From Peronospora farinosa (Eukaryota; Oomycota; Peronosporomycetes; Peronosporales; Peronosporaceae): a DNA stretch of 64,000 nt. A model generated the notes under the pieces. That model searched no databases and had not been told where the DNA came from. It was given only the letters and a program-made list of their open reading frames with translations. Shown here one piece after another: positions 1-64,000 of this stretch. The stretch spans positions 124,001 to 188,000 of the forward strand of contig CANTFK010000174.1 of assembly GCA_947646735.1 (NCBI GenBank). The letters are read 5' to 3'. Position 1 is the stretch's first letter. The number at the start of each line of letters is the position of its first letter. The position numbers and the translations under genes were made by a program.

Positions 1-600
1 ACCCCTTTCTCTTGTTCCCCGTAGGGAAACCGCTTCCTGTAGCGGGTGTTGGGTGTTTTGACACTTACTTGACACCTCAAGCCAACTATCCTGAGGTTCA
101 ACTTGCGTAGCTTAAGCCGTCTATCACCTGCTAAAGTAGGGAGTACAAAGGGTATCCCGCCCGGAAGAGGTGGAGCGACGTAGAAGCTAGGAGGGGGCGC
201 TTAGCGCTGCCACGTGTAAAGCAAATTCGAGTGTGTTTATTCATCTTATACTTTGTATGCTTTTTCTTGCCTAATCTTTAATCTTCGCTCTGGATAATGC
301 CACGTGTCGACTCTTATAGGAAGAACTGGCTCCTTAGTACATGTACTTTCTGTAACCTTCGGGGGTCCGTGTACCGTTTTCGCACCCTCAAGCATTGGGC
401 ATAGGTACCCTGGTACCCTGGGCCCTGTACCCTATACCCTAGGCCCTGGTTATCTGGACCCTGGGGCCTGTACTGGCTCAGCGCTTCTGGGTCCTTATAT
501 TCTTAATAAGTCTGGGGCCTGGTGTGAGGTTGTGGATCTACAAGGCCGTGTTGTGGTCACTCCCTCGAGGAAGTGACCATAAATTCTATTGCCTCCTGTT
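1..600 (-). repeat. Diverged LTR remnant, family C, cut by the window edge
   Basis: No credible gene. Bases from about 25 to 300 align by eye, block by block, with the interior of the solo LTR at 34426-35306: a phrase like CCGCTTCC-TAGCGGGT, a CCGGAAnAGGTGG block, and the stretch GTGCCAnGTGTAAAGCAAATT-GAGTG. The right limit is uncertain because the last 250 bp are diverged. The short ORF at 304-576 is low-complexity and I do not regard it as a gene. Confidence 0.5.
402..478. repeat. Short degenerate CCCTGG/GTACCCT tandem tract
   Basis: Directly visible runs of CCCTGG, GTACCC and GGCCCTG words in irregular tandem order. It lies inside the C-type LTR remnant and looks like local slippage expansion. 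No function is apparent. Confidence 0.55.
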
Positions 601-649
601 CCTGATTCCTTCATGCTCTGATTTCTTTGGCACTTCTCCACAGAAGCTT

Positions 650-1036
650 GTTCAGCTTCTCGTGCGCAGTGGACGGTAATTAGTAAATTCAAGACTGGCT
701 TACATTTCATTGAAATTAACTAAACTATAATTAACTACTGATTGGACGAATGTAAAGATCGGATACGCGTCTCTTTAGAAGCGTATACTAACGTGCAGGC
801 TTCAAATATATTTAAGGTCGCTGATGACGTCTGTCTGAAGCGTCACCATGATGCCTAGTCCCAACTGGGCGTCAATTCCGTTGAATGTGAATCCATCCAT
901 GGATATCACATTTACGAGGGTGGGTCACATTAATGTGACACACTCAAGTGTCAGGCCTAAGGTACCACGTACGGTTTTAGGTCTGCTCGCTTAGTATTCG
1001 ATACGCTACGAACCGTGTAACGTTTATCCCGTTACA
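650..1036 (-). repeat. Left (3') LTR of family A Gypsy element
   Basis: This segment is closely repeated at about 14860-15232 in the same orientation. The longest shared stretches surround GGGCGTCAATTCCGTTGAAT and the phrase GGTACCACGTACGGTTTTAGG. The right edge is clear: ...CCCGTTACA ends at 1036, which is TGTAACGGG on the minus strand. The left edge is fuzzy because the flanks drift. Gag-pol of family A runs on the minus strand, so this is the 3' LTR. A purine-rich GAGGAGATGG on the minus strand directly abuts it and could be the polypurine tract. Confidence 0.65.
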
Positions 1037-1067
1037 CCATCTCCTCATACAAGCGATTTTTACATTT

Positions 1068-2340
1068 TTGCAAAACATCGAAAAAGAGACGATGCCGTTG
1101 AAATGTGGTAAGGCTGATGGGTCGCCTGCAAAGGCGCCCATCCAGACCCACACAAAAGGCACGCGCCGCGATATTTCGCAGCCGTTGCTAAGTGTCTCTG
1201 TGACAACGCCGACATCTAATGTCAGCTTGTCAGCAGAAAACACTACTATGGTGCAGATGATGACATGTATCTCATTCTTGACAACAATGAGAGTACACCA
1301 TTGCCATCACCCCAAAGAGGTGATGTGAACAGTGCTCTGATGGGTCATTTGTCCCCATCATTTAAGACACCCAACCTTTAGTAAGCTTCCATGCTTCCTG
1401 ACAGCGAGGGCAATGCCTCTTCGTCTGTTTGAACTAGCGTAACGAATACAACCGAGCTCGGTGTTTTAAAAGAAACAGCCGCGGCACAGCAGTGGGTCGG
1501 CGATTCCAATTGTCTATCTCTGTCAACCCTACGTCTAACGTCTTGACAATCTACAATGAAGAGTCAGACTCAGGCGAGGGTAAGCAAAAAGCCCCTTCGA
1601 CTACACAGTCGTCCTCACTAACACGCCGTCGCAAAGGCGATTACGTGATTGATAGTTTGCCAGAAATGCCACCGCCATCCGAGTGGTCACGCTCGAATGG
1701 CAATAGTGCGACGCTTCTAGAGCGTGCCACTATTGACGCTAAAACGTTTCAGCGTCTTTCCATCATATAAAAGGCAGAGCAAAGCACGAGGTCGTGCTTT
1801 CCCTAACCTCGTCGTGTTGCGTTTGAATGAAAGAACCGACGAATACGAGGAAGAGTTCCTGCGCCGTGTTACACCGCATGAAGATGCAGTGAAACAGCGG
1901 TCGCAGCGTGTCAGATTTCCTATGACGCGTGCGAAAAAAATATTGGGCAGTAATATACCCCCAAATTTTTCTCGTCACGCCGCCACTGCTTGGCCATCAG
2001 GACATAGCAAAGAGAGTGCATCTGGTGCTTCTGCTCGTAAGCAGCCACCAGCCCAGGCACGTCGATACGCAATGCGTCGATCGGTTCCTAAGATTCGAGA
2101 CTCTTCGGGTATCCTTTCCACTGGACAAGAATCTTAAGCTTTTGCTTCGCATGGCGGTGGGCCAACAACCTTCCAACAAGGAATTGTGTGTTCCCAATCG
2201 CACCCACCAACATAGGTGGAGCCCGATAGGAGCGGCGGACACGCCCAGCTGCCTATCTTGTTGTCGCATAGTCTCAGGCGGAGATCGCTGCGCTGCAGAA
2301 AGAGGTGGAGGAAGTTTCTAGTTAAGTCTCGCGACTGACT
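1068..2340 (+). pseudogene. Antisense accessory ORF of family A, degenerate
   Basis: Broken ORFs on the plus strand (1068-1328, 1492-1770, 1724-2137 and a stop-interrupted coiled-coil stretch near 2270-2340) form a remnant that starts just inside the 3' LTR and runs opposite to family A pol. The parts in order are a Ser/Thr-rich N-terminus, an acidic EESDSGEG stretch, a basic RRRKGD patch, an Arg-rich middle and a heptad-like coiled coil near the end. A diverged copy lies at 28250-29700. The segment at about 2023-2140 overlaps the pol chromodomain codons on the other strand. I recognise no database family, and function is unknown. The gene is dead: stops and frame changes separate every block. 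Confidence 0.55.
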
Positions 2341-3779
2341 TCGGATCTACGCGATGTGAATACGAGGGATTGTCAGGGGTATGAACAACTGAAGCTCCGT
2401 TTGGACATGCATAAGCGACTGGTGATGAGAACCCGCGTCAAGCGCGGAGTCCTCCTCGATCGCCGAGTCCTCTAACGAGCCCTCGTTCGTATACGGGGAG
2501 CCTATAAGCTTCCTCGTCGCCTGATCGGCCGCGACGCTCGCCTCACCGTCGACGTCACCATCGGTCTCGTTAGGCCGATGTGGATATGTGATCTCTTGTG
2601 GATCCACATACCGTTTCAGACGACCCACGTAAAAATACGGAGTGCGTCTTCATACACGGTGGGAGAGTGAGCCTATAATTTTGGTCTCCAACTTCTTTAA
2701 CCACTGTAAAGGGCCCAATGAATCGGGGCAATAGCTTAGTAGTACCACCAGGTAGTACAGAAATTGCATGTTTAGGTAGGGTAGCAGTACTTAATAGCAC
2801 TTTGTCCCCCACACTAAAGTGTTCATTGTTTTTGCGACCATGTTGGTCCACATATTGTTTTTGCTTGTCCTGTGCGCTTGCCATCGCGTCACGGACTTTA
2901 CGTGTGATGGATAATCGCTCATCCACAAATCGCTAAGCTACGCTCACGCTTTTAGCATCCAGCTCGCCTATGACGCCTCCAAGAGGTCGTTCATGGGTCG
3001 ACGCTGTTGATAACACTATAGTGTCATCGTCAAGGAGCACTGGCATTTCTTGCCGCGCCTCCTCATTGATACCTATAGGTGTCGTGACCACTGCTAAATT
3101 AGCAGTGTCATTAGGGCAACCTTGGACCTCTTTGGTATTCGCACCGAGAGAAGTGAGGGGCCCTCCCCCACTAAGACTCGGGCTGCGTACAAACGAGACT
3201 GGCGTTCGAGGATGACCCAGTCCGCTAATGTAAAACGGTGTTTCACCCGTACTGGCGTGAACACTATTATTAATAGCGAACTCCACGAATAGCAATTGAT
3301 TGCTTAGTTCTTTAGGAGTCGCTACCGTGCGCAACACATCCGCCACGACTCGATTGTCCCGTTATGTTTGACCATCGGTCTGAGGATGATCGGCTGTTGA
3401 CATGTGGAGCTTGCTTCCCAGCAGCTCAAACACATGTCGCCAAAAACCCGACGTAAAACGCGGATCCCGGTCCGATAGTGTAGTCGATACGCGTGATCCA
3501 GAAACAAGAGGGAAGTCTCTTTTCCTGAGATCTTGGTGCTACATGGTGCTAAATGCACCATCTTGCTCAGTCTGTCTGCAAAAACAACGATACCCGTCGT
3601 GCCGTTATGGTCGACCGGTAAGCCAAACATGTAGTCCAAACTGACCGACTTCCAACAATCCGATGGAATCGGCAGTGGCTTTAGTGGCGCACTGTTCGAA
3701 GGTGCAGGCCTTATGCGCTGACACTCTTCGCAAGAGCGAATATAGTTGGCCACCCACCGATATAGGTGGTGTAACGGGG
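2023..3779 (-). pseudogene. Family A integrase and chromodomain remnant
   Basis: Minus-strand fragments of a Ty3/Gypsy integrase. At 3753-3322 lie the end of the zinc-binding region (SCEECQR), the first catalytic region (SLDYMFGLP) and a disrupted core. At 3346-2933 is the core tail (EFAINNSVHASTGETPF), at 2926-2570 the C-terminal region (GPFTVVKEVGD) and at 2628-2347 a linker. A chromodomain-like WKGYP...EPIDAL segment follows at about 2140-2023, with its expected Trp codon replaced by a stop. Several frameshifts make it non-functional. The right end stops abruptly at the family B LTR. A near copy is at 30032-31250. Confidence 0.8.
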
Positions 3780-4110
3780 CTAGAACGTACCGTCACTAGC
3801 TTACACGTGCGCTCGAGGAAGACTCAAGCCACAGTAGTAGGTATTAAGTAAATTTAACTCTGATTTTTATTTTGGTTTTATTTCGTACTAATTACGAAGA
3901 TTTTAGTCGTAATAAATACGACAGTGTTCCCGCCTTTCGGGAACCACACAATTTCAGGTTGATTTATCATTGGTCCATATTGGGGACTTTAGGCCCAATA
4001 ATAAACCAATAATAAATTACCACGCTGTGCCCGCTATTCGGGCCCAGCACCTGCCTACATATGTAATTATTTATTTGTGTTAATATATGTGTGTAATGTA
4101 ACCCATTACA
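3780..4110 (-). repeat. Left (3') LTR of family B Gypsy element
   Basis: 331 bp running TGTAACGGGG...ACCCATTACA, repeated at 11093-11417 with the same blocks (GCTAGAACGTACC, GAAGACTCAAGC, GTACTAATTACG, GGCCCAATAATAAA). Oriented for a minus-strand element. The adjoining bases 4111-4125 complement a purine run ending GGGGGTGA and are the likely polypurine tract. Confidence 0.85.
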
Positions 4111-4189
4111 TCACCCCCTTCTCAAGACAGCACTCACCAACCGTGAGTGCTCAACTGTCGAAAATCCTTCGCTCACAAACGAACAAGCA

Positions 4190-5563
4190 ATGTCCGGAGA
4201 CCCAACACCCAATCCAGCAGAACTCCCAAGATACATCAGCGGGAATGCATCAACCAGCGTCATGGCGCGGCATCTCATACCTTGGTCGCTGTACGACTTG
4301 TCCGGAGCTCACGCTCCGGACTCGCTGTACATGATGCGGGACTACTTCCGCCGATTTCGAAAACTGGGGGAAAGGTCTTGATGAAATCGGGATGAAGCTC
4401 TACAACGTTCTTGGTGTGCCTTCATCCAACGTTGGAATCGGATGCTCGAGGAGGGTAGCAGCTTCCAATTATGGCTCGCCAATCGAGAGGAGCTTCGCGC
4501 GATCACTCCATCGGCGCGCTACGCGAAAGAGTGTGTGAGGATGCTTGGAATGAGGACCGTCTCTGCTTCGTCCATGTCAATGAAGGATGCCAATCTTGTG
4601 ACTCGACTCCACGCCAACTCATGACGAATGGCGACGACACATCGCTGAGTGCCACTCAGCGATCGCGAACGAAGTTGGATTGCAAAGTATGAGCGAAGTC
4701 TGAGCGAACGGAGAAGCGCAGTTATTCGCGGTGCGCCTCGCTGGCAGCACCACTCGCGACAGCGGAGTCAATCTCCGCGGGATCATCAGCGCAGGGCAGC
4801 GACACGTTCGCTTGCCCGTCCTGCTTCGCGATTCTCGCCTCGCAATCGTGATATGTATTCACCGCGACGTTCTCGTTCACGGCGTCGTTCTCGTTCGCGA
4901 CATCGTTCTCGTTCGCGTCATCGTTCTCGTTCCCGACGACGTGGATCTCATTATCGCTCTCGTTTGTCACGAGAGCGTTCGCGTGCTCGCCCGCCTTGGA
5001 TTAGTCCGACTTCGTGGCTTTATACGACAGAACCACATCTGGAACGTCACGAAGGAGCGAGGAACGTGGTTCCCATGTATCCTGCTCGGGAGGGAATCCA
5101 AGCCAACGTACTCGGTACCTGCGCACGGATGGAACCGCACGCTTCTCATGAGCCGACTGCAGTGCTGGTTGTGGAGGGTCCTGGTGACCCACAATGTGGT
5201 CTACAATCCAGCGCACCTGTCCCTCCGCATCAACAAGCGGAGGAGGGCCCTCGCGATGGTAGTGCTGGCGTCCTGGTTGCTCAGGACGATGTTGATCAGG
5301 CCGTGAACATAGCTACCGATGCTCAGCTGGAGGCTGAGGCTGCCAGTGAACGTGCTGCCCAGGCGGAGAAGACTTCGAGTGAGACCCGGCAGTCGAACCG
5401 TGAACTGCTCGAACGGATAACGATTCTGGAGCGCCAGGTGCTTGGTCAGGTTCAGACGGGATCGAGACCCCGCCCCATGTCATCGGCGCGTCGAGCACGA
5501 CGGGAAGGCCGTTCGACTTACGAACCCCTGAAGCCGGCGTCGGAGCCAAACCGTGAAGCGTAG
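4190..5563 (+). pseudogene. Antisense accessory ORF of family B (SR-rich, coiled coil)
   Basis: Plus-strand frames at 4190-4381, 4442-4624/4471-4692 and 4649-5563 form one frameshifted gene that starts 80 bp inside the 3' LTR and is read toward pol. The N-terminal part resembles the family D ORF at 27049-27723: a PW-LY start, an RSWCAFI-RW block, a FVHVNEGCQSC Cys motif and a (W)IAKYERSLSE segment. Then comes an Arg/Ser alternating region (about 4850-4985, like SR domains of nuclear RNA-binding proteins) and a C-terminal coiled coil (about 5310-5460; QLEAEAASERAAQAEK). The last 304 codons are open. They overlap, antisense, the pol chromodomain at 5001-5280. No known family is recognised; a nuclear or nucleic-acid-binding role is only inferred from the composition. 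Confidence 0.6.
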
Positions 5564-6071
5564 CCGGACGATATTCCTTCAGACGCCCGACATAGAATGT
5601 CGGGTGGAGTCGCAGTGAAGAGGGGACGTCGAGTGTATAAGCGTCGCCAATTGCCTTCAGAACCTTGAATGGACTGATGAAGCGTGGCGCGAGTTTACTC
5701 GCGCCCAGATTAGTGACCGCTGAATCCCTTAAACCTTCCGTAGATAATAATACACGGTCACCTTTCTCAAACTTGCTCATGTTCTTTCTGCCATGTTTGT
5801 CAGCGTTCTCCTTCTGTTGGTCTACCGCAGATTGTAGTGCATCGCGTACAAACCGGGTGATGGCTTGACGTTGGAGTATAAATTCCGACACAGCCATGTC
5901 ATCAATTGGTCGCGCCGACTCAATCGGCGCGTAGTTGGCAGTAGGCGAACGCTTACCCGAAGATGGGTCAATCAACGTCTGCGCAGTCCATCGAGCTAAT
6001 GGGGACGCCACGTCTGATGGCGTCAAAGTGGCCGTCTTTGCCTTGGATCGGGTTACTGCATTCGCGCTCAA
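5001..6071 (-). pseudogene. Family B integrase C-terminus and chromodomain
   Basis: Minus strand. Codons 6071-5316 give the integrase C-terminal region with EKGDRVLLSTEGL and the GPF-like SPFKVLKAIGDAYTLDVP, ending in HPTFYVGRLKEY. A TAG at 5315-5313 interrupts the frame, which is otherwise open onward into a chromodomain at about 5280-5010 (PPLVDAEGQ, RYRVRWLGFPPEQDTWEP). Chromodomains at the end of Gypsy integrases are known to direct insertion into chromatin. The whole chromodomain lies under the plus-strand accessory ORF, so both strands carry apparent coding information here. Confidence 0.8.
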
Positions 6072-6763
6072 AATACCGTGAGCTGCACTCGATCTTGGTT
6101 TATCACCTTTATCCCCCCCAGAGTGGAGCCACTAGGTGTTGTGGGTCGCCCCACGGCCAGGACAGTAGGAACACGAGGGTGACGAGCCGAGTTCACAAAA
6201 AATGGCGTCAACCCTGTTGACGCGTGTACGGCATTGTTGAGTGCGAACTCAGCGAGTGGTAAAAATGCACTCCAATTTGTAAATGACGTAGCATAACTCC
6301 GAAGAACATCTTCGAGGACCCGGTTCACGCGCTCGGTCTTCCTATCCGTTTCCGGATGGGCTGCAGTCGACATCAGCAGTTTTGTCCCGAGGAGTTCGAA
6401 AAGTGATGTCCAAAATGCGGACGTAAATCGCGGGTCACGGTCCGAAACAATGTTTTCTGGAAGGCCATGATGACGGAACACCGCGTCGATGAAGTGCGCC
6501 GCGGTCTCTGCCGCGGTGACCTTAGCGTGAACAGGCACGAGATGTGTCATCTTGCTGAATCTATCAAAAAAGACCAAGATGCCCGTGCGAGCTTGGCTAT
6601 CGGGCGCAAGCCCGAAGATGAAGTCCATCGAAACTGATCTCCATGCCTCTGCTGCAATTGGCAACGATCGCAAGGGAGCCTGTGTCGATGGAGATGGCTT
6701 CACACGCTGGCATATTTCGCACGTTCGGATCCAGTTGCGTACCCACTTATACATGTGGGGCTA
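6068..6763 (-). pseudogene. Family B integrase catalytic core
   Basis: 228 codons with the end of the zinc-binding segment (RTCEICQRVKPSPS) and a complete-looking DDE core: Asp in SMDFIFG, Asp in SDRDPRF and Glu in KTERVNR, followed by EFALNNAVHASTG. A single TAG at 6763-6761, two codons before the Met used here, separates it from the upstream RT-RNase H in the same frame. It was therefore one polyprotein. Just upstream the H2C2 zinc finger continues (GGHLGREKT in the preceding ORF). Confidence 0.85.
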
Positions 6764-8268
6764 GAAGAAGTCTCGAGACACAGCCGCGAAAGTCTTTTCG
6801 CGGCCTAAATGGCCGCCAGAAGGAGCATCGTGATACTCGTGAATGATTCTTGCACGCAAATCCATGTCATTGGCAATCACCGTGCGAGGAGAATCGAATT
6901 GGTCGATGCTATACAGAAGCAAATCGCCATCTAAACTGTATCGATGAATATGGTCGCGCTTTGTACGGGATAATGCTCCCAGTGCAGCATCGCAGGGAGC
7001 ACGCAGATACTCGATAATGTCTGCATAATCTGAGTCACCCTTGTACGCTGCGAAGATCTCATCAAATAAACACGGCTCGGGTGTAACCCGAGTTAAGTTC
7101 AGCGACACACACATTGCACATCGGTCATCATCGTCCTCGTCATCAGTAGCCTGGCGACTCAGAGCAGTCCGAGGATCGTAGTCGGGACGTCGTGACAAGG
7201 CGTCAGCGAGAATATTGGTCTTGCCTGGCTTGTAATTCACGACGAAGTTGTAATCAGAGAAGAATGAAAGCCATCGTGCCATTCGTTGGGACAGGTGTGG
7301 GCTCTTCATCGCTGTGCGCAGCGATGCACGATCGGTGTACAAAGCAAATGTACGTTCACCAAGGAGATGCACGCGAAACTTGATGAGTGCATAGCGCATC
7401 TCTAATAACTCCTTGTCGTGAACCGGATAGTTCTTCTCAGCTGGCTTCATCTGTCGCGACTGGTAACTCAAGACTCGTTCACGGCCCTCATCGTCAAATT
7501 GCATGAGGGCACAACCGATTGCAAAATCACTGGCGTCGCAAACCACGTGGAACGGCTTGGAATCGTCTGGTAGGACCAGGACTGGCGCTGACGCTAGGCT
7601 CTTCTTTACTGCTTCGAAGGCTGCTTGGTGCTCGGGACGCCACAACCACGTGGCGTCTTTCTTCAAGAGTGACGACAAAGGCTGGATAGAACCAGCATAA
7701 TCCTTCGTATACTTGTGCAAAAAATTAGCCAAGCCGAGCCACTGGCGCAACTCCGTAGGGTTCCTGGGCGTGGGCCAAGAACATATGGACGACACCTTCT
7801 CTGGATCAGCTCGAACTCCCAATTTACTCACATAGCAACCCAACACTGGAATCTCCGGTGCACAAAAGTCACACTTCTTGAGATTCGCGTACAACTTGTT
7901 GTCCCGCATAACTTGAAACACTTGCTTCAGGTGTTGAAGGTGAACTTGGACATCGTTGAGGTTGCCCTCGGCGCGACTATGGACGAAGATATCGTCCAAA
8001 TTACTTGGAGCAAAGTTCCGAAGCGGAATCAACACTTGAGACACCATGCGATTGATAGTGACCGGAGCGTTCAATAATCCTTGTGGCATAAACAGCCACT
8101 CCCATAACAGGTGCTCACCACTGTGAGCGGGATATCGCTAGGTCGCATCAAAATGTGATAAAAGCCATCGGTCAAGTCAATCGCACTGAAGATGACACTT
8201 CCTGGCATGATATTTAGCACCATATCTTTCTTGGGGATAGGCGTTTGTGCAGGAATAGTGGCATCGTT
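6761..8268 (-). pseudogene. Family B reverse transcriptase and RNase H
   Basis: The 442-codon frame 8089-6761 begins inside RT (MPQGLLNAPVTINR) and carries the catalytic box as NLDDIFVHS, where Y/F is normally found before LDD. The thumb-linker (LGCYVSKLGVRADPEK) leads to RNase H with Asp in CDASDFAIG, Glu in VHDKELL, Asp in YTDRASLR and the terminal ADALSRRP. Integrase H2C2 follows. The RT finger-palm start lies in 8089-8268 out of frame, so at least one frameshift separates it from the protease frame. Enzymatically it copies element RNA into DNA; this copy is disabled. Confidence 0.85.
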
Positions 8269-10202
8269 CAGCTTATAAACGCATGCACTATCTTCCAGCC
8301 TCCCTTAGCCTTCTTCACACAGAAGGTTGGACTCGAATGTGGTGAGATACTCGCACGCACATGACCCGCTTTGCGGCGGCCTTCGAAGAATGCGTCAATA
8401 GCTTCGACTTGATCTCGAGGCAACGGCCACTGCCGTGTCACACAATACTTCGACCCTGGCACGAGATTAATCTCGTGCCGAACATCACGGTCCGCAGGAA
8501 GTTCAGCCGGGATCTTGTCCGGGAACACGTCTGCATACTCACGAGCAATGTCGTAGACGGGGTTACCAGACTCTCGCAGGGCCTCCCATGACTGTGATGC
8601 AAACCTTTCTTCACGCGCAGACTTCGGCTCAGCGCTTCGAGGACGCGCCATATGCTCCTCGTTTGCCACGGTAACCACCTCGTTGGTGATTAGACACACT
8701 TGTTCCACAGTGCCTCCCTTAAGGTCACGTAGGAAATGCTTCCAGGAAAGCCCTGGAAGACTTGTAATGGAAGACGCATGACGAGGAGGACTCTCGACCT
8801 CGATATATTGGCGCCTTTGTGGACTCCCTTCCACGTACACGATAGCGTGGACACATTCCAACGCTAAATTCTCGGTGCTGGTGTCCCCATCGTGCTTCGA
8901 GTCACTACTCGAAGCTGGCGAACCGCAGTCAGGTGATAAACCATCACCCCCCTCTAGGCACTGGATTTCGTCATCCAAGATGCCGGAAAAACTGGACGGG
9001 AGTACCCCAAACTCGACCGTCGACACTTGATGCGGGAGCTCCTGCTCGGCCGCCGTAAACCCGTGTGGGAGCCCCTGCTCAACCACAGTATGCCCATGTA
9101 GGAACCTCGGTTCGACCACAGTGGGTGATGATGGGAACCCCGGTTCGACCATCATGCTCTCGCGTGGGGACTCCTGTCCGTCCACGTTGTACTCGTGTGG
9201 GAGCCCCTGCTCGACCACAATATGCCCATGTGGGAACCTCGGTTCGACCACAGTGGGTGATGATGGGAACCCCGGTTCGACCATCATGCTCTCGCGTGGG
9301 GACTCCTGTCCGTCCACGTCACACTCGCTGGCGAGCTCTTGCTCGTCGTCACAATGCTCTTGTGGGAGCCCCTGCTCGACCACAATAGGTGCAGATGGGA
9401 ACCCCGGTTCAACCACTGCATTCTCGTGCAGGAACCCCTGTTTAACCGCATAAATGACGCGCGGGAACCCCTGTTCGACCGCGTCGTCCTCGTCGTCCTC
9501 TTCGCTCTGTAGCGAGGAGTCACTGTCACTTGTGTCTCGAAGAACAGCACAAGCAGTGCAGAGAGGGCCATCGCTCGATCTGTGCACCGCCAGCGTCGTG
9601 GAATCACGATCCACGACTGTGACGTTCGGCCAGTCACTTGGAGATACCAAGAGATGGGTAAACACTTCACTGACATCGAACTTGCGTCGACGTCTCACTG
9701 ATCTGGCTAACCAGTCGATCTGGGGCTTATAACGTGCCAACCATGGCATGCCCAGTATGCAATCGAATGCATAATTCAGTGCGATCACCAAGAAATCATC
9801 ATTACTGCGAAAGCCATCAAACGTATACGGCAACGACACTTCGCGCCGCGATACGCGGTGTGGTTTCCCGTCAGCCAACTTGACGACGACTTGGCCAGGT
9901 CCCTCACGGACCTGAATGCTGGGAGGCAGCATCGACAAACAAGATTCATGAAAGAAATTGTTCGTCGCTCCTGAGCCCAGGATTGCTCGTAGAGGTCGCC
10001 GGACGCTGGCGACATGTAAACTGACAAGAATTAGACAAGAATCACCACTCGTAGTGGTGGCATTTAGCCGTTCGCGCAGCGCAGGAGGACTGGAAGGTTG
10101 GGCTGCCACCGGAGGTACCGGACCTCCATTTTTACCAGTAAGGCGCCCTGCGCCTACTGGTCTCGACCTTTTTTGGACGTGCGGCCGAACCAGCACCCTC
10201 AT
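8268..10202 (-). pseudogene. Family B protease, repeat-rich linker and RT N-terminus
   Basis: A 644-codon open frame. Residues 40-170 are a retropepsin-like domain ([14 protein letters not shown] ... [11 protein letters not shown]), but the expected catalytic Asp of the D-S/T-G motif is Gly (GSGA), so protease activity is unlikely. Residues about 230-420 are an acidic linker of [18 protein letters not shown] units, including two copies of a 44-residue repeat (132 bp). Residues 530-640 are the start of RT ([50 protein letters not shown]). The frame is +1 relative to gag, whose APYW-stop overlaps its beginning. Confidence 0.85.
9120..9384. repeat. 132-bp tandem repeat, two copies, in the family B linker
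   Basis: The phrase GTGGGTGATGATGGGAACC begins at 9121 and again at 9253, and the following roughly 60 bases (CCATCATGCTCTCGCGTGGG...) match closely. The period is 132 bp, an exact multiple of three, so the reading frame is preserved and a 44-residue unit is duplicated. Shorter related units extend on both sides (about 9010-9480). Confidence 0.8.
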
Positions 10203-10852
10203 GATAGGCGTACACTACATGCATCGATATCGGCGCTGGCGCACGGCACTCAGCCGATCGATGTTTTGATTTTCTACAACGAAAGCAAACAATTTGACTC
10301 TTGGTGCGAGCGTCACCCTTATGGGAAGTGACACGTCGTCGGTCACCCGAAGACTTAATCATGTCGATCTCCACAGCTTCATATTCAAAAGGTAGAGATT
10401 CGATAATTAATGAAAGCATGGCGTAGGCCTTGGTGACCCTCAAGTCCTTACGGAGGGCAATGGCAAATGTATCCTTCAATGTGGCAGGGTACGCGCGCTC
10501 AAGTTATAGGGGGTGACTCTCACGCATACCATCCGCACTGACATTCTATCGCGTGTACATGTCCATAGGATGAATTATAATACATGACGCTAGGTGTCTA
10601 GCCATATGCATGGAGAGCGCGTGCTTGCCACACCGATATCAAGGGCTCATTTCTTGGCTTTCTGGTGAGGCGGGAAAGAAAGTGGTTGCCCTTTTCCTGG
10701 GGCGCCTCGAGAAGCTTCGAGGCAATGGCGATGTCAGCTTCTCTAAACCATTGAATTAGCGACAATCGATAGTTACCCTCTCCTGAGTGGGAGGAGGTTT
10801 TCATGTTCACGGCCTCATTCCGTGAAGGTCGCGAGGAAGCAAACCTCGCCAA
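10132..10852 (-). pseudogene. Family B gag, internally deleted
   Basis: The N-terminal piece 10852-10598 matches the family D gag (IQWFREADIAIASKLLEAPQEK versus [22 protein letters not shown]) and then breaks off. The C-terminal piece 10479-10132 carries a CX2CX4HX4C zinc knuckle (CFRCRKSKHRSAEC) and ends in RAPYW-stop. Most of the capsid middle is missing. Gag normally forms the particle that packages element RNA; this copy cannot. Confidence 0.75.
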
Positions 10853-11092
10853 TATTATTCAGCGAGCTCGCGTGCCATAAATTCATGTTTGGCGTGACGT
10901 TGTGCATCAGTGATCGCTGATGTCATTAGCGACGCGACGAATGCCTCTCCAGATATCGCCGCGAGGCGATTAAGGTCAACCCACTTAACACAAGTGAGAT
11001 GAGAAAAGGTCGCGTGCTCCAACTATATATTTGGATCATTGATGTACGACGATTTGCTCATCCCAAACTCGGGCATAGGAAGGACTACTAGG
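10853..11092. other. Family B leader between gag and 5' LTR
   Basis: Untranslated leader remnant. On the minus strand the bases next to the LTR read CCTAGTAGTCC, close to the CCTGGTAGCAC found at the same place in family D. It is probably a decayed primer-binding site. Nothing else is seen. Confidence 0.45.
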
Positions 11093-11417
11093 TGTAACGG
11101 GGCTAGAACGTACCATCACTAGCTAGCACGTGCGCTTGAGGAAGACTCAAGCTCAGGTATTAGGTATTAAGTAAATTCAACTGATTTTGTTAGTTAAATT
11201 CGTACTAATTACGTATATTTTCACAAGTCGTAATAAATACGACCATTTCCTTGCCTTTTGGGAACCAATCAGTTTTTAGATTAAAGTTGGCCCATATTGG
11301 GTCTTTAGGCCCCAATAATAAATTGTCACGCTGCGTCCACTATTCGGGCACAGCACCTGACTACAAATGTAATTACTAATTTCTGTTAATGTTATAAATG
11401 CAATGTGGCTCATTACA
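11093..11417 (-). repeat. Right (5') LTR of family B Gypsy element
   Basis: 325 bp, TGTAACGGGG...GCTCATTACA, matching the left LTR at 3780-4110 with visible substitutions and small gaps. It is clearly older than the F and G LTR pairs. Beyond 11417 the sequence is family A RT coding. Confidence 0.85.
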
Positions 11418-12364
11418 TACATGTCCCGCCTTGGATCGCTTGTCGTTGAACTCATCGATGTAATCGACTTGTTCCTTCGGCAACGGCCATTGCCTGGTCA
11501 CAAAATAATTGATGCCAGGCTCCAGGTCAATCTTGTGCCTGATGCCCCTATCGGCCGGTAGGCGTATCGGCACTCTGCTGGAAACACATCACGGTGTTTC
11601 CACAGAACATCATAAAGCGGGCTGTCCTTCATGGCTTCCCAGCATTGAGCAGCAAACCGTTTCTTCTTGTCGGTTTCCAAGACGCTCTCGCCCATTGTGG
11701 ATGAAGAGCAACAGTCCGCCACGTTATCTTCTGGAACTGGTGCGACTATCTCGTGGATCTTTCCTTCCTTTATTTCGGACAGGAACAGACTCCACTTCAT
11801 CTCCGAGAGATTTACTATCTCTTCGGCAGATGCCAAGACAAGTTGGAGCACCTCAACTGAGGATGCCGGCATTTTGTCTTCGACGGCCTCGAACAACTCG
11901 TTCGTAGGTCCGTCCTCTTGGACCGAGACTGATCCAAGGGCCACTCGTTTCGACGTGTGCTTAATCGTCTTGATACTTCTGGCGCTCGTTCTTCGAGTCA
12001 CCACGACCTTTGACCTGGAAGAAGGTGTCGTTGCTGTACTAGCCAACGCACTCCTTCCAACCGCACCAGGCTCTTGGCTCTGTGCCGGTTCTTGTGGCGC
12101 ATGACTTCCTGTCAGCCTACCATCAGCTGCCACAGGCTCTCGGCTCTGTGCAGGACTATTGGACGCATGACTGCTTGTAATCTTCCCATTCACTAAACCA
12201 GTCTTTTCGACCTGGGTAGGAATATGTGTCACCTGGCTTTCCGCCAGTGCACTTCCAACTACACCACTCCTTTCGAGCTGGGTAGTTCCTGGTGCCGATT
12301 GACATATCGTCATCGCACCATCGACTGTGTTGAGCACAGCATCAGCCACATAAGCCTCTTGCAA
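11376..12364 (-). pseudogene. Family A protease-RT linker and RT N-terminus
   Basis: Two overlapping minus frames (12364-11498 and 11573-11376). The first is a linker with SH-AQSxEPxA repeat-like text (NSPAQSREPVA, QEPAQSQEPGA) and an EVLQLVLASAEEIVNLSEMKW segment, then CWEAMKDSPLYDVLWKHRDVFP. The second gives the RT start: [34 protein letters not shown]. The rest of RT and RNase H is absent, replaced by the B insertion at 11417. An inverted copy of part of the linker is found at 31440-31610. Confidence 0.75.
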
Positions 12365-12385
12365 GAGAACATCCTTTCCGGTGTC

Positions 12386-12867
12386 TTACGTAGAGCTAGC
12401 GACTGTGAGTGTGCGCCAGTCTATCCATGGTTGGGGTTTAGCCAACCAAGGCATGCCTAGGATGAGGTCATACGGACTCTCCATACCTAGCACTGTGAAC
12501 TTCTCTTTACAAGAGAGTTCATTGAAACTGAAGAAGAGTTCAACTTGAGCTCCCTCCGATTGAACGAGCGCGCCGTTCGCTAAACGAACGATCGCCTCTT
12601 CTCGCTTGCCATCCTGGCAAAGCGACTCATAACTCGCCGGTCTCCTTTTCAGAGCCGCGAGTTTCACAAAGTTTTGTGATGCACCCGAATCCACGAGAAG
12701 GGTCATCACTTGGTCATAGCCTCGTACTCGAGCGCTATAGACCAAAAGGGTTGAGGTCCGACCTTTCGGAACCTCAGGGACTATGCTATCCATTTGTTCG
12801 ATCACTCTGAACTTAAAGGTATCTTCAGAGTCCGAGACAGTAGGGCATCCCGCCCCTACTGCGTTCC
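12386..12867 (-). pseudogene. Family A protease
   Basis: Retropepsin domain with the active-site motif intact (LLVDSGASQNF) and the downstream FDxILGMPW-type box ([14 protein letters not shown]). The frame ends at the LTR-C insertion on the upstream side. Upstream of it a GGMPYC remnant lies in the -1 frame, where families B, D and G have the gag C-terminal GAPYW-stop. That places the gag/protease junction at about 12840-12862. Confidence 0.75.
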
Positions 12868-13894
12868 TATAGTGAAGTGCTTTCCTAAATTGTGAAGATC
12901 ACAGGGGCCAGTTGGATTGAATAGACAAGGGGACGTGGACCAGAGAAAAGGTACCCCGCACAGAGAGAAGGGACCGGAGAAAAGGGTACATCGGAGTAAA
13001 GCGACCGTTGGCTGAGAATGTGAAAGACAAACAAAGGAAAGGTCACTACCTGGGTACCGTTTAACCGGTACCGAAGGGAGTTGACAATGGCCCCCTTTGG
13101 AAGACCCGGTCCCTCATTGGTGGATCCGGTCCCTCATTGGGGACCCGGTCCCTCATCGTTAGACGTGGCCCCTCATCAGTCGGCCTGGGTCCCTCGTCGT
13201 TCAGCCACTCCTGACCAGTTATTACAAGGATCAGACCAGTCGACGCATGGAATTAAAGCTTGAGGCAAGTTTATAGTAAAAGAGGAAAAAGGATAGGACT
13301 ATATTAAATACCACTCAATTTGTGATCTACGTGGCACGACTCCGTCACCCAAAAAGAACTTGCTCTAAGCTACCACCTGTTCCGGTAAGGGATACATTTT
13401 GGCCCCCCGTCGAAGACAGTTGTGTAGCGAAGTTCAAGTGCGAATAGAGCTCCAGGGTATATTTGGCCTGTGAGCTCGTTCGAGTAGTAACACCCCCCAA
13501 GACCCGCTATCGGAAGCGGTCTCCCTCACCTCAAGGTCCGGGAGCAAAGTAAAGGTCAGGTGGTTAATATTCCTAAAATAAGGAGGAAAAGGCCAGGGAT
13601 AAGCTCCCTGAAAAATTTGGCTCTAAGTCCACTCTCGACAAGGTCGATCGAGTGGCCACCTACCGACCCACCGAGTGAAGCAATCCACTCGAGGCCCCCC
13701 ATGTCTACCTCCCTTAAGGCAGACGTCTACATCCTCACCAATTTTCCGAAGAGTGCAACCCGCCAGCCGACGGGTACACAAGGTGAGAGAAGGTCCATAC
13801 GCGGCATCGGGTTACCCCCTCCGACAGTCGGCAGTCCGGCACAGTGAGTAGATTGGGGTCTCATCATACAATTTTGAAAGATTACTCCACCACA
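12868..13894 (+). repeat. Solo LTR, family C, inserted in family A gag
   Basis: About 1027 bp beginning TATAGTGAAGTGC (a decayed TGTGG start) and ending ATTACTCCACCACA. It is the reverse complement, with divergence, of the solo LTR at 34426-35306, and its last 140 bp resemble the end of the family F LTR (GGTACACAAGGTGAG, CCCTCCG, CTCCACCACA). The flanks TTCC and CTCC are a plausible decayed 4-bp target duplication. The insertion cuts the gag C-terminus. No gene inside. Confidence 0.75.
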
Positions 13895-14848
13895 CTCCCA
13901 TATTTTTTGACCCACCTTGGGCAGGTACTGAATCTGTGCGTCGTGCACGCTGATTCTTTGCGCTTCCTTCGGGTAGGGAACCTTTTTGCTGTATGCCTTA
14001 GCACCAGTAACAAGTTTGGCATAGCAGCGAGCCATCATATGGCCTCGCTTACAGCACTTAAAGCAGACCACGTCTGCATTGCCTAACTCCATAAGAGTGG
14101 CATCCCACCTCTCGGCCGACGACTTATAAAAAGCTGTCGCCGAGGCACTGTTGTAAAATATCTTCCTAAACCATGAAATTTTGATTGCCTCCTCCATCGT
14201 CTTTGGCACCTTTCTGAAAAGGGCCTGACGCGATGAGCCTTGCTGTAGTCCATTCATGAACGTGGCCACCTTAATGTGTTTCGGTATCGGACCCACATTA
14301 ATGGACGCCGACAGCGAACGCATCTCCTGCACAAAGTCTTGCAGAGGCGTTTCGCCTGTCGTTCTCCAAAGAAGCGCGCCTGAAGTAACAGGCGGCTGTT
14401 GCATGGCACGAATCTTTGGCCTAACGATCGCCCATGATGGAAACGCATCGGCATTTGCCATAAGCGCAGAGTAAGCCCAATCTGAAGCTTTGCCACGCAA
14501 ATTGTACATGGCATACGATACCATTCTGGTGTCGTCTTCGATGAGCTGCGCCACTCCACATTGCTCAACTGCTAATAGCCAGTGAACAACCGTGTAAGGG
14601 GTAGTCCCATCAAACTTCGGAGGGTCCATCCGAATGGGCCTCGGTTGAGTAGACCGTGCAAAGAGCGTCTCAACAGTTCTGTTGAGCGCCTCATTCCGAG
14701 CTTGCTCAAGCCTAAGCTCATCCTGAGTCTTATTGATGGACTCAGCCGTAGCTTGGCTGTTTACCTCGGACGCGTTTCTACGCTGCCCGAGCACAAACGC
14801 CTCGATTTGCTCCAGCTGAGCAGCATGTTGCTCAGGAGGACAATGCAA
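13895..14848 (-). pseudogene. Family A gag, truncated by a solo LTR
   Basis: Continuous frame from ATG at 14848 down to the LTR-C junction (the ORF formally reads on into the LTR to 13727). N-terminal helical region (QARNEALNRTVETLFAR), capsid-like Retrotrans_gag text (FDGTTPYTVVHWLLAVEQ, LRGKASDWAYSALM, TTGETPLQDFVQEMRSLS) and a zinc knuckle CFKCCKRGHMMARC. It lacks only its C-terminal tail. Leader and LTR A lie directly upstream. Confidence 0.85.
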
Positions 14849-14859
14849 AAGGTTGACTA

Positions 14860-15232
14860 GAGCTTGTTGTGCGATGTTTAATAGATTTAAACTGACTTAT
14901 ATTCAATTATATTATATTAAATATAAATTTAACTACTGATAGGTTAATTATGCAAAGATTGAATACGCGTCTCTTTAGAAACGTATCCTGACGCATGAGC
15001 TTAAATGTAAATTTAAGCTCGCAGGTGACGTCTGTTGAAGCGTCACCATGCCAACTGGGCGTCAATTCCGTTGAATGTGAATCCATCCATGGATATCACA
15101 TTCACGAGGGTGGGTCACATTGATGTGCCACACCCAAGTGGCAGGCCTAAGGTACCACGTACGGTTTTAGGCCTGCCCGTTAAAGATCATACAGTATACT
15201 TATCGGGCTCGTGTAACTATCAGCCCGTTACA
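14860..15232 (-). repeat. Right (5') LTR of family A Gypsy element
   Basis: Counterpart of 650-1036, sharing TAACTACTGAT, ACGCGTCTCTTTAGAA, GCGTCACCATG and the GGGCGTCAATTCCGTTGAAT block. The right edge ...CCCGTTACA ends at 15232. The left edge near the gag start is uncertain. With the left LTR it defines a composite of about 14.6 kb. Confidence 0.7.
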
Positions 15233-15560
15233 TATACACGCAAAGTCAAGAGAAAACATACAGGGATGAGTCGAACAAATTGATGGACGAGCGGCAAGAA
15301 GTGCGTGTGACGCAAGCGCTGTACGGCACAAATCAGGTGGCGCGCGAGTGAAAGAATAGAGCAAAGCACAATAAGGCTTTACGCGGGCGGCAGTAGATCT
15401 TTGCGTCTACGTGTGGCGTTCGGCTACAAAATTAAATGTGATGATTATTCACGTCGACGACCCTGACATTTGCGTAGACGTACAAAGCACATCGATGTGA
15501 TTAAGCGTGCGTTAAGACTAAGTTGAGGAGCTGGACGAGCTACTGTCTCAGCATCGAATT

Positions 15561-16042
15561 GTGACGTGGCCGAGGACGGAAAACTATTCACATGAATTAG
15601 CGATGCAAACTAAGCGGCTGGCGGAGAACTTATGTGTTGACAAGTGCAACAACATGTACACGCCGACAAACGAGAGCGAGAAGAAGCGAATCAAGCTTGA
15701 TGAGGATGACCTGTTCGTGCATCAGCCGAGTAGACGGCATTGTACGCTGCAATGGAAGAGTCGGTCTGGCTGCGTCTGCTATTAGCTGACATAGGCCATA
15801 CATTGGAACATGCGGCGACGATCTGTAGAGACAACTAAGGATGTGTCGCGGTGGTTAAGTATCCAGTCTTTCACTCGTGCACGAAACATCTTGATATTAA
15901 GGGTCATATTCTTCGCGAGAAGGTTGATGATGGCGTCATTGAGCTCATATACAAGCCAACAGACGAAATCGTTGCGGACGGGTTGACAAAGGTGTTTGGG
16001 CGTGTCATATGCGCGAAGCTCATCCCAAGTTGGCATCTTTAG
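15561..16042 (+). pseudogene. Ty1/copia reverse transcriptase-RNase H tail
   Basis: Plus-strand, frame-broken text typical of the end of a copia polyprotein. First comes QTKRLAENLCVDKCNNMYTP (end of RT), then AAMEESVWLRLLLADIGH and CTKHLDIKGHILREKV-DDGVIELIYKP followed by EIVADGLTKVF (the HIDI..HF-RE..ADxLTK signature of copia RNase H). Stops and shifts separate the parts and nothing upstream is recognisable. It is a relic fragment. Confidence 0.75.
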
Positions 16043-16107
16043 GAGTAAAAGACCCGCAGCGACAAGTGCAGAGTGTTGATCAGAGGTGATGCGTCTCGTG
16101 CATGTGT

Positions 16108-16180
16108 GCATGTGCGTGATAGGATGGGTTTAATATGCATTTGTATGTGCGTGATAGGATGGGCTTGATATGCATTTGTA
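16108..16180. repeat. 35-bp tandem repeat, two copies
   Basis: The unit GTGCGTGATAGGATGGGYTT-RATATGCATTTGTAT occurs twice in succession. It lies just downstream of the copia relic and may be part of a lost copia 3' end. Confidence 0.7.
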
Positions 16181-17040
16181 TGTGTGAGTAGTTGCACAAG
16201 ACACTTTGGAAGATTGTGTATGTCGTGACCAGTTGACAGCACTAACTTAAGGTCGTAGATTGGATACTTGGTTGTTCAGCCGGTCAGCTAAGGGACAATA
16301 GAATGACAGCACACGATTCAAAGGTTGACTCATCTTCTTTGGGCTTTTCAATCAGAATTGGCGCAGGTCTAACGAATCGTTCTTCCCATCGGTGATTCTT
16401 ATGAGCGACGCTTTCATGGGCTCATGAAGAAAGGCAGCTTCGGCATTAGTGGCGTCAAGGTGGACGAGACAAGATCACCAAAGCAACTTGCAGCTTATAT
16501 CATGGCGTTGTATAACATCCTGTATCTTCTGCAGCTCCTGCTCTGCTTCCACGTGACACGCATAAAATATTCTCTTCCTACAGCAGTGTAATGAATGATA
16601 CATATTGTGAACGCGTTACATGCGCTTCAACTACGACTTCTGACATGAACAACCAGCAAGTAGTGACGGCTCTAGCCGAGCTGCTTCACATTGTTTGCTA
16701 TTGCATTCACTTAGCAAAGCTAAAGTTAGATAGACGCCTTGCACTCGCGTCTATCTTTACATTCATTGTCGAATTGTTAGGACCGCTCCAATGATGGAAG
16801 ACCGCAAAAGATGGGAGCCAAATTTGTCAAGTGTCACAGCAGATTTAATTTATGTGTGGCCTGTGCCTAATGAACATGCGGTTCAAAGTGTGGGCTATAT
16901 ACTAATCAAGGTACTCGTCCTCATCCTACGTCGTCTACACACCGACTCTTTCGTAACTCCCCGTCAAAATGTCAAACACGGATCATCAGTAAACCTGCGC
17001 TTATTACGTTTGTTATAGTCTCTTTACTTATATGAAGCAT
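16181..17040. other. Unassigned intergenic stretch
   Basis: No convincing gene. Short ORFs at 16591-16794 and 16791-17018 show no recognised domain or signal and are not supported by any second copy. Possible 3' remains of the copia element, judged only by position. Confidence 0.4.
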
Positions 17041-19960
17041 ATGTAGAGCATGTGTAGAAGAAGCTTTAAGCTGTCAACACATGTCTCGGAGATTATGCCC
17101 TGTCAGTCGCTAGACCACTTTATCAACTACACTTTTGTTTGTTTACAATGCATTCAGCTGTTCTGGAAGAGCTGTCGATATGTTTTATGTGCCGATCGGT
17201 CGATGTTACTGTAGAAAAGCCAGTCATATTGCTGCGGTTGTTCGTTCTCACTTGGCTATCCGCTTCCAAACCCTCAGAACTCCATCAAGATATTTTCAAG
17301 CATGATCGCCAACCCCAACTCAAACCTGCCAAAGCGTCTGCAGTGGTATTTAGTGCTAGCAGCGCTGACATGCGTCAGTGCTAGTCCAAGTACTGTCGAG
17401 CCAAAGACCATTTTTGCTGGTTCTGCTTCTCTTAAGCAACAACTTGGTGTCGTCGGCCAAAGCGATGCGCGAGTAAAGCGGTATTTGAGAAGAAACTCGG
17501 ATGCGACGGAGAGCATGGACGACGAGAACGAAGACAGAGGTGGCAACTTAGGCCCCGCCATAGACCAAGGTTTAGCAGGCGCCATCGACTCGGTCGAGGG
17601 TGGTGTCACCTCTGGAGTAATCGCAGCCATAGACCAAGGGTTAGCAGCAAAGGTCGGCGAAGCTGGAAAGTCTGATGTCATTCCTGGAAATTCCGGCAAA
17701 AACGTCCATCTAGTAGCAAAGGATGGTGAGTTGGTCAAGGAGACGGTTGGCTCAAGTATCCAAGACGACATAAATCAAAAATTCAAGAGCGTTATGGGTG
17801 ACAAGCTCGAACTCTACGAAAAGGAGGTAAAAAAAGAGGAAAATGTTGAAAGAAAAAACATGTTCAAGAGTGAGGAATTTACGGAGTGGAACAACTATGT
17901 GGACGCTAGATTTCCTAAAGAACCCGCAGCAGCAGCACAAGCTAAGGCTGAATCGCTTCTAACTATATGCGAGAGTAACGATTTGATCAAAATGCTAGCG
18001 ACCGGAAGAACGGACAAGAATACGCGAGCAATCGCCAGCAATTTGGAAATGGGTCTGCTGAGAAAGTGGGCTCTAGCAGGTGGTAATGAGGACAACATCA
18101 TGGAACTGCTAACTTTTGGCAAAAGTAAGAAAGAAGTATGGGCGAGTGACACTATGAGAGTATGGTTCGATTTTATGATACATCAGAAAAGAAATCCATA
18201 CGAGCTGTTTGTCACGCATTTTACGGAGCGCTCCAGGAACAAAGAGCTAGTAGAATTGATTGATGCGACGGAAGACGACACTTGGGCCAGGACAGTAGCA
18301 CCTATATTTGCGGAGCATCTGCTGCAGACCTGGGAGGACAGCGATATAAGTGTGGTTCGCAGCTATGAGCTCCTTGGACTCAACAAAGAAAATCCAGATA
18401 AGCTTTTGAAAAGTCCGATGCTGAGTTGGTGGGTCAATTACGTTGAATTGCTGGGATCGGATCCATATCAAGTGTTACTTTTGACGATGAGGAAGCACAT
18501 GAGTGACAAAAATATAAATTCGATTCTTGCTGCGGCAAAAGCTGATGGCACGAATGAGAGCATTTGGCGGATCCTGCTGCATCTGCAAGAGAAGCGTCAG
18601 CGTCTAAAGCGGGAGCATCCTCAGGCGGAGAGGTGGCAGATGGATGGGAAATGGGTTGTCGATGTTTTTAATGATCTGAAGCTCCAAGATAAAGGCCAAG
18701 AGATGCTTGGAACCAAAAAATGGAACGCGTGGGTGTCTTATGTAACCTTCTTGGAGGAGCAAAAACAAGTAAAAGATCAAAGAGAAACTGCAATGGTTAT
18801 ATACTCAGTGCTAAAGAGTAAACTTAGTAGCCAAGACCTGACCAAGTTGGTCGCTACAGCCAAAACTGTCGAGGAGACGCAAGAAATTGCCAAAAAATGG
18901 GAGTGGCGAATCGCACAGCGAACTTCGGACGACGTTTTCGATCTTCTGAAACTAAAGGAGAAAGGGGATGCGGTATTTGAAACTCCGGAATTCAAGTCCT
19001 GGATGTTTTACGTCAAAGAGTTGAACAGTGCTAAAAAGCACAAAGACGACGTTGAGCTTGCTTATCGGCTGTACGGACACTACGGTCCCGATGTGGAAAG
19101 AATGCTCAAGAAATCCGAAAAGACAGCCAGTGCGAAAAACGACGAAGATACGAAATCGATCGTCAGGATGTTACTCAAAGTGTTTGAGAAAAAGAAGTCA
19201 CTCGAGAAGACGTCACCTGTGGAGATGGAGCTTGAGAAGACGTCGCCCGTGGAAATGGACATTGAGAAGACGTCACCGGCTGAGATGGAGCTCGAGGAGA
19301 CGTCACACGAGAAGAAGCGGCTCGGTAAGAGGCCGCGTACGAGCTCGCTTGCTGTGGCCACCGAATCCCTAAAACGAATGAAATTGCTGGACGAATCCGA
19401 GCCACCGATGGGAATTTGAAGTTGGCGTGACCAAGCGTTGATACCACAACAGAAGAATGAGGTAATTTTGATCAATGTGAACCTACGTGTTTTCAATTGC
19501 CTTCTTTTCTCAATGCCCAGGGCATTTCTTTACATGCGATTTGGAGTGTCTTTTCAGCTGTGAATATACACAAACTTGCCATTTGAGTGTCTTCTTGCAG
19601 CAATATGACTATCTACGTCACAAAGGAGGCCCAGGAGTTACATTCCGGAATGCTACATTGAATGCTACATTCCCTTCCGGCATTTAACCGGTGTTTTGCC
19701 ACACGATACGCTTCCATTCTGCGGCAACTATCTCGGTCCTCGCAACAATTTGAGCGCTAGCGACTAACCTCTACCCGATCTTCATCGCAAAATCAATTCA
19801 TCAGTACTGGGAATCTTAGCGTTGCAGTGTTTCTTTGTTTTTCTGGAGATCACGTCGCACTTCCAATATGTGCGTCACAGTTTGCAAACAATAAGTCCAG
19901 TGTTATTGTAGTCGATCACTCTCGTCAATCGAGTGATCATGTCTGGAAGGATGTCCACCA
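17040..19960 (+). repeat. Effector segmental duplication, copy 1
   Basis: Upstream, coding and downstream sequence all recur at about 60855-63965 in the same orientation. Shared upstream text includes TGTAGAAGAAGnTTTAAGCTG and GCTGTTCTGGAAGAGCTGTC. Shared downstream text includes GAGGTAATnTTGATCAATGT and TTTTCAATTGCCTTCTTTTC. The duplicated unit therefore includes likely promoter and 3' flank, not only the coding sequence. Confidence 0.8.
17302..19419 (+). CDS. Secreted RXLR effector with tandem W/Y modules (copy 1)
   Basis: 705-residue protein of the oomycete RXLR effector class, secreted proteins that enter plant cells and interfere with host processes. Residues 1-28 form a signal peptide with hydrophobic core WYLVLAALTCVSA. 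RYLR stands at 60-63 and an acidic DDENEDR stretch at 73-79, the RXLR-dEER arrangement. Five modules follow with Trp at about 196, 288, 376, 476 and 567, each in a context like FxxWxxYV, spaced 88-100 residues as in tandem (L)WY effectors. The C-terminus has four EKTSPVEME-type repeats (about 635-668) and a basic KKRLGKRPR patch (about 671-679) that could direct nuclear entry. The ATG at 17302 is chosen because it starts the signal peptide. Uninterrupted and intron-less; a paralogous copy lies at 61113. Host target unknown. Confidence 0.9.
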   Translation: MIANPNSNLPKRLQWYLVLAALTCVSASPSTVEPKTIFAGSASLKQQLGVVGQSDARVKRYLRRNSDATESMDDENEDRGGNLGPAIDQGLAGAIDSVEGGVTSGVIAAIDQGLAAKVGEAGKSDVIPGNSGKNVHLVAKDGELVKETVGSSIQDDINQKFKSVMGDKLELYEKEVKKEENVERKNMFKSEEFTEWNNYVDARFPKEPAAAAQAKAESLLTICESNDLIKMLATGRTDKNTRAIASNLEMGLLRKWALAGGNEDNIMELLTFGKSKKEVWASDTMRVWFDFMIHQKRNPYELFVTHFTERSRNKELVELIDATEDDTWARTVAPIFAEHLLQTWEDSDISVVRSYELLGLNKENPDKLLKSPMLSWWVNYVELLGSDPYQVLLLTMRKHMSDKNINSILAAAKADGTNESIWRILLHLQEKRQRLKREHPQAERWQMDGKWVVDVFNDLKLQDKGQEMLGTKKWNAWVSYVTFLEEQKQVKDQRETAMVIYSVLKSKLSSQDLTKLVATAKTVEETQEIAKKWEWRIAQRTSDDVFDLLKLKEKGDAVFETPEFKSWMFYVKELNSAKKHKDDVELAYRLYGHYGPDVERMLKKSEKTASAKNDEDTKSIVRMLLKVFEKKKSLEKTSPVEMELEKTSPVEMDIEKTSPAEMELEETSHEKKRLGKRPRTSSLAVATESLKRMKLLDESEPPMGI

Positions 19961-22074
19961 ACAAAGCTTAGGTCAACGAAAATAAGGCAATGATGGGGTC
20001 AAAGACATGGAAGCCTCCCATGAACACAACGTGATTTACAATTGTCATTACTAAACTAATTTGCTTCCTGGACACGATAGCACCGAAAAACTGACATTAA
20101 GGTGGGGCGCAACCTAGTCAAGACAAAGGATGTAAGCATCAATTACGACGGACTGTTGGGTATAAGCTGACCGCGTACAATGGCGGTAGCAACTGTAGGG
20201 AGGTCGGTAGGTTGGTTCAGGATCTCCGGTAGCGGCATCACCGGAGGAAAGTTGACCGTGGCTTTGAGCGAAAAACTTTGAGGAGTGTGCTGATCAAGTT
20301 GACGGATAAATCTGCGGTATTGATGCTACACCGATCGCGTGCAATGAGCAAGAAGCAGGTAGAGATCTGGTATCCAGAAACACAAAAGCTTCTGCTCTTC
20401 GAAAACCTTGAGACGAATGAAGTGTACAAAGGCTTCGCCATTTGGCAGGGAAGTTATTTTTGCACATAAGCGATAAAATCTAAGGCTTGTCAGTATAGAT
20501 GCTAGCAAAGATGTATCTTGGTAATCGCCAGCTGAGCATGTCGTAACGTGACAACATTCAACACATCCGAATCGGACATTACTATCCATTGCCGATGTCT
20601 AGAGTCATATAACAAGCTTCAACTTTAGGTCAGACAGCAAAAAGCTAAATACGACCGATTGTGGAACAAGCACTTACGTTAGCAAGGCAGTGACAGACAA
20701 ATATTGGTTGTTGGCCTTTATCCTTGCAATCAAGTCACTTTTCAGTGTACCAGCTACAAGAGCATCATTTTTGTGGTTTAAAGCAACATCATGTCAATTA
20801 AATTGTTTCGTGAGCAGGAAGGTGCTTTGGTGACTACTCCCCATAGTCTTTTATTATATAGAAGATAGATGTAGAATGCCTTCTTTCTAGGGAAGTTTGC
20901 TTTAAAAATGTAGTGAAGAGCTCAAGTAGTCACAATATACTCTATTAATAATTACATTGTGATTCCTGGCCATTCTTACCCTCTTTGAATGCAGGATGTA
21001 TACAGACACAAGGACTTACCCGCTAAATAACATGATAGTTAACAGCTCATAGACCAAAGTAGAACCTGCGTAATATGCTGCTGCCTTCATTGATAACCTT
21101 TCTTACCTGCTATATAAATGTGGTCCCGACCAAAGGTACCCCGACCAAATGTACATGTTTTGATACTGCTAGACTTTTTTCAATACTAACCCATGTTAAC
21201 AAATAGATGCTTTTGGTTATATATATATACCAGTATAAACAGGTTCTACTACAGTATAGTACCTTCAGGGAAAGTGACCCCGCGTACACTACAGGAAGCG
21301 TGCAAACAAACTGATCAGATAAAAAGGAACTGTAGTTAACATAATTGCAATGTCAACTAATACTGCATCAAAAAAACACCGAAGTTATATAAACTCACCA
21401 TCTAATCCTTACCTCATCTTATCGGCGGCTTTGTTGGTTAATATCATGGATCGAGCCAATAAATACAAAGTTGGCAAGAAGCTTGTGGCTGTCTGAAAAC
21501 GGGCGTGCGTTCAACGAGCTGCCGTTCGATTGTCTAAAAGCTGATTACTAGCCAAATAACGCAGAGCTGAGTCATTTGTTAATACAATGTTTCCTTGCAA
21601 ACACGAGTTTCGAATCTCACTGACGAGCTATTAATTCAATAGACACGGATATTCGATGCTTGAGCTACAGCACTTCAGTTTATAATTTAGCCATTTTCCA
21701 AGGACGTCCATAACTCTAGCTCATGCATCACTACTTCGTCTTCAATGCGCGCTTCAGCCTATGCAGACATCAGAACTAGCCTCTTTCTACCAGTCGCGTA
21801 GGGTTCATGAGTGATAAGCGCTATATTTATCGAACCGTCTCGCTGAGCTTCGTCCTATCTTGTTGCTCGGTGCATTCCCTGCTTTATCCACCAATCCCTT
21901 CACACCCGGGCAATATCAAATTGATGATATTGATATCAACGAGTCGAAATTGTACCTTCAGTCTTCTCTACGTGAACTCAATTGCGAAGGAAACAATTGC
22001 CTGGACTATTTTCTCTTAGATTCTCATTGCTTGATATCTACCTCGTCCTCCAACACGCATTACAGACAATCTTT
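19420..22074. other. Intergenic region between effector and ZZ gene
   Basis: First 500 bp belong to the effector duplication. A short open frame at 20278-20469 (63 codons; contains VEIWYPETQKLLLFENLETNEVYKGF) reads like protein but has no recognised domain, no second copy here and no clear start context, so it is only a possible gene relic. The rest is AT-rich with a TATATATATA run near 21221. I see no RNA gene. Confidence 0.5.
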
Positions 22075-24498
22075 CTAGAAGTGATCGCTAAAAACACGAT
22101 TGCGTTCTACGAGCCCGGGTTGACTACTGGGTCCTTCAACACTGCCGCTTGGGTCCTCTGCAGAGCTGCTCACGTCGCCATCACGATTGTGATTTTGGCC
22201 TCCATTCCCATTTAAATGTCCACCGTCAATAGCGCCGCCGTTGTCACGCCTATCTACACCTTCTTCACCTTCGTCCTCGCCTTCACGATACTTAAGTAGA
22301 CTACGTTCCACGAATGGTGATGTGGTACGGTACTCATCTGCGACCCAGATTCGTAGTGTCTCCAAAAAACGGCCATCTCCTTCACTAACTCCACCGCCAA
22401 CGCTGCGAACTGGAGCCTGGTTGTCATCCTCTAGCTCCCACTCTGTCTTGACCTCAATATCTTCTCGGTCACTGCATACGCGCATAAGGAGAGGCACAAA
22501 CACCTTGCGGACATCGCGCCGAATACTGGGTATTTCCAAAGCACGCGCCTGCAAGTCCTTTGATGATTTTCCATTGACAATGTCAGCCAGCCAGTTAAGG
22601 CAAAAGTTAAATTTGCGCAAGTTGGAGCGGCAGATCTCAAAGCGCATGAGCTCAAGCAGATCCACTTCCTCGGCTAGGCGAGGGCAACGCGCAAGCACTA
22701 GCTCCTGCACGCGATAAAACAACTCGTCTGAGTTTTCCAAGCCATGACCGCCAAGACAGTAGCAGTTCTCGCAGAGATCAAAGCCCACGCACGTGGCACA
22801 CGAATAACGCTCTCCCACAATAGGCGTCATCTTACAGAACTGACACGATGTGCCCTCGTGTGTATACTTAGCATCCCCCTTAAAGGTAGCTGCCACGCGC
22901 TGTTTGGCACCAGCTGCCATCGTGCCAATGAACTTGGCAGCGTTCAGCCCGGCCCACTTTCGTTTCGCCGCCGAGGTATCGGGTAGCTCTGCCGACTCGG
23001 ACGATGTGTCCATGTCCTCTGTATGTTCACTTACTCTCTCTTGAGACAAAGAAGCACCAGCGACATTAGCCAAATGATAAGCAACTTTGGGCTTGGATAT
23101 ATACATTGCCTTGCTGCCCGTACTAAGTACACGAGGCATGTGCGGCACAAGCTTTCCCACATCATCTATAGACGGACCCAAGAACAAATGATCCTTGCCG
23201 AACCGTTTCTCACCAGGCACAAATCCACCCAAGACAGAATCACGGCGACGTTCGATCTGAATACGCACATCTGTCACCAATGTACGACGTTCCATCGTCG
23301 AGTACGAAACCCTCAGTGCCGGGTGCGACTTCAATAATGGCAACAAAAATTCTCGCAACTCAGCCTGCCGTTCCGCTGACAAGTTTCGGAGCACAATCTG
23401 CGACTCATTCACAGGTTCATCTGTTGTGTCCGGGTCCAATGCACCCATAAGCACACGACTTGCTCCTTCTTGATGTTCATAAGGTAATTTCCGAATCAAC
23501 TCTTCCAACTTATCAAGATCCAAAGCTTCTTCAAAATTGCGTATAGATGGAATTTTTCTGTCTTCCGTCCAATCTCGAATCGTCTGATCAGCTGTTGGGT
23601 CTTCCAATGGCAATAACCCACCCGATGAGATGGGTGGTGGAGTGCCTGGAGGTGTATCCGGTTCATCATCACTCTCATCGTTTCCATAATTCGATTTCAA
23701 TCGATCCATTGGTCCAAATCCAACTGTATCTCTTCCTTCTTCTTCAGCCATTGCTAAAGCTGCTGCAACACTTGAACGTCGTCTCATTTGCATTTGTTGA
23801 ACTTGTTTTTCCAATTCCTGTACCTTATCCTGTTTTTCTTTCAGTCTCGTCATTCCTGCTTCTTGTTCATCTTTCAGTGCTTTCTGAAGTCCGTCAATGC
23901 GTTTTTTATGTACAGTAATTTTTTCTTCTTGTCTTTGTAACTCTTCATCTTTCCTGTCCACATCTTTCAAAAGTAACGCATTTTCCGTCTTTAGGGCCGC
24001 TATTTCGGCTGCATATTGTTCTTTTTCTTCACGTCTGGCTTTCCGTTCAGCTTGTAATGTCTGATCTGTATCTTCATTACTCTTTCTTTCAGCGGCAAGA
24101 GCCGCGACTGCGACTAATTCAGAATTTCGTGCTTTTGCAGCTTCCAATTGTTTCATTCGTTCTTTTTTAGTTGCAGCTTCTAATGCACTTACAAGACCAC
24201 GTAAGGCTGCCCCTTCTTCTTCTTTAAATTTCATTTCTTGTTGTAGAAAAGCAATTTGTTTGTGTGAAGCGTCCAATTTCCCCGTTTCTAACGCTAAAAG
24301 TTCATTTTCACGAAAAACATATTCAAATTTTTTCTTCCAACGGGACAAGTCCTTCTTAAGGGTCATATAATTCGTCTCATAAATCTGAAGTTCTTTGATC
24401 TTGGTAGCTAATTCCTCCTGCGTCGCACGTAACATCTCCATCTGCTCGGCACGCTCGGCATAGCGAGCCGAGTTGCTATTCGTTACGTCCTCCCCCAT
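22075..24498 (-). CDS. Coiled-coil protein with ZZ-type zinc finger
   Basis: 807-residue intron-less host gene. Residues about 15-240 are a long charged coiled coil (heptads rich in E, K, L; e.g. EEKEQYAAEIAALKTENALL). A Pro-rich acidic linker follows (270-300), then a helical region (310-400) and a basic segment. At about 545-590 is a ZZ-type zinc finger: CQFC at 552-555, CATC at 567-570, CENC at 576-579 and a GGHG histidine near 585. A conserved-looking helical region follows, then an acidic tail. ZZ fingers generally bind protein partners or histone tails. The coiled coil suggests oligomerisation or scaffolding, but no orthologue can be named from memory. The ATG at 24498 is the first in frame. 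Adaptor or vesicle/autophagy roles are possible for ZZ proteins and not shown here. Confidence 0.88.
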   Translation of the reverse strand: MGEDVTNSNSARYAERAEQMEMLRATQEELATKIKELQIYETNYMTLKKDLSRWKKKFEYVFRENELLALETGKLDASHKQIAFLQQEMKFKEEEGAALRGLVSALEAATKKERMKQLEAAKARNSELVAVAALAAERKSNEDTDQTLQAERKARREEKEQYAAEIAALKTENALLLKDVDRKDEELQRQEEKITVHKKRIDGLQKALKDEQEAGMTRLKEKQDKVQELEKQVQQMQMRRRSSVAAALAMAEEEGRDTVGFGPMDRLKSNYGNDESDDEPDTPPGTPPPISSGGLLPLEDPTADQTIRDWTEDRKIPSIRNFEEALDLDKLEELIRKLPYEHQEGASRVLMGALDPDTTDEPVNESQIVLRNLSAERQAELREFLLPLLKSHPALRVSYSTMERRTLVTDVRIQIERRRDSVLGGFVPGEKRFGKDHLFLGPSIDDVGKLVPHMPRVLSTGSKAMYISKPKVAYHLANVAGASLSQERVSEHTEDMDTSSESAELPDTSAAKRKWAGLNAAKFIGTMAAGAKQRVAATFKGDAKYTHEGTSCQFCKMTPIVGERYSCATCVGFDLCENCYCLGGHGLENSDELFYRVQELVLARCPRLAEEVDLLELMRFEICRSNLRKFNFCLNWLADIVNGKSSKDLQARALEIPSIRRDVRKVFVPLLMRVCSDREDIEVKTEWELEDDNQAPVRSVGGGVSEGDGRFLETLRIWVADEYRTTSPFVERSLLKYREGEDEGEEGVDRRDNGGAIDGGHLNGNGGQNHNRDGDVSSSAEDPSGSVEGPSSQPGLVERNRVFSDHF

Positions 24499-24545
24499 AG
24501 AATGGAGAAGAAGAAAAGTAAAAAGTAGCGAAATGAAGTGAGAAA
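24499..24545 (-). promoter_or_regulatory. Possible oomycete initiator upstream of the ZZ gene
   Basis: On the minus strand, within 45 bases of the ATG, lies CACTTCATTTCGCTACTTTTT, a pyrimidine-rich stretch resembling the oomycete initiator consensus built around TCATT and a following A/T-TTT. A CTTTTCTTCTTCTCC run then leads into the ATG. The match is approximate. Confidence 0.3.
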
Positions 24546-25038
24546 GTGATGTTTAATTTTTAATTTTTGACGAATGATTAGACTCTTGGGATTAGTTAAG
24601 TATTGCTTAAGTAAGTATAGGACGACGGTGGTACTTTTTTGGTATTAGATTAAAAGATGACGACGATAGCCAATTTATTTAGTGCAAATGGAAAAGTATT
24701 GATACCCCTTATAAGAAATAATTAATAATACTTTGTACAATAGAATTCCCGATGCCTTATATTAGTGTACTTTACACGTCGTTTAAAGCATCTACATAAA
24801 GCAGTTCGAGCCTCAAGCACCCTTTTACTTAAAACGTGCCTAGTCACGCACAATAATTGCTAGCTTTTTGTGCCATAGAAAATATCGCACTGCAGCAACT
24901 TACACTCTTAAAACTGTAAATCTTACGTAAGAAAAAACATTACCTAGCGTTCGTTAAGCGAATCCTGTATCTCTGCTCGAAAATAACACGTCCGACTCAA
25001 CACGTATGACATTAATTCAGTCCTAATCAATGCCTTCT
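24546..25038. other. AT-rich spacer
   Basis: No ORF, RNA gene or repeat of note. It separates the host-gene island from the next retroelement block. Confidence 0.6.
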
Positions 25039-25677
25039 TGTAACAGGGTTACAGGACGGTTGTAACATCATTCCGAAAGTTTACGGTTAAACTCCCCTTT
25101 GTATTGCATATAATGCATTTTAATACTTCTCTTTAGAGAGGTATTAAGTATAAGCGCTAAAGATACGGTATTCAGTAATACCGTATCTTATCGATTAGGA
25201 TTCGATAAATCGATAACGCTGTATTAAGTACATGATACACAGATGTTTAGACGATACGTCGTCCAATAGCAAAGTCTGCATATAATAGTTACTATTATAG
25301 TAATTAATTTAGTGTAGTGTACGTAGAGAAGGACTATTCATAAAATCTTAAAGCATAAACAAAATCAGTTCTCCTTTTGAGTTAAAGATCGCAAGTCATT
25401 CTGACTTGTTCTCTTGTGCACTTCGTGAGTTGGTTCTCTGAACCTCTAAGCTTCTAGCTTGTTCTTGCACTCTGTGCGTTGGTTCTCTGAACCTTAAGCT
25501 TATTGCTTGACTGACTAAAGTCTCTCTCCTAGTTCCTTAGAACAGGGTGACTTTCAGTCGTTTAATTAGTTCCTTAGAATTAGGTGGCTTTCAGCCGTAA
25601 ATTTATTTAGTTATCTAGAACTAGAGGCTTTCAGCCTAAAGTCTTCCTCTGGCTAAAGAGCTGTGTAGCCTCGTACA
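25039..25677 (+). repeat. Probable 5' LTR of a truncated plus-strand Gypsy element
   Basis: Begins TGTAACAGGG and ends CTCGTACA. Two bases later comes TGGTAGGAAAC, a primer-binding-site candidate matching the CTACCA 3' end of initiator-Met tRNAs. Family D has TGGTAGCA at the same two-base spacing. A second TGTAAC at 25061 leaves the left edge uncertain. No intact partner LTR is in the window: the 3' LTR downstream (27866) is family D and not similar by eye. Confidence 0.5.
25420..25645. repeat. Short imperfect tandem repeats in the LTR
   Basis: Two copies of GTTGGTTCTCTGAACCT-AAGCTT, then three copies of TTAGTTCCTTAGAA-AG-TGACTTTCAG with drift. Length about 225 bp. Confidence 0.7.
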
Positions 25678-25721
25678 CTTGGTAGGAAACATGAGTCTTT
25701 AAAGACTGACCCTTTGTGAGA

Positions 25722-27060
25722 ATGGAGAATCAAAATCACCTCTCTGAGGCGCAACGACTCGCACTCGATAGATTATCTGCGTTCGTTGGGCTCGATCAAA
25801 TCGAGGTCCTGTTGTCCCAAGGCCCAGATGTCCTTAATGCTCGCATTAAGGCCTTTATGCGTTATGTAGCAACGCTACTCGGGCAGGTCCACGACCAGGA
25901 AGCGTCAGTGCGCCTACACAGTACATCCCGGTAACTTTGCCCGATGCAGAGCCAAAGGCTCGCCCACTCGTTTTAAACGTAAAGACCTTTGAGGGAAGGA
26001 TGGAGAAAATCTTCTCCTCTGGATCCGAGAAGTTGAAATGACAATGGATGCCGCCATGCTTGTGTCAGATAAGCAACGAGTTTTCCTGGCCATTTCTAAG
26101 CTCGGTGGAAGAGTTATAGAGTGGGCTCTTACGAGCGATGTCTCTGTTAATGCCGAATTTCCTACATGGGAAATGCTTAAAAAGCAATTGACTTGCGTGT
26201 TTGTACCACCTATCCAGGCTTATTGTGCGCTCTCAAGCTTCTTAGCTACCCGACAGGGTAAAAAAGAATTGTTGGACCATGTCTAAGAGTTGGGAACTTT
26301 CATTGCTGATTTGCAGCAGGACCCTCTGGCAGAGGAAGTCCGAATAACCATTTTCATGGAAGGACTTCGTACTGAGGTCGCCAAAATAGAGGTTTTTTGT
26401 GTCCAGTCTTCTACTTTTGAACAGACAGTGAGCATAGCGTTTAACGCTGAGTTCATATTTAAAATTGCTAGCTATGGTCTACCATGGTATAATTTGAATG
26501 CCTTCAATAGGGCGGAACCCATGGACCTCAGCCATGCGGAAGAAGATGAGCTTCAAGCTGCTGAGCAGCAAGGTAACATCCGTAGATGGTACATGTGCGA
26601 AAGCACTAGGCATCTACGCTCTAGCTGTCCGTTGTGAAAGCAACGTTCAAATCGGCAGAGCCGAAATCCTGCTCCTAGCCAAAAGGCGAGCACGGCAGGG
26701 GAAAATGTCAGCCCCCAGTAGACGCGGGCCTCCCTACTGTGAAAGAACTAAGCTCTGTTGAATCTCTAGGAAGTGAATTTAAACAGGGCTTAGCCACAGA
26801 TGTTTCTGTGGATGCTTCCATGGAACAAGATTACAAGCCAGGCTTGTTAGTTGTGTTGACAACCGTTAAGGGTTTTGAGAAACCATGGTCAATTCTAATT
26901 GACTCAGAGGCGTCAGGTATTATGTTCGACTTCGTTCCCTTTAAGGAATTCAGCTGTATGCTGAGGCGCAGAAGCGCAAGAGGGTGACAGTATCACCGTG
27001 CGCCTCGAGACAGGGGTACGTGTCGCCGTGCCTAAAGTTCCGTTGAACTTAGGTGTGACC
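25722..27060 (+). pseudogene. Gypsy gag and protease remnant
   Basis: Plus-strand gag in several frames. N-terminus from ATG 25722 (MENQNHLSEAQRLALDRL), capsid text (VFLAISKLGGRVIEWALTSD, FPTWEMLKKQLTCVF), one in-frame stop after LLDHV near 26283, and a degenerate zinc knuckle (WYMCESTRHLRSSC, first Cys lost). A protease start follows (PWSILIDSEASGIMF) in which the active-site Gly of D-S-G is Glu. The sequence then jumps at about 27050 to the antisense ORF of family D, so RT through integrase are deleted. Confidence 0.75.
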
Positions 27061-27723
27061 TCCCGAGCGACTCCGAGGCCGAGACCTATTACGAGGCTCG
27101 GAAGCATACGGATGATACGGTTGACAACCTCGGCTACTTGAACACCTTCGGAGATCGTAAGGACGCGCTCTCACTCGCCGTAGCTCGTACACCTGGAGCT
27201 CCGAAAGGCTTCTTTCATAACGGGCAATCCATGGACGAATATGGTCGGGCATGCCTCGCGCACACACCAAGTCGTCCCATTCCTGCCGGACCAGTCGCGA
27301 TCTGCCCACGTTGCACGTTGAACATCCCTCACGAATGTGGACGTAACAAAGGTGATACTCGTCACAAGTCATGCGACAGATGCGCCGACGCAGGTCGCCA
27401 ATAGCGTGTCGATTACGCGTTCCCTCGCGACCGTCTAACCAGGACGTGAAGGAAGTTCCTTCACGTCGGCTCGCGTCCCAGCGCCTGATGAAGGCACACC
27501 AAGACCTCTGCAACGCATCGTTGGTATATGCGTTGTTCGTCGCCTTGCCTCTCACGGTACGGTATCGCGTGAAGAGGTCCTTCATGACCTCCAGTGGCTC
27601 GGGTTCGACAGCACCTTCAAGACCATATAAGCGCCACGGTTTCAAGTCCCCATCCATGAACCTGCGGCTCCTGCTCTCTTCGTATTGTCGCTTGGTGTTC
27701 CCAGTTCTGGTTGTCAGAGACAT
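27049..27723 (-). CDS. Antisense accessory ORF of family D, open 224 codons
   Basis: Minus-strand ORF starting 143 bp from the 3' LTR at 27866 and running away from it, opposite to the element's plus-strand orientation. The N-terminus KPWRLYGLEGAVEPEPLEVM is followed by RSWCAFIRRWDASRREGTSF, FTSWLDGREGTR, a Cys-rich block CRMTCDEYHLCYVHIREGCSTC and PWIARYERSLSE, and ends in Arg/Ser text (NRSRPRSRSGG). The same blocks are recognisable in the family B ORF at 4190-4700. The C-terminal part, probably a longer SR region and coiled coil, is cut by the deletion junction near 27050. The Cys pattern could be a metal site. Function unknown; no known family recognised. Confidence 0.6.
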   Translation of the reverse strand: MSLTTRTGNTKRQYEESRSRRFMDGDLKPWRLYGLEGAVEPEPLEVMKDLFTRYRTVRGKATNNAYTNDALQRSWCAFIRRWDASRREGTSFTSWLDGREGTRNRHAIGDLRRRICRMTCDEYHLCYVHIREGCSTCNVGRSRLVRQEWDDLVCARGMPDHIRPWIARYERSLSELQVYELRRVRARPYDLRRCSSSRGCQPYHPYASEPRNRSRPRSRSGGHT

Positions 27724-27846
27724 TGTTTCGTGAACGCCCAGGGTCCATGCTGCTCAATTATGTCTAACTGAGTAGAAACGAAGTTACGCCGTTGGTCGAG
27801 AAGAATCTTCCTGCAAATCGCAATTACGTTGAGGTAAGCGCAACTT

Positions 27847-27865
27847 AAAGAGGGGGGGGGGGTGA
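27847..27865 (+). promoter_or_regulatory. Polypurine tract of family D 3' end
   Basis: AAAGAGGGGGGGGGGGTGA directly abuts the LTR start TGTAATTAGG. The same form, a purine run with G-run and terminal TGA, touches the 3' LTRs of family B (complement of 4111-4125) and family G (complement of 39100-39114). This is the plus-strand DNA primer site of LTR elements. Confidence 0.75.
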
Positions 27866-28183
27866 TGTAATTAGGCAACCTATTACATAAGTAGTTATAG
27901 GGATAATACATAATTACATAAGTAGGCATCGGGCAGTATCCGATTAGCGGATACTGCGCGTCATTTTATTATTGGTTTATTATTAGGGTGTTAGACCCAA
28001 TAATTAGCCAATAATAAATTGACTTCCATATTGAAGGGTTCCCATGAGCTAGAGAACATATTCGCACTTACTGCGAATTAAAACAAAACCAAAATAAAAC
28101 AGAGTTATATTTACAAGTTAATTAAGAGCGCTTCCTCAACGCCCTTTTAGTGTAAGACGGTAACGGGTCCTTAGCCCGTTTCC
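27866..28183 (+). repeat. Family D 3' LTR, inverted relative to the one at 37560
   Basis: 318 bp, TGTAATTAGGCAACC...AGCCCGTTTCC. It is the reverse complement of 37560-37877 with few differences; its terminal ACA has decayed to TCC. It marks a family D element read on the plus strand, of which only the 3' end survives here. Confidence 0.8.
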
Positions 28184-28249
28184 GACTCGTAGTCACTCCA
28201 CAGCAGCCGGTGTGTGTAATTTTGAGGTATTCCACAAGGCGCTTCTTAT

Positions 28250-29700
28250 GCTACCTTAACGGGGCCGAGATGATGGGCACTCTGCATAGGCGCCCATTCA
28301 AACAAGCATCAAGGGTACGCGCCGCGAGAATTCGTCGCTGTCGCTAGATGACTGCCGCATCTAATTTCAGGCCGTCAACGGAGCACAGTGATTCGTTCAA
28401 GTTACAAAGTGGAAAAGAGGATCCTTCTCTTATTGCGGACTGCAATGAAAGCACGGCACTGCCATCGCCACACAGTGGTGATGAGAACAGTGCGCTGATG
28501 CAGCATTCGCCCACTAAAAGTGAATTACCTACTTTTGAGGAAGCTTTCTTGCTTCAACAGACTGAGGTTTTAAGCCTCATCATCTGTGCCAACGAGCGCA
28601 GCGAATAGTACTGAGTGTGATATACCTACAGTTGCAGCTGTAGTTCAACAGAGGGTCGGCGATAATAATACGTTCGCCTCATTGGAGACTAATGCTTCAC
28701 CGACTATACTACAACGTGTCACAAGCACGTTGTCGCGAGTGCGGCTAGGTCTGGTGACATATCTCCAATGCCAATGCCATCCGAATGGTTAAATAATAAT
28801 AGGAAAAGTGCGTCGCTCCAAGAGTGTGCCCTATTGACGCTAACTAATTCTTAGCGTTCTTCCACAATGGAAGCAAAAGGGGGAAGTTCTATATCGCATT
28901 TCTCTTATTTTCATCGTGTTGCGTTCAAAAATACCACAGATTAGTACAAAGCTAATTTCCTGCGCCTTATGAAATCGGATGCTAATTTGATAAAGCAACA
29001 GTCGCAGCAAACAATCTTGCTACCCGGCGTGCTAGATGTATCTTGAGCGGTAAAGTACTCCCCCTTTGATTCTCGTCACGCTGGTCCTGCTATTCCGTCT
29101 AGATCTATAAAAAAGGCAGTAGCTGGTTTACCTGCTCATAAGCGGACTCTAGTTCCTGAAAGTCGATATGTATAGATGATATCGATTCCTTAAAAGTCGA
29201 AACGCTTCGAGTATTATATTCATTGGACGAGGAAATGAATATTTTTTCTTCACAAAGCGGTGAGCTAACATTTTTTTAGCAAGAAAGCATTTGTTCCTAC
29301 CCACATCTACAAACGCAGGTGGCGCCCAATAGGAGTGGCGATTAAGCCCATCTACTCGCGGCTGCTTTATTTATGCCGTTCAATCGCAATCGGGGAACGC
29401 TGCGCTGAAGAGGGAGGTGACTAATCTCGAGAGTCGAGTCTCGCGACTGACTTCGAATCTTCAAGATGTAAGGGCAAAGGGCCGTTAGCGGTATGACCAC
29501 CCGAAGCTTTGCTTGAACCTTTTGAAGCGACTGAAAATGAGATTCCGGTGTCAAACGCGGAGTTTTTTTTCGCTTTTTGAGTAGTTTACCATATTCGAAG
29601 TATACCTTTTCGCCGTCACCTGATCGGCTACGACGCTTGACCTAGAGTCAGCGTCACCGTCCGTCTTATTAGACAGATGCGGATATATGATCCTTTGTGG
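28250..29700 (+). pseudogene. Second copy of the family A accessory ORF remnant
   Basis: Aligns by eye with 1085-2610: GGCGCCCAT, ACGCGCCGCGA, ATCTAATnTCAG, GCCATCCGAnTGG and GTnTTCAGCG blocks in the same order, each diverged. Short open stretches (28348-28608) are Ser/acidic-rich. The end carries a broken coiled-coil stretch. As at 1 kb it precedes minus-strand integrase of the same type. Too decayed to encode a product. Confidence 0.55.
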
Positions 29701-29707
29701 ATATACA

Positions 29708-30029
29708 TGTAATGAACCAGATTGCATATATCACATAAACAAAAATAAACAATTACATTTAAAGGCAGGTGCTGGCATTTTTTTTACTATTGTTTTATTG
29801 GGGCTAAAAGAACCAATTAGGCGCAATAATAAATTGACCTGAAAAAAATGTGGTCCCGAAAGGCGGGAACACTGTCGTGTATATTACGACTTAAAACCTT
29901 CGTAATTAGTACAAATTTTAAACAAAATAACTAATCAGAGATAAATTTACTTAATTCCAAAAACTTTGGGCTTAAGTCTTCCTTAAGCGCGCGTGTAAGC
30001 TAGTAACGGTACATTCTAGCCTCGTTAAA
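29708..30029 (+). repeat. Inverted solo LTR of family B
   Basis: TGTAATGAACC...TAGCCTCGTTAAA, the reverse complement of the family B LTR with divergence (AGGCAGGTGCTG, GGTCCCGAAAGGCGGGAAC, GACTTAAAnCCTTCGTAATTAGTAC). It splits a segment that is continuous at 2590-2620, so it is an insertion into an A-type 3' end. The flanks are too altered for a sure target duplication. Confidence 0.7.
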
Positions 30030-31250
30030 CTTTATACCTTTTTCGAAGACCCACGTAAAAATACGGAGTGCGTCTTCATACACGGTGGGAGAATGAGCCT
30101 ATGATTTAGGTCTCCAACTTCTTCAACCACTGTAAAGGGCCCAATGAATCGGGGCAATAGCTTAGTAGTACCACCAGGTAGTACAGAAAATGCATGTTTA
30201 GGCAGGGTAGAATTACTTAATAGCGCTTTGTCCCCAACAATTAAGGGTACATGGTTTTTTGGGCCATGCTGGTCCGCATATTGTTTTTGCTTGTCCTGTG
30301 CGCTTGCCATTGCGTCAAGGACGTTACATGTGATGGCTAATCGCTCATCCACGAAGCGCTGAGCTTCGCTCACGCTTTTAGCATCCAGCTCGCCTATGAC
30401 GCCTCCAAGAGGTCGTTCATGGGTCAACGCTGTTGATAACACTATAGTGTCATCGTCAAGGAGCACAGGCATTTCTTGCCGTGCCTCCTCTGTAACACCT
30501 ATAGGTGACGTGACCACTGCTAAATTAGCAGTGTCACTAGGGCAACCTTGGCCCGTTTTGGCATTCGCACCGAGCGAAGTGAGGGGCCCTCCCCCATTAA
30601 GACTCGGGCTGCTTACAACGAGACTGGCGTTCGAGGATGACGCAGTTCGTTGATGTAAAACGGTGTTTCACCCGTACTGGCGTGAACACTATCATTAATA
30701 ACCACCTACACAATATCAATATAGTTGCTTGCTCCATTCTTTGGGAGTCGCTACTGTACGCAACACATCCTCCCACGACTCGATTGGTACGTTCTTTTTG
30801 GCCATTAATTTGGGGATGATCATCGGTTGACATGTGGAGCTTGCTACCCAGTAGCTCAAACACATGTCGCCAAAAACCCAACGTAAAACGCGGATCCCGG
30901 TCCGATACTATGGACTCGGGCATCCCGTGTAGTCGATACACGTAATCCAAAAACAAGAGGGAAGCCTCTTTTCCTGAGATCTTGGTGCTACATGGTGCCA
31001 AATGCGACTTTTTTCAGTCTGTCTACAAAGACGAAGAGCCCTGTCCTGCCATTATGATCAGGAAGTAAGCCCAACATGAAGTCCAGACTGACCGACTTGC
31101 AAAATTTTGTGGGTATCGGCAGTGACCGACAAGCGCACGCAGTCAGTTGGTTTCGGCGTGGGTCTAATGCGCTGCTAGAAGGTGCAGGCTTAATGCACCG
31201 AAACTCTTAGAAATATCGATTATAGTTGGCCCACCCAGTGGGGCACCAAA
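30030..31250 (-). pseudogene. Second copy of the family A integrase remnant
   Basis: Minus strand, nearly the same text as 2570-3753: [37 protein letters not shown], then the C-terminal GPFTVVEEVGDLNHRL at 30517-30032. Frameshifts and stops disrupt it (e.g. between 30597 and 30517). It ends at about 31225-31250, close to where the copy at 3.7 kb also ends. Confidence 0.75.
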
Positions 31251-31615
31251 ATTCTGCTGACACTCGTAAAATTGTATTTTCGCAGCTCAGATGCACATTC
31301 GATGGAGTCGCTTGTGATACAACCGGCTCTATTATAGGCCTCTATGAAAGTTTATTTCATACGTCACCGAGTATTATCCTGCTTGTTATGCCTGGTATTT
31401 TTTAAGGAGTCTGGCGAGGTGGTCAGGTTACACAAATTCTTTACCCAGATCGAACAGACTGGTGTAGTGAATAAGACATTGACGAATAGTCATGCGTCCA
31501 TTGGTTCTGCGCAAAGCCGAGAGCCTGTGGCAGTTACTAATGAGCTGACGGAAAGATAGGCGTCACAGGAATCGGCACAGAGCCTTGATCCTGGTGCGGT
31601 TGTTGGCCACAAATT
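31251..31615 (+). pseudogene. Inverted fragment of the family A protease-RT linker
   Basis: From about 31440 to 31610 the plus strand reads the linker found on the minus strand at 12040-12220: GACTGGTGTAGTGAATA, CATGCGTCCATTGGTTCTGC, AGCCGAGAGCCTGTGGCAG. It stands in opposite orientation to the integrase fragments on either side and records an inversion or independent fragment insertion. 31251-31440 is unassigned. Confidence 0.6.
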
Positions 31616-32679
31616 TTATACATTGATTGCATCAGCAGCAACCTTATCCTCATAGTTATTATTTCTCAATAGTTTCGGCGCATTTCCATTGGTAGATAAT
31701 ATCTCATAAAGCTTGAAGACCGGGCACATTGAAGCTAAGAGATCAAGAAGCGCCGGAACGCAAGGATGCTTCGCGTTATTTACAAAAAGGGACGTCAATA
31801 CGGTTGACGCATGTACAGCATTGCTGATTGCAAACTGTGCAGTGGAAGAAACGAACCCTATGACGAGAACGATGTCGCATGACCGCGCAAGACATCTTCG
31901 AGCACTCTGTTCACATGCTCCGTTTGCCCATCCGTCTATGGATGGGCCGCCGTAGACATGAGCAACTGTGTGCATTGTAGCTGGAATAATTTGGCCCGGA
32001 AAGCCGAAGTGAAATGCGGGCCACGGTCCGAAACAATAGATACTGGCAAGCCGTGATGCCTGAAGATAAAATTAATGGAGATCTTTGCTGTCGTCTCCGC
32101 CGTAATGTTGGCGGAGACCGGAGCAAAATGCACCATTTTGCTAAATCGATCCACTAGAACCAATACGCCCGTGCTTTTCTGTTCATCCGGTGGAAGTCCA
32201 AAGATATAATCCATGCTGACCAAGCGCCAGGCTTCTGTTGCAATCGGAAGCGGACGCAATGGGGCTTTTGAAGACGGTGCAGGATTCAGACGCTGACAGG
32301 TTTCACAGGAGCGCACCCATTTCTGGATGTACTGATACATTCGCGGCCAGAAAAATACGCGAAAAATAGCCGCAAGCGTCTTTTCGCGACCCAGGTGCCC
32401 GCCAGCTGGGCTGTCGTGAAATTTATTAACCAATCCGGCTCGAAGTTCGTCATCAGCAGGTATGACGACACGCGGGGAATCAAAGACGTCCATCGTGTAC
32501 GTCAGCAGCGGACTGTCAAGCGCGTCACGCTTGATGTTGCCGCGTGTTGGTTTCGTCAACTTCGCGAGTATTTTTTCGCTCGGGTCCCTGAGATAGTTGA
32601 TGATTCCTGCATAGAAGGAATCATTCGCGTAGGATTCAGCGATCTGAGTTCGGATCGAAAGCACGGGGGTCGAAATCAT
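31616..32679 (-). pseudogene. Family D integrase remnant
   Basis: Frame 32679-31936 has the pre-integrase zinc region (LVNKFHDSPAGGHLGREKT, SCETCQRLNPAPS) and the catalytic core with Asp in SMDYIFGLPP and Asp in SDRGPHF. The frame then shifts near 31950, where the Glu-containing segment should be; 31975-31616 continues with IGFVSSTAQFAISNAVHAST. The C-terminal region is missing, replaced by the inverted fragment at 31.6 kb. Confidence 0.8.
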
Positions 32680-32750
32680 CGCATTAAGTCCCAGTTTAAT
32701 ACAACACGCACAAATATCATCGTCGTCATCAACATTCTCCGTTTGATGAC

Positions 32751-34425
32751 CTATGTTGCGTCGAGGATCGTAATCAGGACGCTAGAAAGCGCGTCAGCGA
32801 AAACGTCATTCTTGCCAGTCTTGTAATGCAACACAAAATTATACTCGGCGAAGAATGACAACCACCGTGCCATATGCTGGGAAAAGTGAGGACTCTTGAC
32901 GGCGGTACGCAATGATGCGTGATCTGTGTAGATAGAAAACTTCTTTTCGCCGAGCAAATATACTCTAAACTGGAAATAGCGCGTAGCACATAGCCAAAAG
33001 TCCCTTGTCGTGCACCGGATAATTTTTCTCGGCATGTTTCATCTGTCGTGATGAATTACTCACGACGCGCTCTCGACCCTCGTCATCAAATTACATGAGG
33101 GCACATCCTATAGCAAAATTGATCGCGTCACATACGACGTTAAATGGCTTGGATTCATCAGGTAGCATCAGCACTGGTGCCTCGGACAAGCCCTTCTTCA
33201 CGGAGTCGAAAGCAGATTGATGTTCTGCCTTCATAATCATACTGCGTCTTTCAAAGTCGATAATGGCTGAATTAGCTCAGCATAGTTCTTCGTATACTTT
33301 TGCAAGTAATTCGCCAGACTGAGCCATTGAAGTAATTCAGTTTGGTTTCTGAGCGTTGTCCAGGAACAGATCGATGAGATCTTCTTAGGATCAGCGCGGA
33401 CACCTTCCTTGCTGACATAGCAACCGAGTACTGGAATCTCGGGAGCGCAAAAGACACATTCTTCAAATTCGCATACAATTAATTCTCGCGCATAATTTGA
33501 AACACCTGATTCAAGTGTCGAAGGTGTACCTCCGTAGCGCTGAGCTTTTGCTCAGCGCGGCTGTGAACAATAATGTCGTCAAAGTAGCTCGGTGCAAAGT
33601 CTCGAAGTGGACGATGTACTTGTGTCACCATCCGATTGAACGTAGATGGAGCGTTCTTAAGGCCTTGTGGCATGACTAGCCACTTCCAAAGCATCCCGCT
33701 TGGGTGCTGACCGCATTGAACGAAAGGTCATTGTCCCTCATAACAATCTGATATAAATACCGTCTTTCAGATCTATGGCGCTGTAGATCTCACTCCCGGA
33801 CATGGTATTCAATACCATGTCTTTTCGTGGGATAGGCTTTTGAGCCGGGATCGTGGCGTCATTCCGCTTGTTGAAAGGCGTGCACAATGCGCCAACCGCC
33901 GATGGCTTTCTTCACACAGAAAGTCGGGCTCGAATGTGGCGAAATACTCTCGCGGACATGGCCAGCCTTGCGGCGACCCTCGAAAAATTCATCAATAGCG
34001 ATGACTTGGTCGCGCGGTAACGGCCACTGCCGTGTCACGCAATATGTAAATCCTGGCACGAGATCTATCTCGTGCCGCATACCACGATCCGCTAGAAGAT
34101 CAGCTGGAATTTTCTCCGGGAAAATATCGGCGTACTCACGGGCGATATCGTATACAGGGTTGCTCGAAGCACAAAGTGCATCCCAATTCTGTGCCGCGAA
34201 GCGTTCTTCGCGCGCTGATTTAGACTCAGCGCTCTTCGGGCGAGCCTTCAGAACTTCTTCACTGGCTGCTTCGGTGCCTGAAACGATGCACACTTGCTCA
34301 ATGTCACCGGCCTTGAGGTCGTGAAGGAAATCTTTCCATGCAAGGTCTGACAGATATGTGATCTCTGCAGCAGTGCACGGTGGGCTCGCTACCTCAATGT
34401 AGCGGTCACGATGTGGAGTTCCCTC
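32751..34425 (-). pseudogene. Family D reverse transcriptase-RNase H remnant
   Basis: Fragments in several minus frames. 34425-33859: RT start (SWKDFL-like, [42 protein letters not shown]). 33694-33479: RT palm (MPQGLKNAPSTFNR, then SYFDDIIVHSRAEQ, an intact F-DD box). 33478-33272: thumb. 33035-32751: RNase H end (YTDHASLRTAVKSP, HMARWLSFFAEYNF). Many stops and shifts separate them. Confidence 0.8.
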
Positions 34426-35306
34426 TGTGGTGGGATGGGTTCTCAAAATTGTATGATGATACCCCAAACCACTCACTGTGCCGGACTGCCGACTGTCGGA
34501 GGGGGTACCCCGATGCCACGTATGGACCTTCTCTCACCTTGTTTACCCGTGTGCCTCGGGTGGATATGCTTCACTCGGTGGTCCGGTAGGTGGCCACTCG
34601 ATCGACCTTGTCGAGAGTGGGCTTAGAGCCAAATTTCTCAGGGAGCTTGTCGTCCCTGGCCTTTTCCTTCTTTTTTCAGGGGTATTAACCACCTGACCTT
34701 TACGTTGCTCCCGGACCGTGAGGTGAGGGAGACCGCTTCCGATAGCGGGTCTTGGGGGGTGTTGCTACTCGAACGAGCTCACAGGCCAAATATATCCTGG
34801 AGCTCTATTCGCACTTAAACTTCGCTACGCAACTGTCTTCGACGGGGGGCCAAAATATATCCCTTTCCGGAACAGGTGGTAGCTTAGAGCAAGTTCTTTT
34901 TGGGTGACGGATTCGTGCCATGTAGATCGCAAATTGAGTGGTATTTAATATAATCCTATCCTTTTTCCTCCTTTACTCTATCCTTGCCTGAAGCTCTAAT
35001 TCCTTGCGTCGACTGGTCTGATCCTTGTATTAACTGGTCCGGAGTGGCCGAATGACGAGGGGCCCAGGTCTACCAAAGAGGGACCGGGTCGAACAATGAA
35101 GAGCCATGGTCAACTCCCTTCGGTACCAATAAACAGTACCCTGATACTGATTTTTCTTCTGTGGGTCTTGCAGATTGTTCTCCGCCAACGGTCTCTCCCC
35201 CTCGAGGCCCCTGTCTCTCTGGTCTCATTCTACTGACCCACGGTCTATACTCCGAATTCAACTGGATTATGGGGTCCCCATATCGTAAAAACAGCACTTT
35301 ACCACA
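34426..35306 (-). repeat. Solo LTR, family C, in family D pol; CCTC target duplication
   Basis: 881 bp, TGTGGTGGGATGG...ACTTTACCACA, flanked by CCTC on both sides (34422-34425 and 35307-35310). Removing it with one CCTC joins the linker frames on either side without a shift. Same family as 12868-13894 (opposite orientation), and its ends resemble the family F LTR ends. No gene inside. Confidence 0.88.
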
Positions 35307-36491
35307 CCTCCACATATTCAAGCGCGCATACGGATTCCGTCACTACGGAATCATTTGAATCAGCTTTTTGACGTGCATTTCGTCGTCTCGGTGATCGGCG
35401 TGCTCCTTTCTTGCGTTTTCTCTTGCGTCTCAAGCCTCTGCTCGAGACTGGCACGTCGCTATCACAAGAGGATGATGTACCCCCCTCTAGAAGCGGGAGC
35501 TCTGTCTCCACCACGTCGGTCTCATGCGGATCCATAGTTCGCCCAATCTCATCAAATAAAGGCGGGAGCTTGTCGTCGAGCGCCTCACTTGGTTGCGGGA
35601 GCCCCTGCTCGACCGCCTCGATATTTATCGGGAGATTCTGCTCGTCCGATGTTTTTGTACGCGGGATCCCCTGCTCGTCCAATGTGATTCCGATGTGCTT
35701 GTATGCGGGAGACCCTGCTCGACCGCCTCGTTGAGAATCGGGAGTCCTTGTTCGACCGATGTCTGTGTGTGCGGGAACCGCTGTTCGACCGCCTCGTTGT
35801 GCATCGGGAACCCCTATTCGACCGATGTCTGTGTATGCGGGAACCGCTGTTCGACCGCTTCGTTCTGTGGCTCCGTCAGTGTAACGGAACATACTGCGCA
35901 CAGAGGGCCATCGCTCTCTCTGTGTTGACTACTAGTCGTGTCGAGTTCGTTCACGACCATGACGTGAGGCCAATCGGACGAAGCGACCACCAAATGAGTA
36001 AACACTTCACTGACGTCATAACCGCTTCATCGTTTGACGGACCGAGATAACCAATCTATCTTCGGCTGATACTGTGACAGCCACGGTATCCCAAGTATGC
36101 AATCAAATGCACAGTTCATCTCGTACACCAAAAATTCGTCGTTGCTCTGGAAACCGTCGAAAGTGTACGGTAAAACCACTGTTTTACGTGGGACACTTTT
36201 TGGTTGTCCATCGGCAAGTTTGACAACGATGTCACCTGGACCTTCTAGAACCGTGACAGTCGACGGGAGAAGGAACAAACAGGGTTTACGAAAGAAGTTG
36301 TTGGAAGCGCCAAAATACAACAACGCTCGGAGTGGTCGCTTCACTCCAGCGACGATAAGACTGATAATAATCGGTCTCGAATCATCGCGCATGGTGGTGG
36401 CATTGAAGTGAGTATGAATCACTTTGGGACTAGGATCCCGAGCTGCCACGTGAGTACTCGGGGCTCCATTTCTACCAGTAGGGTGCCCCAC
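35307..36491 (-). pseudogene. Family D protease and repeat linker
   Basis: 36491-36027 is a retropepsin domain (KRPLRALLYFGASNNFF ... CILGIPWLSQYQP) in which the active-site D-S-G is Y-F-G, so it is inactive. 36005-35311 is a linker of short repeats (RxGIPDAQRGGRTAVPAHTDIGRT type) and an acidic region followed by a basic KRKRKKGARRSPRRR patch. The protease frame is +1 to gag, whose GAPYW-stop overlaps its start. Several frameshifts. Confidence 0.8.
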
Positions 36492-37533
36492 GCCTACAGG
36501 AACCGCTCGTTTTTGAAGGGACCACCGACGACACAGCGTCTCCTCGTGAGACAGCTGTGTTCATAGTCACCGGCGCAGGTGCTCGACAGACAGCCGCACG
36601 ATGGCCTGTCTTGCCACAGCAAAAAAACTTTATTGTGTTAGGATTGCGAATGTCGCGGCCTAATGATTTGCCGCGACCACGAGAGTACTCAATTGCATTA
36701 ATTTCCATTGGCTCTGGGCCAGACGTCCGGGGATGTTGTGACGCTGCGTGCAGGTACGACGACGCGACAGTGTAATCCTCACGAGGCGCGAGGGAAAATG
36801 CCTCCTCGAGGGACTTTGGTTCAGCACGTGTGAGGCAGTAACGCGTCATGCCCTCTTGCATGCCAAAAATAAATACATGGACTTGTGAAGCCATGTCAAT
36901 TGGCTGCGTGGTAATGCACGAAGAAAGATGACGTGTCTTCCGCACGTAGTCACGCATCGACAGCTTGCCCTGTCGGAGTGAGAAGAAATCTGCACGCAAG
37001 CGAGATTCATCTTGAGGAGGCTCGAAAGCCAGTCGTAAGTCACGCTGGATATCGTTCAGCGTAGGAAACGCCGACTCATCTACGACGAGCTTTCCGAGGG
37101 CCCATTCCTTGGCTTTGCCGGCAAGACGAGACAACAGGAAATTGACCTTGGCCGTCGGAGCTTCAATTAATCCTGACGCTATTGCAATATCCACCTCACT
37201 TAACCAGCGATTAAGGGGGAGACGATCCGGATCATCACCGGAGTACGTTGACGTCTCCATCTTGCTAGCGTCATGGTGCGAAGTGCGCGAGGGAGTCAAT
37301 ACTCGCCGATTCGCTTCGGCGAGCTCGCGCACCATAAAGTCTTAAAGGGCGGCGCGTTGATCATCGAACGTCGCTGTGCTCAAAAACGACGTCACAATAG
37401 TTTCACCAGACACCGCCGCGAGGCGATGTAGTGTCTGCCACTCCACCGAGGTGAGATGTGGGAATTCAGAATGCTCCAGCGAGACCGCTGGAGCCACCGA
37501 AGACTCGTCCATATTCATCTTGAATCTGGTCAT
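36472..37533 (-). pseudogene. Family D gag with one in-frame stop
   Basis: Frame from 37533; a TAA at 37344-37342 interrupts it, and it is then open for 287 codons from Met 37335. N-terminal helical part, capsid text ([70 protein letters not shown]) and a zinc knuckle written [14 protein letters not shown], where the first Cys of CX2C is Phe. Ends RRGAPYW-stop at 36472. Confidence 0.85.
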
Positions 37534-37559
37534 TGGAGAGACTACGAAGTGCTACCAGG

Positions 37560-37877
37560 TGTAACGGGCTAAGGACCCGTTACCGTCTTACACTCAAAGG
37601 GCGTTCAGGAAGCGCTCTTAATTAACTTGTAAATATAACTCTGGTTTATTTTGGTTTTGTTTTAAATCGCAGTAAGTGCGAATATGTTCCCTAGCTCATG
37701 GGAACCCTTCAATATGGAAGTCGATTTATTATTGGCTAATTATTGGGTCTAACACCCTAATAATAAACCAATAATAAAATGACGCGCAGTATCCGCTAAT
37801 CGGATACTGCCCTATGCCTACTTATGTAATTATGTAATTTGCCTATAACTACTTATGTAATAGGTTGCTCCATTACA
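37560..37877 (-). repeat. Family D 5' LTR with adjoining primer-binding site
   Basis: 318 bp, TGTAACGGGCT...CTCCATTACA. On the minus strand the internal side begins CC-TGGTAGCACTTCG (37559 downward). TGGTAGCA complements the 3' end expected of initiator-Met tRNA (…TGCTACCA), two bases from the LTR, much as in yeast Ty3 with its short priming site. Inverted partner at 27866-28183. Confidence 0.82.
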
Positions 37878-37979
37878 GAGTGAACTAAACGGCACGTCAA
37901 AGACGGCTCGCCGTTATCTTACTCCTTCGCAATAACTTTATAAATAGGTAGACATCGTACTTAAGAGGGTCGTGGTCTA

Positions 37980-38340
37980 ACGGTCTCAATTTTTATATGT
38001 TACTCGTGACCATTAAGTAAGGCATACTTAACGGGGGTGTCTCAAAAGGTAATGAGAACTTTAGACCTACCACTACTTTCGTGGATGTGATATCTATGGA
38101 AGGATTGACATTCGACGGGGATGACGTCACAGACGGACGCCATCAGCAAGCAAATTTATTTTCATGGTCGCCACGTAGGAACGCGCATCTATAACACGCG
38201 CATTCAATCATTGCATATTATTGTCCAGCCATCTTTTAAATTTATATTCAGTTATTTTTTATCAAATATAAATCAGTCTTTGGATTTTCAACTTACCAAT
38301 CGTTACGCTCTATAACACTGTTCTTACAGTTTCTACGGCG
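37980..38340 (+). repeat. Inverted remnant of a family A LTR
   Basis: Text such as GTGGATGTGATATCTATGGA-GGATT-ACATTCGACGG and GACGTCACAGACGGACG parallels the reverse complement of the LTR at 650-1036 (GTGATATCCATGGATGGATTCACATTCAACGG). Diverged, edges unclear. The remaining bases of 37878-38647 hold no gene. Confidence 0.5.
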
Positions 38341-38647
38341 TAGCGAGTGTATGTTCCTAAGTTCACTTTCGGGTCTCTTAAGAGACTGACAAAGATTGCA
38401 CGAGCCCATGAGGCCACCGGCAACCTTCACCACTAGCGCGCGAGTATAACACAATTTGACCGCTTCCTTATCTACAGAGGGTGCGTGTGCTAGCAGTACG
38501 TGTTAGCTAATACAGCGCCCGTCTACAGACGTAATCATTAAAACTTTGCACTTAATCTTTGGAAAAGTAAAAGATCACTAGTGTAACGCTGACCAGGATA
38601 ATAGCTAGGTTCCGCTGAATTTCCACCGCGTGACCCGCAGTAGATGA

Positions 38648-39099
38648 TGTAATGGGGCACCCTCCGACTATACTGATAACAGTATAGTCTACTTTCACTG
38701 ATGACAGTGAAAGCAGGTGCCTCAATTACCTCTCTTACACAAGAGGCAGAGGAAGCTTTAGTTCTAAACGATACGCTTATAAGTAGGGAATAAAAGAACT
38801 GTATTTAATATAGTTAAGTATCGAATAAAACTAATCTGTTATAACCTATGTTTAACTATATTATACTACAACTATGTATGTTGACAACTTGCCCTCCACT
38901 CATTGCGCGCGTCCATCGGTCATTGGTCAGCGCGTTGGTTGATATGATAACCCACATCAACCAATGAGAGGGCATCTCCAACTTCAAGGAGATCTAGGGA
39001 CAATATTATAAGAAAAGATAATATTGTCAAATATTATTAGTTATAATAATATTTTTATTGACACTTCATATGAGTGTCAATATTATGTACCCCGTTACA
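38648..39099 (-). repeat. Left (3') LTR of family G
   Basis: 452 bp, TGTAATGGGG...CCCGTTACA. It differs from the right LTR by about three substitutions that I can see, a 3-base gap and a 9-base insertion near the end. It has internal inverted repeats (TATACTGATAACAGTATA, CTTTCACTGATGACAGTGAAAG). Polypurine complement at 39100-39114. Confidence 0.92.
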
Positions 39100-39146
39100 T
39101 CACCCCCCCCTCAACCAACAGTCACATTAGTGACTGTTTAGTGACT

Positions 39147-40803
39147 ATGGGAAAGGAGAACTTGTTGAATTTTCTTTCATTCAACAATTACGCTATGACA
39201 AAGTCAATGCGCGTCGCTGCTAAGGCAGCCGAGAGCTCGGCTGCACGCCTGCTACTGAGGCTTCACAGCCTCAGCCAGCAGACACATTAGTGTCTGCTGG
39301 AAGTCAACATCAGCCTGCAACGCCTGTTGCAGGTTCACGTAGCGCTTCGCCGCGTGAAGATGTTGACCCAGAGTTAGTCGTTGACTACTCTGGTGAGTCG
39401 GATGACGCATCCGACTCAAAGCCACCTGTGTCACTCCCGAGCTCTCCCCGGGGTGATGCCTCGTCGTCAAATCTTACGAAGAGGGATCGTGGTACATTGA
39501 GTGAATTAATGTACCGTGAAATGTTCGGGTCGTCTGATGAATCAGACGACTCGCCAAACGAGTCGAAGGATAGTGACTCGGGTGGGGACCGTAAGGGTGA
39601 TGTCAGTGCTTCTACTGACATCAATAATCATAGTGTCGGTACTTCTGTTGACACTAATGCTCGTGGTGTCGGTACTTCTGTTGACACCACGCAGGAGGCT
39701 TTAGACCGCAACGTATTGCGTCTTGCTCCTGATCGCGAGGCATGGATGCTACCTAAGCATCTGCTTGATCGTTGGTCTGGAAAGACCAACGAAAGGTTCC
39801 CCATACCGTTGTTTGATGCGTCAAAGCTTCATGGCCTTGACGCCAGTGCGAAGAACTTTCGCACTGAGAACGACTATTACATCGATGTGTTTCTTGAACA
39901 TCGATGGTATTGCCCACACAAGAAGCGTGAGGCTGACGCGTTCCTCCAATCTTGGAACGCGTCTTTCCCAACTTTTTTAAACGTTGGGAAAGAGGCTTGG
40001 TTTCAAAGACTTTATGCTAGCCGCAATAAGTTTGAGAAACGAAGTACGTCCGGTGCATGCTATCGTTTGCACCGGTTATCTATAGAGGCACGCCTGTTAT
40101 GCCTCTCTTGGGGCGACTCATGCCCGGGGTGCCTGAGCACCTCATCAAGAGCGCCTAAGGAGGCGTACCTCCTTAATGAGCCCTTAAAGCTCACATCTCT
40201 TCCAAGATGCGCGAAGGGATTGCTACTTTTCAATCCCTTTACGAGCGCGCTGGGCGCTCGCTTTCCGATGTTCCTTCACCATCGGGTGCCCCTTGTCGTA
40301 ATGTTCGACAAGGCCGGGAACGTCGGCCATCAGTTGGGCCCGAGGTTCCCAGCTATCCGCCGAAGGCGGATAGCCACGCCACCGGACGAGATAACTCGTC
40401 CGACGTCCCTTCACCTCGCGGTGATTTAGCAAGCGTTCCACGAAGGAGCGCTTCCCACCATGAGAGTCTACCAGCGGATGCGGTGGTGGATGGAAAACCC
40501 TTTCCAATTCTTTCGTCTGACTTGTCTGCTGAGTTACACGGGCAAACCCGTGTAACTCTTGAGCTCCGTTGTGATAACAGTCACGAACGAGACAAGCGTC
40601 GCCGCTTAGAGGACATTGTGCGACAGCTCGGGTTTGACCATGAGAGGTCTCGGGCAAACAATGCTGTCGCACTATTGGAGAATGAACGGCGACTTCATTC
40701 TCTGAGTAACGAGCTGGCGACAGCTCGTCAGGAGATCGTCCAATATCATGGGACGATCGCATCTCTACACGACCAGATATCGAATCTGGTTCGTGACAAT
40801 TAG
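39147..40803 (+). pseudogene. Antisense accessory ORF of family G, two frameshifts
   Basis: Starts 48 bp inside the 3' LTR with ATG 39147 (frame closing at 39290), continues in the frame 39250-40429 and then in 40207-40803. Layout: short basic start, Ser/Pro/acidic disordered region (VVDYSGESDDASDS, SSDESDDSPNES), imperfect repeats HSVGTSVDTNARGVGTSVDT, a folded-looking part with many aromatic residues and Cys (HRWYCPHKKREADAFLQSWNASF ... SWGDSCPGC), Pro/Ser repeats (SDVPSPSG, SDVPSPRG) and a C-terminal coiled coil (about 40600-40795). The S/WG-x-CPGC segment recalls the EGCxxC motif of families B and D. The last 580 bp overlap pol chromodomain codons on the other strand. Family unknown. Confidence 0.6.
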
Positions 40804-40861
40804 AATCTAAAGGGGATTCTTGAGAATAATGGCTATCTTTGTCGTTCGAAGGAGCCGCTTA
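40223..40861 (-). pseudogene. Family G pol tail with chromodomain, behind a TAA
   Basis: The frame that encodes the integrase C-terminus stops at a TAA (40861-40859), then stays open for about 210 codons. Near its end is a chromodomain: SFVERLLNHREVKGRRTSYL, VRWRGYPPSADSWEP, LMADVPGLVEHY. The stop makes the tail untranslatable unless read through. It lies completely under the plus-strand accessory ORF. Confidence 0.75.
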
Positions 40862-42243
40862 CTGAACGTACGGACGAAGACGTCCTACGTAAAACGTAGG
40901 ATGCGTACGCATCCTGCGTGGTAACTCGATCGTGTATGCGTTGCCTAGGCGGCGCAATACACGAAACGGGCTGATGTACTTGGGCAACAATTTATTGCTG
41001 CCCACGTTAGTCACTACATGTTTAGGTAGGTTTACTGTTGACAGTAAAACTAAATCACCTTCAATAAATGTTTGATCATTTGCCCTTCCATTATTGTCTG
41101 CGTTTCGCTTTTGCTTATCCACCGCTTCTGCGATGGAGTCTTGCACGAAGCGGACTACCGCTTCACGAGTCAACAGGAAATCCTCAGCTGACTCGTTGCT
41201 TTTGGCTGCAGTGCATTGTGAGTGCACTGCAGAGATATCGGTTACTAATTCAGCAAGAACATTACTGACCTCACTTGTGATACCTCAAACGATGATGATA
41301 TCTTCAGCATCGTTATCAGTAAGAGCGTCATCGCTCTTACGTCTTCTTCTTCACCGAAGTCGAATGGTACGACTTCGGTTACTTTCGCGTCGACCATAAC
41401 GCCGTCGCGTGATGAGCAAGAGCCAGATTGGTTCTCGCTCGAGAGAGTCCCTCCCCCCTTAAATTAGAGTCACCCTCTACTAAGGTGGGACACGTGGATG
41501 GCGAAGGCCATTCACGTAGAACGGTGTATGCGTCGTGGAAGCATGCGCTGAGTTGTTGATGGCGAATTCGACCATCGACAAGAACTCACTACAACTCGTA
41601 AACGAGTGGACGTACCCTCGACAAATCTCTTCGAGGACGCGATTGGCGCGTTCGGTCTGACCATCGGTTTCTGGATGGTCAGAAGTAGACATTGTGAGCC
41701 GTGTTTCAAGTATTTAAACCACGGAACGCCAAAACTCAGCCGTAAATCGGAGGCGCTTGGAGCTGCCACGTGTAAAGCAAATTCGAGTGGGTCCCTATCG
41801 GACACAAGTTCACGGGGTAACCCGTGCAATCGAAAGATTGTATCGATTAACACTCAAGCACAGCCCTCTGCTGTGATCGACTCAGGTACAGCAACAAGAT
41901 GTACCATCTTGCTGAACCTGTCCACAAACACGAGAATACCATTATTTCCGTGAGCGTCTTTGGGAAACCCAAAGACGAAGTCCATTGATACGGACTCCCA
42001 GCACTCTACCGGAATAGGTAGAGGCTGCAATGGTGCACGGAGTGAAGGACTAGGCTTCACTCGTTGACACACCTCGCAAGCACGCACGTACTTGCCCACG
42101 AACTTATACTGGCGTGGCCAGTAAAAGTCGCGACTGGCCGTGAGGTAAGTCTTCTTACGGCCTCCATGCTCGCTTATTCGTGCATTGTGACATTCAAACA
42201 TGATCCATAACCTGAGATCATGTTGTGGCGTTACCAACGACAC
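40859..42243 (-). pseudogene. Family G integrase
   Basis: 42243-41854: zinc-binding region (CEVCQRVKPSPS) and first catalytic Asp (SMDFVFGFP). 41853-41480: core with SDRDP, then a 38-39 bp foreign insertion at about 41751-41789 that shifts the frame, then DHPETDGQTERANRVLEE with the catalytic Glu and EFAINNSAHAST. 41227-40859: C-terminal region (EGDLVLLSTVNLPKHV, SPFRVLRRLGNAYTIELP, HPTFYVGRLRPYV). Other shifts occur near 42240 and 41470. Confidence 0.85.
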
Positions 42244-43770
42244 GAGGCGTGTCGTTGTTGACGGCTGTGTAGTACAGTAAGCCGTCCCGCTGGGTGTATC
42301 GATCGAGAGAAGATCGATACATGGCAGGCAAGCGCTTCTTAGCTTGCGTGGATGGTTCCTTGAGATACTCCATCAGGCGTACAAGATCATTATCTTGTGC
42401 GCATGCCCTTCTAATGTCGTCGAGTAAGCTCGACAACAAGACGCTGGTACTCAGCGTGGCGACAGTGGTGTTTACATCACTGTCGGATTGCACAGTCGGC
42501 TCTAAGTCAGGCCGACGTGAAAGAGCATCGGCGACGACGTTAAGTCGTCCCGGCTTATACTCCACGGAGAAGTTGTACTCCGCGAATAACGACAACCATC
42601 TCGCCATTCGTTGCGAGAGGTGTGGACCATTTACAGCCGTGCGTAGTGACGCATGGTTTGTATATACAATGAACGGTCTATCTCCTAAGAGATAGACGCG
42701 AAACTTAGCCAGTGCATACTTCATGGCAAGGAGTTCCTTGTCATGCACACAGTAGTTGCGCTCACCCGGTTGCAGCTGACGCGATTGATAACAGACGACG
42801 CGCTCTGCGCCGTCTGTATCATATTGCATCAGTGCACAGCCGATTGCAAAATCACTGGCGTCACAGACCACATGAAATGGTCTGTCTTGATCTGCAATCG
42901 CCAATACTGGCGATTGCATCAAGCTTTGCTTGATACGTTCAAAGGAACGCTGACAGTCAGCGTTCCAATTCCACTTTACATTTTTCTTGAGTAAACAAGA
43001 AAGATGTACTGTCATTTCGGCGTAATTGCGCGAGTACTTGTGCAAGTACGCCGCTAGCCCAAGGAACTTCCTTAGTCCCTTGACATCGACTGGCACTGGC
43101 CAGTCGGTGATCGCCTTGATCTTTTCTGGATCAGGGCGTACGCCGTTCTTTCCGAAAATGCACCCAAGAAGTGGTATTTCGCTAGCTGCGAGTATACACT
43201 TCTTGAGGTTGGCGTACAACTTATGCTCGCGCATAAGTGTAAGAACCTTACGGACGTGAAGTCTATGGACTTCCACGTCTGTTTTCCCGTCCATAGCCCG
43301 ACTATGGACGAACACATCATCCAAGTAAATCGGTGCGAATTCGCGCACCGGTCTCAATAGATGTGAAACACATCTATTGAATGTGGCTGGTGCATTACTG
43401 AGCCCTTGCGGCATCACCAACCATTCCCATAGCATACCACTGGGAGTGCTCACTGCTGTGCACGGGATGTCCCGTTCACGCATTAGGATCTGATAGAAAC
43501 CATCCATCAGATCCATGGACGAAAAGATACATACCATCTATGATTACGTCCTTTCTCGGTACCGGCGTTTGCACCGGTATCGTTGCAGCGTTCAACTTGT
43601 TGAACGCGTGCACTATCCGCCACCCTCCTGTGGCCTTGCGCACACAGAAGGTCGGAGAGCTGTGAGGTGAAGTTGACTCCCTCACATGGCCCGCTGCTAG
43701 CCGATCGGCAAAGAACTTGTCGATCGCCTCGACCTGTTCCCGAGGCAGTGGTCACTGCTTCATGAAACAA
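42218..43770 (-). pseudogene. Family G reverse transcriptase-RNase H
   Basis: The 439-codon frame 43537-42218 is nearly complete: palm (DLMDGFYQILMRERD, MPQGLSNAPATFNR), catalytic IYLDDVFVHS, linker LGCIFGKNGVRPDPEK and RNase H with Asp in CDASDFAIG, Glu in VHDKELL and ADALSRRP. The third acidic position reads YTNHASLR, with Asn instead of Asp. The RT start ([33 protein letters not shown]) lies in 43770-43476 in a shifted frame. Confidence 0.87.
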
Positions 43771-44918
43771 TATTTTGTGCCAGGAACAAGGTCGATCTCG
43801 TGTCGAGTACCTTTATCCTTAGGTAACTCGCACGGAACGGATTCAGGGAACACAATCTTGAATTAGACCAAATCCTTATACAATAGGTTTTCTTCAGTGA
43901 CTCCTAGGATTTCGATGTGTATCTCTCAGCTCAATCCGATTTTTTTCATCAAGGACAATTTCGTCCATTGATGAGCTGCTGAGAATCCGTTCGTTCTCGG
44001 CAAAAACTGTTGCTGACCGAATGTTAGTCATGTACTCGTCCTCTACGACGAGCACACAGATCTGCTTGACTTTGCCACTACGCAGAACACGCAAGAACCT
44101 TTTAGGTTCTAGCGTAGGCAACTGAGTTATCTCCGAAGTTAACTTCGGAGGCGCGATCAGATCAAGCGTATAAGCGCCTACGTTAATTCCGTCATCAACC
44201 AAGACGTTCAACGTCTCGGTTACTTCCTGGGGACTTATTCCCTCAGGGCACTGGGGACTTATTTCTTCAGTGATTGTTTCCTGGGGACTTATTCTCGCAG
44301 GCTCGATGGAACTTGTTCCATCGACTTCCTCTAGCTGTGGTGGCGCAACAACAGCGAGATCCTCTACGATCAACTCTCCAGTTGATCTAGGATTACCGTG
44401 TTGCCGCTTCTGGGCAACTGGTTTACTCTTCGGTGAATTCTGCCCTCAAGGCGAGCATTCATGTCCCGGTCCACTCGACTTATTCGAGTGGTGGACCTTC
44501 GGCGCTGCCTGTGCTTGTGCACAGCCGCCGGCAGCTTGCTCCACAGCGTGACTGATTGTCACGCTGAGTTCTTGTGCAGTCGTACTAACGACCGAACCAC
44601 AAGTGAGGCCATCGCACTCACTCGTAGTACATTCACACGCTTGTGAAAGCTCCAAGACGTTCATCAGATGGCCATCTGATGAACAAGCGGCATCCATTTT
44701 CACGGTTCGATGCTGCCAGCTGACCCATGGCTCGTACCTTCTAAGCCATGGTAATCTTAGGATGACATCAAATTTGTCATCCAGGTTAAGTACGATGAAA
44801 TCATCATCGTACTTTTTGCCTTCAAGCGTGTAGTGAATTTCCACTACACGTTTCGCTACTGTTACGGATGCGCCAGTTGCAAGGCGCACCGTCATCCTCA
44901 TTGGAGGGGTCTCGCGGT
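43771..44918 (-). pseudogene. Family G protease C-terminus and linker, left of F
   Basis: 44918-44446 continues the retropepsin domain (RLATGASVTVAKRVVEIHYTLEG, FDVILRLPWLRRYEPW, where GMPW is usual) and enters a Cys/Ala-rich linker. 44373-43894 is an acidic linker with ISPQE repeats. The active-site half of the protease is on the other side of family F (58217-58435). Confidence 0.8.
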
Positions 44919-46090
44919 TGTGGCGAAGTGAAAGAGTGAATTTCGCCAAGTGTGATCGCATATTTTCGGTTAAGTCCGAAATGGCCAATATTAATGAGTC
45001 GATCTCGTGGCCAATATTGATGAGTCGCGATCTCGCAGAAAGGTTTCAAGACGATGTCAAATAGGATGGAAAACAGTGAATGGAGTAGTTTGCACTTCTA
45101 TGTGGGGTCAAATATGGCCTAGAAACTACGCTATTGCGATCTCCAGTATTTCCGATGGCGATCCGCGTGAACGCGATCGCTAAGGAGGAAGATGGGTACA
45201 TCCAAGCATGTGGAAGACGGTCTGGTGTGGATCACGTCGCTATGGAGGACTGGAATGGTGGATATGAAATGTCACATTGATGAACTATCTCACATGACCT
45301 GAGAAACGGTGAAGAAGACAAGTCGTGATCCGGCGGATCGCGATCCGATATTAATTATTTAGTACCGCGATCTGGTACTAAAATGGTATTATATCCGAGT
45401 GAGGTAGCGATCCAGATCGCGGCTATATTGGAGTGGACCACATTCCGAGATCTGATTTTTTCCGAAAGGGCGATACATGGCAACAGATCCTGAGCTACAG
45501 ATAGTCAAGATCATAGGTTTTGGTATTTGATTGGTTAACATTAACAGAGTTCAATTTGCTTCTAAGTACACGTGTCGACTTCTCTTCCGGGCTGGATTCT
45601 TTGGCCTCCCGACGTCTCAAGGAAGTCTACATACTACGCAAGTCATATCCCTGGATTGTTTGGCCAGGGATTACAAGAACTCTCAACAAAACAACTCAAG
45701 CTGCGATTGGACGCAGAGGACTAAGAATTCCAGATACAAGATCGCGAGACGGCTCAAGTGGTCAGAAGGCAAGCGGATCAAGTATCTACATTTTTGGACA
45801 AGGCGATCTCAAGGGAGATCAGGGCGACTCAAACAGAGCACCCCAAGAACAACTGCGATCGTGTGAGGAATTCCACGCGATCGCCCCCCCCCCCACCTAT
45901 CCCTAACACAATCAAGTTCAACATCGACTCAAGTCTACCGAGAAGAGAGCAACCCGTCCTACCGACGGGTACACAAGGTGAGGAAGGCTATACACACGGA
46001 ATCGGGGTACCCCCTCCGTTAGTCGGTCGTCCGGGCGCCAGTGGAGAGTTGGGATCGCATCAGCAATTTTGCGAATCCCACTCCACCACA
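44919..46090 (+). repeat. Family F 5' LTR
   Basis: 1172 bp. Contains one copy of the AGTACC-GCGATCT-GGTACT inverted-repeat unit (45361-45379), where the 3' LTR has five. The long frame at 45520-45906 is repeated in the 3' LTR and has no recognised domain. On the internal side, A-TGGTGCGCGTGCCCGG (46092-46107) is a primer-binding-site candidate beginning TGG; I cannot assign the tRNA. Confidence 0.92.
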
Positions 46091-46458
46091 ATGGTGCGCG
46101 TGCCCGGATCTTCTGGTGACTCAGAATTTCACCGTAAGTCCCTAAGAGAAGATGTTAAGGTCAGCATTCAACCTGGGATTGGAGCGTCAGCGGCAAAGGG
46201 ATCACCGCAGACGTGTGAAGAAAAAAGATCCCCGGATCATCAGCGTTTTGGGAGGAGCGCAGATGAACAAGAAAACCGAAGAGGAAGATCAATAAATTGA
46301 TTTAAAAATATACCCCCTCCCAGTTCCTTTCGAGGACTCCTACGGATCGCGTTGCAAAACGCGATCCGCTGGATAAAAATCCTTCGGTTATAACCGAGGG
46401 AAATTTATCCAAAACCACTTCAAATTCGAAGAAGAAGAAGAATTCGAAGCCATCTCGA
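46091..46458 (+). other. Family F leader
   Basis: Between LTR and gag. It includes an open frame from ATG 46091 to 46300 that is continuous with an LTR frame; no domain is recognised and it may be leader only. A CGCGTTGCAAAACGCGATCC inverted repeat at about 46347-46367 could form a hairpin. Confidence 0.5.
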
Positions 46459-48374
46459 GTGAAGATGAAGGCGCGTGAATCGGATCACGATGATAACGAC
46501 ATGAAGCCGGCGCATGAGGAAGACAAGGCGAAAAAATGGCAACTGGATCAGCTGGAATGGTGTTTTCATTGGAAGGCGCTTAAAGATTTGTTATCAAGCG
46601 ATTCTGTCCTAAAGATTTTGAAACCGAAGTTGATTGGATCGCTGCGAGGGCCAGTTTCAGCTCCCATTCCGACACCGAACCAAATGGAAGCGATCCGTCG
46701 ACTTATGAAGTTGCTCCAGAACGCTGGATTCACCGCTGGAGCTTTTGACGCGCAGGTGCTGTTGGAATGCGATCATGATCGGGTGATCCAAGCAGGGCGA
46801 TCTCTGTTTTCGAAGCTAGTTCCTCTAATTGGAGAGCGCGATCCGGTGGATCAGACGATCCAGCCGATTGCAGATATACCAAAAGGATATCATACGGGAT
46901 CTTTGCAATATATGTCAGCGGAATCCGAAGGGGAGTCGGACGACTCGATTAATATGCAGCGAATGTCACTTGGACCGGCTGGTGCAGCGCATATTCGCGA
47001 GCGACTGGCACCGATTAAGGCCAGAGAACAATCGACGACGGCACTCACAGCTGAAGACATGAACGTGAATGGATCAGGTCAATTGCAATCTTATTTTGAA
47101 GCTGCCATGAGAAAGTACGAGCAGGATCAAGCTCGCATGATCGCCAGTCGATCCGCGATCCCTACAAACACCCCAAAAGTTTGCATTTCGGATGTGGATA
47201 TGGAATCGGCCGGATCGCGTCAATCGCGATCCAATAATTACGATCCAGACGATTTGGGTCTGGAGGATCTAAGACGGCCACAAGTCGCAAGTGCAGGCGC
47301 TGTACCTAATGGTAGACTTGTCACGCAGTGAATTCGAATGTCTGTGATCGCAGATCTAAAAGAATTTACAGGACGGGACAAGGATGAAGATCGAGCGAGA
47401 AGTTGGGTCAACAAGGCCAAGTCGGCGTTCTTACGCGACCAAGCCCCGGATGATGAAAAATGTCTAGTATTTGGTGATTTACTTACGGGGCCGGCACGAA
47501 ATTGGTATAGCCAGCTAAGTCGATCCACCCGGAATTCATGGAAGTCGTTGCTGGAAACCTTCATGATCCAGTATTGTGGATATGGTATGTCGGTCGGGAG
47601 ACAATACTACCATGCGAAGAAGCGATCCGATGAAACGCCATTGAAATATTTGTATCGGCTGAATGTAGCCGCGATCCGAGCAAAAATCCCATTCGGGAAG
47701 GATCGCCCTCAATTCGCCGAGAACATGTGGAACATTTCATTGGTACACTGGATGATCGCGATCTGGCTAAGCAGTTGACGTTGTTACGCCTTGGAGACGC
47801 CGATGATATGGAAGAAACTCTGCGAACATATCAACGCATGGAGGGAAGACAGTATCCGAGTGCAATGGGATCGAGCAAATTTCGTCAGCGATCTGCGTCG
47901 GCATCCACTCCGGCACCCTCGAAACCAACTCGTGCTGTGAGAGCGATTCGTCTGGAAGGCAGTAGCAGTGAGTCAGACTCGGATATTAGTGGATCAGACG
48001 CCGAAATAGATCGACGCAACTTATGTGTGGCCACAGTACCAGATCGCGTGAAGAAATATAGTGATCAACGCGCGGGATCAGACTATTTGGATCAAGATCG
48101 CGGTCCAGATCGCGTGGTGAATCAGAAGGCTTGTATCCATTGTGGGTCGAAGAAACACGATGATCGTGGATGCTGGAAGAGACTAACGTGTCAGAAGTGT
48201 GGTCGTAAGGGACATCCGTCGGACAAGTGTTTTTACACCTGTGCTGCCTGCGGAGATATCCATGAGCATGGAAAATGTCGAATGGAAGAATTCTACAACA
48301 TGATACGCAAGTGGTATGTCCCAACCAAGCATGCTGGAATGCTTCCGCCGAAGGCTGAAGAAATGTTAAACTAG
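46459..48374 (+). pseudogene. Family F gag (stop and -1 shift inside)
   Basis: N-terminal part 46459-47331 (acidic, QLDQLEWCFHWKALKDLL, Gln-rich end) stops at TGA 47329-47331. The same frame is open again to 47778 with capsid text (ARSWVNKAKSAFLRDQAPDD, KCLVFGDLLTGPARNWYSQL, SWKSLLETFMIQYCG). The frame must shift -1 near 47720 to reach HFIGTLDDRDLAKQLTLLRL and the knuckle region (CIHCGSKKHDDRGC, CQKCGRKGHPSDKC, then CAACGDIHEHGKC). Gag forms the retrotransposon particle. The stop and shift would disable this copy unless recoded. Confidence 0.8.
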
Positions 48375-48418
48375 GACGCTCGCCAGGTTGGAAATCTGGT
48401 ACGAGCCGAGCGTTCTAG
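48371..48418 (+). promoter_or_regulatory. Inverted repeat spanning the in-frame gag TAG
   Basis: Bases 48371-48382 (CTAGGACGCTCG, containing the TAG at 48372-48374) pair with 48407-48418 (CGAGCGTTCTAG) over 12 positions with one G-T pair. A nested CCAG/CTGG pair sits inside the loop. Downstream of the TAG the same frame is open into protease. The arrangement resembles a stop-readthrough or regulatory hairpin, but function is unproven. Confidence 0.5.
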
Positions 48419-49256
48419 GCTCTGCATTTATGCATTTGTGGAAAGAAGATCGACAGATCAGGGCGTTTACACTCAGATCGACCCGAATAATACATGTGAA
48501 GATTCAAAATTTCTGCGTTCAATATCAAGCGTCGTAAGAGCTGATGAATATGCCCGATCGCCTGCGAAAATGGAGCTCGACTTAGCACCAGGTGAATCAC
48601 GGGGATATTGGAAATATCATACCCCAGGAAAATGGTTCAAGCAAGCCAAGGCAACGGGCAAGATCAACAATGAAAAGGCGATTAAGTTGTTTGATTCTGG
48701 AGCCGAAGTCTCAATCGTCGACACCACCTTTGCTCGTAAGGTAGGATGTGTCATTGACGAGAGTCAGAGGCAAGAATGTGTTGGGATTGGTGAGAACATA
48801 TACATGACGGACGGTCGTACAAGAATCAAGATCACGCTGAATGTATCGCTAGTCTATTATTTTGATGCTTGGGTAGGAGATCAAGTAGGTCAAGACGCGA
48901 TCCTAGGAATGGATTTTATGGTCCCAGCTGGAATACGCCTGGATTTAGCAGATGGAACACTTTGTTTGCCTGATGAGGTCAGGATACTTCTGAATGGACG
49001 AAGACCCCCTAACCGGGCGACCATACAAGCGATCACAATTCCAGACCAATATGTGGTGATTCCCGTGGGCAAATCGACCGAAGTGAAGATCGGAGTTAGT
49101 CCTCCTAAAGCCAAGATCTGGGTGAGGCGCGATCCGAAGTGGGTACCTACAGTAACTACGGGACCAGGTCAGATCAAGTATCTACAGCTGACTAATATCG
49201 GCGATCAAGAAGTGACTTTAAGTCATGGATCGCCAAGGGAATGGTTGCTGATATGA
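48375..49256 (+). CDS. Family F aspartic protease region
   Basis: In frame with the gag tail across one TAG, open from 48375 (first usual Met only later). Retropepsin domain: active site IKLFDSGAEVSIVD, flap region, and the DAILGMDFMVPAGIRLD box typical of Gypsy proteases, about 110-120 residues. Ends at TGA 49254-49256 in a 16-base overlap with the next frame (-1). It cleaves the polyproteins. Both catalytic motifs look intact. Confidence 0.85.
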   Translation, partial: DARQVGNLVRAERSRLCIYAFVERRSTDQGVYTQIDPNNTCEDSKFLRSISSVVRADEYARSPAKMELDLAPGESRGYWKYHTPGKWFKQAKATGKINNEKAIKLFDSGAEVSIVDTTFARKVGCVIDESQRQECVGIGENIYMTDGRTRIKITLNVSLVYYFDAWVGDQVGQDAILGMDFMVPAGIRLDLADGTLCLPDEVRILLNGRRPPNRATIQAITIPDQYVVIPVGKSTEVKIGVSPPKAKIWVRRDPKWVPTVTTGPGQIKYLQLTNIGDQEVTLSHGSPREWLLI

Positions 49257-50329
49257 TACCTCGGTCCCCAGGATATGTCTCGGTGGGATCGCGTCGGTAT
49301 AACGAATGGCAGACATTAGCGTTCGAAGCGACAACGGATCGAGAAGAAGAACTACTGGAGGAATATACCGGACCGCTAGTGGACCAACCTTCGTACCCTA
49401 CGCCGAAGAGGATCTTAACACGCTCAAAAAATGAAGCAGAAGAAAGGACTACGGAAACAGTGAAACCCACGACACGATCCAATGATGAATGCGATGCGAT
49501 AAGAGGAATCGGTGGCAACAATGTAGAAGATCGGGTGATCGAAGATGAAAGCGAGCAAGTAGCGCAATCTCCATGGGTAATCAATGCGATCAGAGGGATG
49601 TCAAATGTCGATCACGTGAAAGGGCCGTGGGGTGAAGATAATTACACTCACAATAACTATACACCGAAATGTATGGAGCGCGATCCGACAATTGAGGACT
49701 GCGATCTGGCTGATCTGGCAATCAATGACCGCGATCTGGCCGATCTGGTAATTAATAACCGCGATCTGGCCGATCTGGATCGCGATAACCCCGATCCGAC
49801 AATTGAGGACTGCGATCTGGCTGATCTGGATCGCGATGACCGCGATCTGGCCGATATGGTAATTAATAACCGCGATCTGGCCGATCTGGATCGCGATCTG
49901 CGAGAACAAGAGCAAGCTAGTGATACGACGATTATCAACGACGAATTTATTCTAGCCGGAGGAAGTGTAAAGATGAAGCCTGAAGACTCGATGTATTGTC
50001 ATGAGAGTGGTGAATTGTATGCCGAAGATGTGGATCAGCATATGGCTGTCTTGCCTGAGATTGTGTCATCCACCGAAGAAGTTACGACTGATGATATCCA
50101 AGTGGGCAATCCGGGAGTTCCTTTAACCAAGGACCAAGAAAGTCTACGGCAATTAATTTGGGCGAACCGACACTTACTCATTGGCAAAGGAAACGCGCTT
50201 CCTCCTGCAGCTCGAGGAGCAGTATGTGATATCGATGTTGGTGGAGCACACCCGATCGCACAACGAGTACGACCGGTCGCTCCCAAATTTCGCGAGAAGT
50301 TAGATGACTTAATCAAAGGATTACTATAA
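49241..50329 (+). pseudogene. Family F linker with DLADL repeats and RT edge
   Basis: Begins MIPRSPGYVSVGSRRYNEWQ, the usual post-protease segment, in the -1 frame to the protease. Residues about 150-225 are RDLADLVINNRDLADLDRD-type repeats, encoded by DNA packed with GCGATC/GATCGC words. It ends RVRPVAPKFREKLDDLIKGLL at TAA 50327-50329. The frame is open on the other side of this TAA into RT motif text, so the stop truncates RT. Confidence 0.8.
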
Positions 50330-53300
50330 GCCAGGATTATCCAGCCGTCGACATCACCATGGGCTTCGCCGATTGTGGTAATCATAAAAAAGAATGGTGT
50401 CGACATTCGGTTATGCATTGACTATCGGCGGGTGAATCAATTCACGAGATTGATGGTGTATCCTATGCCTCTGATTAGCGAATTATTGCAAGATATGGAT
50501 AAAGCTATGTGGTATTGTTCGTTGGATATGGCCAGTGGATTTTGGGTCGTGGAAACGACCGAGCGAGCAAGGATGATTTCTGCTTTTATCACGCCGTCAG
50601 GCCTGTTCGAGTGGTTACGAATGCCGTTTGGGCTAAAAAACGCTCCGCAGATTTACCAACGTCTAATTGATAATGCACTGTATGGATATCTCAAGATCGG
50701 TACGGATCCAAACGCAATTGCCACAGGATCACTCGACTCCGCTGATACGGTAACGGGATCGCCAAAGCTGGTTGATGTATTTACAGAAGGCGAACCGGAT
50801 ACTAGACAGAAGCCATCTGTGCTTGGCCGAAGGTCATATATTGATGACATACTAATTCCAGCAACATCGTGGGCCTCCTTATATGATAAGGTAAAGCGAT
50901 TGTTAGAAGTATGCAACGAATGGAATTTGTCGATCTGTCTCGCTAAAAGTTTTTGGGGACGACGTAAGGTGGACTACCTGGGTCATCAAGTCTCACTGGC
51001 AGGAATCGAAGCTAATCCAAAGGATTTGGGATCGCTGGTGAATATTCCGTTCCCAAAAACGTTGCGATCGATGCAATCGTTTCTGGGAAGCTTGAATTAC
51101 TATAGTCGATTTGTCGAAGACTTTGCGATTTATGCGTCAGTGCTATATGAATTAAGGGAAGCAGATTTCCATGAAATCCGCTGTTCTGACAAGATGAATG
51201 CATTGGATTCGACTGTCGCAACCAGGAATGATTCAGATCAAAAGTTCGATATTGGGGACGATCCAGATCCAGAAGGACGGACTCGATGGGAAAAAGCGAT
51301 GATCGCATTTACCATGTTGAAAGCCAAGATCGCTAATACCCCGATCCTCAGACACTTCGATCCAGATCGGCCTCCGGTAATTGTCGTATATGCGAGTAAA
51401 TGGGCCGTTTCAGCAGCTTTATTGCAGGAGTATGATGGTATATATTGGCCAGTTACTTTTACAAGCCGAACGCTGAAGCCTAATGAAATCAATTACGGAA
51501 TGGTCGAGAAGGAGATACTAGCATTACTTCGGATTTTGGATATATGTCATTGCATGCTAGTTTCGCGAGAGATTAAAGTTCTTACGCGTTTCTCGACGAT
51601 GGCCTGGTTGGTGCAATCCTTCGGTCTCAATGGCAGGCTAGGTAGGTGGGCCGCATTATTATCGACTTGGACTTTGGAGATCAAGAAATGTGAAAAGGGC
51701 GAAGATGAAATGCTTGGTGCCCTGGCTGCAAGTGTGACTCCCCGTGAAGAAGTCGACGAAGTGTTGATTGCGATCGCTCCCCGGAAACAGCCAAGGCAAA
51801 CTCTAAGTATGCCACCGCCTACGGTGGAAGAAAATGAAAGTCTCTTGGTCGTCAGTTTCGATGGATCGGCACGAACCAAGCGAAAGGGTGGATCATACAG
51901 TGCGATAATATGGAAACTTCCGGAGTGGACTATTGTGGCTGCTGCATCGGAATATGCAACGGACTTAATAGTGAACGAAGCCGAATATCGGGGTTTACTA
52001 TTAGGCTTTGATCTGTTGGAGAATCAGACTAGGGGACGCGTTATTTTTTGTGGCGACTCCAACCTAGTGATTCGACAGATGCGGGGTGAAATTGATTGCA
52101 AGGCTCCTGGACTGCAGTTGTTGCGACAGAAAGCAATAGAGAAGCTTCGATCATGGCCGATCCATGAGTTCTTACATATGAAGCGCGACTGGAACCAAAG
52201 TGCAGATCGACTGGCGAGTACTGCTTTACAGAAGGAACAAGGTGTGGTCATCACTTCGGAAGGAGATCGCCAAGATCTCATTACTCTTAATAGACTGGAT
52301 GAGTTGTTGAAGTCGAAGCAGACCGAATCGGTGGTTAAAGTGGCTGCGATTACCAGAGCAACCCGGAGAAGACGTCAACCACCCGAGATCTTGCAAGAAG
52401 AATTTGTGCAGCAAATGCGAAGTGAACGTATACGACAAGCTCAAGATGAGGATTGTTGGATCGCTAACCTAAAGATTTTTCTGATTGGTGATATAACGAA
52501 TCTCAGTATGGAAGAAGCGAACTCATGCGCCAAGATTGCAAGTGATTATGAGGTGGATGAAAGCGATATTCTACATTTTTGCCCGGGAGCTGTGAAAAAT
52601 TCGGACGATCTCGATGGAATTGCTCGTTTGGTGGTGCCAGAAACTCTTCAGCAAGATTTTCTACACCACTACCATGTCAGTTTGGAAGGAGGGCACCAGG
52701 GAATCGGTAGGACGTATCAACGGATCCGATCTCGTTTTCATTGGAGAGGCCTGTATCGCAGTGTACAACGATATGTGAGCGAATGCACTGACTGCGAGAC
52801 TGGAAAAGGACGTCCGGTTATTAATGGAGAGTCTCCGGGAAATTTACAAGCTACTTATCCGTTCCAGATTATTGCCATGGATCATATTCCGTCGCTGCCT
52901 AGATCTTTCAAAGGCAACACTGAATTATTGATCTGGGTCGATCTCTTTTCGGGCTATGTGGTTGCCAAGGCGAGCAAATCTAGAACAGCTCAGACGATCG
53001 CCGAGAATTACGAGGAGTGTATCTTTCGACGATTCGGTGCGAGTGAAGCGATACGGCACGATCGAGAGCCCGGGTTTATGTCGGATTTTTTTCGTGCGTT
53101 CAATCGACTTATTGGGCAAAAGCAAAGGGCAACGATGGCATATCGCCCTCAAGCGAATGGAACTGCGGAACGTATGGTGCAAACTCTGACTCGTGCATTA
53201 AAGATGTATGTCTCTGACGTTAATCAACAAGACTGGGATGAGTATGCCGAACGTCTAACTTTCGCAATCAATACCGCTCAAGATCGGGTGCGCGGCGAAA

Positions 53301-54046
53301 CGCCATTTTTCTTGATTCATGGTTGGGACCCGAGATCTACGTTGGAAGCTACGTTACCATTAGGAAGTACTAGGCGTCGAGATCGCGATCCACGTAGGTG
53401 GCGATATCATATGCAGCGGCATTATCAGCGGGCGAGAGAAGCAGTAAATGAGAGACTCAGGACTGCGATCCAAACACGTGCTGATCGCCACAATGAAGAT
53501 CTCAAGCCTCACGAAATTGAACCAGGGGCGCAAGTCTGGTTATATTTGGATCGTGTGAAAGAAGGGTACGCTCGAAAGCTAGCACATATGTGGCATGGAC
53601 CTTTTCGAGTAAAAGAAATGTGTGGAGATCACGCTGTCCGACTGGAGATTGCTGGTACGCCATATCGATTATTTCCCGTCGTACATATATCCAAGTTGAA
53701 GAAAGTGAAGACGTTCCCTGATCGTCCAAAAAATTTACTGACGATCGAAGAAGAATATCGATTCGATTTTGATGAAGCGCTTGTGCCAGAAGACAGTTTT
53801 GAAGGTAATCTGGGAGACGATGAATTCGAAGTGGAAAAGATTGTGGATGTACGATCTGATAGAAAGACACGTTTTGGACGAGTACATAGACAGTTTAAAG
53901 TCTACTGGAAAGGTCATGCTAAACCATCCTGGGTGGATGAAGCCGACTTAAATTGTGGTGCCTTATTGCGAGATTTTGAACGTGGCAAGATTAGCCGGAA
54001 TCGTTTTGAAGTGATGCAATCACATGAAGAGGGATCTGGTGGCTAA
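50330..54046 (+). CDS. Family F RT, degenerate RNase H, second RNase H, integrase, chromodomain
   Basis: 1223 codons from Met 50375, preceded in frame by QPSTSPWASPIV (RT start) after the TAA at 50327. RT 1-255: RLCIDYRRVNQ, SLDMASGFW, MPFGLKNAP, YIDDIL at 155-160, with about 40 extra residues between NAP and YIDD. RNase H 1, 325-455: expected catalytic Asp residues read Tyr (VVYAS) and Arg (LTRF), and ADALSR is lost. Second RNase H, 490-620: Asp in SFDGSA, Glu in NEAEYRG, Asp in CGDSNLV and Asp in QSADRLAS. Integrase 755-1100: zinc HxxxH..CxxC, Asp 836, Asp 896, Glu 932. Chromodomain 1150-1205 (VEKIVDV, FKVYWKGHAKPSWVDEADL). The dual RNase H layout is known from plant Tat elements and has been reported in oomycetes. 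Confidence 0.9.
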   Translation, partial: ARIIQPSTSPWASPIVVIIKKNGVDIRLCIDYRRVNQFTRLMVYPMPLISELLQDMDKAMWYCSLDMASGFWVVETTERARMISAFITPSGLFEWLRMPFGLKNAPQIYQRLIDNALYGYLKIGTDPNAIATGSLDSADTVTGSPKLVDVFTEGEPDTRQKPSVLGRRSYIDDILIPATSWASLYDKVKRLLEVCNEWNLSICLAKSFWGRRKVDYLGHQVSLAGIEANPKDLGSLVNIPFPKTLRSMQSFLGSLNYYSRFVEDFAIYASVLYELREADFHEIRCSDKMNALDSTVATRNDSDQKFDIGDDPDPEGRTRWEKAMIAFTMLKAKIANTPILRHFDPDRPPVIVVYASKWAVSAALLQEYDGIYWPVTFTSRTLKPNEINYGMVEKEILALLRILDICHCMLVSREIKVLTRFSTMAWLVQSFGLNGRLGRWAALLSTWTLEIKKCEKGEDEMLGALAASVTPREEVDEVLIAIAPRKQPRQTLSMPPPTVEENESLLVVSFDGSARTKRKGGSYSAIIWKLPEWTIVAAASEYATDLIVNEAEYRGLLLGFDLLENQTRGRVIFCGDSNLVIRQMRGEIDCKAPGLQLLRQKAIEKLRSWPIHEFLHMKRDWNQSADRLASTALQKEQGVVITSEGDRQDLITLNRLDELLKSKQTESVVKVAAITRATRRRRQPPEILQEEFVQQMRSERIRQAQDEDCWIANLKIFLIGDITNLSMEEANSCAKIASDYEVDESDILHFCPGAVKNSDDLDGIARLVVPETLQQDFLHHYHVSLEGGHQGIGRTYQRIRSRFHWRGLYRSVQRYVSECTDCETGKGRPVINGESPGNLQATYPFQIIAMDHIPSLPRSFKGNTELLIWVDLFSGYVVAKASKSRTAQTIAENYEECIFRRFGASEAIRHDREPGFMSDFFRAFNRLIGQKQRATMAYRPQANGTAERMVQTLTRALKMYVSDVNQQDWDEYAERLTFAINTAQDRVRGETPFFLIHGWDPRSTLEATLPLGSTRRRDRDPRRWRYHMQRHYQRAREAVNERLRTAIQTRADRHNEDLKPHEIEPGAQVWLYLDRVKEGYARKLAHMWHGPFRVKEMCGDHAVRLEIAGTPYRLFPVVHISKLKKVKTFPDRPKNLLTIEEEYRFDFDEALVPEDSFEGNLGDDEFEVEKIVDVRSDRKTRFGRVHRQFKVYWKGHAKPSWVDEADLNCGALLRDFERGKISRNRFEVMQSHEEGSGG

Positions 54047-54160
54047 CGAAGATCGAGTGTTGGGGATGGTATAATATGCAAGAAGGTTGCATAGGATGGT
54101 GGAAAGGAAATTTGTGTGTAATGAGTATGGCGATCGAAGGTCTGGAAGACGAGATCGCGG

Positions 54161-57034
54161 CTAAAGAAGCCCAACAAAAGAAGACAATTTTAACGAAAAG
54201 GAGGAACAAAATGGAATTGTATTGAACAAACAAGAAGTGTTCTCAGATCCCGAATGCTGTTTGGGAAAGAATTTACTGGATAAACGGGCGAGGGATGAAC
54301 TGGGGTGATCCGCGATTGAGGACCGATATCGGTTCCGCCAAGGCTCCGCAGAATCCAATAACGACAGTGCAGTAATCAGGTTGGGAATGTTTTTCTGCTT
54401 GCAATCCAAACCAGGATACCATGGTCGCACTTCTGCGTACACTGGAAAGTGGAGGAAGTATGGATCTAACATAATATCCAGATCACAGTGTCCTTCGATC
54501 ATCCCTTGGAGAATAACGCGAAGAATAGTCTTCCAGCGGGGTCCAGATCTCGACCGACGCTGCTTGCGTTGCTGACAAAATTGCGCCAGCTCTGGATACT
54601 CCTTCCGAAGCTCGCGGGAGATATACAGGAAGTGGGTTGCCTCCCACAAGGCTTGCCTATGGCGATCTTCATATTCCAGGTAAATGTCCGCCAGATCTTT
54701 GAACCAACCGGTCAGCGGGAAAGAGATGGGAGCAATCGGCCGACGAGTGACGTTCCACGGTTTCTGATCGTAAAGCGCAGTAACTTGTGCCGGGGTGATC
54801 AGTCGGGGAATCCACTCAGAATCAAGAAGAGATTTGAGATTGGCTTGAGGGGTGAAGATATACCCTCTCGGTCGGGACAAGTGTCGATAGAAGAACTCCA
54901 CTCCCAATTCGGCAACACTGGTCAGACTGACCCGTCGGGCGGACCATGGAGCGACCTGAGTCGACGATCGGGGCTTTCGCTCACGATATCCTGGGATCCA
55001 CACATCACGTGATTTTTGGAGATCAGGCAGGTCGGCGTATTGAGCGGGAGTGAGCAACTGGTTTATATCTTCACGGATGTCACTGGAAACGCTAATCTTC
55101 CCGTCCGAGTCGCTAGAAGGTTCGCCAAAAAGGTCGACCTTAGAAATCTTGGTCGTAAGGCTAGGGGGCGTAGCAGGACTCGAGACTGGTGATTTTTTGG
55201 AGGGTGGGCTACCATTGTGAATTATGATAGGGGACTGAGACGATCCGGTGTTGCCAGAGAGTTTCGTCGTGGTGTTGCGACGCCTCGTGGTGGAACGCGA
55301 TCCGGATAGAGCAGCAAGTGTAGCGTCCTCGGGATCGGAAGACCAGCCGTCATACTCAGAGTCAGGCGAAGGCGAGGGACACGTTTTGCGTTTCTTTTTA
55401 GCTTTCGACGAAACATTGGGTCGCGTTGTAATAACGGATCGCACCGACTTGGCAGACCGTTCTGAGTTACCAGATCGCGTTAAATTACCAGATCGCGGCG
55501 GAGTACCAGATCGCGGGGAAATACTAGATCGCGCTGAAGTGCCAGATCGCGCTGAAGTACCAGATCGCGCCGGAGTGCCAGATCGCGTTAAATTACCAGA
55601 TCGCGCCGGAGTACCAGATCGCGGGGAAATACTAGATCGCGCTGAAGTGCCAGATCGCGCTGAAGTACCAGATCGCGCCGGAGTGCCAGATCGCGTTAAG
55701 TTACCAGATCGCGGTGGAGTACCAGATCGCGCCGAAGTACCAGATCGCGCCAAAGTATTAGATTGTGCCGAAGTACCGGATTGCGCCGGAATTTCAGATC
55801 GCGTCGAAGTCCCAGATCGCGCTGGAATGCCAGATCCCTCCGAGGTCGCAGATTGAGCAGAAGTACCGAAAGCGCTGCGGGGACGTTTACAGGGGACGCC
55901 CAGAGTCGGTGAAGATGACGCACGTTTGCGATTGGGTGACGAGGGATTGGAAAGCGCGAGAAGGCTAGTCGGAGAAGGAAGTAAGCCCGTAGCCAATTCT
56001 GCCAGATGCGAACGAAGTAAATCTCGATCCTGGATGGCCAGATCGCGCTCTGCCTCTCGATCTGCAACTTCGGTACGAAGTCGATCCAAAGCTGCGTCGT
56101 TCCGAATACTCGTACTCAGGAGGCGATCATGATCAAGCTCGAGCGCGCTCAGTGTCTCTTGCAGTTGTTTCGCGGCTTGCTGGGCCTGAGAACGAGCTCT
56201 CTTGTACTTGGATGCCTTGCTTTTCATGCGTCGAAAGTCAGCGGCCAAAGCACTGTCTGCTGTATTACGCTGTGCGAGGATGGAGTCCAGTTGCTGTTGG
56301 AGGGACGCGATCTGCTGCCGGAATTTTCCTTCCAGAGTTCGCTGAAGATTGGCCGCCTCACGGCGGAATTTATCCTGCAGGCGATGTTTCTCTGCATTGG
56401 CTCGAAACAAGGCATTCTTCAGATCGGCGATCTCCTGAGACTGATCCGTTAGCTGGTTCAGTTCTTCGTCGAGACCTTCGGCCATGTGGAGAGCGGCATC
56501 AAGTTGTTGACGCAACTCTTCATCTCGACGCAAGACGAATGTGCACAGTCGAGGCACCAACTCGTGATACGAGTTGAGTTCCGTCTCCAGCTGATTTCCA
56601 CGAAATTCCTGCTCCTGCAAGGCATTTTCCATGGAGTGATAGCTTTCCACGATGGTATCCTGGGCTTCCAGGCGGTCATACAATGAAGAAACCAACGAGA
56701 TCGCGTTCTGACGATCTGCAACGGGAGGAAGGATTATCCGGGTAGACGGGAGCAAGATACGCGATCCGGTAGAGGAACCCATCGTTGGATCGCGCGTAAC
56801 GAGCACACCAGTTTGGGGGTGGCGATCGTTTTCGGGTGTAGATCTGGCCATAAGGGACGAAGTGACGAGAAGAGTGAAGCGAGACAGTGCACAGTTAGGC
56901 CAACACTGTATGTGGGCTATCGGTGCAGGGGACGATTGTGGCGAAGTGAAAGAGTGAATTTCGCCAAGTGTGATCGCATATTTTCGGTTAAGTCCGAAAT
57001 GACCAATATTAATGAGTCGCGATCTCGTGGCCAA
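54161..57034 (-). CDS. Family F antisense accessory protein, 896-957 residues
   Basis: One uninterrupted minus-strand ORF between pol (ends 54046) and the 3' LTR. The longest form starts at 57034 inside the LTR; ATG 56851 (MARSTPENDRHPQ) is the first outside it and gives 896 residues. Numbering the long form: coiled coil about 130-345 (ELNQLTDQSQEIADLKNALF, REAANLQRTLEGKFRQQIAS), basic KRKRASSS-like patch, then about 20 ARSGTSARSGTP-type Arg-Ser-Gly repeats (about 390-530), a KKKRKTCPSPS motif that could be a nuclear signal, acidic Ser-rich text, and a C-terminal folded-looking domain from about 640 (INQLLTPAQYADLPDLQK, LGVEFFYRHLSRPRGYIFTP, WFKDLADIYLEYEDRHRQALW). No known family is recognised. 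It is the only intact large frame of its kind in the window and is convergent with pol. Likely nuclear, by composition only. Confidence 0.75.
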   Translation of the reverse strand: MATRSRLINIGHFGLNRKYAITLGEIHSFTSPQSSPAPIAHIQCWPNCALSRFTLLVTSSLMARSTPENDRHPQTGVLVTRDPTMGSSTGSRILLPSTRIILPPVADRQNAISLVSSLYDRLEAQDTIVESYHSMENALQEQEFRGNQLETELNSYHELVPRLCTFVLRRDEELRQQLDAALHMAEGLDEELNQLTDQSQEIADLKNALFRANAEKHRLQDKFRREAANLQRTLEGKFRQQIASLQQQLDSILAQRNTADSALAADFRRMKSKASKYKRARSQAQQAAKQLQETLSALELDHDRLLSTSIRNDAALDRLRTEVADREAERDLAIQDRDLLRSHLAELATGLLPSPTSLLALSNPSSPNRKRASSSPTLGVPCKRPRSAFGTSAQSATSEGSGIPARSGTSTRSEIPAQSGTSAQSNTLARSGTSARSGTPPRSGNLTRSGTPARSGTSARSGTSARSSISPRSGTPARSGNLTRSGTPARSGTSARSGTSARSSISPRSGTPPRSGNLTRSGNSERSAKSVRSVITTRPNVSSKAKKKRKTCPSPSPDSEYDGWSSDPEDATLAALSGSRSTTRRRNTTTKLSGNTGSSQSPIIIHNGSPPSKKSPVSSPATPPSLTTKISKVDLFGEPSSDSDGKISVSSDIREDINQLLTPAQYADLPDLQKSRDVWIPGYRERKPRSSTQVAPWSARRVSLTSVAELGVEFFYRHLSRPRGYIFTPQANLKSLLDSEWIPRLITPAQVTALYDQKPWNVTRRPIAPISFPLTGWFKDLADIYLEYEDRHRQALWEATHFLYISRELRKEYPELAQFCQQRKQRRSRSGPRWKTILRVILQGMIEGHCDLDIMLDPYFLHFPVYAEVRPWYPGLDCKQKNIPNLITALSLLDSAEPWRNRYRSSIADHPSSSLARLSSKFFPKQHSGSENTSCLFNTIPFCSSFSLKLSSFVGLL
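55470..55850. repeat. 18-24 bp tandem repeats in the accessory ORF
   Basis: About 20 units of CCAGATCGCGCYGRAGTA with in-frame variation; a block of about 120 bp (GTTAAATTACCAGATCGCG...) is itself duplicated at about 55476-55580 and 55582-55690. Encodes the Arg-Ser-Gly array on the minus strand. Confidence 0.85.
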
Positions 57035-58216
57035 TATTGATGAGTCGCGATCTCGCAGAAAGGTTTCAAGACGATGTCAAATAGGATGGAAAACAGTGAA
57101 TGGAGTAGTTTGCACTTCTATGTGGGGTCAAATATGGCCTAGAAACTACGCTATTGCGATCTCCAGTATTTCCGATGGCGATCCGCGTGAACGCGGTCGC
57201 TAAGGAGGAAGATGGGTACATCCAAGCATGTGGAGGACGGTCTGGTGTGGATCACGTCGCTATGGAGGACTGGAATGGTGGATATGAAATGTCACATTGA
57301 TGAACTATCTCACATGACCTGAGAAACGGTGAAGAAGACAAGTCGTGATCCGGCGGATCGCGATCCGATATTAATTATTTAGTACCGCGATCTGGTATTA
57401 ATTATTTAGTACCGCGATCTGGTACTAATTATTTAGTACCGCGATCTGGTACTAATTATTTAGTACCGCGATCTGGTACTAATTATTTAGTACCGCGATC
57501 TGGTACTAAAATGGTATTATATCCGAGTGAGGTAGCGATCCAGATCGCGGCTATATTGGAGTGGACCACATTCCGAGATCTGATTTTTTCCGAAAGGGCG
57601 ATACATGGCAACAGATCCTGAGCTACAGATAGTCAAGATCATAGGTTTTGGTATTTGATTGGTTAACATTAACAGAGTTCAATTTGCTTCTAAGTACACG
57701 TGTCGACTTCTCTTCCGGGCTGGATTCTTTGGCCTCCCGACGTCTCAAGGAAGTCTACATACTACGCAAGTCATATCCCTGGATTGTTTGGCCAGGGATT
57801 ACAAGAACTCTCAACAAAACAACTCAAGCTGCGATTGGACGCAGAGGACTAAGAATTCCAGATACAAGATCGCGAGACGGCTCAAGTGGTCAGAAGGCAA
57901 GCGGATCAAGTATCTACATTTTTGGACAAGGCGATCTCAAGGGAGATCAGGGCGACTCAAACAGAGCACCCCAAGAACAACTGCGATCGTGTGAGGAATT
58001 CCACGCGATCGCCCCCCCCCACCTATCCCTAACACAATCAAGTTCAACATCGACTCAAGTCTACCGAGAAGAGAGCAACCCGCCCTACCGACGGGTACAC
58101 AAGGTGAGGAAGGCTATACACACGGAATCGGGGTACCCCCTCCGTTAGTCGGTCGTCCGGGCGCCAGTGGAGAGTTGGGATCGCATCAGCAATTTTGCGA
58201 ATCCCACTCCACCACA
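56937..58216 (+). repeat. Family F 3' LTR
   Basis: 1280 bp. It matches the 5' LTR except for about four substitutions, small gaps (the GAGTCGCG spot and the C-run at 58012-58020) and four extra copies of a 27-bp unit at 57381-57507. The accessory ORF's longest start lies here, so antisense transcription would begin in the LTR. Confidence 0.92.
57381..57507. repeat. Five copies of a 27-bp inverted-repeat unit
   Basis: AGTACCGCGATCTGGTACT followed by AATTATTT, starting at 57381, 57408, 57435, 57462 and 57489. Each unit holds the 6-base inverted repeat AGTACC/GGTACT around GCGATCT. Only one copy is present in the 5' LTR, and the 108-bp difference accounts for the whole length difference between the two LTRs. 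Confidence 0.92.
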
Positions 58217-58475
58217 CGGTCAACATATTTGAGCCTACGACCATCTAGCGGTTGGTGTCGAACAAAGTTGTTCGAAGCCCCACAATCAACTAGGGCGCGA
58301 AGTGACATGTTCTTTGTCACTTCGATCTTCAAGGTGATGAGGAATACCTCATCACAGGGAGCGGCAACACACAGTGACTGTGTGTTGGGAGCAACCTTCG
58401 TCAGGGGTCCCGCGAGCTCTTTTGACGTTGCTGGATCAGTAGGGCGCTCCGCCCTTACTGACTCCGACCGTTATT
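58217..58475 (-). pseudogene. Family G protease N-terminus, right of F
   Basis: Retropepsin active-site half: FLITLKIEVTKNMSL then RALVDCGASNNFVR (D-C-G-A motif, Asp present). The frame continues across the F insertion into 44918. Upstream, at about 58436-58453, a GGAPY-stop in another frame marks the gag/protease junction shared with families B and D. Confidence 0.82.
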
Positions 58476-59671
58476 CTATGTTCCACCACGTTGTTGCGAT
58501 TTCGCAGCAACGTGGGACCCACGTCTCTGGCCCTTCTTGGCAGACGGTCGATCGTCGCTCCCAGTGTTACGAGACACTGGGCGTGGGGCACTACACTCAT
58601 AAGCGTAGTGGCCCAACTTCTGACAGCGATTGCACTTTTGCAATCGCTTGTATCCTAGAGAGCGAGGTCGCTCGTTCTCTACATAGGAGAGGTCCATTGG
58701 TTCTGGACCTCCGCCCTCCTGTCGTCTCGGTGGACGATAGGATCCCGAGTGGACGTGAGCCTGCTGTAGGCTAAAGTCCTCCTGTTCCGCTGCAGAGATC
58801 GCTTGGTCCAGCGATTCTAGTTCCAAGCGGAACAGGTGGGTCTTGACAGGACCATCTGTCAGACCTTTGATGAACACAGTAACCTGCGTGTGTTCATCGA
58901 TCGGGTTCAGTACGATACAGCTAACGAGGTATCGTACGTGTTGGGCGTAAGCGTGTATATCACTCTTACTCTGTTTCAAATCCAGGAGCTCATCCCGAGC
59001 CCTGAATTCGGCGCGAGGCGGTTCAAACGTGTGTTTGAGCCGCGCCTTGAAGACGTCACACGTTGGGAAACGTATGGGTCGTGCAGTTTGAGCCCTAAGG
59101 CCCAAGCTTTGGCACGTCCTGCCAAGTTCGCCATGTCAAACTTGACCTTCATCGCATCGTCATCGATGCGACGAGCCTCAATGGCATCGTCGAGCTCGAC
59201 GAACCATCTTAACGAGGAGTCGCTTTCGACTGACTTGTACTTGGAGACATCAATCTTCAAGGACTCGGGTCGACGTGTATGCGTCGACCCGGCAGCAACA
59301 GCACTAGCCTGCTGTTTTCTCAACAGTTTAGACTGTTGAGCACCCTGCTGCATCAACAAGTCAGCTTGTTGAGCGCCATGTTCTCTCAACAGGTCAACCT
59401 GTTGAGAACCTTGCTGCTGTAGCAAGGTGAGTTTCTTTATGACTTCGTCACGCTCATGTTATATGAACTTGGCGATGGTTGCATGTTGGTCGCCTCCGCT
59501 AAGAGAGAGCAACATGGCACCAACGGCAGGGTTGCCGATGGTTTCAGCCATACGCTGAACCGCATTCCATTCGAGGTCACTCAAATGGCGGATATCATCA
59601 CGCGTTGCGTGATGACGTTCATCACCCGCTGATTCCATAGCGGATGGTGCGGTGATCGCTGAACGGACCAC
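58476..59671 (-). pseudogene. Family G gag
   Basis: Three frames. 59671-59459: N-terminus (LEWNAVQRMAETIGNPAVGAML). 59425-58976: QQQGSQQVDLLREHGAQQADLL helical repeats and capsid start (YKSVESDSSLRWFVELDDAI, MANLAGRAKAWALGLKL). 59105-58476: capsid end (RDELLDLKQSKSDIHAYAQHVR) and zinc knuckle CNRCQKLGHYAYEC. One stop and one or two frameshifts. Confidence 0.85.
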
Positions 59672-59685
59672 GAAGTGCTACTAGG

Positions 59686-60143
59686 TGTAATGGGGCATCC
59701 TCCGACTATACTGATTACAGTATAGTCTACTTTCACTGATGACAGTGAAAGCAGGTGCCTCAATTACCTCTCTTACACAAGAGGCAGAGGAAGCTTTAGT
59801 TCTAAACGATACGCTTATAAGTAGGGAATAAAAGAACTGTATTTAATATAGTTAAGTATCGAATAAAACTAATCTGTTATAACCTATGTTTAACTATATT
59901 ATACTACAACTATGTATGTTGACAACTTGCCCTCCACTCATTGCGCGCGTCCATCGGTCATTGGTCAGCGCGTTGGTTGATATGATAACCCACATCAACC
60001 AATGAGAGGGCATCTCCAACTTTAAGGAGATCTAGGGACAATATTATAAGAAAAGATAATGTCAAATATTATTAGTTATAATAATATTTTTATTGACACT
60101 TCATATGAGTGTCAATATTATGTAAAGGGCTCACCCCGTTACA
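59686..60143 (-). repeat. Right (5') LTR of family G
   Basis: 458 bp partner of 38648-39099, followed by the GATGA duplication (60144-60148). On the minus strand the internal side reads CC-TAGTAGCACTTCGTGG, a one-base variant of the family D primer-binding site. Confidence 0.92.
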
Positions 60144-60152
60144 GATGATATA

Positions 60153-60606
60153 TGTAACAGGGCACCCTCCAATTATACTGACACAGTATAATCTATGTAC
60201 ATATAGGCAGGTGTCAAATTTTTCACTTATGAAAGTGTAGGCATGCGTCTCGAATATTACGTACATGAGGTCAGCAGAGGAAGCTTTACTTCGAAACAAA
60301 TACGCTTACAAATAGGGAAAAAAAGAACTCTATATTATATTGTTAAACTATCTAAATAAGACTTATCTATTATAACTTATTTAAGTATATATAACTACAA
60401 ATGTGTATGTTGACTACTTGCCCTCCACTCATTGCGCGCGTCTATCCTTCGTTGGTCATCGCTTGGGTTAGTATAATAGTCTATAAAAACCAATGCAAGG
60501 AGAATATTATATGAATAAATAGTATTGTCGAATACTATTAATTAAATTCATATCTTAATTGGCACTTGATATAAGTGTTAATAGGTAGCTGACTCATCCC
60601 GTTACA
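60153..60606 (-). repeat. Older solo LTR related to family G
   Basis: 454 bp, TGTAACAGGGCACCCTCC...CATCCCGTTACA, parallel to the G LTR throughout (GAGGAAGCTTTA, TTGCCCTCCACTCATTGCGCGCGTC) but clearly diverged. Flanks ATATA and ATTTA are a near-match duplication. It begins only 9 bp beyond the G element. Confidence 0.82.
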
Positions 60607-60854
60607 ATTTAGGGGTGTACGCCTCACAGAAACCAATATTACAAGCTTATTGAGAGTAGACGGAAGGCGAGGAAAAAAATCAATCATTTTTTCAGACTTA
60701 AGAAGCAATAGGCCTCGCAGATCGGAAGCAAAATGTTTTTGGCTCCCATACATTTATATAACTGCAACGAGGCTCCGAGATTAAGACTACATTATTCTAA
60801 ATCAACCTCTTGTACTTCATACCTCAAACACGATTAAATTGGTTCATGTGTTTA
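60607..60854. other. Spacer before effector copy 2
   Basis: No supported gene. A GAAGGCGAGGAAAAAAATC purine run and ordinary AT-rich text. Confidence 0.5.
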
Positions 60855-63800
60855 CATACTGCGTAGAAGAAGATTTAAGCTGTCAATACATGTATCGGTA
60901 ATTGTCCTGTCAGTCGACAACTCTTATCAGCTACAATTTTGTTTATTTTTTTCCCTCATTCAGCTGTTCTGGAAGAGCTGTCGATATGTTTTATGTGCCA
61001 ATTGGTCGACGCTACGAAGGAAAAAAGCCAGTCGAGTTGATGCAGTTGTTGGTTCTCACTTCGCTATTCGCTTCCAGACTCCCAGAACTTTATCAAAGAT
61101 ATTTTTTCAAGCATGATGGCCAACCCCAACTCAAACCTGCCAAAGCGTCTGCAGTGGTACATAGTGCTAACAGCGCTGACATGCGTCAGTGCTAGTCCAA
61201 GTGCTATGAAGTCAAAGACCATTTTTGCTGGTTCTGCTTCTCTGAAGCAACCACTTGGTGTCGTCGGCCAAAGCGATGCGCGAGTGAAGCGGTATTTGAG
61301 AAGAAATTCGGATGCGACGGAGAGCATGGACGACGAACACGAAGACAGAGTTATGGACCTAGCCGCCATAGACCAAGGTGTATTAGCAAGCGCCACCAAA
61401 TCGGTCGATGCTGTCAACCCAGTAGTATCCGTTATAGACCAAGGGTTTTCAACAAAGGTCAGCGAATCGGTCAAGAAGACGGTTGCTTACGTACCAAATA
61501 ATATGGGCGAAGCTCGCAAAATGCTCGAGAAGGATATTGGTAACCAGATCGAATTTTACAGGAGCCAGGCAAATTTGTTTATGAGTGACAAATTTGCGAA
61601 GTGGTCCAAGTCTGTGGACGAAGTGTACAAAAACAAATTTGTTAGAAGAACAAATGGTAAAACATGGGCTTAAGTAGCTTTGTGGGCTGAAGAAGCTAAG
61701 GTTACAACGCTCTTAAGTATATTCAAGCAGGACGTTGTAATCAGGATGCTAGCGGCCGGAAGAAAAGAACCAACTACGCAAGAAATCGCCAACGATTTAG
61801 AGCTCGGTCTACTGAGAAAGTGGATTAAAGATGGGAATGAGGACAACATTCTGAATCTGCTAATATTTAGCAAGGATAAGAGCAAAGTTTTGAAGAGAAC
61901 GTGTCTGCAACCATGGTTCAATTATTTGACAAATCAGAAAAGAAATCCATACGAGCTGTTTGTCGCGCATGCTATGAAGCGCTACAGTGACCAAGAGATA
62001 GTAGAAATGCTTGCGGCGGAAGACAACCCTCGGACCAAGACAATAGCAACTAAATTGGTGAAGCAGTTCTGGGAAAAGAGTGATACAGGTGTGAGCGGCA
62101 GCTTTGATCTTCTTAAACTCAACAAAGAACAGCCAGATACGGTTTTGAGAAGTCCGATTCTTAGAACGTGGATCAATTACGTTGAATTGCTGGGATCGGA
62201 TCCATATAAAGTGTTACTTTTGACGATGAGGAAGCAAGTGGGTGACAAAAAGCTATACTCGATTCTTACTGCGGGTGGCAATAAGCTAGATTCGATTCTT
62301 GCTATGGCAAAGAATACGAATATTCGGCGGACCTTACTACATATGCAAGAGAAGCGCCTACAGGAATATCCACAGATGAAGAAGTGGCGGAAGAATGGGA
62401 AAAGTGTCGGCGATGTATTCGATCTTCTGAAGCTCCAAGATAAAGGCAAAGAGATGCTTGGAACTAAAGATTGGGACGCATGGGTTGCGTATGTAACTTT
62501 TTTGGAAGAGCAAAAACAACCAACAGATCAAAGAGAGATCGCAACGGTTATATATGCAGTGCTGAAGAATCGATTTAGCAGCAAAGGTCTAGCCAAGTTG
62601 GTCGCCACAGCCAAAACTGTCGAGAGTACCAAGGAAATTGCCGGAAAATGGAAGCGTAGCGAGTGGCGGATTGCTCAGCGAACTCCGGACGACGTTTTCA
62701 ATCTTTTGAAGCTAAAGGAGAAGGGGAATGCGGTATTTGAGAGTCCGGAATTCGAAAACTGGGCCTTATATGTCATAGAATTGAACAGGGGCAGAAATCG
62801 CGAAGACGACGTTGAGCTTGCTTTGCAGCTAACCAGACACTATGGTCGTCATGTGATAAAAATGCTCAAGCAATCAGAAATGACGGCCAGTGCGAAAAAC
62901 GACGAAGATACGAAGTTAATCGTCGGGATGTTGCTCGATGTGATTGAGAGGTAGAAGGGACTCAAGGAGAAGGAACTCGTGTTGAAGATTATAACAAAGC
63001 TTTGAAACAAGGTACGCAAACCGTGCGTCCACATACAAGCTCTTTTGCTCCGGTAAACAAGCTTCTAAACGAAGAAAATGCTGGAGAATTCTTAGTCGAA
63101 ATTGAAGTTGGTGTGATTAAGCGCCGATACCAGAACAGAACAATGAGGTAATCTTGATCAATGTGAATCTACGTCTTTTCAATTGCCTTCTTTTCTCAAT
63201 GCCTTGAGCGTTTCTTTACATGCGAATTGTAGTGTCTTCAGATGCGAATATACAAACTTGCCATTTCAGGGTTTTCTTGCAGTCGTTTGTCTACGTCACA
63301 AATGTGGCCAGGAGCAAATTCCGGAGTCTCGAATACCTTACCCCCTTCTGAAGTTTGACCAATGGTCCAACACACGCTCCTATTATATTTTGCGGCAACA
63401 TTCCTTGGTCCTTGCAACAGTTTGAGCGGTAGCAACCAGCTCTACCCGATCTTCGTCGCGATTTATCAGCAGTGAGAATCGTTACGTTGCAGTGTATCTT
63501 GGAGATCAAGTTCGCTTTTCCAGTATGGTCGTATGAAAGAATCTTGTGTTCCATAGTGAACTTCTGAACATCCTTTCTTCGGTGACCATCAGCACGAGAT
63601 TATCGTCACAAGTTTTTAGGCTCTCGACGACTTCTCCAGCTGTTTATTCTCCGTGTTCTTTCCAATGTTGCATTGCGTACTCAGCACTAGACTTTTACAA
63701 GCAAAAATAGGTCTGCTTCCTTGAGTTGAAGAGTCAAACGATATCAATCTCATGTTCAGACACTTCTGCAGCCGAGCTTTTCCAATTTAGCTACAATTTT

Positions 63801-63965
63801 ATACGCAGCAACGTCGCTTTCGTCACCCACACCGTTTTGCGAGCTCTTCGTCGTTGCATTGTGTCACAGTTTGCGAGCAACAACTTCAGTAACGGACGTT
63901 TTATTACTCCTGCTAAGCATCTGGCGGACGCTATCGAAGTCGACTGCCGAGTGATCATGTCGAAC
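60855..63965 (+). repeat. Effector segmental duplication, copy 2
   Basis: Same-orientation copy of 17040-19960, including upstream GTAGAAGAAGATTTAAGCTG, coding region and 3' flank. Downstream of about 63480 it carries several hundred bases not found in copy 1 before similarity returns near GAGTGATCATGTC at 63950. Nothing else is identified in 63004-64000. Confidence 0.75.
61113..63003 (+). pseudogene. RXLR effector copy 2, broken by in-frame stops
   Basis: Paralogue of the gene at 17302 with the same signal peptide layout, RYLR at 60-63 and an EHEDR acidic stretch. The frame stops at TAA 61671-61673, after about 186 codons, before the W/Y modules. The same frame is then open to TAG 62952-62954, covering the modules (WVAYVTFLEEQ, WALYVIELN), and remains alignable beyond it. 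No shift separates the parts, so only stops disable it. As it stands it would give a short secreted protein carrying RXLR without the effector domains. The C-terminal EKTSP repeats of copy 1 are absent or unrecognisable. Confidence 0.85.
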
Positions 63966-64000
63966 TATTCTGTGAACATAATTTGCCTAATCGATGCGAC

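Follow-up and report, generated by a model that had tools for sequence, protein, structure and literature searches.

Element F, a Ty3/Gypsy retrotransposon of the oomycete Peronospora farinosa, carries between pol and its 3' LTR, on the strand opposite to gag-pol, a real protein gene, and this gene was under purifying selection. It is considered with moderate confidence to be an accessory gene of a Chronos-like element, read from the 3' LTR, whose product would help its own element as a nuclear oligomer. Another antisense gene, distinct from that of F and overlapping the chromodomain end of pol, is shared by families B and D and probably by G.

The stretch of DNA analyzed here (64,000 nucleotides, referred to as the window) contains element F at positions 44919-58216. 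The element is nested within element G, whose LTR matches flank the insertion at 38648-39089 and 59686-60124, and a CGGT repeat flanking F was noted by eye. The LTR pair displays 4 mismatches over 1169 aligned columns, and the 27-bp tandem array exceeds in length, in the 3' LTR, that of the 5' LTR. The features of the element are the following:

44919..46090, plus strand: 5' LTR of F, 1172 bp, from LTR comparison
50375..54046, plus strand: pol of F, with RVT_1, RT_RNaseH, RVT_3 (archaeal-type RNase H), integrase, SH3_Tf2-1 and chromodomain
54164..56851, minus strand: antisense gene of F, 896 aa from the ATG at 56851, with N-terminal coiled coil, RS array, basic clusters and conserved C-terminal domain
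56852..57034, minus strand: open run upstream of the ATG of F, of which 97 bp lie inside the 3' LTR
56938..58216, plus strand: 3' LTR of F, 1279 bp, holding the 27-bp tandem array at 57359-57509

By its domain architecture, element F can be assigned to the Chronos-like Ty3/Gypsy elements. The order of RT, native RNase H, archaeal-type RNase H, integrase and chromodomain is the same as that given for Chronos of oomycetes in excerpts of Ustyantsev et al. 2017 (PMC5348765). The native RNase H (PF17917, residues 329-430 of pol) is followed by the archaeal-type enzyme (PF13456, residues 495-616), and the chromodomain (PF00385) is found at 1151-1202 with an E value of 0.0002, under the curated cut-off. 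The aspartates of the native RNase H seem to be replaced, as judged by eye in the translation against the motif of this enzyme; loss of these residues is reported for Tat, Chronos and Archon (excerpts of PMC10508981). As a further point of comparison with Chronos, an Arg in place of a His was read by eye in F pol. In this copy an in-frame stop (50327-50329) lies just upstream of the pol frame.

The original prediction had placed the antisense gene of F at 54161-57034. A stop-free minus-strand frame of 957 codons does span this interval, opening 97 bp inside the 3' LTR, and only the limits of the gene had to be revised. The first ATG (56851) is located 86 bp off the 3' LTR, in agreement with the predicted start near the LTR, and translation of the open run upstream of it is probably not to be expected. 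At the other extremity, the last 23 codons (54164-54232) are present only since the window copy lost a TGA. Each of the 9 other full-length matches contains one TGA and no other stop and, as this TGA occurs at the same place in all seven fetched loci, the final codons of the window copy represent a stop loss. Neither these codons nor the upstream run into the LTR is ancestral. The full-length matches (10 of the 78 matched pieces in the genome, all open) were found via the gene itself, so that the search covered copies that carry it. The source genome of the window, in which the genome-wide F matches were counted, amounts to 46.9 Mb. The gene stands tail to tail with pol in eight of eight loci, window locus included; the predicted location between pol and the 3' LTR holds for F, where pol ends at 54046, the 3' LTR begins at 56938 and the gene does not overlap pol.

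Selection was evaluated by Nei-Gojobori counts against the reference copy L002, and the result rests on three diverged copies (86-91% identical), in which the dN/dS of the antisense frame is 0.42 (L063), 0.38 (L064) and 0.41 (L065). These values bear out the prediction that F is protein-coding and selected. In the same copies frames +1, +2 and -2 yield 0.93-1.36, frame -0 yields 0.71-0.93, and the mirror frame -1 yields 0.47-0.55 with 25-28 stops. Constraint is strongest in the C-terminal domain (0.18-0.21, 95% interval 0.11-0.35). The coil gives 0.41-0.45 and the RS part (codons 301-500) 0.67-1.07; the value for residues 501-612 is 0.33-0.45, but its intervals are wide. A departure of dN/dS from 1 is seen in the diverged copies but not in the seven young ones of more than 98% identity (L062, L003-L008), where values of 0.62-1.71 leave selection invisible; such a lack of signal is expected after insertion, yet provides no support. 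The diverged copies hold 3-7 in-frame stops each and are therefore dead, so that selection acted on their ancestors.

Whether the frame of F is open beyond chance was decided by these codon statistics. They bear on an explanation that we regard as extremely unlikely, namely that an antisense frame is kept open as a mirror artefact, through the codon usage of pol or through low-complexity repeats. The RS array is indeed simple, and one mirror frame of F shows a lowered dN/dS; on the other hand, F has no pol overlap and its selection signal lies in a complex domain. For F, this explanation is refuted.

A protein search with F returned five matches, consisting of one low-complexity match and four relatives of 747-871 aa with 39-44% identity, three of which cover 93-94% of the query and one 41%; the search scored the 7998 candidates sharing most words, a set from which matches to the RS repeats may have displaced further relatives. 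The relatives end about nine residues before the stop of the F copies. No host relative is found among the five matches, and one G-type cluster of the other families described below comprises 1335 members in one species, the mark of a repeat. Both observations argue against a captured host gene carried as cargo, which is considered very improbable even though LTR elements are known to transduce host genes (PMC7264820).

The F protein is predicted to form a long coiled coil, to be basic (pI 10.0), to carry nuclear-signal-like clusters (KRPR and KKKRK) and to lack a membrane segment, the maximum 19-residue hydropathy being 1.27. An env-like gene lies on the sense strand and encodes a membrane segment; F is antisense and its hydropathy maximum is too low. 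Searched against Pfam at E 0.1, the protein matches no family; its coil matches an SMC model (E 9.3e-5) far below the cut-off of the model, its relative P0003 displays a weak ZapB coil only, and Transposase_28 (PF04195), known from the antisense ORF of Retand, is absent from both. The C-terminal domain is conserved and probably helical; its structure model is poor (pLDDT 51). By hydropathy, a membrane segment is also lacking in the antisense proteins of B, D and G. The pI is 9.9-11.0 in F, B and D and 8.3 in G, and K-K/R-x-K/R clusters occur in F and G and in neither B nor D, which contain 17% arginine.

The function proposed for F rests on this composition and on analogy with the antisense ORFs of plants, and may be summarized as follows. 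Reading of the gene would begin at the 3' LTR or slightly within it, and the protein would be made from the integrated copy. It would then enter the nucleus as an oligomer and bind the DNA or RNA of its own element, thereby possibly favoring expression or integration.

Antisense reading frames had been predicted opposite gag-pol in families A, B, D, F and G. They are present in all five, intact in F and reduced to remnants in the window copy of A. The features of the other families in the window are listed below:

1438..2134, plus strand: antisense gene remnants of A, partly opposite the A chromodomain (2022-2291, minus strand)
4190..5563, plus strand: antisense gene of B, a remnant, overlapping B pol (5313-6071, minus strand)
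27049..27723, minus strand: antisense gene fragment of D, adjoining a probable LTR at 27875-28180
39195..40896, plus strand: antisense gene of G, frameshifted here, whose overlap with G pol covers the 3' end and the chromodomain (pol frame 40223-40762, minus strand)

The D piece of the window is inverted relative to the remaining D. Elsewhere in the genome, stop-free frames are found in 7 of 30 fetched D loci (471 aa) and in 6 of 20 fetched G loci (560-633 aa), the latter family displaying the predicted CPGC region. Family A has at least 150 matches, 23 of which, among those listed, are stop-free at 484-537 aa, and it constitutes a further large family.

It had also been proposed that one gene is shared by the five families. 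B and D do share one homologous gene, the blocks predicted to be common to them being recovered within an alignment of 46% identity over 161 aa. The RT of D is 79-83% identical to that of B and 64-66% to that of G, and the integrases of D and A are 41-50% identical. F belongs to another Gypsy lineage (23% identity with D pol in RT, 32% in integrase) and gives no clear signal to B/D or to G: no BLAST match links F to B/D, the domain HMM medians of F versus B/D fall at the 62nd-83rd percentile of shuffles (62nd-95th for F overall), and hhalign yields E values of 0.08-0.34. The domain HMM medians of G versus B/D, 3.6 and 5.2 bits, are just over the 99th percentile of shuffles, single shuffles of which reach 7.0 and 15.1. 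The hhalign values for these domains are 0.016-0.024, compared with 0.03 for F versus G in one direction, and with whole proteins the best match of G to B/D lies outside the domain. Since the HMM signal is weak and hhalign performs no better than for F with G, the link of G rests mainly on layout and pol kinship, and G is probably a remote relative of B/D. A shows no HMM signal to other families. In F the order is reversed relative to B/D/G, the coil coming first and the conserved domain last. There are thus at least two antisense genes with different layouts, and not one ancient gene. The antiquity proposed for an oomycete accessory gene nevertheless stands in part: the B/D type is old in Peronosporales, with 20 database relatives of which the 17 named all originate from Phytophthora or Peronospora, and the G type occurs in other Peronospora, with 132 relatives at E up to 1, the best 120 of which include 3 from P. 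effusa and 109 from P. matthiolae. The G-type protein is 79-93% identical to the three Peronospora effusa proteins.

The genes of A, B, D and G, unlike that of F, depart from the predicted location between pol and the 3' LTR by overlapping the 3' end of pol. In the D locus L060, a pol frame of 1895 codons lies opposite the antisense frame for 352 codons; the overlap amounts to 257 codons in B and 223 in G. In B, D and G alike, the overlap takes in the entire chromodomain, and the antisense frame terminates no more than about 30 bp from where the SH3 domain ends. Both frames are in the same phase in A, B, D and G, the first codon position being opposite the first. Chance was evaluated in D, G and B by synonymous resampling of the pol codons: given the pol protein, the probability of zero antisense stops is 0.0004 (D), 0.0018 (G) and 0.0004 (B). 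Upstream of the overlap, the D pol contains in this phase 9-24 stops per 352 codons. Both results argue against a mirror artefact in these families. The changes between B and D were counted by antisense codon position in a nucleotide alignment. Opposite the pol tail they number 70/55/96 of 142; the figures are 58/57/69 of 115-116 for the linker and 26/37/27 of 65-66 for the chromodomain. The contrasts for linker and chromodomain are weak, and protein-guided alignments lean to the guide protein. As the changes opposite the pol tail follow the antisense codons, the antisense frame is constrained there, and perhaps opposite the linker as well. Young D copies lean the same way (69/39/71). Changes opposite the chromodomain follow the codons of pol, which weakly suggests that pol is the constrained frame within this domain, and young G copies display no position preference (25/29/28); these two observations are those which a mirror artefact would explain. 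A chromodomain coded opposite another protein gene, with the constrained strand seemingly switching, would represent an unusual overlapping gene pair.

The same overlap (223-352 codons in B, D and G) would allow an antisense transcript to pair with gag-pol RNA and to feed small-RNA silencing, in which case the reading frame would be secondary. Small RNAs of both orientations are reported along Gypsy elements in Phytophthora infestans (excerpts of PMC3522703). This regulatory role is judged improbable: selection in F acts at the protein level, relatives are conserved as proteins over large distances, and F does not overlap pol at all.

Element F is also distinguished by a short DNA word. CGCGATC occurs 71 times in its 13.3 kb (both strands) versus 3.9 expected, and the remaining 50.7 kb of the window contain it 7 times versus 7.3 expected. 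When the RS array and the 3' LTR are set aside, 41 occurrences remain versus 3.3 expected (5.8 with a second-order model), distributed 23:18 by strand; gag-pol accounts for 26 versus 2.4 expected. D, G and B contain 2 each, versus 2.8, 1.1 and 1.9 expected. The extended word is CGCGATCYGG. Tandem Repeats Finder identified three arrays in F, with periods of 27 bp (LTR), 30 bp (gag-pol linker) and 18 bp (antisense gene); they are otherwise unrelated, yet all seven consensus units listed for them contain this word. The two internal arrays are:

49681..49897, plus strand: tandem array in the F gag-pol linker, with 30-bp units carrying CGCGATCTGG
55468..55836, minus strand: 18-bp tandem array in the F antisense gene, coding RSG-type repeats, with 15 exact CCRGATCGCG

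The 50.7 kb of the window outside F contain no copy of the 10-mer, and 70 other loci (240 kb) contain two, compared with 5-27 per locus in 12 F loci. The whole genome has 2538 copies of it versus 152 of the reversed word, and the copies are clustered among the matches listed.

These observations would suit a self-recognition of the VANC type, in which the scattered copies of the word would be bound by the F protein, or by a factor of the host, with the effect of protecting or activating the element; the RS array would then be retained for its DNA sites no less than for the protein it encodes. Silent sites point in the same direction, with changes in 2/84 site-copy pairs inside the word versus 152/1078 outside (P 0.0007, symmetric count), or per site in 2/42 versus 115/436; a first, one-sided count gave 0/84 versus 154/1078. 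Nearly all of this signal nevertheless originates in the array (1/59 in the word versus 23/112 outside it), a region in which alignments are prone to be anchored by the word itself; outside the array the figures are 1/25 versus 129/966, which is not significant. Moreover, the 10-mer is absent from the pol frame (50375-54046), and the Pfam search of F gave no match to the VANC protein family, which we take to be the one named DUF1985. This alternative is thus considered rather unlikely. Slightly less likely still is a broader proposal, drawn by analogy, in which the antisense nuclear protein of Chronos-like oomycete elements would recognize a family-specific word, here CGCGATCYGG, which three separate tandem arrays would have distributed over the LTRs, the gag-pol linker and the coding sequence of the protein itself, and would counter the silencing, by adenine methylation, of its own family and no other. 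Two Phytophthora species display adenine methylation and no detectable cytosine methylation (excerpts of PMC6211444), and the GATC within the word may be tied to such methylation. An element-wide word offers in any case a direct and cheap binding test of the F protein.

The preferred reading, an accessory gene helping its own element, can be compared with several known systems. VANC of the Arabidopsis element VANDAL21 likewise associates an accessory gene with a short element-specific word, dense in the element and accumulated by tandem repeats, and its protein likewise combines conserved and repeat-rich variable parts (excerpts of PMC5735166). According to the same excerpts, VANDAL21 is a DNA transposon with demonstrated binding and a mainly non-coding word; F is a retrotransposon with putative binding, known from its sequence. 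With respect to Chronos itself, the word 'antisense' is absent from the main text in the excerpts of PMC5348765, and F adds both an antisense gene and a DNA word. The HBZ gene of HTLV-1 is likewise an antisense gene of a retroelement, read from the side on which the 3' LTR lies, as F would be (PMC7264820; excerpts of PMC11963269). F differs in that no bZIP family match is found in it.

The closest resemblance is offered by the antisense ORFs of plants (Grande gene23, RIRE2, Retand ORF4, PvRetro13; aORF-3R), which run antisense in the interval from pol to the 3' LTR, encode a conserved protein with SMC-like coiled-coil matches and contain tandem repeats in the same region, all of which apply to F as well (PMC7264820; excerpts of PMC11963269 and PMC10508981). 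With aORF-3R in particular, F shares the antisense location between pol and the 3' LTR and a protein conserved by selection. F differs by the absence of Transposase_28 or any other shared family, by its oomycete host and by the chromodomain of its pol; B, D and G differ by overlapping pol. The roles of these plant genes are described as unknown (PMC7264820; excerpts of PMC11963269). Our literature search returned no description of an antisense accessory gene in the Chronos lineage, and the F gene is thus of a known plant Tat kind in a lineage without prior description in the literature found. The pol of F contains an archaeal-type RNase H, as do plant Tat elements (PMC7264820; excerpts of PMC11963269 and PMC10508981). 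The oomycete element and plant Tat therefore share the pair formed by this enzyme and an antisense gene, and since the same pair was apparently acquired independently, a selective reason for the association is likely.

The Chronos-like Ty3/Gypsy element F (44919-58216) sits inside a second Gypsy element, G (38647-60143). An apparent 5-bp flanking repeat, GATGA, was read by eye for G and its LTR pair displays 3 mismatches over 439 columns; the insertions of both F and G therefore look young. The 27-bp tandem array of the F LTRs is unequal in length between the 5' and 3' copies of this single insertion (57359-57509 in the 3' LTR), and must consequently have grown or shrunk after insertion. Tandem arrays built of 33-bp units that are alike (GGGAACCCC..GTTCGACC) are carried by Gypsy elements B and D:

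9062-9415, array of B, gag-protease part
35690-35864, array of D, gag-protease part

Elsewhere in the genome, the B-type loci L059 and L061 (G000:C36:52200-62000) are arranged in tandem with a period of 7,365 bp and probably have one LTR in common.

Three further features were recorded:

22075-24498, minus strand, an ORF of 807 codons that encodes a ZZ zinc finger (E 6e-8) and may belong to the host
17302-19419, plus strand, on one side of the element cluster
61113-62954, plus strand, on the other side, broken into two ORFs

The last two stretches are related, with a DNA identity of 76-84% in pieces, and the first ORF (17302-19419) barely exceeds the Pfam cut-off for PexRD54_WY, the WY domain of oomycete effectors.
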